Shown here in pieces: positions 1 through 45,628 of a DNA stretch of 45,628 nt. The DNA is from a virus: the IMG/VR virus record IMGVR_UViG_3300009160_003727, positions 1 to 45,628 of that record; one strand, written 5' to 3'. How positions within the stretch are numbered: the first letter of the stretch is position 1; each line of letters begins with the position of its first letter. Position numbers and translations under genes: made by a program. The notes under the pieces are model-generated. The model worked only from the letters and a program-made list of their open reading frames with translations. It made no database searches and was not told where the DNA came from.

Positions 1-1524
1 ATGATCCATGATTTTTCGATAAAAAAACAGGTAAATGATTCTAAGCTGATTACTCAAAAACCGAAAGTTCCAGAGTTAATTATTAAGGCACCTGTTCATA
101 TCATACCTGTCATTGCGCCGATCAAAATCGAAGCCAAGCCCACAATATTGAATGAAAAAACCATTCAAAAACCGATTCCTATTGTGCCCATCGATAAACC
201 AGCCGAAAAGCCGGAAAAAACAAAGCACTTGCTATCAGGCGACATAATCCCCGATGAAAAATATGCCGAATATCATAAAAACATTTATGACAAGAAATAT
301 TATGAAGCAGTTAAGACAAAAGATGACTTAGTGTTAGGCACATTTGAGACCCCTCCTAAGATCAAATCTTTAACTAAAGATGGTGTAGTATATAGAATGG
401 GCGATTTAATTTCTCTCGAAAGGAAACCTATCATGCCGCATCTTGGCCTTGACATTGGCACTAAAACGATCGTAGCTTCATTTAAGAACAAGAACGGTGA
501 TATAAATTATATATCTGAAATTAATGGGTTTTGGCCTTTCGAAAGAGCCACAGCATTTATTGAAAACATGCTTAAAGATCCAACTAAAGTTAGATCCGAC
601 GGCACCAGTAGGCCAGCACATTATTTTAAGCATGAAGAATCAAATCAACTAATCGTGCTTGGACGAGATGCTGAAGAATTAGCCTATTCAAAGAATGATA
701 CGATGAAAAGACCAATGGCTGAAGGCGGAATTACACCAGATGAAATGTCTATGACGGTGCTGAGCAGCATCATCCATGGGATCTTAGAGACCGCAGAACG
801 CGATGTTGGTAAGTTTGATAATAATTTGACATTGTGTTATTGCACGACAGCACCGGCTTTAAATAAAACAAATAATATTGAATATCACGAAAGAGTTATC
901 GATATCATCCTTAAGAGTTATAACTCACAGAGTGCTATAAAACTTCAAAAGATAAAAGAAAGTCATGCGATAGTTCTAAACCAAAGCCCAGACGGCTCTG
1001 GGATCGGCATCAGCTGGGGAGCAGGCACGGTAACGGTGACATATGTTAAGTATGGCTTAGAAGTTTATAGTTTCTGCTGGGTTGGCGCTGGTGACTGGAT
1101 AGACGAGAATGTAGCGATTAGACATGGCTATGATGCACATGCTATGAAAAGCATGAAAAAGAACAGTAAGGAAACTCCAACCACAGTATCAAAAGTCAAA
1201 ATGGACATAGATCTTACCCCCGGCATACAGTATGCCGACAGGCTTCAGTTAGATATATCGCTGCACTATGACGTGCTTATTAATCAAGTAGTGTCAGGTA
1301 TCGTGGCCGGTTTTAAGGAAAATGAGGCGCAGGCAAGAATCGAAAATGGCATTAATGTTTATATGGCTGGCGGCACTAGCAGTCCGAAGGGCTTTGCTGA
1401 GCGTGTGGCTTTAATATTCAATAATAATGAATTACCTTTTGTTTTAAATAAAGTATCTGTGGCAGAAAAGCCACTATTTACCGTTGCGGCAGGGTGCTTG
1501 ACAGCAGCAGAGATGTTCGAATAA
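1..1524 (+). CDS. Actin-fold (ParM/MreB/DnaK superfamily) ATPase with proline-rich N-terminal extension
   Basis: The last 360 residues carry the three nucleotide-binding signatures of the actin/Hsp70 fold: a phosphate-1 loop LGLDIGTKT near residues 148-156 (Asp151), a phosphate-2 loop GISWGAGTVTV near 336-346, and an adenosine motif VYMAGGTSSPKGF near 454-466. The first 145 residues are rich in Pro, Lys and Ile and look like a flexible tail, which is unusual for the family. Phage actins (Alp/ParM types) polymerise to move or position DNA, but an FtsA/PilM-like or chaperone-like role is equally possible; polymerisation cannot be judged from sequence. The window opens on this ATG, so an upstream start cannot be excluded and no ribosome site is visible. 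The stop overlaps the next start (TAATG). The fold is fairly certain; the role is not. Confidence 0.75.
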   Translation: MIHDFSIKKQVNDSKLITQKPKVPELIIKAPVHIIPVIAPIKIEAKPTILNEKTIQKPIPIVPIDKPAEKPEKTKHLLSGDIIPDEKYAEYHKNIYDKKYYEAVKTKDDLVLGTFETPPKIKSLTKDGVVYRMGDLISLERKPIMPHLGLDIGTKTIVASFKNKNGDINYISEINGFWPFERATAFIENMLKDPTKVRSDGTSRPAHYFKHEESNQLIVLGRDAEELAYSKNDTMKRPMAEGGITPDEMSMTVLSSIIHGILETAERDVGKFDNNLTLCYCTTAPALNKTNNIEYHERVIDIILKSYNSQSAIKLQKIKESHAIVLNQSPDGSGIGISWGAGTVTVTYVKYGLEVYSFCWVGAGDWIDENVAIRHGYDAHAMKSMKKNSKETPTTVSKVKMDIDLTPGIQYADRLQLDISLHYDVLINQVVSGIVAGFKENEAQARIENGINVYMAGGTSSPKGFAERVALIFNNNELPFVLNKVSVAEKPLFTVAAGCLTAAEMFE

Positions 1525-2204
1525 TGAATATAATTCATGTCGATGGTAGTTTGGTAGCTATTTTAATAAAAGAAACTATATATATCATCGACATGGATAA
1601 TTTTACGGTCCATGACCAGATTGGTGCACGGCTAGCTATCCAAAACATTGATGACTGGTTATTTAAAAACACCTTATGGGCTCATGGCATTTTTAATTTA
1701 AAGCTTTTTGTTAATTTCTTCTTACAAGGACGTGAATCTATAGTAATTAAAGACTTAGGCGTTTTACTGTCAGAATTTATCGCTCACCTTTTTAAAAATG
1801 ATCAGATCGGCCAATTGTTGAAAATGTATGATGTTGAATTACTAAATTTAGAAACAATTGACAGAGTAGTCTTACCTAATCTTAGAGATAATTTTGAAGC
1901 ACACCGTCTAAAAAATGGTGAATTAGGTCTCGAATTGTTCCTTAGAAGACTAAGAGACCGAATCGCTATATTAAATCCAAACGAAACCAGAGTCATTGAT
2001 AGCTTTCTAAGTAGGTTAAAAGAGCAGCATGTCGATATAAAGATGGCTATACCCGATGGCCTTTTAGAACTAGCGAATAATTTTTTATGCACGCAAGATG
2101 TTTATACTTCTAACATAAGATACCCCAATATCATCGAATCTTTTGAGAAAATTAAAGCTCCAAAAGGTAAGAGAAATGGATTAGAAACCGTATTATCTTC
2201 ATAG
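1524..2204 (+). CDS. Unknown phage protein, weak resemblance to a Pol I-type 3'-5' exonuclease domain
   Basis: This gene encodes 226 residues starting at the ATG that overlaps the previous stop codon by one base. A longer reading frame from 1494 exists but would run back into the upstream gene. I do not recognise it with confidence. The segment WAHGIFNLKLF, followed by an acidic and hydrophobic stretch, faintly recalls the Exo II motif (HNxxFDxxxL) of family A polymerase exonuclease domains, but the expected Asp is Asn and no clear DxE or YxxxD motif is seen. Translational coupling to the actin-like ATPase and position just ahead of the split polymerase suggest an early replication-region protein. 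Treat the exonuclease idea as a hint only. Confidence 0.6.
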   Translation: MNIIHVDGSLVAILIKETIYIIDMDNFTVHDQIGARLAIQNIDDWLFKNTLWAHGIFNLKLFVNFFLQGRESIVIKDLGVLLSEFIAHLFKNDQIGQLLKMYDVELLNLETIDRVVLPNLRDNFEAHRLKNGELGLELFLRRLRDRIAILNPNETRVIDSFLSRLKEQHVDIKMAIPDGLLELANNFLCTQDVYTSNIRYPNIIESFEKIKAPKGKRNGLETVLSS

Positions 2205-2217
2205 TATAGGAGATAAT

Positions 2218-3618
2218 ATGGAATATCAAGGTTCATCAGATTTTGTTCATCTTCACTCTCACACACTTTATAGCATGCTTGATGGTGTGGCCTCTCCGGC
2301 CCAATATGCCGAAGCTTGTTATAAAAGGAAGTACCAAGCGATGGCTATCACCGAACACGGCCATATGGCCAGTGTTCCTGAAGCTTACGCTGCTTTTAAA
2401 CAATATGGTATCAAATACATCCCTGGGTGCGAAATATACTATAATGATTTTGAACTAAAAAGGCAAGAGCTTTTGGCAAGCGGAATAAATGTCAGATCGC
2501 TAGAATGGAGAAAAGAGAATCCAGAGCTAGCAGGAAGAATTATCAGAAATAGACATCTCACAGTAATTTGCAAAAACAAGACCGGATTTGAAAATCTCTT
2601 AAAGTTAACAACTCAAGCATATGAGACAGGCCTGTTCGGCGTATCTATTAAACAGTATAATCGCATATGGTTTGAAAAGTTATGTGAATATCGCGAAGGA
2701 CTTATTATATTATCAGGATGTCTAAATGGACCTATAAGTCATGAATTGCGTACTAAATCGATAGTAAATAAAGCAGGCGATGTCATCAGAGAAATAAGCC
2801 GAAAAGAAAGGCTTGAAAACGCTATCGCCAATATAAAAAAATTTAAAGAAGCGTTTGGAGAAGACTACTACATAGAACTACAGATGCCTGGTGTTGAAGG
2901 CGACATGTTTGTGTTTCAGACATCTATTATGCTGGCAGACCATTTCAAGATTAAGACCGTGCTGGCTAATGATTCTCATTACATGGAAAGAAAAGATTTT
3001 CAAATCCAAAAGATCATGATGGCGATAGCTCAAGACGTAACTGTTGACTCTCCTGATTTATTTCATACAAACAGCGACGAGCAATACTTCAAACAGCGTA
3101 GTGAATTATGGAGTAGATATAATGAGACTGAATATTCCAAAGGGTATACGGCTAGAGAATTCGAACTAATGTGTGATCATACTTTAGAAATAGCCGACAA
3201 ATGCGAAAATATCGAATTTGATACGGATCCAAAAATACCGACCATCGTAGACGCTGATAATGAATTACGGCGCTTGGTCGCATCAAAGCTTATATCGTTA
3301 GGACTTCATAAAAATGAACAAAAACACTTGATCGATGGTAGAGAAGTTACCTATCTAGACCAAGCTAAAATCGAATTAAATCGTTTTATAGAAAAAGGTT
3401 TCGCCAGCTATTTTCTCATTACTAAGAATATTATAGAGTACGGTAAAGAACAAGGTTGGCCGTTCACTGCTAGAGGTAGCGCTGGAGGCTCCTTAATTTG
3501 CTACTTATTAAATATTACATCAGTCGACCCTCTTTCGTGGGGTCTTTCTTTTGATAGATTTCTTGCACCGAGCCGCGGTGGCTATATGCTTAATGTCAAG
3601 ATGACTAAAGGAGATTAG
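2218..3618 (+). CDS. DNA polymerase III alpha-like, N-terminal half (PHP domain and start of palm)
   Basis: This is the front half of a family C replicative DNA polymerase. The PHP domain is recognisable: HLHSHTLYSMLDG (residues 11-23), AITEHGHM, GCEIYY and NDSHYM correspond to the metal-binding motifs of DnaE PHP domains. The palm follows, with the phosphate-binding loop ARGSAGGSL and FDRFLAPSRGG, the equivalent of ERFLNPER in bacterial DnaE. The protein stops 11 residues later, just before the catalytic Asp motif, which sits at the start of the other half (4885-7608). A strong site AGGAG lies six bases before the ATG. The end of the frame contains the AAGGAG that serves the next gene, so the break looks settled rather than a fresh mutation. 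The two products presumably assemble into one polymerase. Confidence 0.93.
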   Translation: MEYQGSSDFVHLHSHTLYSMLDGVASPAQYAEACYKRKYQAMAITEHGHMASVPEAYAAFKQYGIKYIPGCEIYYNDFELKRQELLASGINVRSLEWRKENPELAGRIIRNRHLTVICKNKTGFENLLKLTTQAYETGLFGVSIKQYNRIWFEKLCEYREGLIILSGCLNGPISHELRTKSIVNKAGDVIREISRKERLENAIANIKKFKEAFGEDYYIELQMPGVEGDMFVFQTSIMLADHFKIKTVLANDSHYMERKDFQIQKIMMAIAQDVTVDSPDLFHTNSDEQYFKQRSELWSRYNETEYSKGYTAREFELMCDHTLEIADKCENIEFDTDPKIPTIVDADNELRRLVASKLISLGLHKNEQKHLIDGREVTYLDQAKIELNRFIEKGFASYFLITKNIIEYGKEQGWPFTARGSAGGSLICYLLNITSVDPLSWGLSFDRFLAPSRGGYMLNVKMTKGD

Positions 3619-3619
3619 C

Positions 3620-4051
3620 TTGCAGAAGTATTTATTACACGCTTTGAACACACATTTAAAAGTCATGCAAAAGCCTACTGAAACATTATGTGTATTCTCG
3701 CTTAAATTCATCGATGTTCTTATAGATGACGATAAAGTCAGAGCTGAGAAAGAATCACTAGATTTGTTAATAAATATTCAAAATAATATAATTTCTAGCA
3801 TTGTCGAAACTATTGACCGCCTAGAGAAAGAAGCTACCGATTCTACTAAAGTACTGGGATCGGCGATGCTTAATACAAGAAAATCTATTTATTCTCATAC
3901 AATAAATTTAAAATTAGTAGATGTAAGTAATCTAGAAGATAGATATAACAAAGCTATAGTTGAAATCGCTAAAGCGATGAGGTTATTTAATCTTTGTGGT
4001 CTTTCTGAAGCAATTAAAATAAATGATGTAAATGGGAACCAGATATGTTAG
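3620..4051 (+). CDS. Unknown helical protein inserted between the polymerase halves
   Basis: This gene encodes 143 residues and starts at TTG, supported by AAGGAG (3608-3613) six bases upstream, inside the last codons of the polymerase N-terminal half. The protein is mostly predicted helix, with charged heptad-like stretches around residues 45-75 (VETIDRLEKEATD) and 100-130. It has no cysteine cluster, signal peptide or nuclease motif. It is not a recognisable homing endonuclease. It overlaps the next gene by seven bases. Its place inside a split polymerase gene suggests a replication-linked role or a passenger of the event that split the gene; nothing in the sequence decides this. Confidence 0.7.
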   Translation: MQKYLLHALNTHLKVMQKPTETLCVFSLKFIDVLIDDDKVRAEKESLDLLINIQNNIISSIVETIDRLEKEATDSTKVLGSAMLNTRKSIYSHTINLKLVDVSNLEDRYNKAIVEIAKAMRLFNLCGLSEAIKINDVNGNQIC

Positions 4052-4491
4052 AGATGCAAATAAATAGATTAGATAATTCCAAGATTAATTCTAAAATCGT
4101 CGTTACTTTAATAAAAAATAATGGCAAAAAAATGAAGACCCAACGGCGTGATATCGCTTTTAAATTGAAAATGACTGATGATACCATATATAAGTATCAA
4201 GCTATCCTAGTTGGTCTATCTGCGATAAAAGATGTTAATCAATCGATAAGAATCAGCATGTTGGGGTTTGAATCGAATGATTTATATGGTACATCAAACG
4301 ATAAACAGCTATATTTCGACGAATTAAAAAGACGTATTATCAAAATATGCCAACGTCATAATAATGTATTTTTTGATGCTAATATGATAGCTTTAGATAA
4401 TGATTATGTCAATATAATTAAAAAGTATTTAGTATCACAATCAGAGTACCATGATACCGGTACAGTCTTAATCGATAAATCTAAGGTTTAA
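4045..4491 (+). CDS. Possible degenerate RNase H-fold protein
   Basis: This gene encodes 148 residues and its start overlaps the previous stop by seven bases. After a basic N-terminus, the order of elements (beta strands, then a YKYQAILVGLSAI helix, a strand with ESNDLYG, a helix, then residues resembling the carrier-domain end of RNase HI) recalls the RNase H/RVT_3 fold. There A-E-x-x-A-x-x-x-G-L is followed by a strand ending GDS. Here the helix Glu is missing and the second acidic position is altered, so catalysis would be doubtful. This is a fold-level guess by eye only. It is the second of three genes lying between the two polymerase III alpha halves. Confidence 0.6.
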   Translation: MLEMQINRLDNSKINSKIVVTLIKNNGKKMKTQRRDIAFKLKMTDDTIYKYQAILVGLSAIKDVNQSIRISMLGFESNDLYGTSNDKQLYFDELKRRIIKICQRHNNVFFDANMIALDNDYVNIIKKYLVSQSEYHDTGTVLIDKSKV

Positions 4492-4553
4492 TACTATGGC
4501 TGTTTGGCACAACACAAGCTTAGATCTTTTTATGTATATTGAGATATAAAATT

Positions 4554-4898
4554 ATGGATCATAAAGGTGAATATGATAAATATGCTTTCATTATAATGGA
4601 AGCGCAAACCGATAATATTGTCAACATAGTACGATTAAAGTCGAACGAAGAAAGACTGAAAACCATTAAAAGCATACGTTCTAAAGGGCAATATTTATTT
4701 TACGCTATGACGCACCAAGACGAAAAAACCAAGAGGGTCACTATAAAAAGGCCCTTTGTCGTCGATTTTGATTCAGTTCCTTCAGCTGAGGAATCAAAAT
4801 GTATTGAAAATGATATAAAGAAGCTTAGCTGCAAAAAATGTGGCAAAAGTTTTACTTCTACTTCTGGGCTAACGAACCATCTAAATGCAAAACATTAA
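4554..4898 (+). CDS. Small protein with one C2H2 zinc finger
   Basis: This gene encodes 114 residues from the ATG at 4554. An in-frame TTG at 4539 would add five residues, and neither start has a strong ribosome site. The C-terminus is a textbook C2H2 finger: CKKCGKSF, then 12 residues between the second Cys and the first His, ending in HLNAKH (Cys-x2-Cys-x12-His-x4-His). Such single fingers occur in phage proteins and usually bind DNA or a protein partner. The N-terminal part is a small mixed fold of unknown type. The last 14 bases overlap the start of the polymerase C-terminal half, so the two are probably translated together; it may be an accessory factor of the split polymerase. Confidence 0.75.
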   Translation: MDHKGEYDKYAFIIMEAQTDNIVNIVRLKSNEERLKTIKSIRSKGQYLFYAMTHQDEKTKRVTIKRPFVVDFDSVPSAEESKCIENDIKKLSCKKCGKSFTSTSGLTNHLNAKH

Positions 4899-7608
4899 AT
4901 CTTGGGAAGAAATTGTCGAAAAGGCTGGAGAGTTGGTTACCGATAAACCGAAGATTTATAAAGACAGACTAAAATTCGAAATATATGAAATCGAAAAGCA
5001 AGGGGCAGAACGCTACTGGTTAGAATTAGTGACTGATGGAACGACTTTCGATGCAAACCCGAATCGTCTATTACTACCATACCTTTTAAATCTAGTTTCT
5101 GTCGACCCAATCTCCACAGACCATAGCGGCATCATGACAAGCATATCTGCCAATGATGTTTTAAAATACAAAGACCATAACAATGGTAAAATGCCAACAG
5201 GAATCTACAGAGATTCTGACATGCCGGACATCGATATAGATTGCTTGCCTGGGGCCAGAGATCATTTAAAAGAATACGTAATTTCTAAATATGGCCAGAA
5301 TTCAGAAGATAGTTATGGATCTGTATGTAGCGTTGGCACATGGCAAACTTATAAATTCAAATCTGCAATAATCGATGTCTCTGTGGCTCTTGGAATAATG
5401 TCTAGATTTGATGCCGAAAGAACGACCACACAATTACCAGAGCACGCAGATGATTTGCCGGAAAATGGTATATCAGTCTGCAGAGGTAAATATTTAAAGG
5501 AAGGTGTCGAGATAGAATGTGGCACTATTCACGGTGATGCTACTTGCCCATCTTGTAAGCAATCCATCACGGATGCTCCGACTATTGGTCAGCTTATTGA
5601 AGAACTACCAGTTCTCAAAGAATTCGCGATAAAAAACCCTGAGATCATAGCATCAGCGATCAAACTAGTAGGCAGAATTAGAAACATGGGCATGCACGCC
5701 GGTGCTTTACTAATAACAGACAGAGCGTTGTTTGGCAATATACCTATGGCCAAGAGCAGTAATAAGGGCTATTGGGTAAGCATGTGGACAGAAGGTAGAA
5801 GCACCCAGCTCTCAAAATTTGGGTATGTGAAATGGGACTGGCTTGGTCTTAAAACCTTAGAATATATATTTAGGTGTTGCGAGATGGTTAAACTTAACCG
5901 CGACATCAATTTTGGCGAAAATTTGTCTGGCTGGGAAGACATCGATCCTAAGCAACGTAAAGCCGGCTTTTTTATCGATGCTTCTGGTGTTAAACACATT
6001 ATCAGCCTCGACGACGAAGGGGCTCTAAAGCTAGCAAATAAGCAGAAATGCGATGGTATTTTTCAGTTCGACACTGAATTAGCCATGTCTTTGCTGGCTC
6101 ATGGCGTTAGGAATTTCGAAGACTTAATGTTAATCAATGCGATGGGCCACCCAGGGCCAATTGCCGCTCTACCAGAGACAATGGCAAATCGTGACGATCC
6201 CACGATGGCATGGAAAAAACGCATGCATCCAGAAGTCTATAATATTCTTAAAGAAACTTATGGACAACTGGTTTATCAAGAGCAATTAACGCAGCTTTGG
6301 CAGAGATTAGCTGGATTTACTGCGCCTGAAGCTCAAGAAACGAGGAAGGCCGTTGCTAAGAAATGGACACACAAATTAAGAAGCGTAGAACAGAAATGGG
6401 TCGCTGGTGCTTCTAAAACCATCGGCGAAGACGAAGCTCGCACTATTTGGTCCAAAATGGTATCATTCGGTCGTTATGCATTTAATAAATCACATTCTGT
6501 AGCTTATTGTTTGGTAACCCTACGATGCTTGTTCCTAAAAGCGCATTTTGCGCCTGAGTTTTGGGCATCTGTCATGAATGATTGCCATCCAGATAAGCTG
6601 GTACGTTATATGGGTGTTGCAAGATCAGAAGAATGGAAACCGACAGCAATCACTAAACTCGGTTCGAGCAGATCAGATGATCCATTGCGCTTTGAAGCTA
6701 TCGACATTAACAATTTATCATTAAAGTTTATAGTAAAAGATAACACGATATTTGTTGGTGTCAGTAGCATAAAAGGCTTTGGCGAAAAAATAGCTGAGTG
6801 CTTAATCACTGCACACAAATATATAAACATGGATGATTTTATTTTAAAGACCGGGATAAAATCTAAAACAGTGTTAGAACGGTTAATTAAACTTGGGGCC
6901 TTTAGAAATCTTGAAAGACACAATAATAGCAAGGCTTTGTGGGTTTATTATCAAACGAAGTATGGCAATGGGCCAGATGCAAAAGAGACTAAAAGCTTCA
7001 TCTCCAACCTCATTATTTCTAAACAAGGATGGAATGATGGCTCTATTGCGGCTGAGAGGGAAAGACTCGCCAGTGAATACAGATTGATCTATCCAAAGAA
7101 AAAAGTTATACCTAAAAAATTACTTAATTGGAACCCTGAACCGATCATCGATTTTGATGCCGTTCTTGGCGCTATCGGAGATGATTTTAGTTTTGAAGAA
7201 AGACTACAATTTCAGAACGATTACTTAGGATATTACATCGACTCGCCTCTAGGATTATTTAGTTGCAGGGGTGATCTAACGATTGCTGCAGCAAAGACCA
7301 ATGCGAAGTCCGGCCAAGACATCATAGCTATCGAAGGAATAATTGTAAATATAGAATATGCTACATCAAAGAATAATAAACCGTACGCTAAAATATCGAC
7401 ATCAGATGGTATGTTAAAAACCAGTATTATGGTGTGGTCCAAAGAATTGTCGGGGTTAGATAAAACCAAATTGATGATTGGCGCCGGAATTAGAGTGATC
7501 GTGGATTATGATGGCGAGCGAAATAGTTTTTCATTACGACGCAATACTTCGATAAACATACTGAAGAGAAAGCCAACTAATGCAACTGCCGACGAAAGAC
7601 GGGATTAA
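4885..7608 (+). CDS. DNA polymerase III alpha-like, C-terminal half (catalytic palm, fingers, HhH, OB fold)
   Basis: This 907-residue protein completes the family C polymerase. Catalytic palm residues are in MPDIDID (113-119), with the third Asp in KWDWLGLKT (Asp318). GRIRNMGMHAGALLIT, IFQFDTE, GHPGP and YQEQ match DnaE palm and fingers motifs, and FGRYAFNKSHSVAY is the typical fingers signature. A C-terminal OB fold lies near residues 790-870 (AIEGIIVNIEY). Two CxxC-like cysteine groups near 197-226 form an insert that may bind zinc. The first 110 residues precede the catalytic motif and contain YLLNLVSVDPIS (66-77), which resembles the end of the other half (Tyr429-Ser440 there), suggesting that the split involved a partial duplication. 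No intein motif is seen. The enzyme would be the main replicase together with the N-terminal half. Confidence 0.95.
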   Translation: MQNIKSWEEIVEKAGELVTDKPKIYKDRLKFEIYEIEKQGAERYWLELVTDGTTFDANPNRLLLPYLLNLVSVDPISTDHSGIMTSISANDVLKYKDHNNGKMPTGIYRDSDMPDIDIDCLPGARDHLKEYVISKYGQNSEDSYGSVCSVGTWQTYKFKSAIIDVSVALGIMSRFDAERTTTQLPEHADDLPENGISVCRGKYLKEGVEIECGTIHGDATCPSCKQSITDAPTIGQLIEELPVLKEFAIKNPEIIASAIKLVGRIRNMGMHAGALLITDRALFGNIPMAKSSNKGYWVSMWTEGRSTQLSKFGYVKWDWLGLKTLEYIFRCCEMVKLNRDINFGENLSGWEDIDPKQRKAGFFIDASGVKHIISLDDEGALKLANKQKCDGIFQFDTELAMSLLAHGVRNFEDLMLINAMGHPGPIAALPETMANRDDPTMAWKKRMHPEVYNILKETYGQLVYQEQLTQLWQRLAGFTAPEAQETRKAVAKKWTHKLRSVEQKWVAGASKTIGEDEARTIWSKMVSFGRYAFNKSHSVAYCLVTLRCLFLKAHFAPEFWASVMNDCHPDKLVRYMGVARSEEWKPTAITKLGSSRSDDPLRFEAIDINNLSLKFIVKDNTIFVGVSSIKGFGEKIAECLITAHKYINMDDFILKTGIKSKTVLERLIKLGAFRNLERHNNSKALWVYYQTKYGNGPDAKETKSFISNLIISKQGWNDGSIAAERERLASEYRLIYPKKKVIPKKLLNWNPEPIIDFDAVLGAIGDDFSFEERLQFQNDYLGYYIDSPLGLFSCRGDLTIAAAKTNAKSGQDIIAIEGIIVNIEYATSKNNKPYAKISTSDGMLKTSIMVWSKELSGLDKTKLMIGAGIRVIVDYDGERNSFSLRRNTSINILKRKPTNATADERRD

Positions 7609-8122
7609 ATGCGACGGCTGCGGGCTTCAGTTTCATGAAGATTTTACTTATTATTCGATAGATTTTAGAAGCGCTAAATCAAAATTTGGGCAACACTTAT
7701 CATTGAGAGATCTAGACTCAGCACCAATGGTCGACACTTTTGATTATTGCAGTATGTGTTATGAGAAACTCCAAGACAAGATAGTAGAAATAAACCAAAA
7801 AACATCTCAGAAAACTGGCTCAAGATATTGTGATCTTTCTGGACAAGATCTGATGCAGTTAAAAACATATTACTATGCTACCATAACTGGAGCTACAGTC
7901 AAACAAACAGGTGTACCATTTACTTGTGAACAGTGCGGCCTTCAAGCGCACACCCCGACAACAGTATGTAAGTGCGGGTCGGTTAAATATGTTAGGAAAG
8001 CCGACGTACATACTGATAAAAAATTAATAGAAATCTTCATAACACCAGATATATTTAATAGCTTTGCCGTTAGAAGAGAAAAGCATAAACAAGAAGGAAG
8101 TAATTGGAATGTTACCAGCTAA
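7580..8122 (+). CDS. Zinc-ribbon protein, unknown
   Basis: This gene encodes 180 residues and starts inside the last 29 bases of the polymerase gene. Cysteine pairs CDGC (residues 11-14) with CSMC (about 59-62), and CEQC (about 115-118) with CKC (about 128-130), indicate two zinc-binding modules of rubredoxin or zinc-ribbon type. No catalytic motif is recognised. The overlap with the replicase gene suggests co-translation and a role in replication or transcription, but no partner can be named. It is one of several small zinc proteins in this region. Confidence 0.75.
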   Translation: MQLPTKDGIKCDGCGLQFHEDFTYYSIDFRSAKSKFGQHLSLRDLDSAPMVDTFDYCSMCYEKLQDKIVEINQKTSQKTGSRYCDLSGQDLMQLKTYYYATITGATVKQTGVPFTCEQCGLQAHTPTTVCKCGSVKYVRKADVHTDKKLIEIFITPDIFNSFAVRREKHKQEGSNWNVTS

Positions 8123-8624
8123 CCCATATGATTTGCATGAAATACTCTTAAATAACGTCTTAATGCATGCGAGACCGATAGAGTGGAATTCTCACATGGT
8201 CGATCAGCATACTAACAAGAGTGCGCTTGGCGATCAAGTAAGAGCCACAAAGGCCGTCCTTACATGTCCTGATTGTGCATCTTTAGTCGAAATATTGGAT
8301 ATGTATGATCTTAATGGTTATTATTATTGCGAATGTTTTAAAGGTTATAAAAAGACTAGAGATCAGCTGCAGACAGACGAAATAAATTATGAAGACCCAT
8401 TTCAGAATCCATTTTCAGAAGATCTGAATCTAGAATCCTTTCTATACCCACAGATAGCTAGTACACCGGTGAAAACTGGAACCATTAAAGCTGATAAAAA
8501 AGTAAAGCCCAAAAAATTATGTAAGGTAGATATCAAAGCTAAGAATAATGATGTCATCGCTAATGAAGATAACATCATGAAATTGGCGAGTGAACCATTC
8601 AATGACGAAGATCTATTAGAATAA
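8109..8624 (+). CDS. Unknown protein with a CxxC...CxC motif
   Basis: This gene encodes 171 residues from the ATG at 8109, chosen because AAGGAAG (8094-8100) lies eight bases upstream. An in-frame ATG at 8064 has no ribosome site. A CPDC pair followed about 25 residues later by CEC suggests a single zinc site (roughly residues 58-88). The second half is low in complexity, with an acidic patch, a Lys-rich stretch (KADKKVKPKK) and an acidic tail ending FNDEDLLE. Tails of this kind often mediate contacts in phage replisomes, but nothing more specific can be said. It overlaps the previous zinc-ribbon gene by 14 bases. Confidence 0.72.
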   Translation: MLPANPYDLHEILLNNVLMHARPIEWNSHMVDQHTNKSALGDQVRATKAVLTCPDCASLVEILDMYDLNGYYYCECFKGYKKTRDQLQTDEINYEDPFQNPFSEDLNLESFLYPQIASTPVKTGTIKADKKVKPKKLCKVDIKAKNNDVIANEDNIMKLASEPFNDEDLLE

Positions 8625-8628
8625 GCAT

Positions 8629-9558
8629 ATGAACTACATTTTAGGGTCAGGCATAGTTGGTCTAACTGCTCGACACATCCTAGGAGCTGATTGGCAAGTA
8701 GTTCCATTTTATAAAAGCAGATTTTTTTCGAGCAATCCACCATTAGATGATAACTTCTTGTGTAGACATGAGCGGTTGGACTATATTATTGATAAATTAT
8801 TGCCAGGTAAAATAGTTAATTCTATATTTTATAAAAGATCTTGGTCGATGAATGGCATATTATCAACGAACGGCGATAAGATAGTTATTAATGATTGGCT
8901 CGACAAAGTTTATGGCAATGATGTGCCAGGACAAAGTTTACCTTACTATTTGCAAAAAGACATATTTCAGATTTATAATAATGTCAGGATCAGCGAAATT
9001 TACAAGGCACTGTTAGACTTATACTTACCGGTCCTAAAACAGAACGCTACTGCCGGCTTGCCGACTTCAATCAGAGATGGATACATATATTTTGGCGAAG
9101 AAAGAAAGCCATATGATAATATAATTAGCACAATCCCAGCCGATGTTTTATATAACCTTACTGGACGTACAAGTTTATTAAAATCTAAGGATATGCATTA
9201 TGTGCATTTGTTTACCGAGGAATTAGATTTTGAAGGCGCTAATCAAATGATGGTCGCTGATAGAGATATCGAATTTTTTAAAGTATCGAACATAGCTCCA
9301 AGTCGATATTTGTTTTATTTTTTAAAAGACATGTTACACCCTGGCATATATATGCAAAATTTTCTTAAGAAATTCGAAATTATAGACGGTACTATGGTTA
9401 AACAGGCTTTAACACTAGGAAATACGATAGATATAAGCGTATTCAAGAAAGAGAATATACATCCGATAGGTAGCTATGCTATATGGGACCCTTGCTTGGA
9501 TGTTGCGAGCTGTTTTTTAAGATTATTAAATACCCTTGACACCGGATTTAAAAAATGA
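8629..9558 (+). CDS. FAD-dependent UDP-galactopyranose-mutase-like flavoprotein
   Basis: The N-terminus MNYILGSGIVGL gives a clean GxGxxG dinucleotide-binding turn (residues 6-11) at the very start, typical of UDP-galactopyranose mutase and related amine-oxidase-fold enzymes. A second family hallmark, NIISTIPADVLYNLTG, lies in the middle of the protein and corresponds to the 'vStiP' strand that approaches the flavin. At 309 residues it is shorter than bacterial UGM (about 370), and active-site arginines cannot be assigned by eye. It is translationally coupled (ATGA overlap) to kdsB, so a role in nucleotide-sugar or glycan metabolism is likely. The exact substrate is unknown and it could be a related oxidoreductase. 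Confidence 0.75.
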   Translation: MNYILGSGIVGLTARHILGADWQVVPFYKSRFFSSNPPLDDNFLCRHERLDYIIDKLLPGKIVNSIFYKRSWSMNGILSTNGDKIVINDWLDKVYGNDVPGQSLPYYLQKDIFQIYNNVRISEIYKALLDLYLPVLKQNATAGLPTSIRDGYIYFGEERKPYDNIISTIPADVLYNLTGRTSLLKSKDMHYVHLFTEELDFEGANQMMVADRDIEFFKVSNIAPSRYLFYFLKDMLHPGIYMQNFLKKFEIIDGTMVKQALTLGNTIDISVFKKENIHPIGSYAIWDPCLDVASCFLRLLNTLDTGFKK

Positions 9559-10271
9559 TTAAATCGAATGCTATAATAATTCCAGCAAGATTAAAATCGA
9601 CTAGGCTCAAGAAAAAATTACTTATCGAAGTTAAAGGCAAACCAATTATCCAATACACTATTGAGAATGCTCTAGCGAGTAAGAAGAAAAATCGTATTAT
9701 TGTAGCGACAGAGGATTTAGATATTAAAAGATTCGTCGATAGTCTCGGATATGATGTCGACTGTGTTCGGACACCCCAATTTAATAACGGCACGGAACGA
9801 GTGCGACACATATCAAAAGAATTACTTAATGGTTATGCTAGAGTGGTAAATCTTCAAGCTGATGAGCCATTGTTTAACGCAGATAGTATCGACGCCGTGT
9901 TTGGTGAAATAAGCAATGACATTGTCTTGACTAGCGCATACTCCTTTATTAAGAGTGAAGCTGAATATAATGATCCGAATACCGTAAAAGTGGTATTAAA
10001 CGTATTCGACATGGCGCTATATTTTAGTAGATCATCAATACCACACGGTGGTTTTACTTCAGCATGCAAACATATCGGCATATATGGTTACAAGAGAGAC
10101 GTACTTGCTGATTTACCAACCAGTAGCAATTATCAAAAATCAGAAAATCTTGAACAATTGTCTTGGTTAGAGAACGGCTACGCTATAAAAATGGTTAGAA
10201 TCAATTATGAGACAATAGGTATTGACACGCCAGAAAATATCGAAGCTTTTAAGGCTACTCTTGAGAAGTAA
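9555..10271 (+). CDS. kdsB: 3-deoxy-manno-octulosonate cytidylyltransferase (CMP-Kdo synthetase)
   Basis: This enzyme activates Kdo with CTP to CMP-Kdo, the donor for lipopolysaccharide inner core or capsule. The 238 residues match the family length (about 250) and its motifs in order: IIPARLKSTRL near the N-terminus (nucleotide loop), GKPIIQYTIENA, VATEDLDI, a GTERV segment, NLQADEPL, DPNTVKVV, YFSRSSIP, HIGIYGYKRDVL and GIDTPENIEA near the end. The start overlaps the flavoprotein stop (ATGA). The 3' end overlaps a minus-strand gene by 17 bases. Carriage by a phage is uncommon and implies either remodelling of host surface glycan or use of Kdo-like (possibly other nonulosonic) sugars in a phage-directed glycan. 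A related CMP-sugar synthetase specificity remains possible. Confidence 0.93.
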   Translation: MIKSNAIIIPARLKSTRLKKKLLIEVKGKPIIQYTIENALASKKKNRIIVATEDLDIKRFVDSLGYDVDCVRTPQFNNGTERVRHISKELLNGYARVVNLQADEPLFNADSIDAVFGEISNDIVLTSAYSFIKSEAEYNDPNTVKVVLNVFDMALYFSRSSIPHGGFTSACKHIGIYGYKRDVLADLPTSSNYQKSENLEQLSWLENGYAIKMVRINYETIGIDTPENIEAFKATLEK

Positions 10272-10665
10272 GCGTATCGCTGTCCGACGGCATACTTTCA
10301 AGATAATAAGCAAATTCATCCTTATTTTCGACCTTGCGAAGATATTCAAACTCGCCCTTCCTTCTTAGATAATTTCCGAACCTCATAATCATCGTCGAAA
10401 ATGTTTTGAATCTAGAAGGAATATATTGCGAAAGATCGGTTTTTGATAATCTGCAATTATTATCTTTAAATAATTTATAAATGAAATCATTATCGACATC
10501 TTTTTCTTTTTTCTTGTCTTCAACAGCGCCGGCTAAATCTTTAATGTCTTGAATTGTGTCCTTTAGGATTTCGCCGGCTTTACCGGTTAGATGTAAAGCA
10601 TTTTCTGTCGCTAATTCATCTATATTAATATTTAGATCAATGTCGATGATAGTGTACTTAGTCAT
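10255..10665 (-). CDS. Unknown small acidic protein
   Basis: This minus-strand gene encodes 136 residues. The start is supported by AAAGGA on the minus strand just upstream (within 10666-10676). The centre is charged and helical (EDKKKEKDVDNDF), followed by a basic patch (RFGNYLRRKGEFEYLRK). No known domain is recognised. It converges on kdsB with a 17-base antiparallel overlap and diverges from the next plus-strand gene with only 11 bases between the two start codons. A promoter for it must therefore lie inside the neighbouring coding sequence. A regulatory function is possible but unsupported. Confidence 0.72.
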   Translation of the reverse strand: MTKYTIIDIDLNINIDELATENALHLTGKAGEILKDTIQDIKDLAGAVEDKKKEKDVDNDFIYKLFKDNNCRLSKTDLSQYIPSRFKTFSTMIMRFGNYLRRKGEFEYLRKVENKDEFAYYLESMPSDSDTLTSQE

Positions 10666-10676
10666 GGAGGTCCTTT
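10666..10676. promoter_or_regulatory. Eleven-base divergent gap with a ribosome site on each strand
   Basis: The gap GGAGGTCCTTT between the divergent ATGs carries GGAGG for the plus-strand gene at 10677 (six-base spacing) and AAAGGA for the minus-strand gene at 10665 (five-base spacing). The two ribosome sites overlap on opposite strands, and no room is left for a promoter. Confidence 0.7.
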
Positions 10677-11477
10677 ATGAAATGTTTTTTATGTACCAGC
10701 GATGCTTTCGATAATTCTCAATTAACAATACAGATGGAAGACGGCAAGAAAGTCGATATCTATCTATGCGAAGTACATTCTGAATCCTCTATTAAACAGC
10801 TTAAGGAAGCCTATGTCCAAAAGAAAGTAGATTTAGATAATTTAATAAAACAAGCCAAAGAGCTAGGATATAGTATAGATCTGGACAGTCTCTTGAATCC
10901 ATCTAGCAGATCTATCCTGACGGCCACGGAGATACACGTAGCACCAGAAGTTTTACAGATTCCTATTAAACCGGCTACCCAGCCTGCTAAAGTACAAATT
11001 AGGCAAGAAATAATAACGGAAGACGACGAAAACATGATTCCGACCGAAATTATAGACAAAAAGGTAATGCGGTCAGTCGGTGGTAATACTGAAATGGGTA
11101 ATGTGTCGGCGCATCAATCTTATGATTTTAATAGTCTCGGAGACAAGCTGCCAGAAAACGCTAGAATTGGTAAAGTAAAAATGGCTATGGTCGAAGGGCG
11201 CGGTGGCCAGCCCATCGCCATACCACAGAAGCGGGTTGATGGGCTTGGCGAAACGCATATCATGATAAATAAAGCAGAAAACGATGATAAGTTACAAGCA
11301 CGATTTAAAAAGATGGCTCAGGAGAGCAAATCAGATAAATTCGCTAACTTCTCCCAGAATGGATATGCAGACACGACTAGACCTTGTCCGATTTGCAGGG
11401 GCAGTGGGTTGGTTAGGAACGGTAAAAATGAATCAAGTTGTCCAAAATGCGCTGGCGGTGGTATGATATCTATCTAA
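10677..11477 (+). CDS. Protein with DnaJ-type cysteine-rich zinc motif
   Basis: This gene encodes 266 residues, starting after GGAGG. The C-terminus holds CPICRGSG and CPKCAGGG about 19 residues apart, the CxxCxGxG repeat pair of DnaJ central domains and related zinc proteins. The N-terminus has a second possible zinc site (CFLC near residues 3-6 with CEVH near 31-34). The middle is low-complexity and probably flexible. No J domain is present, so this is not a true DnaJ. It may be a holdase-like or single-strand-binding adaptor near the recombination genes, but the function is unknown. The 3' end overlaps the convergent minus-strand gene by eight bases. Confidence 0.8.
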   Translation: MKCFLCTSDAFDNSQLTIQMEDGKKVDIYLCEVHSESSIKQLKEAYVQKKVDLDNLIKQAKELGYSIDLDSLLNPSSRSILTATEIHVAPEVLQIPIKPATQPAKVQIRQEIITEDDENMIPTEIIDKKVMRSVGGNTEMGNVSAHQSYDFNSLGDKLPENARIGKVKMAMVEGRGGQPIAIPQKRVDGLGETHIMINKAENDDKLQARFKKMAQESKSDKFANFSQNGYADTTRPCPICRGSGLVRNGKNESSCPKCAGGGMISI

Positions 11478-11691
11478 TAGTATAAGGTCTATTACCCATA
11501 CCAAAGAATTGGCGGTGTCTTTCACTTACTGGCACCCCTGTTGAATATGAAGTATCACCCTTCTGACTATTTCCCATATCAAAACCAGACGAAGGATTAA
11601 ACCCTGAAGGCTGTCGCCCAGAATTAAAATAATTCTCGCTGTTTAAGACTTCACGCATTTTTTGCCCTAGAAAGCCTTCATTCAAATTCAT
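11470..11691 (-). CDS. Unknown small Gly/Ser/Asn-rich protein
   Basis: This minus-strand gene encodes 73 residues and overlaps the end of the upstream minus-strand gene by 14 bases. A ribosome site AAAGGA lies eight to nine bases before the start. Composition is rich in Gly, Ser, Asn and Phe (FNPSSGFDMGNSQKGD), so most of it is probably disordered. No domain is recognised. It is probably the second gene of a two-gene minus-strand operon. Confidence 0.62.
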   Translation of the reverse strand: MNLNEGFLGQKMREVLNSENYFNSGRQPSGFNPSSGFDMGNSQKGDTSYSTGVPVSERHRQFFGMGNRPYTIR

Positions 11692-12196
11692 CGTGTATAT
11701 CCTTTACATTTTTCTTGTTAAGGTCGGTCTTGATGATGTCGAATTCAGAAGCTTGTTCTGGCTGCGATACCTCTTTAATACCATCCATATCAGAATTTAA
11801 TCCTGAGTCCTGCTCTGCCCAAGCATCGCGACCATCTCTTAACTCTTCTAATAATTTGTCTGCTAGATCTAGAGCTTTTGCGATTTCAGAGGAATCAATA
11901 GCTTGGGCTGTAAGCTCTTTTTCCATAGCGCTATTAAATGTAGTTGATCCAAAATTCTTATAACTATGCGCCTTATTAAAAGCCTGCAATATGGGCCCTA
12001 TATAAATTAATTTAGCGTTAAACAATTTGTCTCGATATTTGGAATAAATATCATTATGAATAAATTCTAAGCCATTTACACGCTCTAGATCATTAAGATC
12101 ATCTTTATCATGACCTTTGAGGCCTAATTGGGCATCTTGATTCAGGTAAATATCAAGTGCTTCTAAAAAAGTCTTTTGTTTCTTATTAAGGCTCAT
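11678..12196 (-). CDS. Unknown helical acidic protein
   Basis: This minus-strand gene encodes 172 residues. The second of two adjacent ATGs (12196 rather than 12202) is preferred because the GAGGA site is six bases from it and directly abuts the first. The sequence is largely helical, with the charged segment DLADKLLEELRDGRDAW, and ends in an acidic, Lys-Asn-rich tail. No recognised domain. It heads the minus-strand pair and diverges from the plus-strand gene at 12251. The 54-base AT-rich gap between them is the only obvious place for both promoters. Confidence 0.7.
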   Translation of the reverse strand: MSLNKKQKTFLEALDIYLNQDAQLGLKGHDKDDLNDLERVNGLEFIHNDIYSKYRDKLFNAKLIYIGPILQAFNKAHSYKNFGSTTFNSAMEKELTAQAIDSSEIAKALDLADKLLEELRDGRDAWAEQDSGLNSDMDGIKEVSQPEQASEFDIIKTDLNKKNVKDIHDEFE

Positions 12197-12250
12197 ATTC
12201 ATTCCTCACTTAAATTTTAAATTTGATTGTCATATATTGGTATTTATCTG

Positions 12251-12568
12251 ATGGAAAACGAAGAAAGAATTAGCAGATTCGATCAGGTTACTATTAATAC
12301 TACCCGTAGAGTAAGTTATCTATCTGCACCTGAGGGTCAACAGCTTAATCCGAATGGTATGTGGATGGTAGCTGCAGCTATAGGAAATGAATTATTATTA
12401 ACTAAAGAATCAATAGTAATACGGATACCTGCGGCAGATGTTAAGAAAGTATTAGATTATCATAGGACATTTACAAACATCTTAGACTCTTTAGGAAAGT
12501 TTAACAATTATGAAAGCAGAAAAGAAAGACCCACCGAAGACCCTCCAAGACCTGATGAAGAGGATTGA
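12251..12568 (+). CDS. Unknown small protein preceding recA
   Basis: This gene encodes 105 residues from the ATG at 12251. A TTG at 12227 in the same frame would add eight residues; neither has a clear ribosome site. It shows a beta-rich N-terminal half and a C-terminal helix (VKKVLDYHRTFTNILDSLGKF), then a charged Pro-Glu-Asp tail. The tail-coding part overlaps the first 59 bases of recA in another frame. No domain is recognised. The overlap implies co-translation with recA, so an accessory role in recombination is plausible. Confidence 0.65.
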   Translation: MENEERISRFDQVTINTTRRVSYLSAPEGQQLNPNGMWMVAAAIGNELLLTKESIVIRIPAADVKKVLDYHRTFTNILDSLGKFNNYESRKERPTEDPPRPDEED

Positions 12569-13622
12569 TAAGGACTTCGGCCCAGGGACAATCATGCGTG
12601 GCAGAAGCAGCATAGTTAATGTTAGCATAGTCCCGACTGGAATCCCCTCTATCGACAAGGCATTAGGAGCTGGTGGTGTGCCTATCGGCCGTACTTTGGA
12701 AATATTCGGGCCAGAAAGTAGCGGAAAGACAACTACATGCCTACACATCGCCTCTGCATTCCAGAAGCATTATTTCAAGGGTAAGGAACGTGATGGTGTT
12801 GTAGCATATATCGATGCTGAACATGCCCTAGATATAGAATGGGCGAGAAGATTAGGAGTCAATACGGAAACACTTTGTATTTCTCAACCAGATAGTGGTG
12901 AAGATGCGTTTCGACTTATAGAAGTGTTGGTAGAGTCTGGCCAAGTTGATCTAGTCGTGGTTGATTCCGTGGCTGCACTTATACCTAAGGCTATATTAGA
13001 AGAGGATATCGGTAAAGCCACCATGGGTGCTCTAGCCCAACTCATGTCTAAAGCATTAAGCAAATTAAAGGGCAAATGCAATAATAGCGGCACCACTTTA
13101 GTATTCGTTAATCAGCTTAGAGAGAAGGTCGGTATGGTTTTTGGAAACCCAGAAGTGACACCTGGCGGCCGTGCACTTAAATATTATGCTTCGGTGAGAG
13201 CAGAAATCAAACGCAGCACCGCTATAAAATCTTCTGATGACACTGTTATCGGACATCACACTACTATGAAAATAGTTAAAAACAAAGTCGCAGCTCCTTT
13301 TAGAGTCGCTGAGTTCGACATATTCTATGGCACAAAATCATACCCGATTGCAGGTATTGATGCAGTTTCGTCCCTTTTAGATGTCGGCCTTGATGTCGGC
13401 GTTATATCTAAGAGCGGATCATTCTTTAATTATGATGGTAAAAGTTTGGGCAATGGTGCTCAAAACGCTTCTAAAGCCTTAAGGAATGATGACGTTCTGT
13501 TTAAAAAGATAAAAGATGAAATATACTTAAAGGCCTTCGGCCCTGATTTCGGCCAAGTAAAGGTCGATGATGATTTAGAAGACAAATACCTTGATGATGA
13601 GGAAGACCCAAATGGCAAATAG
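12510..13622 (+). CDS. recA: RecA recombinase, bacterial type
   Basis: This is an ATP-dependent strand-exchange protein that forms filaments on single-stranded DNA. The 370 residues contain Walker A GPESSGKT (67-74), the Walker B strand VDLVVVDSVAAL, the loop GALAQLMSKAL, loop-2 region NQLREKVGMVFGNPEVTPGG, and GGRALKYYAS, all as in bacterial RecA (about 350 residues). The C-terminus is strongly acidic, as in host RecA, where it restrains filament assembly. T4-like phages normally use the divergent UvsX, so a bacterial-type RecA is notable beside gp32- and UvsY-like genes. The start at 12510 retains the N-terminal helix LQDLMKRIDKDFGPG expected for RecA, although the AGGA ribosome site is a long 13 bases away. 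Confidence 0.96.
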   Translation: MKAEKKDPPKTLQDLMKRIDKDFGPGTIMRGRSSIVNVSIVPTGIPSIDKALGAGGVPIGRTLEIFGPESSGKTTTCLHIASAFQKHYFKGKERDGVVAYIDAEHALDIEWARRLGVNTETLCISQPDSGEDAFRLIEVLVESGQVDLVVVDSVAALIPKAILEEDIGKATMGALAQLMSKALSKLKGKCNNSGTTLVFVNQLREKVGMVFGNPEVTPGGRALKYYASVRAEIKRSTAIKSSDDTVIGHHTTMKIVKNKVAAPFRVAEFDIFYGTKSYPIAGIDAVSSLLDVGLDVGVISKSGSFFNYDGKSLGNGAQNASKALRNDDVLFKKIKDEIYLKAFGPDFGQVKVDDDLEDKYLDDEEDPNGK

Positions 13623-13944
13623 TCCAAAGTATGATGTAAATGACATAGTTTATTTTAAAGCCTCTGCTGCTAGAGGCTTTATAGAACCGGTAAAAATAGG
13701 TATCGTTGCAAAAATCGATACTACTTGGGTGTATGGTCTAAAATATAAGACCGCTGAGCCTAGCGCGCCTAGAGTTTTTGGCGACAGAATAAACTTCGGA
13801 AACCTTGGGGCCCAACAGGTATACTACACTGAGGACGAATTCCAAACGTATTGTGAAGCTTTAGGGGTCGCTGAAAAATACTTGACTGGCCAATTAACAG
13901 CGATTCAAACACTTATCGCCGCAAGTTGCGGAGTCACGGGCTGA
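13612..13944 (+). CDS. Unknown small beta-rich protein
   Basis: This gene encodes 110 residues from the ATG at 13612, supported by GAGGAAG (13599-13605). The longer frame from 13591 starts inside recA without a site. The N-terminal half (NDIVYFKASAARGFIEPVKIGIVAKI) has the alternating pattern of an SH3-like or KOW-like barrel; the C-terminal half is helical. No function is recognised. It lies between recA and the helicase and overlaps recA by 11 bases, so it belongs to the replication operon. Confidence 0.7.
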   Translation: MANSPKYDVNDIVYFKASAARGFIEPVKIGIVAKIDTTWVYGLKYKTAEPSAPRVFGDRINFGNLGAQQVYYTEDEFQTYCEALGVAEKYLTGQLTAIQTLIAASCGVTG

Positions 13945-13947
13945 TAA

Positions 13948-15288
13948 ATGACACAAATCGTTTCTTATGATGCTGGCAACATAAATGATAATGAAGATGA
14001 AAAACCATTTGGAAAATACCAAGAAGAAGCGATAATTTCATTAGCTCTTGATCACCCAGAATTCTTCTCCAACGTCGGAAGATACCTTAAGCCAGACATG
14101 TTTGGTCGAACCGAATGCAAGTATGTTATGGCTGTTCTTCTTAATTATTACGAAAAATTTAACATTATCCCCACTAGGCCACTGCTTAGAGATATAGTCG
14201 AAAAACAATTAACGTCTGATCAGCCTTTTGAGATAGTGTTCAAATTACTTGATAGGAAATCAGACCCCAGAGAAGTTCCGATCATCAAAGACACTTTAAT
14301 GAAGTGGGCCAAAAATCGAGCATATGGTTTAATTTATAGCGAAGAAGCTATACAAGCTTATGAATCAGGTCGTTTTGAAGAATTAGAGAAAATAGTCTCA
14401 GAGGCAAATAAGGTAACAGACATAGGTGAAGGTGGCTTTTGGCTGCTAGAACAGTTTGAAAAATTATTCCAATCAGACGCCATAGATCATAGAACTACGG
14501 GATTTCCGAGACTTGATCGAATCCTTAATAATGGCGGACCATCACCAAAAGAAGTGTTATGTTGGTTAGCGCCGACAAACACCGGTAAATCGATATTGTT
14601 GGTTAATAATGCGATTTCATCTCTTAAAGGCGCTAATAATGATGGGACAAATGGTCAGGACGTACTCCTTGTTACCTTTGAGCTAGACACTATTAAAACC
14701 GCTCTAAGATGCCTTTCGGCTACGACAGGTATACCTCAAGATCAAGTAGCTAATAATCAAGATTACATTAGAAGAGTCATTAACACTATCAAAGACACCT
14801 ATAATAAAAAGCTATTAATATATGAATTTCCCCCTGACGAATGTAGCGTGGATCATATATATGCTTTAATAGATAATCTTAAACGAAAAGAAGGATGGCG
14901 ACCAGACGTTGTTGTGGTTGATTATCTTGATTTAATGGTCAGTCGTAATGCAGCATATAACAAGGATGATTATACCAGACAGAAGCATATCGCTACTGAG
15001 CTACGTGGTTTAGCTAAAAACGAAAACGTATTAGTCTTTACTGCTACCCAAACCAATCGTAGCGGTGGGGAAGGGTCGGAACCAATCGATCTATCAAAAA
15101 CCGCCGAAAGCTATGGTAAGCAATTTGCACTTGACTATGTAATTAGTTTAAACCAATCTATCGAGGATAAGTTGGAAAAACCGCCTAGGATTAGGTTTTA
15201 TGTCGCTAAAAATAGAAATGGTCCTAAAAATGAATTAATCACCTGTGAGATTAATTATGACACTATGGTAGTTAAGGAGATGGCCTGA
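13948..15288 (+). CDS. DnaB-type replicative helicase
   Basis: This is a hexameric RecA-fold helicase that unwinds DNA at the fork. The 446 residues include an N-terminal helical domain (KYQEEAIISLALDHPEFF resembles the DnaB-N start), Walker A APTNTGKS (208-215), a Walker B strand DVVVVDYLDLM, and the later motif VFTATQTNRSG followed by ESYGKQFALDYVISL, as in DnaB and T4 gp41-like helicases. No primase domain is fused, so priming must come from another gene outside the window or from the host. It sits directly after recA and one small gene. Confidence 0.92.
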   Translation: MTQIVSYDAGNINDNEDEKPFGKYQEEAIISLALDHPEFFSNVGRYLKPDMFGRTECKYVMAVLLNYYEKFNIIPTRPLLRDIVEKQLTSDQPFEIVFKLLDRKSDPREVPIIKDTLMKWAKNRAYGLIYSEEAIQAYESGRFEELEKIVSEANKVTDIGEGGFWLLEQFEKLFQSDAIDHRTTGFPRLDRILNNGGPSPKEVLCWLAPTNTGKSILLVNNAISSLKGANNDGTNGQDVLLVTFELDTIKTALRCLSATTGIPQDQVANNQDYIRRVINTIKDTYNKKLLIYEFPPDECSVDHIYALIDNLKRKEGWRPDVVVVDYLDLMVSRNAAYNKDDYTRQKHIATELRGLAKNENVLVFTATQTNRSGGEGSEPIDLSKTAESYGKQFALDYVISLNQSIEDKLEKPPRIRFYVAKNRNGPKNELITCEINYDTMVVKEMA

Positions 15289-15497
15289 TGAAGATGCGCA
15301 TCATAATTGATGTCAATGTTTCGAAAACATTGGCGCAAACGATGGAAAGGAATGGCTTTAATGTTATTCCAGAGGGAACTGGGTTAGGGATAAGAATTCC
15401 AAATAGTCCTGCGATCACCAAGAGCAAAAGCAAAATAACGTTTACAGAGATTTTTACAGAGATTACAGATGAACCAAGTACAAAGGAGATAAGATGA
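15288..15497 (+). CDS. Unknown small protein
   Basis: This gene encodes 69 residues, with AAGGAG (15274-15279) eight bases before the ATG, which overlaps the helicase stop by one base. It begins with a short beta-type segment (MRIIIDVNVSKTLAQTMERNGFNV) that may be a small alpha/beta unit. The rest is Lys/Thr-rich. No domain is recognised. Coupling with the helicase and GroES-like genes is clear from the overlaps. Confidence 0.65.
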   Translation: MKMRIIIDVNVSKTLAQTMERNGFNVIPEGTGLGIRIPNSPAITKSKSKITFTEIFTEITDEPSTKEIR

Positions 15498-15931
15498 TAC
15501 CGAAGACTGCTAAGCTAATAAAAGAAGAAACCGCATCAAACACCAAGGCCAACGTCGATGAGCCTAAAGTATGCTCAAAAGCCAAGAAATGCTGCGATAG
15601 CGAGCCAGAAAATTACCAAGAAATAGAAATACGTGAAATCAAATGCCTTAATGATTTCGTTGCTATATTGAGATTCGAAGAAGAATCGGTAATCGAAATA
15701 CCCGATCATCAACGTCTTAAAAATGAAGGTATGGTTATTGGCGTTGGGCCTGGTGTCCCTCCAACTATAAATGCACAAGTTATAATAGGCGATGTTGTAG
15801 CTTTTATGCCGCGTAATATAATCACCGAGATTAAAGGTACAAAATACCCCTACGAAGGCAAGACTATTACCATCGTTTCAGAACGCAATATTATTATGAC
15901 ATTAGATCCAATCATCCACAGGTTCGTATAA
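15494..15931 (+). CDS. GroES-like co-chaperonin
   Basis: Residues 48-145 follow the GroES (Cpn10) pattern: IKCLNDFVAILR at the first strand, EGMVIGVGPG (compare RGEVLAVGNGR in E. coli GroES), VIIGDVVAFMP (compare VKVGDIVIF), and TITIVSERNIIM at the closing strand (compare VLIMSESDILAIV). An N-terminal extension of about 45 residues contains a Cys-rich patch (KVCSKAKKCCD). Phages such as T4 (gp31) encode GroES analogues that let the host GroEL chamber fold phage capsid protein. No GroEL is encoded in this window. The mobile loop is replaced by a shorter DHQRLKN segment. A ribosome site AAGGAG precedes the ATG by five bases. Confidence 0.78.
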   Translation: MIPKTAKLIKEETASNTKANVDEPKVCSKAKKCCDSEPENYQEIEIREIKCLNDFVAILRFEEESVIEIPDHQRLKNEGMVIGVGPGVPPTINAQVIIGDVVAFMPRNIITEIKGTKYPYEGKTITIVSERNIIMTLDPIIHRFV

Positions 15932-16338
15932 TGCCAGAATACATTTATAGATGCGTTCCATGTGAAGAAAAGCTAGCTGAAGATAATTCTAGTGTCGATG
16001 CTGATACGTATGATGCTCAAGTTCTTTTTGAGACAAGTCATAGCATGTCAGCTGCTGGTAAAGAATTATCTGAAGCCCTAAAATGTCCACGCTGCGGCGC
16101 ATCAAGGGCAGAAAGGTTCTATGGTTATGATAATATCATATCATATGTCAGAGGCAATGGTTATTTAGATCGCGCTGGCGCTAGAAGAGACATGCATAAG
16201 CATACATTAGTTAATAATGACCCATACGGTCATATGCGCCAGCCAGGAGAAGTCGAAGATTTAAAGATCAAGCTAGACCAAGCAGGAAAACACGACCCGA
16301 AACCTAGGCATTTCGTAATGGGCGCAAAAACGACATAA
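15931..16338 (+). CDS. FmdB-like zinc-ribbon protein
   Basis: The start overlaps the previous stop (TAATG). The N-terminus MPEYIYRCVPCEEK and a later CPRCG (about residues 52-56) match the arrangement of FmdB/CxxC regulatory zinc ribbons, which begin MPxYxYxCxxCG and close with CPxCG. The remaining 75 residues are polar and unassigned. Small proteins of this family are common in phages; some act as transcriptional or assembly helpers, but no target can be named here. Confidence 0.75.
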   Translation: MPEYIYRCVPCEEKLAEDNSSVDADTYDAQVLFETSHSMSAAGKELSEALKCPRCGASRAERFYGYDNIISYVRGNGYLDRAGARRDMHKHTLVNNDPYGHMRQPGEVEDLKIKLDQAGKHDPKPRHFVMGAKTT

Positions 16339-16352
16339 TGTATTGATTCATT

Positions 16353-17552
16353 ATGAAGCCAATTCTATTCGCTATCAAAAGAGGAAGACAAGTCGCATAT
16401 CCAGCCATCATAGGTATTAAACGCGACCAAAAGATTTACAAGCAAATCCTTTTTGATAATAGCAACGCAAAATCTATAAGCGATATAAGGATTGACCAGT
16501 CCAAGATAAAAGCATTATTCGACCATGCGGTTAGCACCAGATGCGCGATAGTCACCAACGATCGCGCATCACTGATCGCCGCTATGGGTTATAACAATAG
16601 AGCTATCGCCGACAACATCTTCGATCATAACGAAATAATTCATGAAACAAGTGCCCTCGATGAATTTTTAGCATCAACAGATGCTTCCGTTCAAGAACCA
16701 TATAAAAAGCTATTGTTTGACGCTGGGTGCGTTTATGATAAACTCTCTGACTTGCCAATTTATGTAAATTACACTCCTCTTAAGTCATCTTGGTCACATG
16801 ACACATTTACTGGCAGGAGCAAGTGCACAGGTTTTAATATTCAAGGCTATAACATGCCTGATTTTATCACAAGGGACGGGATCTTCGAAGATAAAGTATT
16901 ACTGCATTTCGACTGGATCTGCGCTGATCTAAGAATAGCATCAGTTGTATCAGGAGATGATGAATTAGAATCAGCTTTTAGGCATGGTGATCCATACGAG
17001 TATCTTTTTGATCGCGCAGGGGACATGTTTACTGATCGCAAGGATAGCAAAATAGCTCTACTTAAGGCAATAAATTCTCTGAATTTTGATAGTAGCATAT
17101 TTGATATATGCTATGGAGATCTTAGAACTTGGCTTATAGAGTGCGCCCATAAGCTTACTGAGAGTGAACCCTTGGAGACATTGCTGGGCCGTAAATTTAT
17201 TATCCCAAAGGAAAAGACCATATTATCAGGTATTAATGGTGTTCTGCAAGGATCTATAGCCCATGCTATGCAGAACACCATTACGAAAGTTAATGCTTTA
17301 TTTCCAAGACATATTATATGTGACATCCATGATTCTCTAGTAATGTCTTGTGAAAACGACCGAAGTAGCATACAATATATGATAAATAGTGTAAAATCGA
17401 TAATGTCGAAACCGCTTGAAGGGCTGATAGATAGGGATATATATTTTCCGTTAAGATACGGCATTGGCAAGAAATGGCGAGAATATAAATATAGTAATAT
17501 ACAGAGGGAACATGAACAACAAGAAACTGCAGAAGATACGTCAGAGGGCTAA
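16353..17552 (+). CDS. Compact family A DNA polymerase (Pol I polymerase domain only)
   Basis: The last 250 residues follow the family A polymerase order: TGR (153-155) and FNIQGYNMPD after it (as SSSDPNLQNIP), motif A LLHFDWICADLRIAS with Asp187, SGDDELESAFRHGDPYEY, a motif B region RKDSK with IALLKAINS, a TLLGRKF element, LQGSIAHAMQNTI, motif C HDS (His326, Asp327), and YGIGKKWREY at the end. At 399 residues it is far smaller than Pol I or T7 polymerase, and no exonuclease domain is recognisable in the N-terminal 140 residues. Motif B has Asn-Ser where a Tyr/Phe-Gly is usual, and motif A has Asp-Leu-Arg for Glu-Leu-Arg, so activity or fidelity may differ. It may be a repair or accessory polymerase beside the family C enzyme. 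Confidence 0.82.
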   Translation: MKPILFAIKRGRQVAYPAIIGIKRDQKIYKQILFDNSNAKSISDIRIDQSKIKALFDHAVSTRCAIVTNDRASLIAAMGYNNRAIADNIFDHNEIIHETSALDEFLASTDASVQEPYKKLLFDAGCVYDKLSDLPIYVNYTPLKSSWSHDTFTGRSKCTGFNIQGYNMPDFITRDGIFEDKVLLHFDWICADLRIASVVSGDDELESAFRHGDPYEYLFDRAGDMFTDRKDSKIALLKAINSLNFDSSIFDICYGDLRTWLIECAHKLTESEPLETLLGRKFIIPKEKTILSGINGVLQGSIAHAMQNTITKVNALFPRHIICDIHDSLVMSCENDRSSIQYMINSVKSIMSKPLEGLIDRDIYFPLRYGIGKKWREYKYSNIQREHEQQETAEDTSEG

Positions 17553-17793
17553 AGAAAAGTCTCTTTTACGAGCAAAACGCAAGATCGAAGCGGAGCGTCG
17601 ATTTCAAGAAGGGCGCAAAGAACATATAAGAAAAACGATCAGGAATAGTATCGTCAATGAGATCACCAATAAATCATTTAGTAAAAGTAATTGGTCTGGA
17701 GATAAATCATCTAATAATGATGATGTATTATCAAAGCATAGGACGGTAGGTTTTAACAAGGAATTATTCAACGATGGAAAACGAGAACCGTGA
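17512..17793 (+). CDS. Unknown small Lys/Arg-rich protein
   Basis: This gene encodes 93 residues from the ATG at 17512, which has AGAGGGAA five to six bases upstream. A longer frame from 17464 lies inside the polymerase gene and lacks a site. The first 55 residues are very basic and helical (RQRAKEKSLLRAKRKIEAERR), suggesting nucleic-acid binding. The rest is Ser/Asn/Asp-rich and probably disordered. No domain recognised. It overlaps the polymerase by 41 bases and the UvsY-like gene by 20 bases. Confidence 0.65.
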   Translation: MNNKKLQKIRQRAKEKSLLRAKRKIEAERRFQEGRKEHIRKTIRNSIVNEITNKSFSKSNWSGDKSSNNDDVLSKHRTVGFNKELFNDGKREP

Positions 17794-18292
17794 TTGGGTA
17801 CTGGCAAATGTACCCCGCGAGCTTATTAATTCATCATTGTTTAAATTCAATGTGAAGCTACAAGTCATAGAAAGGCTAGATGACAGCAACAAGCCAGTCT
17901 ATAAAGTGATCACTGTCGACATGTTGGCAAATGTCGACATCGATTATGAGACTCTCGAAGAGAATATCTGTGATATTCCAGCCCAATTCGCTTTCTGGTC
18001 TGCTGTGTATTCAGAAGTTAGATTGGGTGTGGCGATTGCTGAACGTAAACTCAAAGTAAGGAGGGCAGAAGCGACAAAAGCGGTTCTGGAAGAAGCCAGG
18101 ACAAATAATGTAAAATTGACTGTTGATCAGATTAAAAGTATCGTTGAAGCCGATACATTATTAACCAAAGCTGAGATCTCGTATAGTGAAATACAGATGA
18201 AAGCCGGTAAGCTGTATAACATGGTCGAAGCTATAAAAATGAAAGCCGAATTGGCAAGAACACTGGCTGGTTTTAAAAAATTAGAAAGATAA
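17774..18292 (+). CDS. UvsY-like recombination mediator (tentative)
   Basis: This gene encodes 172 residues. After an N-terminal segment comes a long helical region: AQFAFWSAVYSEVRLGVAIAE, a variable loop with NNVKLTVDQIK, and a C-terminal helix (IQMKAGKLYNMVEAIKMKAELARTL). The layout resembles T4 UvsY, a small helical protein that loads UvsX onto gp32-coated DNA. The gene directly precedes the gp32-like protein and follows a recA-helicase block, which fits a mediator. Similarity is at the level of pattern and context, not clear residue identity, so the assignment is an inference. Confidence 0.6.
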   Translation: MENENRDWVLANVPRELINSSLFKFNVKLQVIERLDDSNKPVYKVITVDMLANVDIDYETLEENICDIPAQFAFWSAVYSEVRLGVAIAERKLKVRRAEATKAVLEEARTNNVKLTVDQIKSIVEADTLLTKAEISYSEIQMKAGKLYNMVEAIKMKAELARTLAGFKKLER

Positions 18293-18300
18293 GGTGCAAT

Positions 18301-19254
18301 ATGGCATATGATATTGATGCAATGCGCAAAAAGTTAAATCAGATGACTGGTAAGCAAATGGATGCGGATGAATTCCGCCCCAAAAAGAACGAAAGCACGA
18401 CAGAACCTATTAAGTATAGATTCTATGTCTTGCCACCACTTCTTGAGGGTGATGCGCTTAAGAGCGGTGTGGTGAAAAAACCAATGGATTTGTTTTATAT
18501 TAAACACGGTTCCCATTGGATCAACAACCGACCTCACCCATGTCCAAGAGCAGCAGGATCGGCTGAAAAATGCCCAGTCTGCCAGTTCGGGTTTGATCAA
18601 ATGCGTGATGAAAAAGACGAGGACAAGCGACGAAAAATCCGATCTGATTGGATGCCTTCTGAGAATTATCTTGTCAACGTTTACTTCACCAACTGGAAAG
18701 GTAATCCAGAAGAACTAAGAGGCAAAGTAAAATTCTTCAATGCCACTTCTACCTGTTTTAAGCTATGGTCACAGGCATTAGAACGTGAAGATTGTGGCGA
18801 TCCTGACGAACCAGAAGCATTTGGTGCTTTCTTCGACGAAAACAATGGTAGTCTATTCGAATTATCTGTCCTTAAACAAGGCAAGAATAATAGTTATGCT
18901 ACTAGCGCTTTCAGAAAAGAAAAATCTGGGCCGATGGTTGTCGATGCCGATGGTAAGCCAAATCCAAAGGGGTTAGCAGCTCTTCTAAAGCTGAGAGTCA
19001 ATCTTTGGGAAAAAGTCCAGATGCCTGACGCTGATGCTCTAAAATCACTCCTCAATAGTGTTATCAATGGTGATGAATATACCCCTCCTAGCAACAACAA
19101 AGCAGATACCAGTTTTGATGTTGATGAGTTGGAAGGTAAGGCACCAGCGAAGCCAACACTAGCGAAGGGTGCAGGGGAAAAAATAAGTAAACCCAGCAGT
19201 GCGACTTCCGATACGGAAATCGATAATCTGCTTGGGCAGCTTAATGACGATTAA
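18301..19254 (+). CDS. Single-stranded DNA-binding protein, T4 gp32-like
   Basis: The zinc site has the T4 gp32 spacing: Cys81, then nine residues, Cys91, two residues, Cys94 (gp32 uses Cys77, Cys87, Cys90), with His69 or His72 upstream as the fourth ligand. The region around it (HPCPRAAGSAEKCPVCQFGFD) and WKGNPEELRGKVKFFN follow the gp32 core. An N-terminal basic segment (AMRKKLNQMTG) would mediate cooperativity and an acidic tail (TEIDNLLGQLNDD) would recruit replisome partners, as in gp32 (301 residues). At 317 residues the length fits. The protein would coat single-stranded DNA in replication and recombination, next to RecA, a UvsY-like protein and polymerases. Confidence 0.9.
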   Translation: MAYDIDAMRKKLNQMTGKQMDADEFRPKKNESTTEPIKYRFYVLPPLLEGDALKSGVVKKPMDLFYIKHGSHWINNRPHPCPRAAGSAEKCPVCQFGFDQMRDEKDEDKRRKIRSDWMPSENYLVNVYFTNWKGNPEELRGKVKFFNATSTCFKLWSQALEREDCGDPDEPEAFGAFFDENNGSLFELSVLKQGKNNSYATSAFRKEKSGPMVVDADGKPNPKGLAALLKLRVNLWEKVQMPDADALKSLLNSVINGDEYTPPSNNKADTSFDVDELEGKAPAKPTLAKGAGEKISKPSSATSDTEIDNLLGQLNDD

Positions 19255-19265
19255 GAGGTCCGACA

Positions 19266-19541
19266 ATGGCTATCGGTGTACATTTTGTACGTTTGGGTTT
19301 ATTCACAGTTGATATCAACGGCGCTAGGATCGACAAAAGCGGTCTTGGCGCCTCTATCAATACCATGAAATCTACTAGTATGGAATTTCTGGTTATCCCT
19401 GACGCAGCTGTTCCTAATTCGTCTGGTTATCCTACGATGAAGGAATTTATAAAGCTAGAAGCAGACGATAACTTCGTAGTAAGTCACATCGACCAATCAA
19501 TTATAATCACATATAATCAGTCACAAGTTAATTCCGCTTGA
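19266..19541 (+). CDS. Unknown small beta-rich protein
   Basis: This gene encodes 91 residues immediately after the gp32-like gene, with GAGGT upstream of the ATG. It is a compact alternating beta pattern (VHFVRLGLFTVDING, then NFVVSHIDQSIIITYNQ) without cysteines, signal peptide or membrane segment. No domain is recognised. Position suggests it is the last gene of the gp32-like transcription unit, ahead of a hairpin. Confidence 0.62.
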   Translation: MAIGVHFVRLGLFTVDINGARIDKSGLGASINTMKSTSMEFLVIPDAAVPNSSGYPTMKEFIKLEADDNFVVSHIDQSIIITYNQSQVNSA

Positions 19542-19558
19542 TGTAAGTAATTAAGAAT

Positions 19559-19600
19559 TAATTCCGTATTATTTCATTGGTGACACCGATGGCGGAATTA
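19559..19600 (+). terminator. Possible terminator or structured hairpin
   Basis: An eight-base stem TAATTCCG (19559-19566) pairs with CGGAATTA (19593-19600). The enclosed segment itself forms a smaller stem (CATTGGT with ACCGATG, one G-T pair). A weak T-rich stretch follows. It lies in the 107-base gap after 19541 and may end transcription or act as an RNA element. The loop is long, so this is uncertain. Confidence 0.35.
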
Positions 19601-19648
19601 TTATATCATTTATTTAATCACGGACATCACCGAAAAGGCTAGTGCTAA

Positions 19649-20317
19649 ATGTCAGAAGAAGTGACCAAAAAACCAGATAGGTCGAGAATAGGTAAATCTA
19701 ATGTTAGAAAGGGTAAGACATTAGAAAGAAGAGTAGCTCACCTTTTAACTGACTGGACAGGGGTCGAGTTCAGAAGGCGAAGAGTCGAAGGTCGAGACGC
19801 CACAGTGGTTGAGCGTGAATCGACTGCTGATGTTATACCTGTAAAAGGGATGGTACATTGCTCCATCGAGGCCAAATCTGGTCATGGCTTTAGTCTTGAT
19901 GCACTGTTAAGTAGCCATGAAACTACAATTTTTACGAGTTGGTGGCACCAAGCAACATATGATTGCACGATTTTAGAAACAGTATTTAAACGCTTATTTT
20001 TTCCGATGCTTTTCTTTAAGCCGCACGCGAATTTTGATTGGGTCGCTGTTGACCAGCGATTATTCCTATATAACATCTTAAAGCCAAGTGTCACCGCAGC
20101 TGCAAATTATGCAAAAGCAATCGAAGTCAATCAACCGATATGGTTTCCGAGTATTTCATATGGGTATTACCATATAGCGCCTAAAATATCCTTAAACGTT
20201 AGTCATTCTAAGAACAATAAAGTATTCGAATCTCTGCAGCTGCCATCTTTGTTTTTTTGCAGATGGAAAGACTTTGCTGCAAACATAGACCCCACTTCAT
20301 TTTTCGTGGAAACATAA
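19649..20317 (+). CDS. PD-(D/E)XK nuclease, Holliday-junction-resolvase-like
   Basis: The N-terminal part matches the restriction-endonuclease-like fold of archaeal/phage resolvases: a conserved Glu in the first helix (Glu26 in LERRVAHLL), then Asp61 in STADVIP, and the ExK pair Glu74-Lys76 in SIEAKSG. These are the four expected metal-site residues. The C-terminal 130 residues are a larger, aromatic-rich extension of unknown role. A resolvase would fit the recombination-driven replication implied by recA, gp32-like and UvsY-like genes. A different structure-specific nuclease is possible. The ribosome site is weak. Confidence 0.72.
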   Translation: MSEEVTKKPDRSRIGKSNVRKGKTLERRVAHLLTDWTGVEFRRRRVEGRDATVVERESTADVIPVKGMVHCSIEAKSGHGFSLDALLSSHETTIFTSWWHQATYDCTILETVFKRLFFPMLFFKPHANFDWVAVDQRLFLYNILKPSVTAAANYAKAIEVNQPIWFPSISYGYYHIAPKISLNVSHSKNNKVFESLQLPSLFFCRWKDFAANIDPTSFFVET

Positions 20318-20332
20318 TGTAGGAGATGCACT

Positions 20333-20482
20333 ATGGGCTGCTGCGGAAATAAAACCAGAGTTATACCGATTAATAATATTGAGAGAGTGTCTGCAGCTAA
20401 ACATAAACCAGTTATTGATCGTATAAATGTTAGACAAACACCACCGAAATACCCAACTAAAATCGATAGGCATAGGGTGTAA
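20333..20482 (+). CDS. Tiny protein starting MGCCG
   Basis: This 49-residue frame runs from ATG 20333 to TAA 20480-20482, with AGGAG (20321-20325) seven bases upstream. It is too short for a routine ORF cut-off but well placed between its neighbours. The N-terminus MGCCGNK holds a Cys pair; the rest is basic and without a second Cys pair (ending YPTKIDRHRV). The next gene begins MGCGCG, so the two look like related N-terminal tags. Function unknown. Confidence 0.6.
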   Translation: MGCCGNKTRVIPINNIERVSAAKHKPVIDRINVRQTPPKYPTKIDRHRV

Positions 20483-20484
20483 TT

Positions 20485-20751
20485 ATGGGATGTGGATGCG
20501 GATCTAGCGGTGTACAAAGGTCACAACCAGTGACTGAACAAGTTCGGCCACAAGCTGCCGAACAAGCCAGACCGCAGAAAGTCATACAAATCAGAAGTGC
20601 TTCTCGGCCAGAAATTGCGCCGATAGCATCAGCAGCAGCTCCAAACATTATAAAGTGCCCTAAATGCGATAGCCATACAATTCGTGTAAATATTTCTGGA
20701 CGTCAAAGAATACAATGTTCTAACAGCAACTGCAGGAAAATCCTATCGTGA
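20485..20751 (+). CDS. Small protein starting MGCGCG with C-terminal zinc ribbon
   Basis: This gene encodes 88 residues, starting two bases after the previous stop. The N-terminus MGCGCGSSG is Cys-rich; the middle is a Gln/Pro/Ala-rich linker; the C-terminal 30 residues contain CPKC and CSNSNC pairs typical of a small zinc ribbon (as in TFIIS-like or YjjA-type ribbons). A role in transcription or nucleic-acid binding is plausible but not shown. The stop overlaps the next GTG start (GTGA). Confidence 0.68.
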   Translation: MGCGCGSSGVQRSQPVTEQVRPQAAEQARPQKVIQIRSASRPEIAPIASAAAPNIIKCPKCDSHTIRVNISGRQRIQCSNSNCRKILS

Positions 20752-21134
20752 TAGCAGATATAATTAGCTTAGCACTTATAAGTGTGGCTGCCGAAAGAAT
20801 AACCGAGATATTAGTAGCCAGTAAATTAGTCCAGCCTTTTAGGGACATATTAAGAGATAAAAACATAAACAGTATGTCTAATTATGGTTTATGGTGGTTT
20901 TTAGACAGTGTATTTCAGTGTGGTTATTGTATGTCAGTCTGGGTAAGCATTTCATTGTCTTGGCTGACACCAGCTTTAATCAATGACAATTTTTATATAA
21001 ATTATATATTAATGATATTTGTGGTTCATGGTTTTGCTAATTTTTATCATGTTTTTTTTGAATATGCTAGAAGAGGTCGAGCTAAATATTTTGAAGTTAA
21101 TCTTGGGTACAAAAGGGTCAATGAAGATGGATGA
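20748..21134 (+). CDS. Membrane protein, DUF1360-like
   Basis: This gene encodes 128 residues starting at GTG, overlapping the upstream stop. The hydrophobic segments (ADIISLALISVAAERITEIL near residues 3-22, FLDSVFQCGYCMSVWVSISL, and NYILMIFVVHGFANF) indicate about three membrane passes. The CGYC pair followed by a Trp in a membrane segment resembles DUF1360, a family in phages and Firmicutes of unknown function. Its overlap with neighbouring genes shows it belongs to the same unit. Confidence 0.65.
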   Translation: MIADIISLALISVAAERITEILVASKLVQPFRDILRDKNINSMSNYGLWWFLDSVFQCGYCMSVWVSISLSWLTPALINDNFYINYILMIFVVHGFANFYHVFFEYARRGRAKYFEVNLGYKRVNEDG

Positions 21135-21627
21135 AATAGAACAATTAAAGAGTAGAGAAGAAAATCGGCTATCGCCCGAAGTCCTCAGGCCAACGGTGGT
21201 TAGAACTATCGATGATATTAAAATTATATTATCAGAAATAGACCCAACAAGAGCAACAGCTAGTAAAGAATTAGATATAGTAACGCTAATGGACGTACCA
21301 AATGGTATGCCTAACCAACGCTACCAAGTAACAGCTAAAACAAGATCTAAGACTAAACGCGAATATCTCATAGAAGGCATGGAGATAGTTAAAAAGACTA
21401 TCGAATTTTCTAAAGAAGAACCGATATCAACAATGGTTAACGGTATCGAAGTAAAGCCTGCAAGGATGCTTGATCGCACTACCATGAGAGCTTGGGTAGA
21501 TAATTTGATCAGTCATTGGTTAGGGGCAGCAAGAGAAGGTCTTTTGATAACTTGGAAATTAGAAGACGGTTATCAATACAACTATGAGATTTATGGCCAC
21601 AAACTCACCAGAACCAAAATCGCGTGA
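21121..21627 (+). CDS. Unknown phage protein
   Basis: This gene encodes 168 residues from the ATG at 21121. The alternative ATG at 21127 is nine bases from the AGGG site and may be used instead. A longer frame from 21019 would run through the membrane gene and is unlikely. The sequence is polar, with helices and beta strands and no known motif. It overlaps the membrane gene by 14 bases and the next gene by 35 bases. Such overlapping small genes ahead of glycosylation genes suggest a compact late unit. Confidence 0.6.
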   Translation: MKMDEIEQLKSREENRLSPEVLRPTVVRTIDDIKIILSEIDPTRATASKELDIVTLMDVPNGMPNQRYQVTAKTRSKTKREYLIEGMEIVKKTIEFSKEEPISTMVNGIEVKPARMLDRTTMRAWVDNLISHWLGAAREGLLITWKLEDGYQYNYEIYGHKLTRTKIA

Positions 21628-21934
21628 AGTGGTTTTACCACCACTCATACAGTATCGTGATCTTGCTAATTATGTCCCAGCTTACGGTGACTTCTTAGTA
21701 TGGTCGGGCTGGCTTTCAACTTGGTGCGGTGTGGTCACTAATTATAATAAAGAAACTAAAGACTTGTCGATTATTTTTAATAGCGTACCTTTTGTCCTTT
21801 TTACTCTATCTCCTTCTGAACAGGAGAAAGAAACCAAAGTCATTAAACTAGAGGCTATAAAAAATGCGCCGAAAGGGAAGTACGCCGTCCAACAAAGAGA
21901 TTATTCCTCAAGTGCGGCCATCTGGTATATCTAA
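21593..21934 (+). CDS. Unknown phage protein
   Basis: This gene encodes 113 residues from ATG 21593; an in-frame ATG at 21584 adds three residues. It begins with a short Pro-rich stretch (MATNSPEPKS), followed by a beta-rich region (DFLVWSGWLSTWCGVVTNYN) that may be a small barrel. No domain recognised. It overlaps both neighbours (35 and 71 bases). Confidence 0.58.
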   Translation: MATNSPEPKSREVVLPPLIQYRDLANYVPAYGDFLVWSGWLSTWCGVVTNYNKETKDLSIIFNSVPFVLFTLSPSEQEKETKVIKLEAIKNAPKGKYAVQQRDYSSSAAIWYI

Positions 21935-22541
21935 CCAGCCTAACGCTACAGCACCGATGCCAAAACCGCCAGCGGTTCTAAGGTATCCGGAAATGCTTGG
22001 CGAAGACTACTTACCAGCCATTAAAGATACTTTGGCTTACGTTATAAAGCCATATGCTTTAGAAGGCTTATCGGTTATAATATCAAAAGACGAAAAATCT
22101 GACAATATTATGATATTATTTGCCGATTGGTTTGGAAATAAATTAGACTTATTAGAAAAAACGAATAAATTAGTGATAATGGCAGACGCATTCTTAGCTA
22201 ACAATGTGCAAATTCTAATAAATTTCATGAAAATGATAAAAGTAAAACAAGCACAATACTTTTTCTCAGGTACAACTTATGAAGAAATGATACTGGTCGA
22301 TATGCAGACCTCTATAAATAAAATGTGCGGACCAGGGATGATTAGAGATTTATTCAGCAAGATAATGAAGACGCAAGAAGTTTTAAAAGTAGAACCGATC
22401 GATGAGAGGGCTATAAGCGCTATAAACACCGGCAATGGTATCTATGAAGGAGATATCATTTTAAAACCTTCTAGATTTAGACAATACCATAATCTAGAAA
22501 AGGGGCTTTATACTCCGTTATATGTGAAAATAACCAGATGA
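21864..22541 (+). CDS. Unknown phage protein, possible structural or accessory
   Basis: This gene encodes 225 residues and starts inside the previous gene. The first 40 residues are Pro/Ser/Asn-rich (PSGISNQPNATAPMPK), followed by an alpha/beta region (LEGLSVIISKDEKSDNIMILFADW) and helices. No recognised family. Its stop overlaps the start of the double glycosyltransferase gene (ATGA), linking it to the glycan operon. Confidence 0.6.
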   Translation: MRRKGSTPSNKEIIPQVRPSGISNQPNATAPMPKPPAVLRYPEMLGEDYLPAIKDTLAYVIKPYALEGLSVIISKDEKSDNIMILFADWFGNKLDLLEKTNKLVIMADAFLANNVQILINFMKMIKVKQAQYFFSGTTYEEMILVDMQTSINKMCGPGMIRDLFSKIMKTQEVLKVEPIDERAISAINTGNGIYEGDIILKPSRFRQYHNLEKGLYTPLYVKITR

Positions 22542-24502
22542 AACTATTTGTAAATAATCACCAAGATATCCAAAAATTAACAGATGCTCAGGGCAAAGTT
22601 GTTCAGGTACGACCAAATCAAAAAATCCTGTTGCCAGATTATTTTGATAAATACGTCACATCTGGGCATTTAGTTCACGCTAGAGCGCCTACATCAGGAA
22701 CTCGCAGCGCCGCTAGCCACACTAAAAACAGACAGTCAAACAGCCTATTAGAACGAAGAAACAAAAAAACCGAAACTAACATAATAAACCCCGAAAACAA
22801 TCCATCGATACCAACGACTAAAAATAATCGCCAAAATATGCAAAGAGCCGAAATCCAAAGGCCGCAAGTACGCAGCCAAAGGCAGAATGCTGTCAGGCAA
22901 AAGAAAATACACACGTCGCCAAGGCAGGTCGATAGCCAAAATAAATTTAAAGGTAAATCTATACCCAATCCAAGGGAGCAACATATTTATGATCAATCAG
23001 ACAATCTGTCTGGAATTATAAACATCAGTAATGATATCGGAGTCGGAATACTATCATATAATAGACAGCAAAGCTTAAAAAGACTAGTTGATTCTATTAT
23101 AAAAAACACTAATTTATCGAAGACCACTATCTTCATAAGCGATGATGGTAGCACAGAACCGGAAACAATAAGTTATCTAAGCAAATTAGCAGCGACGAAC
23201 CGATTTTGTATCATCATGAATGATAAGAATTTAGGAATAGCCGGCAATAGCAATCGACTTTTGCAATGTCTCCAAAGATTTAAATACGGCATTATTTTAA
23301 ATGATGATGTTGAAATCACCAGTTCTGGCTGGGAATATTTCTATCCTGACGCCATGCAAATTACTCAATTTAAGCATTTCATATATAGAGAAAAAAACAT
23401 ATACGGCGCCACCATAGGCGACCCATATAATGTCAAAGGCATAAATCTTTTAAAAAGCGACAATCAACCACAGGGTGCTGTTCTTGCATATGAGACATCT
23501 GCAGTAGAGAAGATCGGATTCTTCAACGAGGCTTATGGGCAGTATGGCATGGAGCATGTTGATTGGTCGACTAAGTTTAATGATTTTAGTCTACACGATG
23601 TTAATGGATTTTTTGATGTCTATGGTTCGAGTCGTTATTTCTTATTACATAATGAAAAATCATCTGTACCAGAAAGAAGCGAAAAATTGCAATTCGCTAG
23701 AAATCTTTTCAGAAATCGAGAAATAAAGAAGTATAATCACTCTGAAGATTCTAAAACCGATTCTATTAGCGTTGTAATACCTTATAGGTCACAAGACCGA
23801 TCAGCATCAGTTATTACCGTTATAGATAGTATAAAAGGACAATTATTCCCAACGATCAATATAATATTATCAGAGCACGATCATAAAGCCACCATTGATA
23901 CGACTGCTATTTTACCATCGATATGTCTCCATATTCACGCAGAATCTGAAGAACCATTTAATAAATCAAAAGCTTTCAATGGTGGTGTCGACATAGCAAA
24001 AGATGATTATCTTATATTGCATGACGCTGACATGCTAGTACCAAATTATTATGTGTCAGAAGTCTATAAGACTTTATTATTTAACAGTAGTTGCCATCTA
24101 GGGAAAGATGTGAGTTACTATGATAATAATGACACAGACATAATCAATCGTGAAAAGCGTGTGTTCAAGCCGCAGAATTTTGAGCGTTACGTATCATACT
24201 TTGAAGGTGGATCATTAGCATGTACCAAAAAATATTACAGCGAAATAGGTGGTTTTTATGAGGCCTATTCAGGATATGGCTGCGAAGATTGCGACTTTTA
24301 TGCTAGATTAATCGCTGGTGGAAATTTTAAAGATGATCGTCGCATATCGCTTTACCATTTAAACCATCCAAGAAGCGATAAATGGCAAAAATTTCACGAC
24401 CAAAATGTAAAGCTAGAGACTACGCTTAAAACATTATCAAATATTGCAAGAATCGCTGATGCTAAAAATTTATTAATACGAAAAGGATATAAAACAATAT
24501 GA
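22538..24502 (+). CDS. Two-domain GT-A glycosyltransferase with disordered N-terminal region
   Basis: This 654-residue protein has two glycosyltransferase family 2 type domains. The first (about 160-400) starts DIGVGILSYNRQQSLKRL and shows SDDGS and the divalent-metal motif NDDVE, with EHVDW as the likely base region. The second (about 410-650) starts SISVVIPYRSQDRS and shows the DxD motif HDADM and GYGCEDCDFY. The first 150 residues are a small N-terminal unit (resembling a short virion- or carrier-binding domain) and a long Asn/Gln/Arg-rich linker. It could add two different sugars in succession, like chondroitin- or hyaluronan-type polymerases. Overlaps with both neighbours (ATGA) indicate coupling to the CgeB-like and sulfotransferase genes. 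Confidence 0.82.
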   Translation: MKLFVNNHQDIQKLTDAQGKVVQVRPNQKILLPDYFDKYVTSGHLVHARAPTSGTRSAASHTKNRQSNSLLERRNKKTETNIINPENNPSIPTTKNNRQNMQRAEIQRPQVRSQRQNAVRQKKIHTSPRQVDSQNKFKGKSIPNPREQHIYDQSDNLSGIINISNDIGVGILSYNRQQSLKRLVDSIIKNTNLSKTTIFISDDGSTEPETISYLSKLAATNRFCIIMNDKNLGIAGNSNRLLQCLQRFKYGIILNDDVEITSSGWEYFYPDAMQITQFKHFIYREKNIYGATIGDPYNVKGINLLKSDNQPQGAVLAYETSAVEKIGFFNEAYGQYGMEHVDWSTKFNDFSLHDVNGFFDVYGSSRYFLLHNEKSSVPERSEKLQFARNLFRNREIKKYNHSEDSKTDSISVVIPYRSQDRSASVITVIDSIKGQLFPTINIILSEHDHKATIDTTAILPSICLHIHAESEEPFNKSKAFNGGVDIAKDDYLILHDADMLVPNYYVSEVYKTLLFNSSCHLGKDVSYYDNNDTDIINREKRVFKPQNFERYVSYFEGGSLACTKKYYSEIGGFYEAYSGYGCEDCDFYARLIAGGNFKDDRRISLYHLNHPRSDKWQKFHDQNVKLETTLKTLSNIARIADAKNLLIRKGYKTI

Positions 24503-25452
24503 GAATTCTAATGGTACGCCGAGTTAGCGGGGCATTTGGGTATATCACAGATGGTATGGTCAATGCTTTGCGATCTAAGGGGCATGAAGTTAAGCGATTC
24601 GATGGCGAAATGAGCACTTGGAACGAGTTCGATCCTGATATCTATATTGGATGTTCAGGCCACAGAGAAAGTATTCCCATCGAAGGGCGAAGAGCTAAAG
24701 TTGCTATACATGTTAACCCTTATGGCCCTGTTTCGATACCTGGCGGAATTAATGAAAGCCAAGACAGCGTTGATTGGGTTAAAAAGCAAAAACCAGATGT
24801 GGTCTTTGGTTATGGTTTCGATGAAGATGCTATACTTTGGAGCTATTGGCATCAAAGGGCTAACACACGTTGGATACCAATGCCCACCGCAGCAGATGCT
24901 ACTATATTCTCAGATTTAGGCCAAGATAGAAGAAACCAAATCATTTACCTCGGTGGAAGATGGACATATAAAGCAAAGACTATCGATTCGTACCTTCTAC
25001 CAGTGTTAAATTCTTTTAGGGGAAAGTGGAAGTTATATGGCTGGGGCGAATGGCCAGAAGGAATGTCATCGGGTGAACTGCCGCAACATGAAGCAAATGA
25101 GTTTTATAACACCGGAAAAGTAGCTCCATGTATTTCAGAAATTCATACTCATACACATAATATAGATATACCAGAACGAGTTTTTAAAGCTTGCTTGGCT
25201 GGTTGCTTGCCGATCCACGACACCGTTCCGGTATTATCAAGAGTTATACCAGGCCTCCCAGTCGCAAAAGATCCAAATGACTTTCTTGCACTGCACGCGC
25301 ATTATCTTGCTCCTATAACAGAAAAAGAACTTAAAGAAAAAAGCGCAAGATTAAGAGATTGTGTGGCTAAAAACCACACATACCACCAAAGAATGCACAG
25401 ACTATTGCACGGATTGGGTTTTCCAGCAGAGGCAAATGATATAATAATATAA
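24499..25452 (+). CDS. CgeB-like GT-B glycosyltransferase
   Basis: This gene encodes 317 residues. The C-terminal half shows a GT-B donor-site arrangement with IPERVFKACLAGCLPIHD, similar to CgeB (spore maturation) and GT4-type enzymes, where E and the Cys-Gly turn contact the nucleotide-sugar. The N-terminus MRILMVRRVSGAFGY is a Rossmann-like first strand. The start overlaps the double glycosyltransferase (ATGA). It probably adds a sugar to a growing glycan or to a protein; donor and acceptor are unknown. Confidence 0.72.
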   Translation: MRILMVRRVSGAFGYITDGMVNALRSKGHEVKRFDGEMSTWNEFDPDIYIGCSGHRESIPIEGRRAKVAIHVNPYGPVSIPGGINESQDSVDWVKKQKPDVVFGYGFDEDAILWSYWHQRANTRWIPMPTAADATIFSDLGQDRRNQIIYLGGRWTYKAKTIDSYLLPVLNSFRGKWKLYGWGEWPEGMSSGELPQHEANEFYNTGKVAPCISEIHTHTHNIDIPERVFKACLAGCLPIHDTVPVLSRVIPGLPVAKDPNDFLALHAHYLAPITEKELKEKSARLRDCVAKNHTYHQRMHRLLHGLGFPAEANDIII

Positions 25453-25453
25453 T

Positions 25454-26098
25454 ATGGCGCTCTTAACTGATAAATTTTTGTTTTTACACATACCAAAAAC
25501 TGGTGGTTCATATATAAGAAAAGTCATCGATCTTATACATATAAAATGGGTTGAAAAAAGCCACCACCATAGCTGTTTCCCTGGATTGTTAGATCATTTA
25601 TCATCGAATGATCTCTTAGGAAAAACCGTTATCTGCTTTATCAGGCATCCATTAACTTGGTATCAATCACGCTGGGCTTTTAGATTGTCGCACCAAAGTG
25701 GTTGGCAAGGTAATGGTCTTGACCTAGCATGTGGGTCTAATGATTTTAACATGTTCGTTAACAATTGTATAGATTATACCGGTAGCGATAAGGGTTGGGC
25801 ATCGTATAAAATGACTAAATTTATCGATAATATACCAAGCGGATTAAAGACCTTTATCGGCAAGCAAGAGAATCTTCGTAATGATCTTATATCGGCTCTG
25901 ATAGAATGCGGAGCGGTTATAGCTGAAACCGAACTGCCGCTATCGCCAAAATTTAACATGTCCTTGAATGATGGTAAACAGTCCCACATTATAGCCAAAT
26001 ACGACATAAAGACATATGAGCGTGTAATGCAGTTTGATGGCGAATTTATGAATAAATACTATAAAGATTATAACGTTGACCATAAAATCCTTTTTTGA
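25454..26098 (+). CDS. PAPS-dependent sulfotransferase
   Basis: The sequence shows both PAPS-binding signatures of the sulfotransferase superfamily: the 5'-phosphosulfate loop HIPKTGGSY (residues 12-20) and the 3'-phosphate motif, Arg64 and Ser72 in CFIRHPLTWYQSRW with the standard eight-residue separation. The 214-residue size fits carbohydrate sulfotransferases. It would transfer sulfate from PAPS (made by the host) to a sugar or protein. It sits between glycosyltransferase genes, so a sulfated glycan is the likely product. Sulfotransferases are uncommon in phages. A ribosome site is not obvious before the ATG. Confidence 0.85.
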   Translation: MALLTDKFLFLHIPKTGGSYIRKVIDLIHIKWVEKSHHHSCFPGLLDHLSSNDLLGKTVICFIRHPLTWYQSRWAFRLSHQSGWQGNGLDLACGSNDFNMFVNNCIDYTGSDKGWASYKMTKFIDNIPSGLKTFIGKQENLRNDLISALIECGAVIAETELPLSPKFNMSLNDGKQSHIIAKYDIKTYERVMQFDGEFMNKYYKDYNVDHKILF

Positions 26099-26160
26099 GT
26101 CCGGTAGCACCTGAGCTCGGTCGATGGTATGTAACCATGGCTGGACGAATAGGAGCATCC

Positions 26161-26988
26161 GTGAATAAACCCATATACAGTATAATAACGTGTGTTTCTA
26201 ATTTTGACATTTATAATGAATGCGTTGTAAATTCATTTTATAATAGCAAGATCAACAAAGAACACTATGAACTAATACCAATAGACAATAGAATGTCGAT
26301 ATATACAGCACCACAAGCCCTTAATTATGGTCTAATTATTGCTAAATCTGACTTAATTATATGCTGCCATCAGGATATTTCATTCCTGCCAGGATTCTTC
26401 GATGAGGTAGAAAAATCGGTAAAAAAAGCTGGAGGCGATTGGGGAATAATTGGTAGTTCAGGCCGATCAATAGAAATAGATGAAGTTAGTAAGAAACCAG
26501 ATTGGGTAGGTGTGGTATACAATGGTCACCCAAATCAGCTTGGAGATGATTTTGACAATAAACTTATTAAATGCTGGGATGGTAAAAAAGAAATGAAAGA
26601 AGTGCATTGTGTCGATGAATGCTTATTCATGATAAATAAGCGACACAATATCACATTTAATCCTGAGATAAATGGTTTTCATTTTTACGGAGCTGATTTA
26701 GCGCTCTCTATGAGATCAGCTGGGCACAAAGTATATGCCACATATCTTCCAAGCATTCACCATGGTGCTTATTCAGGCAGCCTTAAAGCGAAGGATGATT
26801 ATTGGCCTTTGTTTAGAAAACTACTTAACATGTGGTCTACAATTTTTCCAGAATGCTATGGCACTCATTTCCACTGGACCACGTCCGAAGTAGGCATGGA
26901 AATAGCATCTTACATCTCAATAGAATCTGATACCGAGAGTTTTAGAGCTTCAACGACCAACATAAAAATAAGAGAAAATAGAAAATGA
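26161..26988 (+). CDS. StrF-like (Glyco_tranf_2_5) glycosyltransferase
   Basis: This gene encodes 275 residues from GTG 26161, chosen because AGGAG (26151-26155) lies five bases upstream and because the protein then begins at the expected first strand (KPIYSIITCVSN). An in-frame TTG at 26095 and ATG at 26137 have no site. CHQDISFLPGF (donor-site region), CVDECLFMINK and HFYGADLALSMRSAGHKVY match the family related to StrF/Glyco_tranf_2_5, a GT-A type found near polysaccharide genes. It may add a sugar after the sulfotransferase step. Metal-binding residues cannot be assigned with certainty. Confidence 0.75.
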   Translation: MNKPIYSIITCVSNFDIYNECVVNSFYNSKINKEHYELIPIDNRMSIYTAPQALNYGLIIAKSDLIICCHQDISFLPGFFDEVEKSVKKAGGDWGIIGSSGRSIEIDEVSKKPDWVGVVYNGHPNQLGDDFDNKLIKCWDGKKEMKEVHCVDECLFMINKRHNITFNPEINGFHFYGADLALSMRSAGHKVYATYLPSIHHGAYSGSLKAKDDYWPLFRKLLNMWSTIFPECYGTHFHWTTSEVGMEIASYISIESDTESFRASTTNIKIRENRK

Positions 26989-27797
26989 TCGATTTGTTTA
27001 TTAACTGTCATACTGCAGGTTATGATTGTCTTGATGATAGCATATTTGAACATAAATCGATTAACGCCAAGAGAATCGCCTGTGGCATGACCAGGCCGCC
27101 AAAATATGATTTATCTGAAGTATCAGATTTTTTTCCAACCTATGCTTCCTTAAATTCATCGATTTTTGAAAGTTCTATAATATTGACAATCTGGGAACAT
27201 ATAGAAAATATTAGCGATAATGAATATATTGGTTTTTTACATACAGATATCGAACCTTACTTTACGAAAGATGAATTATGGGCTAAGATTATCGACTCTT
27301 TATCGCCAAATGATGTAGCTTTAGGTGTTTCATTTCCAGCAGAGTACAAAATCACTCAATGCGGTGAGTGGGACTTAAAAAATGATTTTGTCCTTAGACC
27401 ATCATTAGACCCAATGGTGCGCAATAAATTCGACTTAGAGAGATCGATTTGGGATACTATTAAGAGACTTGATCGTCCAATCTATGAGTTTGCAATGTCT
27501 AAAAATCCGCCAATGATTTACTCGCATATGTTTATAACCACTAGAGAGATTTTTAATAAACTTGGGATGAGAATGCGTAATATGTTAGATAGATTATTAG
27601 CATCAGAAATGGGTCTTTGGACACCGCATTTATTCGAACGTCTTGTAGGACTTTACCTATCCGAAATATGCAGTGTAAAAAATGTCGCTGCATTTATACA
27701 TCATGCGGGATCTAGTCCTACTAAACCGGGCGCTTTAAATCTTTATGGGACTGCAGGATATAAATATTATAAAACTTCAAGAAAGATTTTTGTTTAA
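26985..27797 (+). CDS. DUF4422-like putative glycosyltransferase
   Basis: This gene encodes 270 residues and overlaps the previous stop by four bases. IGFLHTDIEPYF, near the middle, resembles the YVGLCHYRRYF-type motif of DUF4422, found in capsule and LPS glycosyltransferases. Its HMFITTREIFNK and HLFERLVGLYLSEIC further match the family's C-terminal pattern (MFxxxREIF, RxxGYLxER). Catalytic residues are not established for this family. It is the last plus-strand gene of the glycan block, and its end overlaps the convergent minus-strand gene by 21 bases. Confidence 0.6.
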   Translation: MIDLFINCHTAGYDCLDDSIFEHKSINAKRIACGMTRPPKYDLSEVSDFFPTYASLNSSIFESSIILTIWEHIENISDNEYIGFLHTDIEPYFTKDELWAKIIDSLSPNDVALGVSFPAEYKITQCGEWDLKNDFVLRPSLDPMVRNKFDLERSIWDTIKRLDRPIYEFAMSKNPPMIYSHMFITTREIFNKLGMRMRNMLDRLLASEMGLWTPHLFERLVGLYLSEICSVKNVAAFIHHAGSSPTKPGALNLYGTAGYKYYKTSRKIFV

Positions 27798-28082
27798 ATA
27801 TTTATCAATTACAAGAGCGAAAGTCGCTTCAATATATTCAAACCATTCTGACGGTATATCGCTAAAATTGCTCATGCTATCGTTAAGCCCTGCCTTCATT
27901 GTGATAAATATCGTATTTTCTTTTATGTTTAGAACTATAGGCGTTAAATTAAGATTTAAGTCATTGGTTTTACTTTTAAAATTAATATCTGTGGCTATAT
28001 TACCGATATCGACAGCTCTAACAAGAATACTTGATAATTGGCTTGATATGCGATATTTTTTGGTGATATCTGTAGTCGGCAT
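27777..28082 (-). CDS. Unknown beta-rich protein
   Basis: This minus-strand gene encodes 101 residues, starting one base after the previous minus-strand stop (TAAaATG). It is rich in beta-type stretches (LNLNLTPIVLNIKENTIFITMK) with no cysteines or membrane segments. No domain recognised. A plus-strand frame over the same region (27745-28101) is judged a shadow, because this one fits the packing of the minus-strand operon. Confidence 0.58.
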   Translation of the reverse strand: MPTTDITKKYRISSQLSSILVRAVDIGNIATDINFKSKTNDLNLNLTPIVLNIKENTIFITMKAGLNDSMSNFSDIPSEWFEYIEATFALVIDKYLNKNLS

Positions 28083-28083
28083 T

Positions 28084-28653
28084 TTAGAATTTCTTCTTTA
28101 AAGTAGCTCCGGGGAAGTTTTTAGTAACATCTTGAGATATCTTTTTACCTTCGTCGCTTATCTTTTTTCTTACTTCTTTTAGCTGGCTTTTCGATACACC
28201 ATCGGTGTTAGAAAGCATCGCCACCCAACCGCTAGGCTGTAATGCCAACATTGTTTTAGCTGTGTCTTGGGTGCTCTGCGCCAGAGATTTTAAATCAGTC
28301 TTTAATAGATATCTAGGCTCGATAGCATAAAGAGCTGATGTGATAATGCTTGGTGCATATGTTTTTAGCTCGGTCATGGATTTTTTTAAATCTTTGTACT
28401 TATTTGCGTTTTTCTTGTCGGAATCTAATATTTTTAAAAAGCCTGAGATAAAGTCATCACTAATTGTCGACCACGTATCAGAGCTAGGTTGCTTGAAATA
28501 TGATCTCAATAGTTTAGCTGGCTCAGAGTCTTTATATCGGTCATCATTAAAAAGTATATCGATTAGCTGGCCAAATATCTGGCTGATATTTAAGACAGGA
28601 GTGCCGCCGCTAGAGATACTACCAGCAGCTTCATAAATATTTAATAATTTCAT
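28084..28653 (-). CDS. Unknown helical protein
   Basis: This minus-strand gene encodes 189 residues, starting one base after the gmd stop, with GAGG within the last codons of gmd as ribosome site. It is largely helical, with Lys/Ser-rich stretches at both ends (a Lys-rich tail, GATLKKKF). No recognisable motif, signal peptide or membrane segment. Co-transcribed with gmd, it may be a regulator or structural partner, but nothing supports a specific role. Confidence 0.6.
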   Translation of the reverse strand: MKLLNIYEAAGSISSGGTPVLNISQIFGQLIDILFNDDRYKDSEPAKLLRSYFKQPSSDTWSTISDDFISGFLKILDSDKKNANKYKDLKKSMTELKTYAPSIITSALYAIEPRYLLKTDLKSLAQSTQDTAKTMLALQPSGWVAMLSNTDGVSKSQLKEVRKKISDEGKKISQDVTKNFPGATLKKKF

Positions 28654-28654
28654 T

Positions 28655-29731
<1,077 letters not shown>

Positions 29732-29755
29732 TTACCGGTTTTAGAAAGGGATATC

Positions 29756-30016
29756 ATGAAGACTTTTGTTTTGGCCTGCGTATTGCTCGGGACTATTGGT
29801 GTGTTTGAAGCTGAGGCCGGTTGTGGTCAGCGTTCAAACGGGTCTTGTGGCAATAGCCGTGCTAAGTTATTCGAAGGGCGCACTCGCGGAGGCCTCTCCT
29901 GTGGTAAGACTCGCGTTTCTTCTTGTTTTGCGGCTCCAAAGGCTTCTGCCTGCACAGCTTGCGACAAGGCTAACGAGAAAGCCGCTCCTGCTGCGTCTAA
30001 GTCTGAAAATAAGTAA
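29756..30016 (+). CDS. Secreted cysteine-rich small protein
   Basis: This gene encodes 86 residues from ATG 29756, preceded by AAAGGG. The N-terminus MKTFVLACVLLGTIGVFEAEA is a clear Sec signal peptide: a Lys, a hydrophobic core, and a cleavage-type AEA before Gly-Cys. The site lacks the Leu/Val at -3 expected of a lipoprotein. The mature part has six cysteines (GCG, SCGN, SCGKT, SCF, ACTAC) and a Lys/Ala-rich end, suggesting disulphides or metal binding in the periplasm or outside. Its base composition is visibly more GC-rich than its neighbours, so it may be a recent acquisition. No family is recognised. It could act on the host envelope or protect against competing phage, but this is conjecture. 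Confidence 0.72.
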   Translation: MKTFVLACVLLGTIGVFEAEAGCGQRSNGSCGNSRAKLFEGRTRGGLSCGKTRVSSCFAAPKASACTACDKANEKAAPAASKSENK

Positions 30017-30017
30017 T

Positions 30018-30031
30018 TGATTAATTAATCA
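30018..30031. repeat. 14-base perfect palindrome
   Basis: TGATTAATTAATCA lies just after the stop of the Cys-rich gene. It may be an operator or weak hairpin for the next gene. Its AT-rich makeup makes chance possible. Confidence 0.3.
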
Positions 30032-30111
30032 TCGCCAGATTGCGTAGACTATTACTTTCCCTTCAAATATACATTAGAAATTTGGCTACTTATATTGAAA
30101 GGAGACAGAAA

Positions 30112-30516
30112 ATGTCTGCGCAACCTGCCAATTCTTCGATTTCGGTGTTTATGAACCTGAGGTCCTATAGGCGGGATCTCAGACATGAGTCTCTGGCTGC
30201 TATTTGCAAGAGGCTTCGTCCTCTTGTGATGACCATCCCAGGAGAAGAAATTCTCGTGGGCGTTCTTAACAGAGATACCGGCGTCAAAGACATGAGTTCT
30301 TATATGGGCGAAGCACGTTTTAATGCTGGTCGTGGCTTCCCAATTGTAATCGGCACCTTCGGTCAAACTAGCTTCGCTGAAGCTCAGACCAATCTTGCTG
30401 ATATCAATTTTGCATTCCAAATCGGCTCTGATAAATTCTTGTCCAACACCGCAGCTGGCCTAACTGGCGATCTGTTTGGTGATGCACGAGGCCTAGCATC
30501 TGATATAACCACTTAA
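30112..30516 (+). CDS. Unknown well-expressed phage protein
   Basis: This gene encodes 134 residues from ATG 30112 with a strong AAAGGAG (30098-30104) seven bases upstream. A frame from 30040 would start earlier without a site. The sequence has mixed helices and strands (RLRPLVMTIPGEEILVGVLNRD, then GFPIVIGTFG) and no recognisable motif. A strong terminator follows within 30 bases, so it is probably a single-gene unit made at high level, as for a decoration or abundant virion protein. The ribosome-site sequence AGGAGACAGA is shared with the gene at 30649. Confidence 0.72.
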   Translation: MSAQPANSSISVFMNLRSYRRDLRHESLAAICKRLRPLVMTIPGEEILVGVLNRDTGVKDMSSYMGEARFNAGRGFPIVIGTFGQTSFAEAQTNLADINFAFQIGSDKFLSNTAAGLTGDLFGDARGLASDITT

Positions 30517-30535
30517 TAATCCTTAATCGGATTAT
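30516..30535 (+). repeat. Small hairpin before the terminator
   Basis: ATAATCC (30516-30522) and GGATTAT (30529-30535) form a seven-base stem with a six-base loop directly after the preceding stop codon. It may assist termination or mRNA stability. Function is only inferred. Confidence 0.35.
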
Positions 30536-30545
30536 CGAGAATTAA

Positions 30546-30584
30546 AAGAAGACGGGGAGATCGATAAAATCTCCCCGTCTTCTT
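30546..30584 (+). terminator. Strong rho-independent terminator
   Basis: A perfect 16-base stem (30546-30561 with 30569-30584) includes a GGGG/CCCC core and a seven-base loop (30562-30568). The 3' arm ends CTTCTT and is followed by an AT-rich tail; an A-rich stretch precedes the stem. It lies 29 bases after the stop of the upstream gene. The symmetry means it may also terminate transcription from the other side, but no minus-strand gene faces it nearby. Confidence 0.85.
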
Positions 30585-30648
30585 ATATAAACCATATCCG
30601 AATATAAATTAAGCCACAAATATATTATATAACTCAAGGAGACAGACT

Positions 30649-31179
30649 ATGCGCTGGGTCCCATTTACAGCCTTCATAAAAATTGTGCCATCATTAGCGA
30701 ACGGAAAAAGATTCGAAATTATAAGAAATGCTCAAAAACTATCAGTAGCATTATTCGAAGAAATCCCTAATTATGATGGTGGGAAATTCCAGCTATCGTC
30801 GCCTAGTGGCGGACAACAAAACAGCCAAACAAATGGGGCTGCGTTGAGTTCCTTCGCCAACGGCACCGCATATAAACCACAATTTGGGCAATCGCCAGCC
30901 CAACTGACAATGTCTGGATTCTATAAATCAGAGGCTAAAAACGCATACACGCAGCCTGAAGTTATGCGATTCTCTGGCAATGAAAAATATTCAGGCATGG
31001 GCTCGCATTTAAATGAATTGATGCCAACAGGCACAGTATATTCAGAAGTATCAGACATTCTATCGATTCTTCGAGACGCTTGCGATGCAGCGTTTCCAGC
31101 ATCAGTTCCTTATAGCGTATTTCGTTTAGAATACAATGGCTTAGTATTTGGGGACAGGGGATTAACCTTCCCTGATTAA
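30649..31179 (+). CDS. Putative virion structural protein
   Basis: This gene encodes 176 residues, with AAGGAG upstream of ATG 30649 and the same extended site (AGGAGACAGA) as the gene at 30112. It contains a Gln/Ser/Asn-rich central part (GGQQNSQTNGAALSSFANGTAYKPQFGQ) and a C-terminal helix-strand region (SVFRLEYNGLVFGDRGLTF). No family is named. Because it is followed directly by the connector-like gene, it is probably structural. Confidence 0.65.
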   Translation: MRWVPFTAFIKIVPSLANGKRFEIIRNAQKLSVALFEEIPNYDGGKFQLSSPSGGQQNSQTNGAALSSFANGTAYKPQFGQSPAQLTMSGFYKSEAKNAYTQPEVMRFSGNEKYSGMGSHLNELMPTGTVYSEVSDILSILRDACDAAFPASVPYSVFRLEYNGLVFGDRGLTFPD

Positions 31180-31181
31180 AT

Positions 31182-31964
31182 ATGGCTATTTTTGGACCAG
31201 CAGATCTACCCTCTATATTAAAACTACGTTCTGAACCAATGAAAAAGTATATCCTGACCAAATTAGGATATCCAAATGTAGATGTAGAGATACAAGAAGA
31301 TCAATTCGAAACGATTTGGAGAGTGGCTGGAGATTTTATAGCTAGCTATTTCCCCAGAGAGCAGAAATTAGCTGTTTTTTGGACCAACCCATTGCAACCA
31401 ACATACCCTCTTCCAGAAGACGCTTATTGGGTCCAAGAAGTGCATTGGGACCCAGCAACAACCAGAATAAACGATGTATTTGGGGCTGAAAGCTTTTTAT
31501 TTAATGTCGGGCAGGTGTCCGGCATACAAAATATGCTTTTAGATTACCACCTTCTTCAAGCATATAGAAAATTCTCCCAAAAAATACTTGGCACTGAAGG
31601 CCACTGGGAAGTGATTAACGAAAACAATAAATTTACACAAGGTGATTCATTAAGTTCTAAAGATCAAAAAATACGGTTATATCCGACACCAAAAGGCGCT
31701 TTCCCAGTGACTGTTCTTTACATCCCTGTCGTCAATAGTTTTAGAAGCCCGCAAGCTAGACAGCTATGCTATGATATGATGCTTGCTGAAGCTAAAACCT
31801 CGCTGGGTGCTGCAAGAAGAAAAATCTCAGGATTACCAACACCAGATGGTGGTACAATATCTTATGATGGTGATGCTCTCATGAACGAAGGCATCAAAAT
31901 GAAAGAAGAGATAATTAAATCTGCTATTGATCTCGGTGAACCATATGGAGTATGGCTATGGTAA
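31182..31964 (+). CDS. Putative virion connector or neck protein
   Basis: This gene encodes 260 residues and begins two bases after the previous stop. The N-terminus (KKYILTKLGYPNVDVEIQEDQFETIWRVA) and the C-terminal helix region (EAKTSLGAARRKISGLPTPDGGTISYDGDALMNEGIKMKEE) recall a widespread family of large-phage structural proteins that includes T4-like neck/adaptor-type proteins. The assignment is by pattern and context only. Its position just ahead of the fibre genes fits a tail or neck role. The weak ribosome site suggests coupling. Confidence 0.6.
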   Translation: MAIFGPADLPSILKLRSEPMKKYILTKLGYPNVDVEIQEDQFETIWRVAGDFIASYFPREQKLAVFWTNPLQPTYPLPEDAYWVQEVHWDPATTRINDVFGAESFLFNVGQVSGIQNMLLDYHLLQAYRKFSQKILGTEGHWEVINENNKFTQGDSLSSKDQKIRLYPTPKGAFPVTVLYIPVVNSFRSPQARQLCYDMMLAEAKTSLGAARRKISGLPTPDGGTISYDGDALMNEGIKMKEEIIKSAIDLGEPYGVWLW

Positions 31965-32548
31965 TAGAACCGATTGAAATTAGCTTCCAATTACAGGTAC
32001 TACCTGACCATAGCGTCATTATACCTGGCTGTGAACCAACATCGGCAATATCAAGTGCGTCTCTGTCTTATTCTATGGCACTTAATGGATGTGAACAACC
32101 GAAAGTACCAATTAAATTAATATTAGATAAAATCCCAGGTAGCTATATAAAGTATGGGTGGAATTTTAACCTTGGCTATAACCAGACTTGGTTGGTGTTT
32201 CCTCCTTATTTGGCAGGCTGCCCATGCGATGATAGACCCGATTGGTATAACATGCTGAGATGTATAGCTAGTGAAATAACTGACCCGATTGTAGTTGAAA
32301 AAAACTGCGATGTTCTAGAACGCGAATTTTGTAACCCAGAAATAAAACCAGGGCCAAGCGGCGGCGGTGATGCTTATGTGAATCCTCCAGAAGGTCCATC
32401 TGCCTTAGGCTATGGTGGTATTTTACCACCGATTCCACCTTGGGCGCGGAAAAAAGTTAATTTCTGTAAATTAGCGGGCATGGACAAGGAAATGAAGATG
32501 ATGGCTCCGCACGATACTAATATACTGGATTCTATTTTAGGAACTTAA
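31958..32548 (+). CDS. Putative virion structural protein
   Basis: This gene encodes 196 residues from ATG 31958, seven bases from GGAG (31947-31950); the in-frame ATG at 31952 is only one base away from it. It starts with a beta-type region (IEISFQLQVLPDHSVIIPGCE), contains several cysteines (CPCDDR, CDVLEREFCN) and a Gly/Pro-rich stretch (GPSGGGDAYVNPPEGPSALGYGG). No family recognised. The stop abuts the giant fibre gene, whose start follows at 32549, so it may be a fibre-attachment protein. Confidence 0.6.
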   Translation: MVIEPIEISFQLQVLPDHSVIIPGCEPTSAISSASLSYSMALNGCEQPKVPIKLILDKIPGSYIKYGWNFNLGYNQTWLVFPPYLAGCPCDDRPDWYNMLRCIASEITDPIVVEKNCDVLEREFCNPEIKPGPSGGGDAYVNPPEGPSALGYGGILPPIPPWARKKVNFCKLAGMDKEMKMMAPHDTNILDSILGT

Positions 32549-35500
32549 ATGGATATTGGAACTATATTAAGGCTGCAAGGCCCAGTACCGACTAATTTAG
32601 CTCCAAATAAGTTTTATTCTGGAACCATCTTTTTTTTCGAAGATGACGCTTTCTTGTTTTATGCTGGCGGCAATAACGGCTACAATAGAGCCACATATAT
32701 AAGCAAAATAAATATTGGCGCCGGAAGCGTAAATGGGTTTAACTTCGATACAAACACGTTAGCCTTGAGCGGCGGCCCAATAACTAGAACTGGCACGATA
32801 AAAATAGATCTTATCGAGAATCTGGCTGTGGTGGGGCAGTACGGTTCATCGACCACGATACCAATCATAACCGCTAATTCGCTTGGATTCGTTACTAGAA
32901 TGAGCGAAGTGCAAAACGATACGGCTGGCGGTACTGTCACGCTCATGGAAATGGATTCAGATGATTTAGAAATATATGGATTACCAACACAATTACCGAC
33001 ATGTCCTCCACCAGCCGTGCCGCCGCCGGTCCAATGTGATGAGTTAACTGAATTAGGATTTTTAGCAACCGACACTAAGCCAGCTGACATCTGCATAAGC
33101 CCAGACGATGGTTTTTTATATGTCGCTAATAATGGTAGTATTTCAATCTATAAGCGTATAACAGGAACCGGCTTGCTGCAAGCATTAAGCCCTGTGATTA
33201 TTTCTGGGATTGGTAATGCTATTATTATAAGCTCCGATGGTAAAAACATATACGTTATTAACGACACAAATAGTATCGACATGTTTTGGCGAAATACCAC
33301 TAACGGCTTATTGACATCAATCGGATCCATTGCTACTGGCAACACGCCGGTTGATATGTGCATATCTGCTGATGGTAAGAATGTTTATGCTGTAAACCTT
33401 CTGGATGACACTATTTCAGTATTTGGGCGTGATGACACGACAGGCTTGCTAACATCATTAGGCGACATCGCTGCTGGCACCGAACCGAATTACATTGCAG
33501 TAAGCCCTGATGGCAAGAATGTTTATGTTATCCACCGTGGCTCAGCGTCGCGCACGATATCTATTTATGCACGCAATACTACATCTGGTTTGTTAACTAT
33601 AACAACGTCTATCGCTACTGGCGTTGCGCGTGGTATCGCGATTAGTCCAAATGGTAAAAATGTATACGTTTCTGATCTCGATAATGTCATAGTTAACTAT
33701 GGTAGAAACACCACGACAGGTCTTCTGACTAAAAAAGAAACCTTTGCATCTAATGCGCCTTGGGGTATTGTGATTAGCGCTGATGGCACAAGCGCTTATA
33801 TTAGCAGTATGAATAATAGCATAAGCATTTTTAGACGTAATGTCACCACTGGCTCATTCTCCGCAGTTGGGCAAATAGCAGCTAGGGGTGGTTATAACCT
33901 TTGCATTAGCTATGATGGTTTAAATGTTTATGTGCCAAATGTGAATTTAGATTCGATAACAATGTTCTCAAGGAAGAATTGCACGCCACCTAGCACTCCG
34001 ACACCGACACAGGTAGATCTTAGACGCTATCTTGTTAGAGCGACTCGCGGAGGTACTGCTGAGCAAGCATCAGATGTGGAATATTGGTCGTCTGGTGATG
34101 GCTATGGAGGCACCACATGCATGATAGATCTGGTCGCCAATAATATTTATACAACTGGAGCTAATCCAGAATTCGCAGGTCTGCCGCCGTTGCCAGCTTT
34201 TAATTCGATTATAAATGCCAAAAAGGTAACGAAATATTCAGCCAAACCATATGATACATATGCTTGGAAAAAACTCGCGACTGGTCACGGCATGGTGGCT
34301 GTAGTTAAGACCGATGGCTCTTTATGGGTCGGCGATGAAAGTATATCTAAAGGCACTGGACTTAGGAAGATTACCAGTTTTAAACGTTTAAATAATGGGG
34401 TTGTAGTTAATGTCATTCCAGCGCCATCTAATTTTATAGATGTTAGGACCACAAAATGGCCAGATCAAAGCACAACTGATTTTGTCAAGTTAAGAGCTTT
34501 CACTTCTGATGGTGCTACATATTCTAGTTCATATGGCTGGAATACTAGCACTGCGCCAGACACTATGACTTTGGAATCCGGACCAGGCGGACTACCAATC
34601 ACGGAAGTGCCGAATTATTCCTATAATGGCTATACTCATTATTTCGAAACTTATTTAATGACACTAACATCAAGGAGGTGGGTGGCCTACGGCAATAACA
34701 CTAACGGCCAATGTGGTACAAGCACTATAGTATCACCGATAAGAAATTTCTACATTAAAGATCTTGATAATGCACTGGTAGTATCAGCTGGTCAGTTGCA
34801 TACAATGGCTATATTACCAGGCGGAATATTAGTTGGCTGCGGAGATAGCATTCAAGGTCAGTTGGGTAATAACTCTAAATTTACAGCTAATTCTAAATTT
34901 ACCCAAATAGGCACTGATAGAGATTGGAAGTCAGTTTATGCAGGTGATAGTTTTAGCATAGCCATAAAAAATGACGGCACAGCGTATGCGACTGGCTTTA
35001 ACCCGCCAGGCTTGCCAGTATACAGCAATAAGACATTATTTAATTTCACTCAAATACCAAATATTACTGGTGCAGTGGAAGCGTTTGGCTTTAACGATCC
35101 ATTTATATTCTGCAGCACTGCACCCCGACGAACTGATTGCTTTGCCGGTTGGAGCCCAAGCCTCAGCACTCTGACAATTCCATTATATAGTGGCGACACT
35201 GTTTTATCAAATAATGGAGCGGGCTTTTTCGGCTATGCATCGAGCGGCACGTCGCTATATTCGATCGTTTTAAACAATCTTGGTTCTGGTATTTTCTCTA
35301 TTGCATTCTTGAACAATGGTCAGTTGACACTTAACAGTAATATATCTGCTACTAATACAAAATTGTTTGCTAATGGCGACATTATTACGATTAACATCCC
35401 ATCATTAAAAGGTGACACAACAAGTTGGGATACTGTTAATGGCAGATACCTTGTAACTGACACTAGCGATTTGAGATACGTTAAACTATTATGTGCGCCG

Positions 35501-37855
35501 GCCCCAACGCCTGTGCCTACACCAACACCGACACCACCGACGCCAACTCCAACTTGCTTTGATCGGTGGGGTGGAGAACCGAAAGGCTTTTTCGGTCCGT
35601 TTACTTATTCGGAATATAATCCGTTTTATATCTTAGCCCCTAGGAGGCCACCATACATTCCTAGCGATCCAATACCAATGCTGCAGGCACCTTTAGCTGA
35701 AAGTACGGTAAATCCAATTAGGCCATATAATGGCGAATTAGTTATTACTAGCAGGCTTTATAATTTATACGCACGTGGGTTAATTTACGATGATGGTCTC
35801 AGATTTTTTTGGCTAAACGACAAGAATGGTAAAGTAGAAACTACCCCATTTATTGTGGGAGACCTAGTTACTTTCCGTAATGACGCTAACAATAATGAAC
35901 GAAACCCGCCAACTAACTGGATAAACACAGAATACCTTATCACTAACATAGAGCTGGGCGTGCATACTATAATTTGCCGCCCCACGCCGACGCCAACACC
36001 GGCTCCAACGCTTGAATGCGGTAAATTAACACTAAGGCAGACTGCATCTTTTGGCGGTAATCATCAAGCTATGATAGTTTCTGAGAAATATGAGGTTAAG
36101 ATTTTATGCACAGCTGATGCTGTTACTAATGCAGTATCTGTTTTTGTTATAAATTCAGATGGATCATTAACCTTTTATAATTCATATTTAGCCGGCCTAA
36201 ACCCACGTGATATAGTGATGTCATCAAATAATCAATATATCTATGTGATCACACAGAGTGGTTTAGTTACCTTTCTTAGACCAGCAGGAACCTCGCCAGT
36301 TATAAATTTAATCGATACTGATACTAGATTTACTTCATTTAATGGAGCAAGGCTTTACATTTCGCCTGATAATTCATTCTTATATATTTCTATCTTAAAT
36401 GCTATAAAAATAGTTAAACTTAACGGCATACCTGATAAGACTAGCGTAGTATTAACAACACCTATCGCAGGCGAAGTATGTTATATGCTTGGGTCTAGTG
36501 ATGGAAAGTATCTCTACCATGTTTCTTCAGATGCAAATAAGATATCGGCTTTCATAAGAAATTCTAGCAATGGATCGCTGATCTTAATTAGAGAATTAAA
36601 TATTGAAGGCACACAACCACGACATGCGACTTTAGCTTTCTCCGAAAAGTTCATATTTATTTCTAGCATTGGTACTAGTCTAATATCAGCTTTCATGAGA
36701 GACCCAACTAGCGGAGACATTAATTATGCCTCAACACCAAGCACAAGTATCGGCTTGGCAGGCACGCGAACTAATGGGATACTTGCCACAGCCGATAACT
36801 CTTTATATATCGCCGATTTCCAATTCAGCACTTTATATGAATACAAAATAGATCCCGGCACAGGCAATATCACCTCATCGGGACAAACGTTGCCAAATGT
36901 GGTTTATGGAAATGACATAAAAATTAATGCTGCTAATAAAACGCTTTACGTCTTAAGCGGCGCTGGTGCTATTGGTGATATAATAGTTTACGACAGAGTA
37001 TATTGTCCACCGACCCCTACGCCAACACCATTAACACCTTCCCAAACACCAACGCCATTGACATTTCCTTCTTTAGGTGGCAAAAGGTTAGTGGTAAGTT
37101 ATTCTGCTACTCAAGCGACTACATCTAAACTGTTTACGATCAATGAAATGAATGGTGATAAAATAGCAGAGTCAGTTATTAATCTACCATATAACGCTTT
37201 GCGTCGTATCTCAGCATACGACGGTACATTATATGCTTCTGCTGTTCCTTCAAATAGTGCTATTGTTTTAAATAAAGAACAAATTGGTATAATTGATACA
37301 AATGGTGTTTTTAGTTCTCTGAATGATACTTCAAGCGCATATGTTTTGTCAGGAAAGTTTTGCATGGTTGGCTACCATTCTTATATAGCTATAATATATA
37401 ACACTATCTTCCAGGCATCATATTTTGCTTCTAAAACGCAATTCTACGGTGGAGCTACAAAACTAGGCGCCAACTTTAATAATAACCAAGTAATAAACGA
37501 TTTCACCGTTAGCCCGAGTGGTGAAATATTCTTTGTAAGCCCTAGTTGGGGCAATGATCCAAAGTCGCCAACAGGTCAATTATACGTTTATTATACGAAT
37601 ACATCCATCAATCCAGTCCAGATCGGACTTACCCAATATGGCGGTCTATCATTTATGTGTTGGGCTGGGAGTAGTCTTTCTTTTGATGGCAGGATGAATG
37701 ACGCTATTTATTATTTAATCGGCCCACAACTACACTACCTAGAAATATTTAGAGATAATAATGGAACTCCAATTTCTGTTAAAGATTACTTTATAGATAG
37801 AATGACAGGTTTTGACATCACAGGTGTTGGTATCACAGGTATCACAGTTATATAG
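32549..37855 (+). CDS. Giant modular tail fibre (1768 residues) with seven-bladed YVTN-type propeller and RCC1-like domain
   Basis: AGGA lies seven bases before the ATG. The N-terminus (TILRLQGPVP to YNRATYI) is shared with the genes at 40493 and 42187 and is a likely baseplate-attachment module, followed by a GQYGSSTTIPIITANSLGFVT repeat as in many fibres. Residues about 163-478 contain seven YVTN/lactonase-type repeats (SDGKNIYVIND, PDGKNVYVIHR, ADGTSAYISSM and four more), the number expected for a beta-propeller. A Pro-Thr linker then joins a domain with RCC1-like features (WVAYGNNTNGQCGTST, GGILVGCGDSIQGQLG). A beta domain with a large Pro-Thr linker (about 983-1002) follows, then another linker and a second propeller-like region (about 1155-1486), a further linker and a last beta region to the end. 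No enzyme motif is visible. It is probably a receptor-binding adhesin. Confidence 0.85.
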   Translation: MDIGTILRLQGPVPTNLAPNKFYSGTIFFFEDDAFLFYAGGNNGYNRATYISKINIGAGSVNGFNFDTNTLALSGGPITRTGTIKIDLIENLAVVGQYGSSTTIPIITANSLGFVTRMSEVQNDTAGGTVTLMEMDSDDLEIYGLPTQLPTCPPPAVPPPVQCDELTELGFLATDTKPADICISPDDGFLYVANNGSISIYKRITGTGLLQALSPVIISGIGNAIIISSDGKNIYVINDTNSIDMFWRNTTNGLLTSIGSIATGNTPVDMCISADGKNVYAVNLLDDTISVFGRDDTTGLLTSLGDIAAGTEPNYIAVSPDGKNVYVIHRGSASRTISIYARNTTSGLLTITTSIATGVARGIAISPNGKNVYVSDLDNVIVNYGRNTTTGLLTKKETFASNAPWGIVISADGTSAYISSMNNSISIFRRNVTTGSFSAVGQIAARGGYNLCISYDGLNVYVPNVNLDSITMFSRKNCTPPSTPTPTQVDLRRYLVRATRGGTAEQASDVEYWSSGDGYGGTTCMIDLVANNIYTTGANPEFAGLPPLPAFNSIINAKKVTKYSAKPYDTYAWKKLATGHGMVAVVKTDGSLWVGDESISKGTGLRKITSFKRLNNGVVVNVIPAPSNFIDVRTTKWPDQSTTDFVKLRAFTSDGATYSSSYGWNTSTAPDTMTLESGPGGLPITEVPNYSYNGYTHYFETYLMTLTSRRWVAYGNNTNGQCGTSTIVSPIRNFYIKDLDNALVVSAGQLHTMAILPGGILVGCGDSIQGQLGNNSKFTANSKFTQIGTDRDWKSVYAGDSFSIAIKNDGTAYATGFNPPGLPVYSNKTLFNFTQIPNITGAVEAFGFNDPFIFCSTAPRRTDCFAGWSPSLSTLTIPLYSGDTVLSNNGAGFFGYASSGTSLYSIVLNNLGSGIFSIAFLNNGQLTLNSNISATNTKLFANGDIITINIPSLKGDTTSWDTVNGRYLVTDTSDLRYVKLLCAPAPTPVPTPTPTPPTPTPTCFDRWGGEPKGFFGPFTYSEYNPFYILAPRRPPYIPSDPIPMLQAPLAESTVNPIRPYNGELVITSRLYNLYARGLIYDDGLRFFWLNDKNGKVETTPFIVGDLVTFRNDANNNERNPPTNWINTEYLITNIELGVHTIICRPTPTPTPAPTLECGKLTLRQTASFGGNHQAMIVSEKYEVKILCTADAVTNAVSVFVINSDGSLTFYNSYLAGLNPRDIVMSSNNQYIYVITQSGLVTFLRPAGTSPVINLIDTDTRFTSFNGARLYISPDNSFLYISILNAIKIVKLNGIPDKTSVVLTTPIAGEVCYMLGSSDGKYLYHVSSDANKISAFIRNSSNGSLILIRELNIEGTQPRHATLAFSEKFIFISSIGTSLISAFMRDPTSGDINYASTPSTSIGLAGTRTNGILATADNSLYIADFQFSTLYEYKIDPGTGNITSSGQTLPNVVYGNDIKINAANKTLYVLSGAGAIGDIIVYDRVYCPPTPTPTPLTPSQTPTPLTFPSLGGKRLVVSYSATQATTSKLFTINEMNGDKIAESVINLPYNALRRISAYDGTLYASAVPSNSAIVLNKEQIGIIDTNGVFSSLNDTSSAYVLSGKFCMVGYHSYIAIIYNTIFQASYFASKTQFYGGATKLGANFNNNQVINDFTVSPSGEIFFVSPSWGNDPKSPTGQLYVYYTNTSINPVQIGLTQYGGLSFMCWAGSSLSFDGRMNDAIYYLIGPQLHYLEIFRDNNGTPISVKDYFIDRMTGFDITGVGITGITVI
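33983..34012 (+). repeat. Pro-Thr linker coding repeat 1
   Basis: An imperfect CCN-ACN repeat codes for a short Thr-Pro linker that separates the first propeller from the RCC1-like domain in the giant fibre. It is flanked by a Cys codon, as is the larger linker downstream. Confidence 0.6.
35495..35554 (+). repeat. Pro-Thr linker coding repeat 2
   Basis: Twenty consecutive codons alternate Ala/Thr/Val and Pro (APAPTPVPTPTPTPPTPTPT), bounded by Cys codons. Such repeats favour slippage and can move module boundaries. Confidence 0.8.
35981..36010 (+). repeat. Pro-Thr linker coding repeat 3
   Basis: Ten codons of alternating Pro and Thr/Ala (PTPTPTPAPT) precede the second propeller-like region. 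The nucleotide pattern CCN-ACN recalls linkers 2 and 4. Confidence 0.7.
37007..37063 (+). repeat. Pro-Thr linker coding repeat 4
   Basis: Nineteen Pro/Thr-rich codons (PPTPTPTPLTPSQTPTPLT) follow a Cys codon and separate the second propeller-like region from the final beta region. Confidence 0.7.
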
Positions 37856-37863
37856 AGCAATAT

Positions 37864-40485
37864 ATGATCATCAATACCGTATTTAATCTGAAAACAGTTA
37901 ATTTTGTGTCGCCGCCACAAAAGGATCCAAACAATCCATATTACCAGTTAGATCTTAAATGCTCTGGCGTAAATTCTGGGACATTTGGATCAATCGGTAC
38001 TGTGCCGATGATAAGAATAAACACAAAAGGATTAGTGACTCTTGCCGGGGCTACAACTGGGATCGTCATACCTCCATTTATAACAGATTTTACGATAAAA
38101 GGACAAAACAGCTCATCGAATCCATTATACACAAACCTTGAAAATTATAATCCAAATCAAGATGAAGTCGAAAACATATCCGGATTTATTGGAAATTACG
38201 GTAAATCTTTATATTCTTCCAATAACCTTATGTATGACAAAGCATCAGGATCTATCAGTATCGGCGTTAAAAGCAACAGTACAAATGCGGTAAATGAAAA
38301 TAATGTCGCTATTGGCCAAAGAGCTATGGAAGATGCTTATTCTGCAAAAACCGTAGCTATAGGAAGCTATACAGCATCTAATACTTTATTAAACAATAAT
38401 ACTATATGTGTTGGTTATGGTGCTCCAGTCGTCGGTGGCAATACGCCGATTAATTCTGACAATATAGTTATAGGTAGCGGCCTATTTAATAGCTCTGGCA
38501 CCAAATCGATATTTATAAATAATAATAAAGTTTTGCAAATCACAGGTAACGCGACAAGCAATTCTATAAGCATAGGTGGTTTCCCACACTTTGGGTCAGT
38601 ACCAGATTATTCTGGCATCTTAATCGGTCAGACATACGGCTTTGAAGGATTAAGCATTACGCTGCAGCAATCTATATTGATTGGAAACCCGTTTACCGCT
38701 GTTAATCAAACAAGGACAAGTTTAACCTATAAAACATCTGTCGCTATCATCCAATCTGGCACGCAATCTTATAACGCCCTCCGAACCATAGGGCTAGAAT
38801 CATCGGTTTTAATAAGTAACGAGGCGCCGCCGTCAAAATACTACAGAGATCAAATCGACGGTGCTGGTCATGTTATATTAGGAAACGGCGCAGGAATAGT
38901 GAAACCAAGCATAGTTAGTACAGATAATCCAACAGATTGTATAGCAATTGGCGTGTATTCTACTGGATCTTCAAAGGGCATTTCAATAGGTTATAAATCT
39001 GGGTCTTTTCTACCGCCTCAGAATAACTCTTTACCTGGTGTTGGGACACTTGGAGGCGCATTTACTGGTGGTCCTGGGGCTTCCTTATATGGTGCCGGAC
39101 CGCCTGACGGGAAGAGTAATCCGTATGGTATTATGGGTAAGATAGTACCCGATAATGAATATGTAACAGGCGATAATATAACTATCTTAGCAGGTGGTCA
39201 ATCGCACAGCGCAGCCCTTGTAAACCAAGGAAGAATGTATGTATGTGGCCTTAATGATGCTGGACAATTGGGGCTTGGTGACAACACACCAAGATATACG
39301 TATACTTTGGTGCCTTGGTCTAACAGCTTTACCTTCGGGATTAAAATAACGCAAATCTGCGCTTATTATAATGGCACATTTGTCATCCTAAACGATGGAA
39401 GACTATATGGCAGCGGACAAATAAATCCGACTTCTACCACTTCGAGTTTTACTTTAATAGATTCTGGGCCTTGGACAGTGATATCGGCGGCACGCGATTA
39501 CGTTACAGGAAAGACAACGTGGGCTGGTATCAAAGGTGGTAAGCTCTATACGATGGGTGATAACACATATGGCCAATTGGGCAATGGTACTACCGGCGGT
39601 TCTACTAGCACTTTTGCTATGGTAGGATCTTCTACTTATACTAAGGTAGAATGCGGTAAATCTTTTGTACTAGCAGTGAGAAGCGATAATCGTTTAATAG
39701 TGTGGGGAAGAAATAATGTAGGCCAACTCGGCATGGGAAATACTAGCGATTTTAATACTCCACAAATAGTGCCGCTGTTCGTTCGTGCTATCCTTGGCGG
39801 TTCTCCGGAGTATGATACTTCTAATATAGTATCAATATCAGCTGGTCATGAATGCATAGTAGTGGTAACTGCTAATGGAAATGCTTATATGACCGGCAAA
39901 ACCGGCGATGCTTTTATTAGAGGTGTTTTATCGTCGTGGTTTAGTTCATTTTCTTTTACAAAAATGGAAATAAATGCATTCACTACTACACCTCCGTCTC
40001 TTCTATTGCCTGTCCAATGCCTAGTCATAAATGCAGTCGATATTTATTTTAAAATGAACAATAGTTCTGTTTGCGCCATAGGCACAGGCGAAGGTGGTAC
40101 TTTTTTTGCAGGGGATTATCCGCTTAATACATTTACTGGCTTAAACCAACACGATAATCCGGCACGTGCTACAGAATTAAACATGCTCGGAGTAACAAAC
40201 ACACTTGTTAAAGGGTTTACGCCTGGTGCTCATGCTTTAATGCCGACTTTAGGTGGCGCTGGAGCAAATTATAACAGAATATGCTTGGCGGCTGATGGTT
40301 TGGTTATTCCTAACTTCTTAATCATCGGTGGTGCGGGGGGGAAGCTTCATGGCAATCCTGATGGTACTGGCGTAGAGTTTATAGCTTACTCCGGCGCAGC
40401 ATCTGCCCTGCCTAGTACACCATCGGCTTATCTTTCTACTGCCATAAACGGGACAAAATATAAATTGCCACTTTACAACATTTAG
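37864..40485 (+). CDS. Tail fibre with YadA-like beta-roll repeats and RCC1-like propeller
   Basis: This gene encodes 873 residues. The first 65 hold one GTFGSIGTVPMIRINTKGLVT repeat. Residues about 120-390 carry YadA/Hia-head type repeats (NNVAIGQRAM, AKTVAIGSYTAS, NTICVGYGA, DNIVIGSGLF), the xxAIGxxA pattern of trimeric left-handed beta-rolls. Residues about 440-740 contain RCC1-like repeats: GRMYVCGLNDAGQLGLGDNT, GKLYTMGDNTYGQLGNGTTG and NRLIVWGRNNVGQLGMGNTS are the clearest, with weaker ones alongside. The C-terminal 40 residues (GNPDGTGVEFIAYSG to NGTKYKLPLYN) are shared with the fibre at 40493. It is probably a receptor-binding adhesin. A weak ribosome site precedes the ATG, nine bases after the previous stop. 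Confidence 0.82.
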   Translation: MIINTVFNLKTVNFVSPPQKDPNNPYYQLDLKCSGVNSGTFGSIGTVPMIRINTKGLVTLAGATTGIVIPPFITDFTIKGQNSSSNPLYTNLENYNPNQDEVENISGFIGNYGKSLYSSNNLMYDKASGSISIGVKSNSTNAVNENNVAIGQRAMEDAYSAKTVAIGSYTASNTLLNNNTICVGYGAPVVGGNTPINSDNIVIGSGLFNSSGTKSIFINNNKVLQITGNATSNSISIGGFPHFGSVPDYSGILIGQTYGFEGLSITLQQSILIGNPFTAVNQTRTSLTYKTSVAIIQSGTQSYNALRTIGLESSVLISNEAPPSKYYRDQIDGAGHVILGNGAGIVKPSIVSTDNPTDCIAIGVYSTGSSKGISIGYKSGSFLPPQNNSLPGVGTLGGAFTGGPGASLYGAGPPDGKSNPYGIMGKIVPDNEYVTGDNITILAGGQSHSAALVNQGRMYVCGLNDAGQLGLGDNTPRYTYTLVPWSNSFTFGIKITQICAYYNGTFVILNDGRLYGSGQINPTSTTSSFTLIDSGPWTVISAARDYVTGKTTWAGIKGGKLYTMGDNTYGQLGNGTTGGSTSTFAMVGSSTYTKVECGKSFVLAVRSDNRLIVWGRNNVGQLGMGNTSDFNTPQIVPLFVRAILGGSPEYDTSNIVSISAGHECIVVVTANGNAYMTGKTGDAFIRGVLSSWFSSFSFTKMEINAFTTTPPSLLLPVQCLVINAVDIYFKMNNSSVCAIGTGEGGTFFAGDYPLNTFTGLNQHDNPARATELNMLGVTNTLVKGFTPGAHALMPTLGGAGANYNRICLAADGLVIPNFLIIGGAGGKLHGNPDGTGVEFIAYSGAASALPSTPSAYLSTAINGTKYKLPLYNI

Positions 40486-40492
40486 GTGAAAA

Positions 40493-42133
40493 ATGGAATT
40501 AAGCACAATAATAAGATTAAAAGTGGTGCCGCCAGTTGGTCTAAGGCCAAGTTTATTTCCGTCTGGGGCACTAGTTTATTCTGAACCTGATAATTCACTA
40601 TATTATGCCGGCGGTGATAATGGCGATACAAGAGCAACATATATCCAATTAGTTAATAACTCATCGTTTGGCGGCACGGTCACCTCGATAGATGTTACGT
40701 CTGGTACTTTAGCTGTATCTGGGGCGCCAGTCACTAAATCCGGAACCGTGACGATCGACTTAAAAAATACCGGAGTTGCCCCTGGGACTTATGGTTCTGG
40801 CGGCCAAGTGCCCGTCGTAAGCGTCGATAAGTATGGAAGATTGACTAATGTACAATTAGTTCCGATTAACATAGGCGGTACTGTTAAATCTGTCACTATA
40901 GAATCTACTACATTAGAGATCGTTGGATCACCAGTTACTACTTCCGGTATTGTCAAAGTAAACCTACCAGCCACAGGTGTATTAGCTGGCTCTTACGGAT
41001 CAGGATCTAAAATCCCCGTGATAACTGTCGATAGTTTTGGGCGCATTACCAGCGCTGTAAATGTGCCTGTAACAGGGGCAGCTGGAGACATCAGCCACGA
41101 TTTCACCTTGGTTGGCTCAGGATCTAGTACTGATCCTCTTGGTACCAGTCTTAGATCTCAAATGGTTTTAGATAGTAGCTCGAAGTTACTTGAAAACGGT
41201 AACATAGTAATTGGTCCAACAACTGCATACACAAGCTCAGCTAACCAACGAAATATTTGCATCGGAACGAATGCTTTAACTAGTTTAAAAACCTCAGTTA
41301 CAACGTTTGATAATGTTTCTGTCGGTAATTATTCTCTTTACTCTAGCTTATCTAATACACTTAGAAACGTCGTGATTGGTGTAAATGCTGCCAAATCTGT
41401 CACTCAGCCAGCTGATAATGTAATCGTAGGCTATAATGCAATCAGCTTAGCAACCAGCATAACTAATACCGTAGCAATCGGAACAAATGTACAGAATGAT
41501 AATGCTTACTCTGTCTCCGTACGTAATGTGATCATAGGTAATGATGCCAAGGCTGGCTCGACCGGCAACGTTATAATTGGCGATAGCGCATCGAGCTATT
41601 CTCCTTCATTTACAAATGGTGTTGGCGTTGGAGCATCTTGCACAGTCGGTGATCAATCTATAGCTATAGGCGGAAATGCTCAAGCTAATGCAAAATTGTG
41701 TACCGGCATAGGATACGGCAGTTATTCGAACACAAATAGTATAGCAATCGGGCACTCTGCGGCGATAGCCGACGATCCGACCGGTGCTGCCGATGGCGGG
41801 ATAGCTATCGGTGCCGGCGCCACATCAAATACTAATAGCATAGCAATAGGTGCTAAATCAGATTCACAATTTGGCTTTTACACAACAGTTATTGGGACTA
41901 ACGCCAAATCGACAAATAAATATTGTTTTGTTATGGGAATGAACGCTATATCTGGGGCTGACTATGAGTTTTGTCTAGGTAGTTCATCATATCCAATTGG
42001 CAATCCTGATGGCTCTGGAGTCGAATTTTCTGCATCTTCTGGTAGCGCATCGTCGCTTCCAGCCACCCCAGCCGCTTATTTTAGGCTACGATTAAATGGC
42101 ACTGTATACAAACTACCTCTGTATAATGCATAA
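40493..42133 (+). CDS. Tail fibre with trimeric-autotransporter-like beta-roll repeats
   Basis: This gene encodes 546 residues. The N-terminal module (TIIRLKVVPP to DTRATYI) is shared with the giant fibre. Two GTVTS/GTYG-TVDxxGR repeats follow, and then more than ten head repeats of the YadA type (NICIGTNALTSL, NVVIGVNAAKSV, NVIVGYNAISLA, NVIIGNDAKAG, NSIAIGHSAAIA, NSIAIGAKSDS and others). These fold as a trimeric left-handed beta-roll in YadA and related adhesins. The C-terminal 40 residues match those of the fibre at 37864 (GNPDGSGVEF to YKLPLYN). It lacks the RCC1 domain of its neighbour, so it looks like the same fibre with a different middle. AGGTG precedes the ATG. Confidence 0.85.
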   Translation: MELSTIIRLKVVPPVGLRPSLFPSGALVYSEPDNSLYYAGGDNGDTRATYIQLVNNSSFGGTVTSIDVTSGTLAVSGAPVTKSGTVTIDLKNTGVAPGTYGSGGQVPVVSVDKYGRLTNVQLVPINIGGTVKSVTIESTTLEIVGSPVTTSGIVKVNLPATGVLAGSYGSGSKIPVITVDSFGRITSAVNVPVTGAAGDISHDFTLVGSGSSTDPLGTSLRSQMVLDSSSKLLENGNIVIGPTTAYTSSANQRNICIGTNALTSLKTSVTTFDNVSVGNYSLYSSLSNTLRNVVIGVNAAKSVTQPADNVIVGYNAISLATSITNTVAIGTNVQNDNAYSVSVRNVIIGNDAKAGSTGNVIIGDSASSYSPSFTNGVGVGASCTVGDQSIAIGGNAQANAKLCTGIGYGSYSNTNSIAIGHSAAIADDPTGAADGGIAIGAGATSNTNSIAIGAKSDSQFGFYTTVIGTNAKSTNKYCFVMGMNAISGADYEFCLGSSSYPIGNPDGSGVEFSASSGSASSLPATPAAYFRLRLNGTVYKLPLYNA

Positions 42134-42186
42134 GAATGGTATATAAATCGGTGCAAAAATTAAAGTAGACTAAGGATGACTAGAAT

Positions 42187-42645
42187 ATGGAAATAAGCAC
42201 TATAATTCGAATACTTGAAGTACCCACTGGAGGCATAGACCCAAGTGAATTACCATCTGGCTCTTTACTATATGTAGAAAACACTGGAACAGATGGATTG
42301 GGTGCACTTTATTATGCTGGCGGCGACAATGGCTATCGAAAGTCGACGTATTTAAAACAAGTAACATCAGTCCCAGGTGGTGGCACAGAGGTCGCAGTAT
42401 CTGACACTATTATCGGTAGTGGTACAATACTATCACCGCTTAAGTCGTTTATTAATACTACCGATGATTTTACTGGAAATGGTCTATCCTCGACACCACT
42501 AGCTTTATCACCGGTTGGTTTAGCCAATTCTGTGGCCGGCATCGTCTCGGCTGGAAATAATATAATAATTAATTATGATAACATTGGCAATAGTATCACC
42601 ATATCAGCAACTACACCAGGGCTGCTGGATGGCGGCTCAGCTTAA
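42187..42645 (+). CDS. Short fibre protein with shared N-terminal module
   Basis: This gene encodes 152 residues. The N-terminus TIIRILEVPTGGIDPSELP and LYYAGGDNGYRKSTYL match the module of the fibres at 32549 and 40493. After it comes one short GNGLSSTPLAL-type strand region, and the protein ends ISATTPGLLDGGSA without a distal adhesin. The spacing suggests that a distal part has been lost or that a partner protein completes it (the gene at 42655 follows). AAGGA lies 11 bases before the ATG. Confidence 0.75.
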   Translation: MEISTIIRILEVPTGGIDPSELPSGSLLYVENTGTDGLGALYYAGGDNGYRKSTYLKQVTSVPGGGTEVAVSDTIIGSGTILSPLKSFINTTDDFTGNGLSSTPLALSPVGLANSVAGIVSAGNNIIINYDNIGNSITISATTPGLLDGGSA

Positions 42646-42654
42646 AGGGCAATT

Positions 42655-43230
42655 ATGGCTAATTATTTCACCACTATACAAGTCAGAAGAGACGTTTCTG
42701 CTAATTGGTCGGTTAAAAATCCGACTTTAGCGAGCGGCGAATTCGGCTATGAATTAGACACTGTCAGGCTAAAAATCGGTGATGGCGTAACACCATGGAA
42801 CTTTTTGGATTACTTTGCTGGCAGCGGCGCTGGCGGTGGCGGCGGCAGTGGGACAGTAACTAGCGTCAATGTTACATCAGTAGATTTAGACGTGGCTGGC
42901 GCCCCAATTACTGCTGCAGGGACAATCGACCTATCACTTAAGACCACAGGGGTTTTGTCTGGAACATACGGCTCTACCGGCAGCATTCCAATAATCACTG
43001 TAGATTCTAAGGGAAGAATCAGCAAAATCGTTACCACTAATCTGGCCAATATATTTCTAACTAACGTAATTCATGATGATACCTTGCTTGGCAGCGGCAC
43101 ACCATCCAGTCCGTTGGGTGTAGATCGAAACATAGATGGTGGAATGGCCCTTTCTGACTTTGGATCAGACGGTGATCTAAGCGGCATTTACGAAGGTTTC
43201 CCCGAATTCATGGATGCTGGAGGACCATAA
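42655..43230 (+). CDS. Fibre protein with Mtd-N-like domain
   Basis: This gene encodes 191 residues, with AAGGG six bases upstream. The N-terminal 50 residues match the phage fibre module of the major tropism determinant type (IQVRRDVSANW, GEFGYELDTVRLKIGDG and PWNFLDY). A Gly-rich joint (GSGAGGGGGSG) links it to a GTYGSTGSIPIITVDSKGRI repeat. The end is short and acidic, so it is a compact attachment or chaperone-like unit. A small Gly/Asp-rich tail (MDAGGP) precedes the next start. Confidence 0.8.
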   Translation: MANYFTTIQVRRDVSANWSVKNPTLASGEFGYELDTVRLKIGDGVTPWNFLDYFAGSGAGGGGGSGTVTSVNVTSVDLDVAGAPITAAGTIDLSLKTTGVLSGTYGSTGSIPIITVDSKGRISKIVTTNLANIFLTNVIHDDTLLGSGTPSSPLGVDRNIDGGMALSDFGSDGDLSGIYEGFPEFMDAGGP

Positions 43231-43231
43231 G

Positions 43232-44983
43232 TTGAAAATCAGAGTACAATTCAGAAGAGCCACATCAAGCGCTTGGACATCTACAAATGTTATATTAGCA
43301 GCTGGCGAAGTCGGTTTTGAGACCGACACAAATAAAATAAAATTTGGCGATGGACTGACAGCATGGTCTGAATTATTATATGCCAATTTGTCAAGTGTTG
43401 GTAGCGTATATTCGATTACAGCTGGAAAAGGTCTTCTAGGCGGTATTATAACCACAACGGGGACATTGTCGCTTGATAATAACTATGTCGCAACGCTTGA
43501 AGATAAGCAGGTCTTATCTAATAAGACATTCGGATCGACTCTAGACTATCTAACTTCTATCTCGACATCAAGCAACACATTAACGTTAGACTTAACTCAA
43601 GGGCCTGACTATTATGTTTCATTAAACAGTAACATTACCACTGTCACATTCATAAATAAGCCCGACTATGGTAGATTATCATATTTTACTATGATTATAA
43701 GAAACCCAGCTAAATACACTTTAGCTTGGCCATCATCTATACATTGGGAAAACAACACCACACCAGAATTAAGCACTGATGGAAAAGAAGATGTATATTT
43801 CTTTATAACCACAGATGGTGGTGCGACTTTTTATGCCTCTGCTCTAGGCATCAAGTACAGTAATCCTAATTTACCAATAACTCAAGTCGCTAAGTTTACC
43901 GAGGCAAATGATGTTAAATATGGCACTGCTGTGGCGATGTCAGGTAATGGCGAATATGTAGCTGTTAGTAGTAGTTATTCGAATTCTGTTGGTTCGAAAG
44001 TTTACGTCTACAGAATTAGTAATGGTCTTTGGGAACGTCAATCGACTATCATCCCGACATCTCCAACTGCTTTGGCTTTCGGCCAATCATTAGTATTATC
44101 TTCTGATGGCGCACTATTAGTGATTGGCGATCCGCTAGACAATGCTGACGGCGCATCAGCTGGCACTTGCTACATATATCAGAGACTCTCAATGGCTTGG
44201 AGTCTTTTAACCAAGATCGATATATCTGATCCAGCGGCTGGTAAGATGTATGGTAACACTGTGACTGTAAATGAAGATGCCACAGCAATTGCTGTCGGTT
44301 CTCCGAGTTCATTTGGCAGTGGCGTTGCTGGGTCGGTCTACGTTTTTTCCCTAAATCGGCTAACGTTAACTTGGTCTCAGAGCGCTAAGATTTCGCAGCA
44401 AGGAAACGTCCAAAATACTTTGTTCGGAAGTTCTATAGATTTTAGCGCAGATGGGCTTTATCTAGCTATCGGCGCGCCATCTTCTAACCAAGCTCATATC
44501 TATAACAACGTTAATAATGCTTGGGTGAAGCAGTTTACTCTTTTTCCGACAAATGCTCCAGCTCAATCTAGATTTGGTACTAATGTTAAATTATCTGGAG
44601 ACGGTAATTTTTGTTTAGTATGTGATCCAACAGGAGGCGTTGGTGGTTATATTATAGCTTATGGTAGGAGCGGAACTAATTGGGTCCAGCTACAATTAAT
44701 TAATGAGTCAGTGCAGAATATAGGCAATAAATTTGGACAGAGCTTGGCTATTAGCTATGATGGTACAAAATGCGTGGTTGGAGCTGATGGTGTTAATCAG
44801 AACACCGGCAGAACATATGCTTTTACTAGAAATGGCTTAGCTTATGACGAAGAAGCGGTGTTTGGGCCATCAGATGTCGCGGGTGGCATTAGATTCGGAT
44901 ACGCTACGAGTATGTCTTCAGACGGCACCACTACTGTGTCTTCAGCAATTGATGCTAATTCTGCATATATATTTATCAAATAA
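43232..44983 (+). CDS. Fibre protein with Mtd-N-like domain and seven FG-GAP repeats
   Basis: This gene encodes 583 residues from TTG 43232. That start is chosen because GGAGG (43219-43223) lies eight bases upstream and because the paralogue at 44993 begins at the same point (IRAQFRR against IRVQFRR). Residues 1-50 are the Mtd-N-like module (GEVGFETDTNKIKFGDG). Residues about 110-220 form a beta domain shared with the next gene. Residues about 225-583 contain seven FG-GAP-type repeats (KYGTAVAMSGNGEYVAVSS, AFGQSLVLSSDGALLVIGDP, LFGSSIDFSADGLYLAIGAP and others), the number expected for an integrin-alpha-like seven-bladed propeller. It probably displays the propeller as a host-binding head. Confidence 0.85.
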   Translation: MKIRVQFRRATSSAWTSTNVILAAGEVGFETDTNKIKFGDGLTAWSELLYANLSSVGSVYSITAGKGLLGGIITTTGTLSLDNNYVATLEDKQVLSNKTFGSTLDYLTSISTSSNTLTLDLTQGPDYYVSLNSNITTVTFINKPDYGRLSYFTMIIRNPAKYTLAWPSSIHWENNTTPELSTDGKEDVYFFITTDGGATFYASALGIKYSNPNLPITQVAKFTEANDVKYGTAVAMSGNGEYVAVSSSYSNSVGSKVYVYRISNGLWERQSTIIPTSPTALAFGQSLVLSSDGALLVIGDPLDNADGASAGTCYIYQRLSMAWSLLTKIDISDPAAGKMYGNTVTVNEDATAIAVGSPSSFGSGVAGSVYVFSLNRLTLTWSQSAKISQQGNVQNTLFGSSIDFSADGLYLAIGAPSSNQAHIYNNVNNAWVKQFTLFPTNAPAQSRFGTNVKLSGDGNFCLVCDPTGGVGGYIIAYGRSGTNWVQLQLINESVQNIGNKFGQSLAISYDGTKCVVGADGVNQNTGRTYAFTRNGLAYDEEAVFGPSDVAGGIRFGYATSMSSDGTTTVSSAIDANSAYIFIK

Positions 44984-44992
44984 GAGATAATC

Positions 44993-45628
44993 ATGACAAT
45001 TAGAGCACAGTTCAGAAGAGGCACAGTCGCAGAATGGGATAATATAAATCCGATCTTATTGATAGGTGAAATTGGTTACGCTACTGACGCTAGTAGATTT
45101 AAAATCGGCGATGGGATTAAGAATTGGCGCGATTTACCATTCGTTTCCGCCGGTGGTGCTGGTACTTTAACGGCTATAACCGCAGGCAAAGGTTTAATAG
45201 GTGGACTGATAACTACGTCAGGCACTATAGCTGTCGATGATTCTGTAATTATGACTCTTGACACGCCACAGACCATATACAATAAAACTCTTAAATCTCC
45301 TAGCGAAATAGTTAATCGGATAGCTCATACCGGTGGAGTTTTAAATATAGACGCTAGTTTGGCTAATGATCATTATATATATCTGACTGGAAATATAACA
45401 AACATAAATTTTGAGAACATTGACCACATTGGTAAGATGGTATATATTCGATTATTATTCGAATCGACAAGCATTCATTCGATAAATTGGCCGCCGTATG
45501 TTATGTGGCCAAATAGCCAACAGCCAATGCTTAGTGGCAGCGGCAGGATAGACATCATTGGTTTAATGACTTTCGACGATGGCGTGAATTTTTTTGGGAA
45601 AAAAGAATCTAGTAACTTAAGCGTTTGA
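44993..45628 (+). CDS. Short paralogue of the FG-GAP fibre, without the propeller
   Basis: This gene encodes 211 residues. It matches the first 220 residues of the gene at 43232: Mtd-N-like module (IRAQFRRGTVAEW, GEIGYATDASRFKIGDG) and the following beta domain (NDHYIYLTGNITNINF and later SINWPPYVMWP). It then ends with a real stop at the window edge, exactly where the paralogue begins its FG-GAP propeller. It is either a natural short form or has lost its distal domain. AGAGAT precedes the ATG. Confidence 0.82.
   Translation: MTIRAQFRRGTVAEWDNINPILLIGEIGYATDASRFKIGDGIKNWRDLPFVSAGGAGTLTAITAGKGLIGGLITTSGTIAVDDSVIMTLDTPQTIYNKTLKSPSEIVNRIAHTGGVLNIDASLANDHYIYLTGNITNINFENIDHIGKMVYIRLLFESTSIHSINWPPYVMWPNSQQPMLSGSGRIDIIGLMTFDDGVNFFGKKESSNLSV

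Follow-up and report, generated by a model that had tools for sequence, protein, structure and literature searches.

A phage family C DNA polymerase encoded as two overlapping halves that may share one active site

The viral DNA analyzed here (the window; 45,628 nucleotides, IMG/VR record IMGVR_UViG_3300009160_003727) encodes a family C DNA polymerase on two separate genes that part within the palm domain. The two products overlap, each has lost an active-site motif that the other retains, and both chains are under purifying selection. On balance, we favor a two-subunit polymerase that arose by duplication of dnaE and complementary loss; its subunits would form an obligate heterodimer and share one active site. 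The features to which we refer are:

2218-3618, plus strand: N-half, 466 amino acids; PHP domain and N-terminal palm (dNTP-binding half)
3472-3492, plus strand: GS motif RGSAGGS, N-half residues 419-425; dNTP-binding by homology
3577-3615, plus strand: end of the N-half from Gly454 on, GGYMLNVKMTKGD; probably what remains of the PDxD strand, both aspartates lost (N, K)
3607-3613, plus strand: putative Shine-Dalgarno-like AAAGGAG within the last N-half codons, found by reading; GGAG (3610-3613) lies 6 bases before TTG 3620
3620-4051, plus strand: cassette gene 1, starting with TTG; no known family; homologues in family A6; omega 0.145
4045-4491, plus strand: cassette gene 2, belonging to a family with a degenerate RNase HI fold
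4539-4898, plus strand: cassette gene 3, C2H2 finger; first ATG at 4554; omega 0.025
4885-7608, plus strand: C-half, 907 amino acids; palm with catalytic aspartates, fingers, HhH, OB
4885-5217, plus strand: C-head, C-half residues 1-111; degenerate repeat of the N-terminal palm that has NPNRLLLPYLL where the GS loop was lost
5227-5241, plus strand: catalytic DIDID, C-half residues 115-119; aligned to Taq 460-467, SMPDIDTD
5836-5838, plus strand: Asp318 of the C-half, presumed third carboxylate; present in 17/17 rows, aligned with the LLKMDFLGLRTL region of Taq Pol III

The polymerase gene is genuinely split

Both halves are open frames over exactly the spans that the initial annotation had given them. 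The Pfam profile DNA_pol3_alpha (260 positions) is cut cleanly, with positions 14-98 matched in the N-half, which also matches PHP (11-222), and positions 99-260 in the C-half, which also matches DNA_pol3_finger and HHH_6. In profile alignments, the N-half likewise extends to residue 459 of Taq Pol III and the C-half resumes at Taq residue 460 (SMPDIDTD); the first piece of the C-half scores only 10.0 bits by itself, and the whole chain reaches an E value of 2.2e-44. The same halves are present in another contig at 98% (N) and 95% (C) identity, and the N-then-C order recurs in 48 IMG/VR contigs, many of which are close relatives or near copies (38 distinct 14-residue tails). Omega values of 0.013 for the N-half (compared with L005) and 0.028 for the C-half indicate strong purifying selection. 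A frameshift or sequencing error is ruled out by these values and by the 48 contigs with the same arrangement. The initial annotation had proposed a stable arrangement in which a family C polymerase is divided in the palm between the equivalent of ERFLNPER and PDIDID, and the Pfam division, the conserved order and the low omega bear this out.

Three further contigs carry the halves 14-56 kb apart, in one case 56 kb apart and on opposite strands. The phages with the divided enzyme form a widespread group of large bacterial viruses. The enzyme is thus encoded by separate, partly unlinked genes and not as the single polypeptide expected of a family C polymerase. The other hallmarks of the family are present: a Pol beta-like palm with GS motif, DxD and third aspartate, though on two chains, fingers, HhH and OB in the C-half, and a PHP domain with the HHDHEH[C/H]DH signature.

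The set of 48 contigs was defined without ten loci in which one half is off the contig or distant (L085, L087, L088, L104, L119, L126, L127, L131, L142, and L166), three loci of another type (L136, L141, and L150), eight loci without a match (L149, L186, L192, L195, L196, L209, L213, and L217), 24 loci that repeat a contig, and the contig of L037/L043, where the C-half is cut by the contig end. Motif counts in this set refer to sequence patterns, and the tails were located by RGG or RGS.

The two halves overlap and have lost reciprocal motifs

The initial annotation described one chain simply cut in two. It had overlooked the C-head of about 110 residues. The halves overlap over about 80 residues, each lacking motifs that the other keeps. 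In the window N-half, 13 residues follow the palm segment, and the C-half begins with a homologue of that segment; judged by profile comparison, the C-half opens with a degenerate repeat of the palm segment that ends the N-half. When 23 C-heads were compared with the canonical N-terminal palm of 96 single chains (L150 left aside), hhalign returned a probability of 98% and an E value of 3e-13, as against at most 0.8% in column-shuffled controls (n = 30). A first, small comparison of 7 and 5 rows had been weak (probability 3%, E 0.014). A single-chain HMM gave C-heads up to 18.9 bits, with 5.3 bits for the best of 950 shuffles; of the 19 heads searched, three fell short of the best shuffle and another four went unreported. 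Matches to PHROG 405 also overlap (residues 42-439 of the window N-half and 356-1051 of the C-half of L038), whereas in the window's own C-half the match starts only at residue 111.

The GS pattern occurs in 48/48 N-halves and 0/48 C-heads, and R419, G420, S421, G424, and S425 are invariant in all 17 alignment rows. Conversely, DxD is found in none of the 48 N-half tails (located by RGG in 47 and by RGS in one), compared with 42/48 C-halves, the other six being C-halves that are broken again at that place. From their position, the tail residues of the N-half are likely a degenerate PDxD strand. In the C-half, D117 and D119 are present in 17/17 rows and D115 in the 16/16 rows covered; Asp318 we take to be the third catalytic carboxylate. 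The C-head has an omega of 0.062 and, by a loose pattern, an NxNxL loop in 44/48 cases; its AF2 model contains blocks of pLDDT 76-89 across residues 1-80. In structure comparison (VIA), the C-half matches DnaE with Z up to 22.8 and shows OB folds at about 796-896, while the thumb is placed by the domain order that we presume. Only 2 of 11 DnaE rows in the VIA table begin before residue 80, a table in which the absence of a fold proves nothing.

The AF2 model of the N-half aligns to residues 5-453 of Taq Pol III (2hpi) with Z 33.9, and the N-half palm segment has an omega of 0.004. The PHP signature HHDHEHCDH is complete in 15 of the 16 rows covered, the window included, and the exception carries Tyr for the first His; HHDHEH[C/H]DH marks active PHP domains according to PMC12926913. 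The N-terminal half of DnaE is matched by PHROG 7513, whose function is listed as unknown. In L053 and L039 inteins are inserted between RG and S of the GS motif. Inteins generally favor functional sites. An apparent split intein was seen at the GS motif in L136 and L141.

A proposed composite active site

An ancestral dnaE would have been duplicated, in whole or in part. One copy would have retained PHP and the palm half that binds dNTP but nothing from the catalytic strand onward, and the other would have kept a shortened, GS-less start of the palm together with the catalytic strand, fingers, HhH and OB. The reciprocal pattern of GS and DxD fits such a duplication with complementary loss. 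The N-subunit would then provide in trans the PHP nuclease, probably for proofreading, and the RGSAGGS triphosphate loop, and the C-subunit the three Mg-binding aspartates and the DNA-binding parts. The two proteins probably must join to copy DNA, because each keeps a different half of the active site. Near their presumed meeting place both chains are poorly formed in AF2 models of the single halves, with pLDDT 28-29 for N-half residues 451-466 and 47-65 for the C-half palm stretches 101-160 and 261-320, although low values also have other causes, such as alignments of just 17 rows. The C-head, which is modeled with fair confidence, may occupy the place that the N-half palm would need.

Two other explanations bear on this proposal. 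The C-half might polymerize alone, with the NxNxL loop replacing the GS motif, the N-half serving as a PHP proofreading subunit and its palm segment as just a docking domain. The C-head is indeed a fold-like segment with its own loop, under selection and modeled at pLDDT 76-89, the PHP signature is intact, and profiles for an RNase_T exonuclease and Pol III beta had no match in either of two records (274 and 408 kb, possibly fragments). Yet the GS pattern has gone from all C-heads, and RGSAGGS in every N-half examined and the very low omega of the N-half palm segment are more than docking seems to need, so that we regard polymerization by the C-half alone as unlikely. Alternatively, there might be a single gene whose halves are joined after transcription or translation by an intron or inteins. 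In phage KKP_3916 dnaE is broken at nearly the same point, and the ORF after it resembles LAGLIDADG proteins by eye; inteins also occur at several other sites in relatives of the window. However, Rfam at gathering score recognized no group I or II intron in positions 1-12000 (0 matches), reading revealed no intein-like sequence at the end of the N-half or the start of the C-half, and a joined product would retain the duplicated palm segment. Because the arrangement is found in 48 contigs and the halves lie far apart in three more, joining by an intron or intein is unlikely, and we give it very little credence.

The two-subunit enzyme is probably the phage's replicase. Since the window also encodes a short PolA-like protein (16353-17552; matches in 7/8 records), it may not be the main one. 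PolB (PF00136) had no match in any of 8 records, each of which may be a fragment. Should the active site truly be shared between chains, these phages would provide a naturally occurring case for examining how a replicase withstands being divided through its catalytic center, and how duplication of a gene can turn a single enzyme into a pair of dependent subunits. With a dead copy present in each half, mutation offers a check of the duplication model. Searches that expect a single chain can mis-annotate such replicases.

Origin of the split

The split polymerases fall mainly into two clades, the window belonging to clade 1. A more far-reaching version of our proposal, which we put forward tentatively and would not quite back at even chances, is that the heterodimer is ancient, arose by dnaE duplication and reciprocal loss, persists with its dead palm copies in two deep phage clades and was re-fused at least once. 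The competing view, that clades 1 and 2, and perhaps L150 as a third case, were split independently, without re-fusion in LR756511 and L128, appears rather unlikely, even though several results point that way: the C tree rejects all 23 splits as one clade (p-AU 7.8e-5), L021 and L128, both single chains, fall with clade 2, the N tree leaves the sisterhood of clades 1 and 2 without resolution, and L150 is placed elsewhere in both trees. On the other side, the C tree joins clades 1 and 2 with SH-aLRT 99, and both share the RGG tail, the NxNxL loop and a short stretch from Y to the helix in the C-head (16-18 residues in all 22 pattern-readable rows of 24). The canonical stretch comprises 29-42 residues in the 13 correctly anchored rows used, the pattern having caught earlier tyrosines or failed often in the canonical set. 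In L021 and L128 it is long (36-37), as in clade 2 N-halves and as re-fusion predicts. The trees were quick ones of 51 rows, for which seven of 34 chosen single chains were dropped upon failure of the motif pattern; a second tree test was run without six long or odd rows.

Comparison with known polymerases

Presumed minimal N-units of group 2.2 jumbo phages were located in GAP32 and RaK2, both of which we take to belong to this group, and in Atu_ph07. They end at position 95-98 of PF07733 (98 in the window N-half); the group 2.2 C-unit was not found with the profiles used in this analysis. Atu_ph07 is named as group 2.2 in Iyer et al. (2021; PMC7824862), where a split at this palm point is described for the minimal Pol III of T4-like, group 2.2 jumbo phages; its genes lie far apart, and the phages also have a family B polymerase. 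A division of the palm at this point, which the initial annotation did not know to be described, has therefore already been published for a minimal Pol III alpha. There too, two proteins carry the NTP-binding and Mg-binding parts separately. The group 2.2 N-unit has about 171 amino acids as judged by phrog_11127, and the minimal enzyme lacks PHP and other Pol III domains, whereas the window enzyme has PHP, fingers, HhH and OB, mostly neighboring genes and an overlapping degenerate palm copy. Literature searches, for which subscription papers were largely outside reach, returned no account of a whole split DnaE comparable to this one. New here are the complete, PHP-bearing version, the overlap with reciprocal loss and a probable re-fusion.

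Fold and motifs of both halves are the same as in bacterial DnaE/Pol III alpha (Taq, E. coli, and M. tuberculosis structures), but the bacterial enzyme is one chain and the window enzyme two overlapping ones. In cyanobacterial split-intein DnaE and in fractured genes, the pieces are spliced into one protein. Both are mentioned in PMC3919608 and in the PMC6892783 reference list. The cyanobacterial polymerase gene is likewise in pieces, but no intein was seen by reading at the window junction.

Of 50,697 annotated phage records, 1151 matched the N-half and 1261 the C-half, all below 60% identity. Regions around a match were opened in 17 phages (MT838122 was fetched and left unanalyzed). One long chain is encoded in eleven phages (LRRHood, Lannister, LR756511, S-CoN_Ph10, Planchet, Nova, VRE9_2, MD-2021a, Lenus, RHEph10, and MTATph1), and in Terapin, Papyrus, KLEB27-3, and AM12 the gene is broken at points other than that in the window. 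The DnaE of the huge phage LR756511.1 (L021) is one chain of 1179 amino acids with GS and DxD together; it is 56% identical to the clade 2 N-half and 39-45% to the C-half, and is perhaps re-fused. A scan of genome contigs yielded 80 loci, none above 30% identity among those matching most of the N-half; of the 37 inspected (L225-L261), 36 have both halves matching one ORF. In total, 117 single chains were collected, 81 of them viral and phage.

The genes between the halves

The three small ORFs between the halves were confirmed as initially annotated, including the C2H2 finger of the last, which overlaps the start of the C-half by 14 bases; its zf-C2H2 match of 25.7 bits lies barely above the Pfam cut-off of 25.2. 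None of 15 members of the gene 1 family had a Pfam match. The gene 2 family profile A5 matches RNase HI (best E 8.3e-6), and Pfam RNase_H is matched by 4/16 family members, though not by the window copy alone. A tie between cassette and split found no support. The cassette of three genes turned up in the window's clade only, and as no homologue was found in eight clade 2 split loci (searched without a positive control for gene 3), these genes probably did not cause the split. G010/L087 suggested that the cassette goes with the C-half. This was rejected, as G009/L166, where the N-half is far from the C-half, has a gene 2 homologue about 2 kb after the N-half, and we propose no general rule of linkage. 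The zinc-finger gene is present in 14 of the 20 clade 1 loci examined, L056 among them.

A family C polymerase gene divided within the palm

The two replicase genes of the window lie in tandem:

2218–3618, + strand: N-half (466 aa), PHP domain and N-terminal part of the Pol III palm (Pfam)
4885–7608, + strand: C-half (907 aa), remaining palm, fingers and HhH (Pfam)

The Pfam palm profile is divided between the halves at position 98/99, and in an alignment with Taq Pol III the N-half profile extends up to residue 459, with that of the C-half taking over at 460. An AlphaFold2 model of the N-half (17-row alignment, mean pLDDT 81) matched Taq Pol III (2hpi, 5–453) with Z 33.9 (rmsd 9.8, 384 aligned), while for the C-half model (mean pLDDT 80) the highest Z among the DnaE matches was 22.8 (2hnh, rmsd 8.2, 470 aligned), and OB folds were matched at about 796–896. 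The window stretch is contained in a 274,625-base IMG/VR contig (100% identity, 11 of 11 genes compared).

Homologues were collected in six scans over viral contigs and one over genome contigs, and among the matches listed 167 viral loci were classed, 74 as single-chain and 93 as not. Once duplicates, incomplete loci and other types had been taken out, at least 48 contigs, many of them close relatives, carried an N-half followed by a C-half on the same strand with 442 to 5855 bases between them. The family C polymerase split in the palm, as proposed in the initial annotation, is thus confirmed by the Pfam and Taq boundaries and by the like arrangement in these contigs. In at least three more contigs the halves are separated: G010 has them on opposite strands with about 56 kb between, and the distances in G009 and G011 are about 16 kb and about 14 kb. 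The split genes form two clades, clade 1, which includes the window, and clade 2, which is about 24–31% identical to it; a comparable split on a long branch outside both (L150) is represented by one contig only. When the window was compared with its relative L005, omega was 0.013 over the whole N-half and 0.004 over the palm segment within it; the C-half gave 0.028 and its residues 1–111, the C-head, 0.062. Genes 1 and 3 of the intervening cassette had values of 0.145 and 0.025. All are approximate because dS was 0.67–1.29.

An overlapping palm copy and reciprocal motif loss

The C-head aligns with the start of the canonical palm but lacks the GS (RGSAGGS) triphosphate loop, as exemplified by the relative L038 (NGMVLPYLLGITSIDPI). 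Homology of the two is supported by profile comparisons: an hhalign comparison between profiles of 23 C-heads and of 96 single chains yielded 98% (E 3e-13; 30 column-shuffled controls, ≤0.8%), a single-chain HMM scored C-heads at up to 18.9 bits while the highest of 950 shuffles reached 5.3 (among 19 heads, three fell below that shuffle and four had no reported score), and PHROG 405 matched residues 42–439 of the window N-half and 356–1051 of the L038 C-half, its match on the window's own C-half starting only from residue 111.

The N-half ends with RGGYMLNVKM where the catalytic PDIDID strand would stand. In the 48 contigs listed, a pattern search found DxD in none of the N-half tails, most clade 2 tails having K- or R-x-R, and the GS pattern in 48/48 N-halves versus 0/48 C-heads. 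DxD is present in 42/48 C-halves; the other six are broken again there, the head being a separate ORF. This small ORF occurs in L099, L107, L109, L110, L111 and L115; in the three read (L099, L110, L115) the remainder begins near DIDID, and the head-ORF tails are alike and resemble a Hint/intein start with no clear partner. We also observed that phrog_7513 (unknown function, 461 positions) reaches nearly the end of N-halves and that matches of phrog_12219 to C-halves start at the catalytic strand, both profiles scoring highest with L150 among the proteins scanned.

Because the C-half bears the catalytic aspartates and the N-half the triphosphate loop, the simplest reading of these sequences is a heterodimer in which both would contribute to a shared active site. 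Against this, the C-head may fill the place needed by the N-half palm. PHP may serve as the proofreader, since its signature is intact in the alignment and profiles for an RNase_T-type exonuclease and Pol III beta matched neither of two large records, which may be fragments. A short PolA-like protein (16353–17552, 399 aa) matching only positions 248–381 of the DNA_pol_A profile, with relatives in 7/8 records, could share in replication.

Relation to known split polymerases and history of the split

The minimal Pol III alpha of group 2.2 jumbo phages is reported to consist of an NTP-binding and a Mg-binding protein (Iyer 2021, PMC7824862). phrog_11127 finds a candidate for the N-unit in all three of GAP32, RaK2 and Atu_ph07, which we equate with Iyer's on account of size, place and the GAP32 annotation, and which stops at the same palm position as the window N-half. 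With a split minimal Pol III in print and a candidate N-unit ending alike, the earlier remark that division at this point is not known to be described is not upheld. Unlike the minimal enzyme, that of the window has PHP and other domains, which places it outside that family; split Pol III alpha is already known in minimal form, and relative to the literature searched the PHP-bearing multi-domain split is new.

In our trees the single chains L021 (LR756511.1, 595 kb) and L128 cluster with clade 2. Clades 1 and 2 are joined in the C tree (SH-aLRT 99), a joining that the N tree does not settle. Constraining all 23 splits together was rejected in the test of the C part (p-AU 7.8e-5), whereas constraining the six clade 2 splits together was not (p-AU 0.312 in C, 0.519 in N), which leaves a choice between two splits and a single split followed by re-fusion. 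One ancient split with later re-fusion appears likely from the sequences, because the C-heads of both clades have in common a shortened stretch of 16–18 residues (22/24 rows readable; 29–42 in 13 canonical rows), whereas in L021 and L128 this stretch is long (36–37), as in clade 2 N-halves.

Other interruptions of the gene were noted by reading. L014, L039, L053, L056, L061 and L116 contain inteins or intein-broken genes of the same polymerase at several conserved sites, which include the FNK|SH motif and, within the GS motif, RG|S. In L136 and L141 a single-chain-type DnaE is broken at the GS motif with apparent split intein halves. Alicyclobacillus phage KKP_3916 (OQ846916.1) has dnaE in pieces annotated as hypothetical proteins, with a break near the same palm point as in the window followed by a LAGLIDADG-like-looking ORF.

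Cassette and neighboring genes

Gene 1 of the cassette (3620–4051) matched no known family. The gene 2 (4045–4491) family has an RNase HI fold (profile E 8.3e-6), and 4/16 members match Pfam RNase_H; the window copy aligns poorly with the rest and alone has no Pfam RNase H match. A C2H2-finger ORF lies upstream of the C-half in 14/20 clade 1 loci examined (not seen in L034, L035, L036, L038, L040 and L053). Genes 1–3 had no match at E 1e-3 in eight clade 2 loci, the search for gene 3 (4539–4898) being without a positive-control locus. Given these eight loci, the cassette probably arose after the split, or else clade 2 has lost it. Among the unlinked halves, genes 1 and 2 are immediately upstream of the C-half in G010 (L087), and in G009 the N-half is followed, at a distance of about 2 kb, by a homologue of gene 2 (L166).

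Upstream of the replicase genes, the window encodes an actin-like protein (1–1524; Pfam Volactin, E 7e-38), homologues of which are close to the N-half in many relatives. Downstream of the C-half, and starting within its last bases, are the genes of two small cysteine-pair proteins (7580–8624; 180 and 186 aa); they recur next to it in many relatives and are possible further subunits. Large ORFs with similar starts right after the N-half in L035 (3356–5191, 611 aa) and L053 (9914–11803, 629 aa) are perhaps homing endonucleases. Finally, two large window proteins (32549–40485; 1768 and 873 aa) with RCC1-like and propeller repeats are perhaps virion proteins.
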